A DNA stretch of 14,826 nucleotides from Candidatus Aminicenantes bacterium UBA4085 (GTDB lineage: Bacteria > Acidobacteriota > Aminicenantia > Aminicenantales > UBA4085), in contig DFYJ01000066.1 of the NCBI GenBank assembly GCA_002383325.1, forward strand, positions 1-14,826. The letters are read 5' to 3'. Positions 1-14,826 of this stretch are shown here, in pieces (within the stretch, counting starts at the first letter, position 1; every line of letters begins with the position of its first letter). The notes under the pieces were generated by a model. The model did not search any database and was not told the DNA's origin. It saw only the letters and a program-made list of their open reading frames with translations. The position numbers and the translations under genes are program-made.

Positions 1-2
1 GT

Positions 3-89
3 GCCCGCTCCCTCGCCGATGGTTTTGCCCCCCTCATAGCCCTCGCCCTAGTTCCCAGCGATGAAGCCGATCCATGGAAAACATGCTAA
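3..89 (+). CDS. Possible C-terminal end of an upstream gene
   Basis: The third forward frame is open from the window edge to a TAA at 87-89 and would encode 28 residues ending DEADPWKTC. The other two forward frames stop earlier, at 39 and 64. The stop would overlap the beginning of the helicase gene, and an ATG at 83-85 sits next to this stop as ATGCTAA, a common form of translational coupling. Third-position GC is only moderate compared with the genes that follow. I do not recognise the product, and chance openness over so short a stretch is quite possible. Confidence 0.25.
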   Translation, partial: ARSLADGFAPLIALALVPSDEADPWKTC

Positions 90-2284
90 AATGGACCGAC
101 ATGGAAGCGTTCGAAGGGACGATCGAATCCGTCCTCTTCTTCAATCCCGACAACGGCTACTCGGTCCTCCGCTTCTCCGCCGACGGCCGGGACAAAATGG
201 TCATCGTCGGCACCTTCCCGCCCCTGGCCCCCGGCGAGCGGCTCAAGGTCGAGGGCGAGTGGGAGACCAACGCCAAGTACGGTCCCCAGCTCAAAGTGGC
301 CCGCTTCCAGCCCGTCCTGCCGGCCGGGCTCAAGGGCATCGAGAAATATCTTTCCTGCGGCCTCATCAAGGGCATCGGCCCGGCCCTGGCCAAGCGGATC
401 GTGGCCGTCTTCGGCGACCAGACCCTGGATGTCCTGGAAAAGCAGCCCCAGCGGATGACCGAGGTCAGCGGCATCGGAGCCTCCAAGCTGGCCGACATCA
501 AGGCTTCCTGGTCCTCCCACCGCGACGTCCGCGACTTGATCATCTTCCTGCAGGAGCACGACGTCTCGACCAGCCTGGCCAACAAGATCTACCGCCAGTA
601 CGGGCCCCGCTCCTATGAGGTCCTCAAGACCAACCCCTACCAGCTTTGTCTGGACATCTGGGGCATCGGCTTCAAAACGGCCGACGCCATCGCCCTCAAG
701 CTGGGCACCGACCCGGCTTCGCCCGAGCGGATCAAGGCCTACCTGCTGTACCTCCTGGAGAAGGACAACGAGCAGGGCCACGTCTTCTCCCTGCGCGCCG
801 CCCTGCTCGCCGCGGCCTGCCAGGAGCTGGGCGTGGGCCGGACGGCGGTCGAGACGGCCTTGGACGCCCTGACCCTCAAGCGGGCCGTGGTCTGCGAAGC
901 GGTGGAGGGCGACACGGCGGTCTACCGGCCCTTCTATTACGACGCCCAGGAGGAGGTGGTCAAGGCCCTGGAGCGGCTTGCGCGGGCCCCCTTCCAGGCC
1001 CCTTCCTTCGATGTCGACAAGGTGGTGGCCGAGGTCGAGCGCGAGCTGACGGTGGAATTCTCGCCCCTGCAGAAGAAGGCCATCGCCGACAGCGTGGGCA
1101 AGAAGATCGTGGTCGTCACGGGCGGCCCGGGCACCGGCAAGACGACCTTGATCAAGGCGGTTACGGCCGTTTTCGCCAAGTGGGGCAAGACGGTCCTGCT
1201 GGCGGCCCCCACCGGCCGGGCGGCCAAGCGGCTGTCCGAGAGCACCGGCCTGGAGGCCAAGACCATCCACCGGCTGCTGGAGTTCAATCCCAAGCTGGGC
1301 TCCTTCCGCCGCGATGCCCGCCATCCCCTGGCCGGCGATGCGGTCATCATCGACGAGTTCTCCATGGTCGACCTGGCCCTGATGCACTCGCTGATTAAAG
1401 CCGTGCCTCCTTCCATGCGCCTGGTCCTGGTGGGGGACAAGGATCAGCTCCCGGCCCTCGGCCCAGGCCAGCTCCTGCGCGACCTGATCGAAGCCCGTCC
1501 CGAGACCGTCGTCCGCCTCGACCGCATCTTTCGCCAGGAGGCCGACAGCCTGATCATCCAGAATGCCCACCGGGTCAACCAGGGCGAGAAGCTGATCTAC
1601 CCGCCGCCCGGCGAAAAGAACGCCGACTTCTACTTCATCCGCCAGGAGGAGGAAGCCAAGGTCTTCTCGACCATCATGAAGCTGGTCGGCTGGAGCATCC
1701 CGCAGCGGTTCGGCCTGCCGCCTCTGTCCAACCAGATCCAGGTTATCAGCCCGATGTACAAGGGTTTCGTCGGCATCGAGCGGCTGAACATCGAGATGCA
1801 GCGCCGGCTCAACGGACGCAGCGAAGGCCTGCGCCTGGGGACCCGCGAGCTGCGGGTTCGGGACAAGGTCATGCAGGTCCGCAACGACTACGAGAAGGAC
1901 GTCTTCAACGGCGACATCGGCCACATTCTCCACGTCGACAGGGACTCCTTTCGGGTCGTCGTCGGCTACGACGGGCGGCCGGTGATTTACGAGCGGGACG
2001 AGCTGGACGACATCACCCTGGCCTACGCCGTCTCGGTCCACAAGGCCCAGGGCTCGGAGTACCAGGCCGTGGTCATGCCGCTGCTGACCCAGCACTTTAT
2101 CATGCTCCAACGCAACCTCTTCTACACCGCCCTGACTCGGGCCAAGAAGCTGAGCGTCGTCATCGGCTCCTACAAGGCCCTCTACATCGCCATCAAGAAC
2201 GACAAGCCGGTCCACCGCAACAGCCGGCTCAAGGAGAAGCTCCTCGAGGCGGCTTCCCGCCCGGCCGGGTTTGACTTGGCCTGA
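74..2284 (+). CDS. recD2: RecD2-family ATP-dependent DNA helicase (RecD-like, SF1B)
   Basis: Predicted 5'-3' DNA helicase of the RecD2 family, the RecD-like enzymes that act without RecBC in DNA repair and replication-fork maintenance. The 736-aa length is normal for the family. The N-terminal part (residues about 14-80) is the OB-like domain beginning GTIESVLFFNPDNGYSVLRF. Helix-hairpin-helix motifs follow (KGIGPALAKRI near 99-109, SGIGASKLADI near 132-142, WGIGFKTADAI near 196-206). The motor has Walker A GGPGTGKTT at 350-358, motif Ia APTGRAAKR at 378-386, motif II IIDEFSMVD at 425-433, motif III LVGDKDQLP at 452-460, RIFRQ at 484-488, and the C-terminal YTALTRAKK at 684-692. The SVHKAQGSEY stretch near 654-663 is the UvrD/RecD C-terminal motif. 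No clear ribosome binding site precedes any start; ATGs at 83 and 101 are alternatives, and 101 places the OB domain close to the N-terminus as in many homologues. Family assignment is firm, the exact start is not. Confidence 0.95.
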   Translation: MENMLKWTDMEAFEGTIESVLFFNPDNGYSVLRFSADGRDKMVIVGTFPPLAPGERLKVEGEWETNAKYGPQLKVARFQPVLPAGLKGIEKYLSCGLIKGIGPALAKRIVAVFGDQTLDVLEKQPQRMTEVSGIGASKLADIKASWSSHRDVRDLIIFLQEHDVSTSLANKIYRQYGPRSYEVLKTNPYQLCLDIWGIGFKTADAIALKLGTDPASPERIKAYLLYLLEKDNEQGHVFSLRAALLAAACQELGVGRTAVETALDALTLKRAVVCEAVEGDTAVYRPFYYDAQEEVVKALERLARAPFQAPSFDVDKVVAEVERELTVEFSPLQKKAIADSVGKKIVVVTGGPGTGKTTLIKAVTAVFAKWGKTVLLAAPTGRAAKRLSESTGLEAKTIHRLLEFNPKLGSFRRDARHPLAGDAVIIDEFSMVDLALMHSLIKAVPPSMRLVLVGDKDQLPALGPGQLLRDLIEARPETVVRLDRIFRQEADSLIIQNAHRVNQGEKLIYPPPGEKNADFYFIRQEEEAKVFSTIMKLVGWSIPQRFGLPPLSNQIQVISPMYKGFVGIERLNIEMQRRLNGRSEGLRLGTRELRVRDKVMQVRNDYEKDVFNGDIGHILHVDRDSFRVVVGYDGRPVIYERDELDDITLAYAVSVHKAQGSEYQAVVMPLLTQHFIMLQRNLFYTALTRAKKLSVVIGSYKALYIAIKNDKPVHRNSRLKEKLLEAASRPAGFDLA

Positions 2285-2325
2285 TCGAACCCCTATCATG
2301 GGATGAGACCGAAAAGGAGGAGCGC

Positions 2326-2811
2326 ATGAGGACTTTCCGCACCCGCGCCACGCTCGGCGGGCTGCTCGCCCTGGCCCTGCTGGCCGCCGCGGCCGACACC
2401 GTCGTGGTCAAGGTCCAGAGCTCGGCCATCCGGCAGAATCCCCAGTTCTTCGCTCCGGTCGTGGCCGCGGTCCGGGCCGGCGACAGGCTGGCCAAGCTGG
2501 CCGAGTCCAACGGCTGGCTCCAGGTTAAGTCGGCCGCCGGGGCCGCCGGCTGGATCCACGCCGGAGCCGTGGAAGCGTCCCGTCTGGCCCTGGCCTCCTC
2601 CTCCTCGGCCATGAAGACGCAGGCCTCGGCCTCCGAAGTGGCCTTGGCCGGCAAGGGCTTCAACAAGCAGATCGAGGACAGCTACAAGACCAAGAACCCG
2701 TCGCTCAACTTCGCCGCCGTCGACCGCCTTCTCCAAGTCAGGGCCGCCCCATCCCAGGTGGAGGATTTCCTCAGGCGCGGCAAGCTGGCTCCCTTCGGAG
2801 GCGCCAAGTGA
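2326..2811 (+). CDS. Exported SH3-like domain protein
   Basis: A 161-aa protein with a probable signal peptide: an Arg-rich start (MRTFRTRATLGG), a hydrophobic core LLALALLAAAA, and the mature part from about residue 23. Residues about 25-82 look like a bacterial SH3 (SH3b) fold: VVVKVQSSAIRQNPQFFAPV, then VRAGDRLAKLAESNGWLQVK and GAAGWIHAGAVE, matching the pattern of two-strand units ending in a Gly-Trp-Ile/Val element. Such domains usually bind cell-wall or protein ligands outside the cytoplasm. The C-terminal half is Ser/Ala-rich and then charged, with no recognised domain. A strong ribosome binding site (AGGAGGAG) lies just before the ATG. Its stop overlaps the GTG start of the M48 protease as GTGA, so the two proteins are probably made together and may act together in the periplasm; that partnership is inferred from layout only. 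Confidence 0.85.
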   Translation: MRTFRTRATLGGLLALALLAAAADTVVVKVQSSAIRQNPQFFAPVVAAVRAGDRLAKLAESNGWLQVKSAAGAAGWIHAGAVEASRLALASSSSAMKTQASASEVALAGKGFNKQIEDSYKTKNPSLNFAAVDRLLQVRAAPSQVEDFLRRGKLAPFGGAK

Positions 2812-3716
2812 GCGCCCGGCGCCGGCTGCCGCTTGTCCTGGCCCTCCTTCTGGGGCTGTCCGCCGGCTCGGCCTACGCCCAGGGAATAGGCGGAGTCCTC
2901 AACAAGGTCAACAAGGTCGCCAAGACCGGCAAGGAAGCGGCCAAGGTCGTCAAGACCGTGCGCAACACCTTCGGCGACATCAGCGATGAGGAAGAGCACT
3001 ACATCGGCCGCAGCGTGGCGGCCCTGATTCTGTCGCGCTATGCGCCGCTCAACAACCCGGCCTTGAGCCAATATGTCAACATCCTGGGCCAGGCCGTGGC
3101 CCTGTCCTCCGACCGGCCCGAGACCTATGCCGGGTATCACTTCCAGATCCTGAACTCCGACGAGGTCAATGCCCTGGCCGCCCCCGGCGGGATGATCTTT
3201 CTGACCAAGGGGCTGATCAAGCTCTGCCCGGACGAGGAGGCCCTGGCTTCCATTCTGGCCCATGAGATCGGTCACGTGGCCGCCCGGCACGGCCTGCAGT
3301 CCATTAAGAAGTCGCGCCTGGTGGACGCCTTCAAGCTCATGGAGCAGGGCACCCTCCAGAAGTACACGCCCGGCGAGCTGGACCAGCTGACCGGGATCTT
3401 CGAAAACGCCCTCGGCGACATCGCCGAGAGCCTGGTCGAGAAAGGCTACGACCGCAAATACGAGTACGAGGCCGACGAGCTGGCCCTGAAAACCAGCCTG
3501 CGGGCCGGCTACGACCCGACCGGGTTGAACCGCTTCCTTCAGACCATGGCCGGCGGCGCGGCGGCCTCTTCGGGCCTGGGTTGGTTCAAGACCCACCCGA
3601 CGCCCGAGCAGAGGATCGGCAAGGCGGAAAAGGTCGAGGCGGGCATGGGCCCGCTGCCGACGATCCTGGCCGCCCGGACGGCCCGGTTCCAGGCGGCCAC
3701 AGCGGGGCTGAAATAG
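2808..3716 (+). CDS. M48-family zinc metalloprotease, exported
   Basis: A 302-aa periplasmic M48 peptidase of the BepA/LoiP/Oma1 type, a group that degrades or matures envelope proteins. Residues 1-24 form a signal peptide (MSARRRLPLVLALLLGLSAG, cleavage near AYA-QG). The catalytic helix is ILAHEIGHVAARHG with H152, E153 and H156. The third zinc ligand is expected in EYEADELA (E221). The conserved SDEVNALAAPGG stretch precedes the helix, and the C-terminal THPTPEQRIG element (about 262-271) is the usual M48 signature. No TPR repeats follow, so it is shorter than BepA. The start is GTG, preceded by GGAGG six bases upstream inside the previous gene. The family is clear; whether it acts as a protease or partly as a chaperone cannot be told from sequence. 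Confidence 0.93.
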   Translation: MSARRRLPLVLALLLGLSAGSAYAQGIGGVLNKVNKVAKTGKEAAKVVKTVRNTFGDISDEEEHYIGRSVAALILSRYAPLNNPALSQYVNILGQAVALSSDRPETYAGYHFQILNSDEVNALAAPGGMIFLTKGLIKLCPDEEALASILAHEIGHVAARHGLQSIKKSRLVDAFKLMEQGTLQKYTPGELDQLTGIFENALGDIAESLVEKGYDRKYEYEADELALKTSLRAGYDPTGLNRFLQTMAGGAAASSGLGWFKTHPTPEQRIGKAEKVEAGMGPLPTILAARTARFQAATAGLK

Positions 3717-3723
3717 GAGAGGA

Positions 3724-5799
3724 GTGGATAAGAAGCTTCTCCGCGGCGTCCTGGCCGGGTCGGGCGCCTTTCTCTTGGCCGCGGCCTTGGGCGGGCTGGG
3801 CTTCTGGCGGGGCCTGGAGTTGAAGAGCTGGGACGCCCGCATCCGTCTCTTCGCCGAGTCCGATCCCTCTCCCGATATTGCGATCATCCTCGTCGATCAG
3901 TACAGCCTGGACCATTTCAAGGCCCAGGAAGTCTCCTGGCCTTGGCCGCGCCAGATGTACGCGCCGATCCTGGGATACCTGAAAGATGGAGGCGCCCGTT
4001 CGGTCTTCATGGACATCATGATGAGCGAGGCGTCGACATATGATGTCGAAGACGACGAGATGCTGGCCGCAGCCCTGCGCGAATCGGGCAACGTCGTGCT
4101 GCCGATCTTCCTCAGCGGCGAGGACAAGCCGTCCTCGGACGGCGCCGAAGCCTTCCTGAAGAAATCAGCCTTGGTGGCCGGAGCCTGGCCCAAGCCTGGG
4201 CGGAGCTTCCACTCGGCCACCGTTCCCATCCCGATTCTGGCCGAAGCGGCCCGGGGCGGGGCGGAAGTCCACGTGGATCCCGACGCCGACGGGATCTACC
4301 GCCGCATGCCGCTGGCCACCAGAATCGGCGACCGGGACATCCCCTCGGTCGCCTTGGCGCTGTCGCGCATGGGACCCGCTCCGGCGGCCCAGACGGCCAT
4401 GCCCCCGCTGGACCGCGACGGGGCCATGCTGATCCGCTATCGTTCGGGCCGAGCTTTCCCGGCTACTCCGGCAGCGTCGATCATCGACGGCTGGCTGAAG
4501 ATGTCCGAGGGGGAGGAGCCGGCCATCCCGCCGCAGGCCTTCGCCGGGAAGAACGTCCTCATCGGCCTGAGCGGAGTCGGCCTCCTGGACATGAAGACGT
4601 CCCCGGTCAGCCGGGCCGTGCCCGGCGTCGAGATCCAGGCCGCTGCGCTTGACACGCTCCTGCGGGGGCGCTTCCTGCGCCACCCTTCGCCCCTGATCGA
4701 CCTGCTTCTAGCGCTCCTGCTGGCGATCGGCGCGGCCGCTGCGATCTCCCGGATCGGCAAACCGGCCGTCCTGGGAGCCGCCGCCGCCGGCCTCCTGGCC
4801 TTGCCTTCCGCCGCGGCCTGCCTGGGCTTCGCGGCGGGCCGCTGGGTCTCGCTCGTCCTTCCGACCGCGGGCGTCCTGTTCGCGGTGATCGCGGCGGCCG
4901 TCTGGAGCTACGCCGCGGAGGGGCGCCAGAAGCGCTTCCTCAAAACGGCTTTCCGGCAATATCTCAGCCCCCACGTCGTCGAGCGGGTGTCCGAGAACCC
5001 GGCCCTGCTGCGGCTGGGCGGGGAGAGGCGCGAGATCACCTCATTTTTCTCGGATGTGGCCGGATTCACATCGATCTCCGAGTCGCTGGGGGCCGAGGGG
5101 CTGGTGGCCCTGCTCAACGAGCTGCTGTCGGCCATGTCGGACATCATCCTGGATGAGGCCGGCACGCTCGACAAATACGAGGGTGACGCCATCGTCGCCT
5201 TCTGGAACGCTCCGCTCGATACTCCCGACCACGCCCTGCGGGCCTGCCGGGCGGCCTTGGCCTGCCAGAGCAGGCTGGCCGCCATGGGGCCGGGGCTCGA
5301 GGCCCGCTATGGCCATAAGCTCCATATGCGCATCGGCCTCAACACGGGGCCGGCGGTGGTCGGCAACATGGGCTCGAGCCGCCGCTTCGATTACACGGCC
5401 ATGGGCGACACGGTGAACTTGGCCGCGCGCCTGGAAGGCGCCTGCAAGCCCTTCGGCATCTCCATTCTGGCCGGGGAGGGAACGGTCGCCGCGGCCGGCC
5501 CGGACATCGTGGCCCGCGAAATCGATCGCCTCCGGGTCGTAGGCAAAAGTCTTCCGACCCGGATTTTCGAGATCGTGGGGCGGCGGGAGGACGTCGGGGC
5601 GGATGCGCTGGCCAGGCTGGACTCCTTCCGCGGCGTCCTGGACGCCTACCGCCGACGGGCCTGGTCCGAGGCGGAAGCTGAAGCCGCGGCTTTGGCCGGG
5701 GATCCGGTGGCGGCCGTCTACGCCGCGCGCTGCGCCCGATACCAGACCGATTCGCCGCCGGAGGACTGGGACTTCGTCTTCGATCTCAAGACTAAATGA
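3724..5799 (+). CDS. CHASE2-domain class III adenylate cyclase, membrane-bound
   Basis: A 691-aa membrane receptor cyclase predicted to make cAMP from ATP. An N-terminal membrane segment (about residues 7-28) leads into a CHASE2 extracytoplasmic sensor (about 35-315: LKSWDARIRLF, IILVDQYSLDHF, GVEIQAAALDTLL). Further hydrophobic segments follow (about 324-398), then a class III cyclase domain (about 430-620). Catalytic features are all present: metal aspartates D444 (FFSDVAGFTS) and D488 (KYEGDAIVAFW), adenine-selecting K484 and D556 (FDYTAMGDTVNLAARLE), and transition-state N565 and R569. The Lys/Asp pair argues for ATP over GTP. The GTG start has GGAGAGGA directly upstream, seven bases after the M48 stop. 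A hydrolase gene and a cyclic-nucleotide-domain channel gene follow in the same run, so cAMP made here probably acts on that channel. The signal sensed by CHASE2 is unknown. Confidence 0.93.
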   Translation: MDKKLLRGVLAGSGAFLLAAALGGLGFWRGLELKSWDARIRLFAESDPSPDIAIILVDQYSLDHFKAQEVSWPWPRQMYAPILGYLKDGGARSVFMDIMMSEASTYDVEDDEMLAAALRESGNVVLPIFLSGEDKPSSDGAEAFLKKSALVAGAWPKPGRSFHSATVPIPILAEAARGGAEVHVDPDADGIYRRMPLATRIGDRDIPSVALALSRMGPAPAAQTAMPPLDRDGAMLIRYRSGRAFPATPAASIIDGWLKMSEGEEPAIPPQAFAGKNVLIGLSGVGLLDMKTSPVSRAVPGVEIQAAALDTLLRGRFLRHPSPLIDLLLALLLAIGAAAAISRIGKPAVLGAAAAGLLALPSAAACLGFAAGRWVSLVLPTAGVLFAVIAAAVWSYAAEGRQKRFLKTAFRQYLSPHVVERVSENPALLRLGGERREITSFFSDVAGFTSISESLGAEGLVALLNELLSAMSDIILDEAGTLDKYEGDAIVAFWNAPLDTPDHALRACRAALACQSRLAAMGPGLEARYGHKLHMRIGLNTGPAVVGNMGSSRRFDYTAMGDTVNLAARLEGACKPFGISILAGEGTVAAAGPDIVAREIDRLRVVGKSLPTRIFEIVGRREDVGADALARLDSFRGVLDAYRRRAWSEAEAEAAALAGDPVAAVYAARCARYQTDSPPEDWDFVFDLKTK

Positions 5800-5812
5800 A
5801 AGGATAGCCATC

Positions 5813-6631
5813 ATGCGGATCGAATTCTTCGGCGTGCGAGGCTCGTTTCCGGCAGCCGGCCAATGCCAATCCCTCTATGGCGCCGCGACCCCCTGCGCCC
5901 TGATCAAGTCGGCGGCGGGGGAGCAGGTCATCCTGGACGCGGGAACCGGCCTGCGCACGCTGGGGGCGCAGATGATGGCCAAGGCGGGCGAAGGGACGCT
6001 GAAGGCGACCATCTTGTTCACCCACTTTCACCTCGACCATGTCCTGGGCCTGCCTTTCTTCGACATCCTCTACCGGCCGAACACCGAGATCACCTTCATC
6101 TCCTGGGTGGATCCGGAAGAGGCCCATGAGATCCTGGCGCTGCTGATGAAGGCGCCCCTCTTCCCGGTTGGATTCGACGAGACCCCGTCCAAAAAGACTT
6201 TTGTCCGCATCGGTCCCGAGGGCGCGACGATGGCCGGCATGCGCGTCCAGCGGACCCAGCTGCGCCATCCCCAGGGCTGCATGGCCTACCGCTTCGACGA
6301 CGGCAAGCGCAGCGCAGTCTTCGCCACCGACACCGAGCACCCTGAGGAAGGGATCGACGCCCGGCTGGCCGATCTGTCCCAGAAGGCCTCGCTCCTGGTC
6401 TATGACGCCATGTACACGCCGGAGGAATACGAGGCTGGCCGCCAGGGCTGGGGCCACAGCACCTGGGAGCAGGGCGTGCGGCTGGCCAAGGCGGCCAAGG
6501 TCGGGCGGCTCCTGCTGTCCCACCTCAACCCCAACTATGACGATCGGGCGGTCGGCCGCATGAGGCGGGCGGCCAAGGCCAATTTCCGGCACGTCGAAGT
6601 CGCCGCGGCCGGGATGGTGGTCAAGCTGTGA
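5813..6631 (+). CDS. MBL-fold metallohydrolase, candidate cyclic-nucleotide phosphodiesterase
   Basis: A 272-aa metallo-beta-lactamase-fold hydrolase of the PhnP/COG1235-like group, opening with the characteristic MRIEFFGVRGSFP. Metal ligands are visible: HFHLDH at 71-76, H152, D173 (ATDTEH) and H237 (LLLSHLNP), with H215 (GWGHSTWEQG) also conserved-looking. The group includes phosphodiesterases, and relatives are often annotated as 3',5'-cyclic-nucleotide phosphodiesterases. The start is the ATG with AAAGGA eight bases upstream, 13 bases after the cyclase stop; the frame is open further upstream inside the cyclase gene but without reason to start there. Lying between a cyclase and a cAMP-type channel, it is an attractive candidate for removing cAMP. 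That role is inferred from position and fold; nuclease, phosphonate-related or other phosphodiester substrates remain possible. Confidence 0.9.
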   Translation: MRIEFFGVRGSFPAAGQCQSLYGAATPCALIKSAAGEQVILDAGTGLRTLGAQMMAKAGEGTLKATILFTHFHLDHVLGLPFFDILYRPNTEITFISWVDPEEAHEILALLMKAPLFPVGFDETPSKKTFVRIGPEGATMAGMRVQRTQLRHPQGCMAYRFDDGKRSAVFATDTEHPEEGIDARLADLSQKASLLVYDAMYTPEEYEAGRQGWGHSTWEQGVRLAKAAKVGRLLLSHLNPNYDDRAVGRMRRAAKANFRHVEVAAAGMVVKL

Positions 6632-8301
6632 TGGATCCTTCGGCCCCGCGGTCGATCTACGGCACTCTATCCGTCTATCTGCTGGTCGTCGCGGGGGCGC
6701 TTCTCCTCTACCTGATCACGCGATTCCTGGCCGGGCGCTTTTCGGCGGGGATGGGGCGGAACGGACGGATCCTCACGAGCCGCCTGAGCCTGCCGGCGGT
6801 CTTCGGCCTGGCCTTCGCCGGCCTTTCGGCCTTTGCCCCGGTGCCGGCGGGCTACCGGCCCTATATCGACGCGGGGGTTGTCTTCTTCGTCTTCTTCTTC
6901 CTCATCAGGCTGTTCGATGCGCTGTTGTCGATCTGGTACGGACGGTCCCGAAAGTCCTTTCCCATGCCGGACGTGCTGCGCAACCTCGTTCTCGGGATCA
7001 TGGAGCTGGCGGTCCTCTTCATCGTCCTCAAGGCTATCCTGAAGATCGATCTGTCGCCGATCCTGGGCGCCTCGGCCATCCTGACCATGGTCCTGGGCTT
7101 AGCTCTTCAAGGCGTTCTGAGCAACATCCTGTCGGGAGCGTCGCTCCATTTCGTTCGCTCCATCAACCGCGGCGACTGGGTCTCGATCGGGGCCCACGAG
7201 GGTGTCGTCGTCGACACTAACTGGCGCGAGACCCGCATCCTGGACCGGGCCTCGAACATCGTCGTTCTGCCCAACACGGTGGTGGCTTCGGAAAGAATCA
7301 TCAACTACGCCCAGCCGGACAGCCGGACGGCCCTTCTGCTGCCGTTCAAGCTGAGCCCGCAAGCCCCGGCGGGGGAGGTGCTGAGCGTCCTGGTCGAGGC
7401 GGCTCGGGATTGCCCTTCGGTCGTGTCCGATCCTGCGCCCCTGGCCTTCCTCCAAAGCTTCGACGAATGGGGCGTTTCCTACCTCTTGAAGTTCTGGGTC
7501 ACGGACTATGCCCGCAAGCACAGCATCATCACCGATGTCGGCCGGCTGGCCTGGTACAAGCTGCGCCGCCGCGGCTTCGAGATCGCGGTGCCGGCGGCGG
7601 AAGGATTCCGCGCCCTGACGGGAATAGCCGGAGCTGCGGGGCGTCAGGCGCCCGCGCCGGTCCCGGCGATCCCCGACGCCCAAGCCGGCGACGAAGCCGA
7701 AGAGAGCTTCGCCGCCCTGATGCGCTCGGCTTTCCTGCGGCGGCCCCGAGAGGGCGGCTTGGGCGAGCTTCTCGTGCCTGAAGACCACGTCCGCGACCTG
7801 GCCTCGGTCGTCATCCGGGCCGTCTATGCCAAGGGCGAAGTCCTCTTCCGGCAGGGCGACAAGGGCCGCAGCGCTTACGTCATCGTGCGCGGGAGGATCC
7901 GGGGTGAGATCGTGACCCAGGAAGCGGGCAAGGCCTACACCTCCGCGTTCAGCGTCGGCTCCGGGGGGCTGTTCGGAGAGATGTCGCTTTTCACCGGCAT
8001 GCCGCGCACCGCCACCGGGATCATCGAGGAGGAAGCCGTCCTGCTGAAGATCCGGGCCGAGGACTTCGGACCGGTGCTGGCCAAGAACCCCGACCTGGCC
8101 GAGGTCATCGCCGACCTGGTCAGCGCCCGCAACCAGCTGAACCGCGAGAGCCTGCTGAAGATCAAGGATCTCTCGGAAAAGGACATCCAGGCGGGGACCA
8201 GCAAGCGCAGCATCCTGGACTACCTGAAGAGGTTTGTCGGCATCCGCAAAGGCAGGGGAACGGAACCTGACGACGGCTCCGTGCCGCCGCCGGAGGATTG
8301 A
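6631..8301 (+). CDS. MscS-family channel with C-terminal cyclic-nucleotide-binding domain
   Basis: A 556-aa inner-membrane channel of the bacterial cyclic-nucleotide-gated MscS type. Hydrophobic segments occupy about residues 12-34, 53-70, 80-101 and 116-137. The pore-lining helix and beta-domain region follows (ILGASAILTMVLGLALQGVLSN near 144-165; FVRSINRGDWVSIG near 174-187; VVLPNTVVASERIINY near 211-226). A proline/alanine-rich linker (about 336-355) leads to a cyclic-nucleotide-binding domain (about 388-500) with GEVLFRQGDKGRSAYVIVRG, and the phosphate-binding cassette GGLFGEMSLFTGMPRTAT with E450 and R459. The Arg-Thr-Ala arrangement fits cAMP binding. The start ATG shares one base with the preceding stop (TGATG); a GTG three bases earlier is an alternative. 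Relatives are reported to be gated by cAMP and often to respond poorly to tension. With a predicted adenylate cyclase two genes upstream, ligand and receptor appear to be co-expressed. Confidence 0.94.
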   Translation: MDPSAPRSIYGTLSVYLLVVAGALLLYLITRFLAGRFSAGMGRNGRILTSRLSLPAVFGLAFAGLSAFAPVPAGYRPYIDAGVVFFVFFFLIRLFDALLSIWYGRSRKSFPMPDVLRNLVLGIMELAVLFIVLKAILKIDLSPILGASAILTMVLGLALQGVLSNILSGASLHFVRSINRGDWVSIGAHEGVVVDTNWRETRILDRASNIVVLPNTVVASERIINYAQPDSRTALLLPFKLSPQAPAGEVLSVLVEAARDCPSVVSDPAPLAFLQSFDEWGVSYLLKFWVTDYARKHSIITDVGRLAWYKLRRRGFEIAVPAAEGFRALTGIAGAAGRQAPAPVPAIPDAQAGDEAEESFAALMRSAFLRRPREGGLGELLVPEDHVRDLASVVIRAVYAKGEVLFRQGDKGRSAYVIVRGRIRGEIVTQEAGKAYTSAFSVGSGGLFGEMSLFTGMPRTATGIIEEEAVLLKIRAEDFGPVLAKNPDLAEVIADLVSARNQLNRESLLKIKDLSEKDIQAGTSKRSILDYLKRFVGIRKGRGTEPDDGSVPPPED

Positions 8302-8326
8302 AAAAGGGGCGGGGAAGCCTTATAGT
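8298..8326 (+). promoter_or_regulatory. Sigma70-like promoter of the tRNA-Arg gene
   Basis: TTGAAA at 8298-8303 and TATAGT at 8321-8326 are separated by exactly 17 bases, close to the consensus -35 and -10 boxes. The -35 box overlaps the TGA stop of the channel gene. The tRNA begins about 20 bases after the -10 box, after a small GCCCC/GGGGC hairpin (8331-8346) in the leader. No transcript data are available; the call rests on box quality, spacing and position. Confidence 0.65.
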
Positions 8327-8346
8327 GATGGCCCCATCGACGGGGC

Positions 8347-8424
8347 GCGCCTGTAGCTCAGTATGGATAGAGCAGCGGTTTCCTAAACCGTTGGTCGGGT
8401 GTTCGAGTCACCCCAGGCGCGCCA
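8347..8424 (+). tRNA. tRNA-Arg, anticodon CCT, CCA end encoded
   Basis: A full cloverleaf can be folded by hand. Acceptor GCGCCTG (8347-8353) pairs with CAGGCGC (8414-8420). The D arm is GCTC/GAGC. The anticodon arm is GCGGT-TTCCTAA-ACCGT, giving anticodon CCT, which reads AGG (Arg). A five-base variable region is followed by the T arm GGGTG-TTCGAGT-CACCC. The discriminator G is followed by an encoded CCA (8422-8424). The gene is intact even though base composition and gene style change immediately downstream. Together with the repeats at 8467-8561, this suggests that its 3' end served as the attachment site of an integrated element. Confidence 0.96.
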
Positions 8425-8466
8425 CTCAATTTCGGGCTTAAATCAAACCTTATCAGGATGATGGCG

Positions 8467-8496
8467 GATTCCATCCGTTTCCATCCTTTTCAATCC
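8467..8496 (+). repeat. Three tandem 10-bp units, 43 bp after the tRNA
   Basis: GATTCCATCC, GTTTCCATCC and TTTTCAATCC follow one another with an exact 10-bp period. All share the TTC(C/A)ATCC core. The period of about one helical turn, and the position between the tRNA 3' end and the TGGCACAA repeats, suggest binding sites for a recombination or accessory protein. They could also be a short degenerate tandem repeat without function. Confidence 0.55.
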
Positions 8497-8511
8497 TAGT
8501 AGACATAATTA

Positions 8512-8561
8512 TGGCACAAATGTGGCACAAATCGAAAAAAGTGGCACAAATATGGCACAAG
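8512..8561 (+). repeat. Four TGGCACAA direct repeats in two pairs, probable integrase arm sites
   Basis: TGGCACAAAT occurs at 8512-8521, 8523-8532 and 8542-8551, with TGGCACAAG at 8553-8561. Start-to-start distances are 11, 19 and 11 bp, so there are two couplets with an identical one-turn internal spacing. Arm-type sites of tyrosine recombinases are commonly about 10-bp direct repeats arranged in such couplets near the attachment core. They lie 88-137 bp beyond the tRNA end, the expected side for an element inserted at a tRNA 3' end. The function is inferred; the repeats themselves are plain in the sequence. Confidence 0.7.
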
Positions 8562-8716
8562 ATTTTCGGTCGTTTTTCTCTTCGTGGTAATAAGCGCAGG
8601 CCGAGTAGTGAGGGCGACAATTAATAAGCCTTCTCATCGAATGGCAAACCGATCCTCAAATTTGCTGGGAGTAAAGGGTCGGGGATTTGGGCCGCCGGGA
8701 ATGGCGGAATTATGTC

Positions 8717-9412
8717 TCAGTGGGCCCGGGAAGAGTAGAGCAATTCGTAATCCTGAATAAGCCCATGGTCTGCAAACGAGAAAAAGCGCTTCTCGCCAAT
8801 TACGAGATGGTCGAGGAGCTTCATGCCCATCACTCGACATGAGAAAACGAGCTCCCGGGTAATCTCCCGGTCGCATTGGCTCGGATCCGGATCTCCGGAT
8901 GGGTGATTGTGGCAGACGACGACAGCCGCCGCGTTCAATTGTAGCGCCGTCTTGATGATTTCGCGAGGATAGACGGCCGATGAATCGACCGTCCCCCGAA
9001 ACTGCTCCACGTTCGCGATTACTTGATTTTTCGCATTCAGGTAAAGGACCCTCATGCTCTCGATCTTTGAGCCCGCGAATAAATGGATGAGAGCCTCGAA
9101 TGCCTCGCCGGAGGACCGCGCGAAGGGCTTCGCCTCGATTTGCTCGGAAGCGTAGCGGCGGAGAAGCTCCCGGACGGCCTGCGCCCGGAAGACGAGATCC
9201 GGACCGGCACCGGCGGCCTTGAGCTCTTCGGGCTCCGCATCCAGGACCCGGCGCGCGGACCCCTTCATGGTCCGGATCACGTCGGGCGCTTCATCGGAGG
9301 CGCCGATCAGGATTGCCAGCAGCTCGTCGGTCATGATAGAAGATGGCCCGGCCGCCTCATAGCGGGACCGGGCCTCTTCCTCAACTCTTGGGGTCAGGCG
9401 GCGTTGTTTCAT
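8717..9412 (-). CDS. radC: RadC-family JAMM/MPN-domain protein
   Basis: A 231-aa RadC-like protein, close to the usual length of the family. Residues about 1-90 correspond to the N-terminal helical region. The JAMM/MPN+ metalloprotease-like domain spans about 100-225, with E136 (VEQFRGTVDSS) and the HNHPSGDPDPSQCD signature giving H168, H170, S178 and D181. RadC proteins were once thought to be repair proteins, but their role is unsettled. They are frequent on prophages, genomic islands and integrative elements, which fits this location. The ATG start overlaps the preceding gene's stop as ATGA, with GGAGG about 11 bases upstream, so it is the last gene of a leftward three-gene operon. The frame is open for 19 more codons upstream, but those overlap the neighbouring gene. 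Confidence 0.92.
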   Translation of the reverse strand: MKQRRLTPRVEEEARSRYEAAGPSSIMTDELLAILIGASDEAPDVIRTMKGSARRVLDAEPEELKAAGAGPDLVFRAQAVRELLRRYASEQIEAKPFARSSGEAFEALIHLFAGSKIESMRVLYLNAKNQVIANVEQFRGTVDSSAVYPREIIKTALQLNAAAVVVCHNHPSGDPDPSQCDREITRELVFSCRVMGMKLLDHLVIGEKRFFSFADHGLIQDYELLYSSRAH

Positions 9413-9615
9413 GAGCTCTTCGCCTCCCGGATGATACGGTCGGCAATCGCGGCCTGTCCGGCGCAGCAATCGGCGGCCTCGTAGAACAGCAACATCCGCT
9501 GAGCGTAGGCGGCTCCGGAATGGACCGGCCCGGAAAACTCGACCGCGCGGACCATGGCCTCGCCATACTTGCGGCCGAGATCCCCGGCAGCTTTGCGGTG
9601 CTCTTCGGGTGTCAC
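9409..9615 (-). CDS. Small hypothetical protein (68 aa) in the radC operon
   Basis: The frame begins with GTG at 9615, preceded by AAGGAAGG, and starts one base after the stop of the upstream small gene; it ends in an ATGA overlap with radC. The predicted product starts VTPEEHRKAAGDLGRKYGEA and looks helical, with two adjacent cysteines near the middle (DCCAG, residues 50-52). I do not recognise a family. The frame stays open for a further 46 codons upstream, but that extension overlaps the neighbouring small gene and has no better start. Tight coupling on both sides is the main evidence that it is real. Confidence 0.65.
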   Translation of the reverse strand: MTPEEHRKAAGDLGRKYGEAMVRAVEFSGPVHSGAAYAQRMLLFYEAADCCAGQAAIADRIIREAKSS

Positions 9616-9616
9616 G

Positions 9617-9790
9617 TCATCCTTCCTTGGGCGGCCAGTAGCCCAGCTCGGCCGCGAACCTCTCGCGCTGCCGCGTGAGGCCGGACAATAACTCTCTCGC
9701 CCGCTCTTGCCGGCCGGTGAGATCTTCGGGACGGCTTGCCGGTTCCGTCCCATGCTCCGACTCTGTAGCTCCGACGATTGACGTCTTCAT
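9617..9790 (-). CDS. Small hypothetical protein, first gene of the radC operon
   Basis: A short charged protein of 57 aa from ATG at 9790 (MKTSIVGATESEHG) or 70 aa from GTG at 9829. It ends ELGYWPPKEG, and its final codons serve as the ribosome binding site of the next gene. The middle (LTGRQERARELLSGLTRQRERF) should form an amphipathic helix. Neither start has a good Shine-Dalgarno sequence. The longer version would be partly encoded by copies of the repeat array described to the right, so I prefer the shorter. No family recognised; reality is supported by the one-base spacing to the next gene. Confidence 0.55.
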   Translation of the reverse strand: MKTSIVGATESEHGTEPASRPEDLTGRQERARELLSGLTRQRERFAAELGYWPPKEG

Positions 9791-9898
9791 GCCAACTATT
9801 GCAGCAGCCTGGCCGGGACTCAATCCCACCGCAATGATGGCCCATTTTCCACCGCAATGATGCCCAGCCTCCCGCGTCCCTCATTCCCTTCCCCTCTT

Positions 9899-9929
9899 CG
9901 CGCGCGCGCGTAAGAATATATATATATAT
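9899..9929. repeat. Adjacent (CG)6 and (AT)7 dinucleotide tracts
   Basis: Twelve bases of perfect alternating CG (9899-9910) are followed after five bases by fourteen bases of alternating AT (9916-9929). A polypyrimidine stretch precedes them. Alternating CG can adopt Z-DNA, and alternating AT unwinds or extrudes easily, so the pair could act as a strand-opening element within the repeat-rich segment. They could also be simple replication-slippage products. Confidence 0.6.
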
Positions 9930-10230
9930 CTTCTCTTCTCCCCCATGATCTGCCTTGTGTCTGCTCCCCCCAAACTATTGCAGTACGGTCCGCCTTGATC
10001 CTAGGCCGGGTTAAATTCTGTAGCTTTCTCTGCCTCCCCCTCAACCATTGCAGTGGCCTCAACCATTGCAACAGAGAGCCCAACCATTGCAACAGGATCA
10101 AATGCAATGGTACTAGATATATCATTAAAGAGGGGTAACTATTGCAGAGGAGAGGGGGGGGCTATTGCAATGATGGGCACCCCCGCGACCCCCCCTGGGA
10201 ACTTTCGGATTTGGGCCGGAGTGCTCATTC

Positions 10231-10260
10231 TACCCATTCCTCAGAAAATTTCTGGGGGTA
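10231..10260. repeat. Nested inverted repeat upstream of the small cysteine-rich gene
   Basis: CAGAAA (10242-10247) and TTTCTG (10249-10254) form a perfect 6-bp inverted repeat around a single A. They are flanked by TACCC (10231-10235) and GGGTA (10256-10260), which can extend the symmetry imperfectly. It sits about 90 bases before the start codon of the next rightward gene and could be an operator or a leader hairpin. No T tract follows, so it is not an obvious terminator. Confidence 0.35.
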
Positions 10261-10351
10261 TCTTGGGAGATCATCATTGCATTTATTGGAAGGGTGGGAT
10301 TGGCTTGTGTTTTTTGGGGGTAGGTGCAATAGAGGGTATGAGAGAGAAAAG

Positions 10352-10594
10352 ATGACTAAGGGGAAAGCGATCAAGAAATACTGTCTTGAGTGTGGTGGTT
10401 CCGAGCGAGCCAACGTCATGCTGTGCCACATTCTCGACTGCCCGCTTTGGCCGTTCCGGTTCGGATCCACGCAAGGATCAAAAACCTATCGCAACCGAAT
10501 GACTGTGGCCTGGGAGCACTATCGAGAAGCGCGGGAGGAACTGGAGCGAGACGGGATAACCCTTGCCGACATGATAGAAAAGCTCGTTTCTTAG
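10352..10594 (+). CDS. Small cysteine-motif protein of phage/mobile-element type
   Basis: An 80-aa basic protein. The N-terminal half carries KKYCLECGGSE, then CHILDCPLWPFRFG, with C11, C14, C25 and C30 spaced like a small zinc-binding site. The Cys-Leu-x-Cys-x-Gly-Gly-Ser ... Cys-Pro-Leu-Trp-Pro-(Phe/Tyr)-Arg pattern is one I associate with short uncharacterised proteins of prophages and integrative elements, which supports the mobile nature of this region. The C-terminal half is helical and charged (AREELERDGITLADMIEKL). The ATG has only a weak purine-rich site (GAGAG) before it. The frame is open 70 codons further upstream but that part is low-complexity and encoded by the repeat region. 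The biochemical role is unknown. Confidence 0.7.
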   Translation: MTKGKAIKKYCLECGGSERANVMLCHILDCPLWPFRFGSTQGSKTYRNRMTVAWEHYREAREELERDGITLADMIEKLVS

Positions 10595-10725
10595 AGATCC
10601 GGACGTATCAGGAGCGTGTTTCTGGCGAATAAGTCGGAAAGTATGCCCCCGAAGCAGCTGGCTGGCAAGATAGTTCAAGCAAGGGCCTTTGGGGGGCTCT
10701 TAATATCTAATTCAAGGAGGCTCTC

Positions 10726-11046
10726 ATGGCGGAAGAAAAAAAAGATGGCCAGGCTGCGTTCCCCCTGTTCGGGGACATGGATGGGATCGTAAAAGTAATC
10801 GAGAAAGAGTACAACGATATTTCGGCTCGGATGACAAGGCTATGCGACCGTCGGGACGAGATTTGTGACGAGTTCGAGCGGCAGATGAAGCGGTTCGAGG
10901 AAGTTGGAAAGGCCCTCCGCGAGGCCCGGAAGATGGCCGAGTTTATTGGATCGATAAAACACTTCAGGGAAGCCCTCGAGATCGACAAGGCAGCGAAAAT
11001 CGGACCGTGCCTCATCCTCCCTGGCCGCAAGATGGGCACAAATTAA
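10726..11046 (+). CDS. Hypothetical coiled-coil protein (106 aa)
   Basis: A strong ribosome binding site (AAGGAGG, five bases before the ATG) supports translation. The predicted protein has a short lysine-rich N-terminus, then a long helical, highly charged stretch (about residues 20-90) with heptad-like spacing, for example IEKEYNDISARMTRLCDRRD and FERQMKRFEEVGKALREARK. This suggests an oligomerising or scaffold-type coiled coil. No catalytic motif is visible, and I do not recognise a family. It lies 131 bases downstream of the small cysteine-motif gene on the same strand; both could belong to the rightward set that begins after the repeat array. Codon use is less GC-biased than in the genes before the tRNA. 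Confidence 0.7.
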   Translation: MAEEKKDGQAAFPLFGDMDGIVKVIEKEYNDISARMTRLCDRRDEICDEFERQMKRFEEVGKALREARKMAEFIGSIKHFREALEIDKAAKIGPCLILPGRKMGTN

Positions 11047-11241
11047 AGATTTTTCATATCCGTCCTCCGGTCAGGTCCGCGAAGACATACCGATTACACG
11101 AACCTCGTCGTCGTAGAGCTAGGTTCCTTAGTTTGTTCTAATCACAATTCCCTTTATACGAGCAATTTGATTATCCTTCTCAACGCGCGTCTCCGAGGGG
11201 GGCCGCGTCTTCGGGTTCTTTAATTCTTGCGGACCAACAAT
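11047..11241. other. Intergenic region between convergent genes
   Basis: This 195-base stretch separates the end of the rightward coiled-coil gene from the end of the leftward zincin-like gene. I see no gene and no convincing bidirectional terminator. The only structure noticed is a weak ACGCG/CGCGT pairing near 11181-11206, without a T tract on either side. AT content rises here compared with the DNA to the left. Confidence 0.4.
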
Positions 11242-11700
11242 TCAAATCCAAAATTCGGCTTCTCGAGCATCAATTTCGTATGGAGCATTGGTGTAGCCGA
11301 ATTGTACAATCTGTTGAAGGTACTTTGGTAGGTATGCCGCGATTGAACCAGCCTGTTCATACTGCTGAACGTGGCGGCACTCGTGCGACAGCAAGCGGGA
11401 GGAGTTGTGCCCGCTGCATATATAGATGCCGTAGCCGAGAGTGAGGCCGATCATGCCCGGACCGAGCAAGCCAGTTCGCACGGCAGCCTGCCGAAGCAGA
11501 AGATCGGTGGGCATCGGTAGCTGGGCAACAAATGAGAGTCGGATTATTTCGGGATGTGATACGCCAACCCTCTGTGCTAGCGGAAGTTCGCGCTCGGTAA
11601 GTGGCTCACCAGATTTGGCAATTTGAAAAGCGTGCTGCTCTGCCCATTCAATAGCCCTGGGGATAATAAGCGGAAGAGCCGTGGCAAGCTCGAATTTCAT
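11242..11700 (-). CDS. HExxH zincin-like putative metallopeptidase (152 aa)
   Basis: The motif LSHECRHVQQYEQAG contains a complete HExxH (H106, E107, H110), the zinc-binding and catalytic signature of zincin metallopeptidases. Downstream APYEIDAREAE (about 139-149) supplies acidic residues that could give the third ligand (E142, D144 or E147). The arrangement, with the motif near the C-terminus followed by a short helix and an acidic end, resembles small uncharacterised zincin-like proteins. The region before the motif (GLTLGYGIYICSGHNS) may form the beta sheet next to the active site. There is no signal peptide. The ATG chosen has AGG six bases upstream; a TTG at 11757 would add 19 residues. 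It is the second of two leftward genes in an AT-rich block, 98 bases after the first. Substrate unknown. Confidence 0.7.
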   Translation of the reverse strand: MKFELATALPLIIPRAIEWAEQHAFQIAKSGEPLTERELPLAQRVGVSHPEIIRLSFVAQLPMPTDLLLRQAAVRTGLLGPGMIGLTLGYGIYICSGHNSSRLLSHECRHVQQYEQAGSIAAYLPKYLQQIVQFGYTNAPYEIDAREAEFWI

Positions 11701-11798
11701 GTGTAACCTTGGATTAAGGTACAGTGGCGCCTTAATTTCGCCATAACCCACCGGCAAAAGTAAAGCAGTGCTTTTGCTCGCTCGAATTGATGTCGCAT

Positions 11799-12761
11799 TT
11801 ATATTTCAGATAGATCATAGGGTAAATGAAATCTAGCGTTGGCGACAATATCGTCCACGAACGCTCGCCAATTCACTTGGATGACTCTACAAGAGAGGTA
11901 GTGTGCGGCCATTAGGGTGAATGCACGCGCCACATTGGCAAGGTCTTGAACAAAGGCTGTGAGGGTGTCGGAATAATCAGCACCATAGGAAAGATAAATA
12001 GCATCTCTATAGTTCGCTTTTCCTCGGTAACGAAACGCCTCTACAAGAAAGTTAACGTGTGCCTTAATAAGACTTTCATCTCTGATGACTCTCGCGGCGA
12101 TAGTCCTAAAGTTCACGAACCCGTGGGCTTTAAATATTGGACTTTCTTGTACTACTTTTTTCTCTAAGCGCTCCCTCTCGTAATCCGCCGTACCTTTTAA
12201 ATATGAGATTGCAGCGCCAAATGCTTGTTCATGATTCGTTGGAGTAACGTTAAGATTATTCAGGTTACCATTGCGAAGCCTATTAATCGCGTTTTCAATG
12301 TTCTTTGGAGTTAGGTTTTTAAGATAGAGATCGAATGGCGATATAGCCAAGTTCCGTGTTGCGATTTCGGCTTGCCACACCTTACATGTTTTTGAATGTG
12401 TTTCCGGATCGCTCCCTGTTGCTGCCGCCAACATCGATTTGCTCCCATAGTAGGTTGCATAATACCAAGCAATAATGGCGGATCGCACAAGCGAATATGG
12501 CTCATCTAGTTCGCATGTTTTTTGTAGCGCTGAGACGTTGTGTATCGCCATCAATAAGCATTTAAAGGCAAGAGTATCCGCTTCTTGATTAGGGGGACGC
12601 CTTTGTATTTGGCCATAGAAAATACGAAGGGGGTCGTGAGAGAAGGCTCCTTCACTGACGAGAATTGAGAGGGCTCTCATCCAATTTACCGTGCCTTGAA
12701 ATGCAAACAGTGGATCTGTCCGGTGTTGATGGTCAAATAAGCGGTTAAGTAACCAAGTCAT
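11799..12761 (-). CDS. Hypothetical 320-aa helical protein, possibly HEPN-like
   Basis: I do not recognise this protein with confidence. It is predicted almost wholly helical, with no signal peptide or clear membrane segment. The stretch SLVRSAIIAWYYATYYGSKS (residues 90-109) resembles the first helices of HEPN-type domains, where Arg followed by small residues and two tyrosines recurs. A second helical stretch, EAFRYRGKANYRDAIYLSYG (241-260), has a similar flavour. A canonical RNase motif (R-x4-6-H) is not obvious, so an active HEPN ribonuclease is not established. Base composition is clearly lower in GC than the left part of the window, a sign of recent acquisition. A good -10 box lies about 30 bases before the ATG. 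It heads a leftward pair with the zincin-like gene. A defence or stress role would be a guess from location. Confidence 0.65.
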   Translation of the reverse strand: MTWLLNRLFDHQHRTDPLFAFQGTVNWMRALSILVSEGAFSHDPLRIFYGQIQRRPPNQEADTLAFKCLLMAIHNVSALQKTCELDEPYSLVRSAIIAWYYATYYGSKSMLAAATGSDPETHSKTCKVWQAEIATRNLAISPFDLYLKNLTPKNIENAINRLRNGNLNNLNVTPTNHEQAFGAAISYLKGTADYERERLEKKVVQESPIFKAHGFVNFRTIAARVIRDESLIKAHVNFLVEAFRYRGKANYRDAIYLSYGADYSDTLTAFVQDLANVARAFTLMAAHYLSCRVIQVNWRAFVDDIVANARFHLPYDLSEI

Positions 12762-12787
12762 AGGCTAATTCTAGATATATTACGACG

Positions 12788-12793
12788 ATTATA
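12788..12793 (-). promoter_or_regulatory. Candidate -10 box for the leftward HEPN-like/zincin gene pair
   Basis: Read on the minus strand, a perfect TATAAT occurs at 12793-12788, preceded directly by TG and lying in strongly AT-rich sequence. It would place the transcription start about 20 bases upstream of the ATG at 12761. The -35 position has only TATTTT-like sequence, so this would rely on the -10 box and AT-rich upstream DNA. Confidence 0.4.
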
Positions 12794-12965
12794 CAATATG
12801 CATAAATCATAAAATACAGCCTTTTTTTCCGTATACAAAGTCGCTTCCTCTTATTCCTTTTTCGATCAAGCAATATTCCTCCGATGGAGCTCCCGGCTAT
12901 AGAACTTTCACTTCACAGGTGATACACTAAATAGGGGGCGGAATAAGGATTTCGAGCTAGCCAAC

Positions 12966-13376
12966 ATGTCGCTTGAACAAAGCACCGTGGTCTGCGCTAC
13001 CTGTGGTGCCTCGATCGATACTGCCGTGGATACCGAAGAGAACCGGATCCCATGTACAAACTGCGGAGGTACTCAGCGCCATTATAGTGACACGTTTACC
13101 GACGTAATAGTGTTTCGCGACGGCATCAGAGTTGAAGCGAAACATGCCAGGGAAAAACGGCCTTTTATTGAAGAATTGGCGGGCCCCGATTTCTCACGCA
13201 GCAAAGAGAAAGCTGTCCAAAAAGAACGGATAATTGATCGAGACAATGATCGATACACCGAGAAGGTCACGGATTATGAATCCGGAGAGACCATCCATCA
13301 TTGCGATGAGCCTCTATCACAACACCAAGGGCATGGCTCTGCAAAACACAAAAAAGACGAGCGGGATGAAAAGTAA
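12966..13376 (+). CDS. Conserved zinc-ribbon protein of unknown function (136 aa)
   Basis: Four cysteines in two CxxC knuckles, CATCG (C10, C13) and PCTNCGG (C30, C33), form a zinc-ribbon-like N-terminus. The rest is highly charged and probably partly disordered (about 75-105 and 120-136). A distinctive C-terminal segment reads SGETIHHCDEPLSQHQGHGS. I associate that last element (EEPL...HxGHGSAK) with a family of small uncharacterised bacterial proteins, but no function is known to me. It starts about 200 bases from the divergent leftward pair, with only a weak ribosome binding site. It runs in the same direction as the helicase gene 78 bases downstream and may be co-transcribed with it. A nucleic-acid-binding or regulatory role is possible but not shown. 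Confidence 0.72.
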   Translation: MSLEQSTVVCATCGASIDTAVDTEENRIPCTNCGGTQRHYSDTFTDVIVFRDGIRVEAKHAREKRPFIEELAGPDFSRSKEKAVQKERIIDRDNDRYTEKVTDYESGETIHHCDEPLSQHQGHGSAKHKKDERDEK

Positions 13377-13451
13377 TTCGCCATTTATCCAGAGAGGGTC
13401 GCTCAGTAAAAGACCATTATGCCGTCCGTGTCAGGGCGGTGAATTGGCGAA
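13377..13451 (+). promoter_or_regulatory. Structured leader before the helicase gene
   Basis: TTCGCCA (13377-13383, directly after the zinc-ribbon stop) and TGGCGAA (13445-13451, four bases before the helicase ATG) are a perfect 7-bp inverted repeat. Inside it, CCGTCC (13422-13427) and GGGCGG (13434-13439) form a second hairpin with a six-base loop. The outer pairing would cover the space where a ribosome binding site should be, and no good Shine-Dalgarno sequence is visible. Translational control or an operator is possible; chance symmetry cannot be excluded. Confidence 0.35.
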
Positions 13452-13454
13452 ATT

Positions 13455-14826
13455 ATGAAGTTAGAAGATCTCAAACCAAACACGACTCTCATGGGGCTCA
13501 TTTCAGATAGCACCATCACAGTTGTTAGCGTCCAGTGGCATGGATCGGACGCCCTTGCCCTCATCTATCGTACACCCGCCGGCCGTGTTGCCGAGGAGAT
13601 CCTTTATCGTCACGATGAACCGCGCCTGGAAGTGGTTGAAAAGGGTCGCCCTTGGAGCTTCGACGGAGACGGTGCCCTCTTCCGGCTGGTCTCCGAAGCG
13701 CACCGTATCCGCCTAGCTCACCTCTTTGATCCGGTACTCGCTGTGCATACGTCGCTCGTAGAACCGTTACCGCACCAAATCACTGCAGTATACGAGGCGA
13801 TGCTTCCCCGTCAGCCACTGCGTTTTCTTCTTGCCGACGACCCGGGGGCAGGCAAGACGATTATGGCGGGACTTCTCATCAAGGAACTGATAGCCCGAGG
13901 GGACCTGAAGCGATGCCTCATCGTCTGTCCAGGCGCACTTGCCGAACAGTGGCAGGACGAGTTGTTCCGCCGCTTCCATCTCCCGTTCGAGATTATGACC
14001 AACGACAAGTTTGAAGCCGCCCGTACTGGCAACTGGTTCCTAGAAAACGATTTGACTATCGCCCGTCTCGATAAGCTCTCCCGCAATGAGGATGTTCAAG
14101 CGAAGCTAAGTGCTCCCGACTGCCGATATGACCTAGTTGTTTGTGACGAGGCACACAAGATGTCGGCGACCTTCTTTGGGGGGGAAGTGAAGTTTACCAA
14201 GCGCTATAAGCTTGGCCAGCTCCTCTCGGGCCTCACTCGCCACTTCCTGCTGATGACCGCAACCCCGCATAACGGCAAGGAGGAGGACTTCCAGTTGTTC
14301 CTCGCCTTGCTCGACGGCGATCGTTTCGAGGGTCGCTTCCGTGATGGTGTGCACCAAGTGGAAGTCTCCGATCTGATGCGTCGGATGGTGAAGGAGGGGT
14401 TGGTCAAATTCGACGGCCGACCGCTCTTTCCAGAGCGCATCGCCTACACTGTGCCCTATAAGCTTTCGGAGGACGAGGCGCGCCTATACAAGGAAGTTAC
14501 TGAATACGTGCGCGAGGAGTTCAATCGCGCTGAGGCCTTGCAGAACGACAAGCGCGCTGGAACAGTCGGCTTTGCCCTCACGATCTTGCAGCGTCGCCTC
14601 GCATCATCTTCTGAGGCAATCTATCAATCCCTCCGGCGCCGTCGCGAGCGGTTAGAAAAGCGCTTGCGGGAGCTGGAACTTCTGCAGCGTGGAGCGGCAG
14701 TTCCCGAGATGCCGATCGCCACCGGCCCGCTGCTCGACGCGGAGGACGTCGAAGATCTCGACGAAGCCCCGGAGAACGAAGTCGAGGCCGCCGAAGAGGC
14801 AGTGCTCGATCAGGCCACGGCCGCAG
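13455..14826 (+). CDS. drmD: DrmD-like SNF2-family helicase of a putative DISARM system, cut by the window end
   Basis: The frame is open from ATG at 13455 to the last base, giving 457 residues of a protein usually about 1000 aa or longer. Helicase motifs are clear: PLPHQITAVYE (104-114), Walker A DDPGAGKT (128-135), DEAH (231-234) followed by KMSATFFGGE, motif III TATPHNGKEEDFQLF (268-282), and ILQRRLASSSEAIYQS (377-392). The end of the fragment is a coiled, acidic insert (about 395-457). The N-terminus (MKLEDLKPNT, VVSVQWHG, FDPVLAVHTSLVEPLPHQ) and NDKFEAARTGNWFLENDL match my memory of DrmD, the SNF2-like helicase of class 1 DISARM, a restriction-like anti-phage system. In that class, drmD commonly precedes an adenine methylase gene and drmABC. 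Related helicases also occur beside DUF499/DUF1156 genes, so the system type needs the downstream genes. Codon use and GC differ from the AT-rich genes just before it. Confidence 0.7.
   Translation, partial: MKLEDLKPNTTLMGLISDSTITVVSVQWHGSDALALIYRTPAGRVAEEILYRHDEPRLEVVEKGRPWSFDGDGALFRLVSEAHRIRLAHLFDPVLAVHTSLVEPLPHQITAVYEAMLPRQPLRFLLADDPGAGKTIMAGLLIKELIARGDLKRCLIVCPGALAEQWQDELFRRFHLPFEIMTNDKFEAARTGNWFLENDLTIARLDKLSRNEDVQAKLSAPDCRYDLVVCDEAHKMSATFFGGEVKFTKRYKLGQLLSGLTRHFLLMTATPHNGKEEDFQLFLALLDGDRFEGRFRDGVHQVEVSDLMRRMVKEGLVKFDGRPLFPERIAYTVPYKLSEDEARLYKEVTEYVREEFNRAEALQNDKRAGTVGFALTILQRRLASSSEAIYQSLRRRRERLEKRLRELELLQRGAAVPEMPIATGPLLDAEDVEDLDEAPENEVEAAEEAVLDQATAA

Follow-up and report, generated by a model that had tools for sequence, protein, structure and literature searches.

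A two-strand array of YATTGCR sites on a tRNA-Arg island of an Aminicenantes-like chromosome: a candidate replication origin and control region

Introduction

What is done by a seven-base word that is packed, on both strands, into the gap between two oppositely directed gene sets? The question is raised by a short segment of the 14,826-bp stretch of DNA analyzed here (the window). A sequence-only reading had placed a dense YATTGCR array between opposed gene sets, and the array indeed fills the gap that separates a radC operon, directed leftward, from the rightward gene of a small four-cysteine protein. That reading regarded the array as a cis-acting locus, namely an iteron-type origin, a partition or transfer site, or a multi-site operator. 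An array of sites is found, and both an iteron origin and an operator fit it, while the partition or transfer part of the proposal gains no specific support. Judging from the sequence, the array is well supported as a cis-acting set of putative protein-binding sites, which would most likely dock a protein that switches the genes of the island or starts its replication. Such an arrangement is probably of a known kind; the word YATTGCR itself is unfamiliar.

Results

Density of the motif in the gap and in related DNA

Thirteen copies of YATTGCR lie at 12 places between 9797 and 10331, since two copies (10163 on the plus strand and 10166 on the minus strand) overlap. Twelve copies in about 540 bp had been claimed, and the recount sustains the claim. 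In the gap (9754–10351, 598 bp), 5000 dinucleotide shuffles gave a mean of 0.37 copies and a largest number of 4. In the same test, ATTGCA occurs 11 times (shuffle mean 0.50, largest 5) and AACYATTGCA six times (shuffle mean 0.002, largest 1). No 6-mer is commoner in the gap than ATTGCA, and the top 6-mer of any kind in 2000 shuffles did not exceed 10 copies. The whole window contains 17 YATTGCR against 5.7 expected, a number reached in none of 200 shuffles. Thirteen of the 17 fall at 9797–10331, one is in the chromosomal part of the window (1–8424), and three lie elsewhere on the island.

The motif is not dense in ordinary DNA of related chromosomes, a point that the sequence-only reading had asked to be checked. 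Five related chromosomal loci (L055–L059, 57.5 kb) contain no YATTGCR, against about 17 expected from dinucleotides, a deficit that suggests, if anything, avoidance of the word. In 274 kb of loci from class genomes there are 105 copies, and the dense loci among them (10 copies per 540 bp) are a single tandem-repeat stretch of one genome (G114). Among 239 loci and the window, the window is second in copies per 540 bp (13), after L134 (14, all on one strand), and it shares with L175 the maximum number of copies on the rarer strand (five); this comparison is harsh rather than random, because the loci were chosen for the motif.

The array might be functionless, as debris of decayed repeats or a chance cluster in low-complexity DNA. 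The gap does have CG, AT, C, and G tracts, and ATATATA and CGCGCGC are among its commonest 7-mers. This explanation is nevertheless most improbable, since the dinucleotide-keeping shuffles never came close to 13 copies, and since the copies stand on both strands in unrelated surroundings and form no single tandem repeat.

Sequence and spacing of the sites

Alignment of the 13 sites sharpens the consensus to AYYATTGCR, which is asymmetric and present on both strands. The base at −2 is A in 11 of the 13 sites, and that at −1 is C or T in all of them, followed by YATTGC; the final base is A in 11 sites and G in two. The left flanks are of two kinds, AACY- and CATC-.

The motif scan places the sites as follows. 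Site 1 (TATTGCA, 9797–9803, plus strand) is 7 bp before the ATG at 9790 of the leftward ORF-A, and is within ORF-A if the GTG at 9829 is the start. Sites 2 and 3 (CATTGCG, 9830–9836 and 9853–9859) are both on the minus strand. An identical 14-mer is found at 9826–9839 and 9849–9862, in agreement with the 14-bp match noted before between two inverted copies; relative to each other, the two are direct repeats. Site 4 (TATTGCA, 9976–9982) is on the plus strand, as are sites 5, 6, and 7 (CATTGCA, 10046–10052, 10064–10070, and 10085–10091). The three extended forward copies described earlier are also found, as CAACCATTGCA at 10042, 10060, and 10081 with spacings of 18 and 21 bp. Site 8 (CATTGCA, 10103–10109) is on the minus strand and site 9 (TATTGCA, 10140–10146) on the plus strand. 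Sites 10 (plus) and 11 (minus) form an overlapping inverted pair around ATTGCAAT at 10163–10172. Site 12 (CATTGCA, 10275–10281, plus strand) is followed by site 13 (TATTGCA, 10325–10331, minus strand), which stands 20 bp ahead of the ATG (10352) that opens the next gene. The spacings of the close sites are 18, 21, 18, 37, and 23 bp, and some of those of the outlying sites are 33, 50, 70, 109, and 123 bp.

Anatomy of the gap

The gap is bounded by a leftward open reading frame (9409–9753) and the ATG at 10352. The CG and AT dinucleotide tracts ascribed to it are present, as (CG)5 at 9901–9910 and an AT tract at 9915–9929. The least stable 25-mer of the window (rank 0 of 14801) is the AT tract at 9911–9935, and its third least stable 25-mer peak (rank 18 of 14801) is an AT-rich element at 10106–10130. 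This element occupies the widest of the close spacings (37 bp), with sites 5–8 and sites 9–11 standing on its opposite sides. At the 100-bp scale, the stability of the array region is unremarkable (8th and 11th peaks). The GC skew changes from −0.28 (10000–10099) to +0.21 (10100–10199), flipping at about 10100.

No DnaA box (TTWTNCACA) occurs in the whole window. No sigma-70 promoter-like match is found in the gap; the two in 8400–11800 lie elsewhere and equal the number expected by chance. A structured RNA at the array was rejected, as the Rfam search gave the tRNA alone. A decayed initiator gene was also rejected, because Pfam and PHROG give no match for the ORFs that overlap it; a 101-aa minus-strand ORF over the array gave one PHROG match, at E 0.072.

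The island and its genes

The chromosomal half of the window is colinear with L055, a locus of an Acidobacteriota bacterium STD1_136 MAG (78.6% identity over 2563–8422), and is 68.9% identical to L057, labelled Candidatus Aminicenantes. The colinearity with L055 ends at the 3′ end of tRNA-Arg(CCT) (8347–8424, plus strand; ARAGORN; 65.5 bits in Rfam). Beyond the tRNA, the GC content falls from about 0.65 to 0.43–0.53 over much of the stretch, with parts of the radC operon at 0.59–0.66. The end of colinearity and the GC drop at the tRNA point to insertion of an island there. By sequence, then, the array sits on an island in an Aminicenantes-like Acidobacteriota chromosome, starting at the 3′ end of tRNA-Arg(CCT), which is taken as the left junction. 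The last 12–18 bases of the tRNA occur once in the window, and the right end of the island is beyond it. Four copies of TGGCACAA are found just inside the island on the plus strand (8512–8560; starts at 8512, 8523, 8542, and 8553). Three of the four extend as TGGCACAAAT, about 90–130 bp inside the island from the tRNA. These copies are possible integrase arm-type sites.

The genes of the island are arranged in the order of radC, two small ORFs, the array, an 80-aa cysteine gene, a 106-aa gene, genes with no confident function, and an HmaA-like helicase. The radC-like gene (8717–9412, minus strand; Pfam RadC 137.8 bits; phrog_10276) has its ATG at 9412, overlapping the stop codon of the preceding gene. 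That gene, ORF-B (9409–9615, minus strand, GTG start), has no match in the libraries searched, and no relative in 141 genomes of the class or in viral contigs. ORF-A (9617–9829, minus strand; start at GTG 9829 or ATG 9790), the first leftward gene, has no Pfam, PADLOC, or PHROG match. On the right side, the 106-aa protein (10726–11046, plus strand) has no confident match (PHROG E 0.05 or worse) and no relative in 142 genomes of the class. A 171-aa ORF (11242–11757, minus strand) contains a HECRH motif and matches phrog_37302 weakly (E 5.1e-7); from its sequence, it may be a small metallopeptidase. An HmaA-like SNF2 helicase (13455–14826, plus strand; PADLOC HmaA 724 bits) is cut by the window end after its N-terminal 457 residues, and an Hma-type defence system is thus probably among the cargo of the island. 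Searches with Pfam, PADLOC, and PHROG found no initiator, primase, helicase loader, integrase, ParA/ParB, relaxase, terminase, or known-family regulator in the window.

A possible replication origin

Our leading reading, held tentatively and at somewhat below an even chance, is that an integrative satellite-like element has its replication origin and control region in the gap 9754–10351. The AYYATTGCR sites would serve as short iterons for an initiator that the element encodes beyond the window. Occupying sites 5–8 and 9–11, this initiator would bend and strain the AT-rich element at 10106–10130 until it melts, and the AT tract at 9911–9935 may melt too. The melted element would let a helicase load once the island is excised or induced. 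At the outlying sites near both start codons, the same protein would damp both divergent gene sets; iteron initiators commonly repress nearby genes as well. The sites, with their density, spacing, and orientation, the AT-rich elements, the skew flip, and the mobile setting are observed; binding by a protein, the role of that protein as an initiator, and replication of the element are inferred.

Several observations favor an origin. The density is far above chance, and related chromosomes have virtually no background. The sites are asymmetric and closely spaced, as near-identical short repeats about two turns apart (18–23 bp, with one 37-bp gap), and an AT-rich element fills the widest close gap. 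The least stable and third-peak 25-mers of the window both lie within the array, so that an AT-rich melting element beside the repeats is seen at the 25-mer scale, though not at the 100-bp scale. The GC skew flips in the array; this flip is ambiguous, since divergent transcription gives the same one. Arrays with the same core in six viral initiator-like genes, and the occurrence of cysteine-gene relatives in integrative elements, some with replication-initiation matches, also favor the origin.

Against it, the window has no gene for an initiator, primase, or helicase loader and no DnaA box, and the replication neighbors of the four-cysteine gene are absent here. A DnaA box is not universal in phage or satellite origins. 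The 540-bp spread up to both start codons exceeds what a compact origin needs, some outlying spacings are as wide as 109 and 123 bp, and the 100-bp scale shows no special instability.

A possible multi-site operator

The sites reaching both start codons suggest an operator. An island repressor or activator binding AYYATTGCR would control both divergent gene sets, ORF-A, ORF-B, and radC leftward and the four-cysteine and 106-aa genes rightward, as in the immunity regions of temperate phages and stoperators. We consider this nearly as likely as an origin, as a tentative but serious possibility. The array fills the divergent gap exactly, its ends being 7 bp and 20 bp away from the likely ATGs, and the purine bias moves to the sense strand on either side. 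The sites are asymmetric, like those of the monomeric cluster A mycobacteriophage repressor, as far as the available part of that report goes (PMC9283540). However, stoperators are mostly in one orientation relative to transcription, according to the available part of PMC6550527, whereas the outer sites here are mixed on both sides of the gap. The lack of a known-family regulator gene in the window and of a sigma-70 promoter-like match in the gap also speak against an operator, and thirteen sites are many for one gap.

The four-cysteine neighbor

The first rightward gene (10352–10594, plus strand) encodes an 80-aa protein with the spacing C-x2-C-x10-C-x4-C and weak similarity to zf-C4pol. The earlier statement that no known repeat-binding protein stands beside the array holds for known families (Pfam, PADLOC, and PHROG), but this adjacent putative small zinc protein is a candidate. 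It might itself bind the sites, as a small zinc autoregulator or initiator; we regard this as unlikely. Its gene begins 20 bp past the last site. Four of the six invariant residues in 43 aligned members are Cys, and zf-C4pol is matched weakly in five of eight members (best E 0.0028, under the curated cut-off). On the other hand, the structural model reached middling confidence (pLDDT 75.7), and no solved structure resembled it at E ≤ 0.001. The family is also large: a profile built from eight members reaches 2199 proteins (E ≤ 1e-3), and nearly all examined members are without such an array.

No confident family was assigned by NCBIfam, PHROGs, or Pfam. Identity as an Ogr/Delta-type zinc activator was rejected from the cysteine spacing, which in those activators is C-x2-C-x22-C-x4-C. 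Close homologues are two among 5.8 billion proteins (95% and 71% identity), on metagenome contigs of 4.8 and 5.2 kb, and phage and plasmid records gave no match to the protein. A viral scan with the single protein yielded 20 pattern-matching stretches, and a scan of genome contigs with an alignment (A1) yielded 32; none was confirmed in either. A CPLWxFRFG-like end was observed in the family, whose members occur in phages and integrative elements.

The family was found in five of 142 genomes of the class and three of 396 of the phylum, two of the latter already among the class finds, and none of the loci from these finds has a YATTGCR array. At the class-genome loci of distant relatives, an integrase is present in all four tested, and a replication-initiation match in three of five tested, that in L235 being weak (E 0.002); L234 and L236 gave none. 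The presence of relatives in integrative elements supports a mobile-element control region but no particular function of the array.

Among the best 80 of 231 viral cysteine-gene loci, eight have a strong local 6-mer cluster, and none of the 80 has YATTGCR clustering (at most five per 540 bp). Seven of the eight clusters were inspected: those of L329 and L289 have both-strand copies with no low-complexity explanation, and L276 is a weaker mixed case. In L329, 12 copies of GTTGCA form two clusters of opposite direct and inverted repeats about 1.1 kb upstream of the cysteine gene, an arrangement that favors a cysteine-protein binder. The first cluster has a primase-like gene on one side and a predicted ORF on the other; the second is inside that ORF, which has no PHROG match. 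In L289, seven copies of ACTCGG follow a small terminase gene.

It is very improbable that every part of a fuller picture holds together, in which the array would be the origin of an undescribed satellite-like island of the Aminicenantes lineage, with Hma-like anti-phage cargo, read by the four-cysteine protein.

Arrays with the same core elsewhere

The array DNA matched no phage or plasmid record and was found in none of 142 genomes of the class, and the searches brought up no related island. A two-copy site pattern was also absent from these 142 genomes, the reversed control being found in one. A three-copy pattern was found in three of the 142, as 21-bp repeats on one strand, against five for the reversed control, indicating no enrichment. 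Fifty-two viral radC loci have no YATTGCR array (at most three copies per 540 bp), and the motif letters in the literature gave mainly primer-type matches.

Viral contigs scanned with CAACCATTGCAN{5,20}AACYATTGCA yielded 54 stretches, many with palindromic GTGCAACCATTGCAC repeats 21–23 bp apart; the gene surroundings were inspected for 18 of them. Two further viral pattern scans gave at least 120 and 17 stretches, most of those checked being one-strand coding or tandem repeats. Fifteen of the 17 are within an open ORF; the other two, L253 and L258, have a 29-bp tandem repeat in common, close to terminase genes. In L253 (about 7940–8140), the 29-bp tandem repeats with TTGCAATAG and GAGAATNATTCTC-like palindromes separate terminase-like genes from the gene set that follows.

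Arrays with a TTGCA or ATTGCA core are found inside replication-initiator-like genes in L006, L012, L017, L020, and L044, and, from another scan, L220. All six genes, which were chosen because their sequences looked replication-like, match replication-initiation PHROGs (weakest E 0.0021), and five match Pfam HTH_36, two of them above the cut-off. Their sites are mostly palindromic TGCAAYYATTGCA, unlike those of the window. The support for an origin is weakened by this choice and symmetry, and by the viral radC and cysteine loci being without a YATTGCR array.

In L001, L014, and L037, GTGCAACCATTGCAC repeats 21 bp apart directly precede a small-terminase-like gene, which in L014 matches the PHROG terminase small subunit (E 2.4e-8). 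Repeats of this type may be a packaging site common to many contigs. For the window, these viral arrays offer some support for a packaging role, and clustered short repeats serve partition and transfer roles too. A partition (centromere-like), transfer, or packaging site of the island is nonetheless very unlikely, as the window has no gene for ParA/ParB, a relaxase, or a terminase, and as the viral repeats, which are palindromic, came from a search pattern derived from the window. Repeats with an ATTGCA core thus serve as arrays in replication and perhaps packaging regions of phages, but given the origin of the pattern and the different symmetry of the sites, the likeness is one of analogy, not homology.

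Discussion

How the array compares with described systems should be noted. As far as the available part of PMC6092414 describes them, the origins of PICI and SaPI elements also have short iterons in two sets around an AT-rich element on a chromosomal island. Theirs follow rep, whereas the window has no rep or primase gene, and its sites spread wider, to both start codons. A chromosomal attachment site, as in these elements, is found at the tRNA-Arg 3′ end, its other end being beyond the window. None of their characteristic genes (integrase, divergent regulators, and pri-rep upstream of ori) is within the window, past which the island extends.

The PLE satellite of the Vibrio cholerae phage ICP1 offers another likeness, a non-coding repeat cluster of an integrative satellite with the initiator elsewhere. 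In the available part of PMC7145576, its origin is the non-coding region between orf5 and orf7, and the initiator repA is orf11, apart from it. The PLE iterons are described there as longer and semi-palindromic, whereas those of the window are 9-bp asymmetric words. The oriV of SGI1 is likewise an origin built on repeats, with AT-rich stretches, in a genomic island (PMC7433901, available part). It has four GC-rich direct repeats of 17 bp, together with a DnaA box, next to rep, whereas neither a DnaA box nor rep is found in the window.

Cluster A mycobacteriophage stoperators resemble the array as many short asymmetric sites for one protein. According to the available text of PMC6550527, they are genome-wide and mainly in one orientation, whereas those of the window are packed in one gap in both. 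The iterons of the viral O-like/HTH_36 initiator genes share the ATTGCA core and the 21–23 bp spacing, but they are mostly palindromic and inside the initiator gene. The array is outside any such gene; no initiator-like ORF spans it, in contrast to the lambda O type.

If the array is an origin, it would mark a replicating integrative element in this lineage, none having been met in the general iteron-origin literature, which is not lineage-specific. It would also provide a defined DNA bait to fish out the initiator. If it is an operator, it would show by what means a defence-carrying island is silenced. The locus also draws attention to a large family of small four-cysteine proteins, unnamed in the libraries searched, at the control regions of phages and islands.
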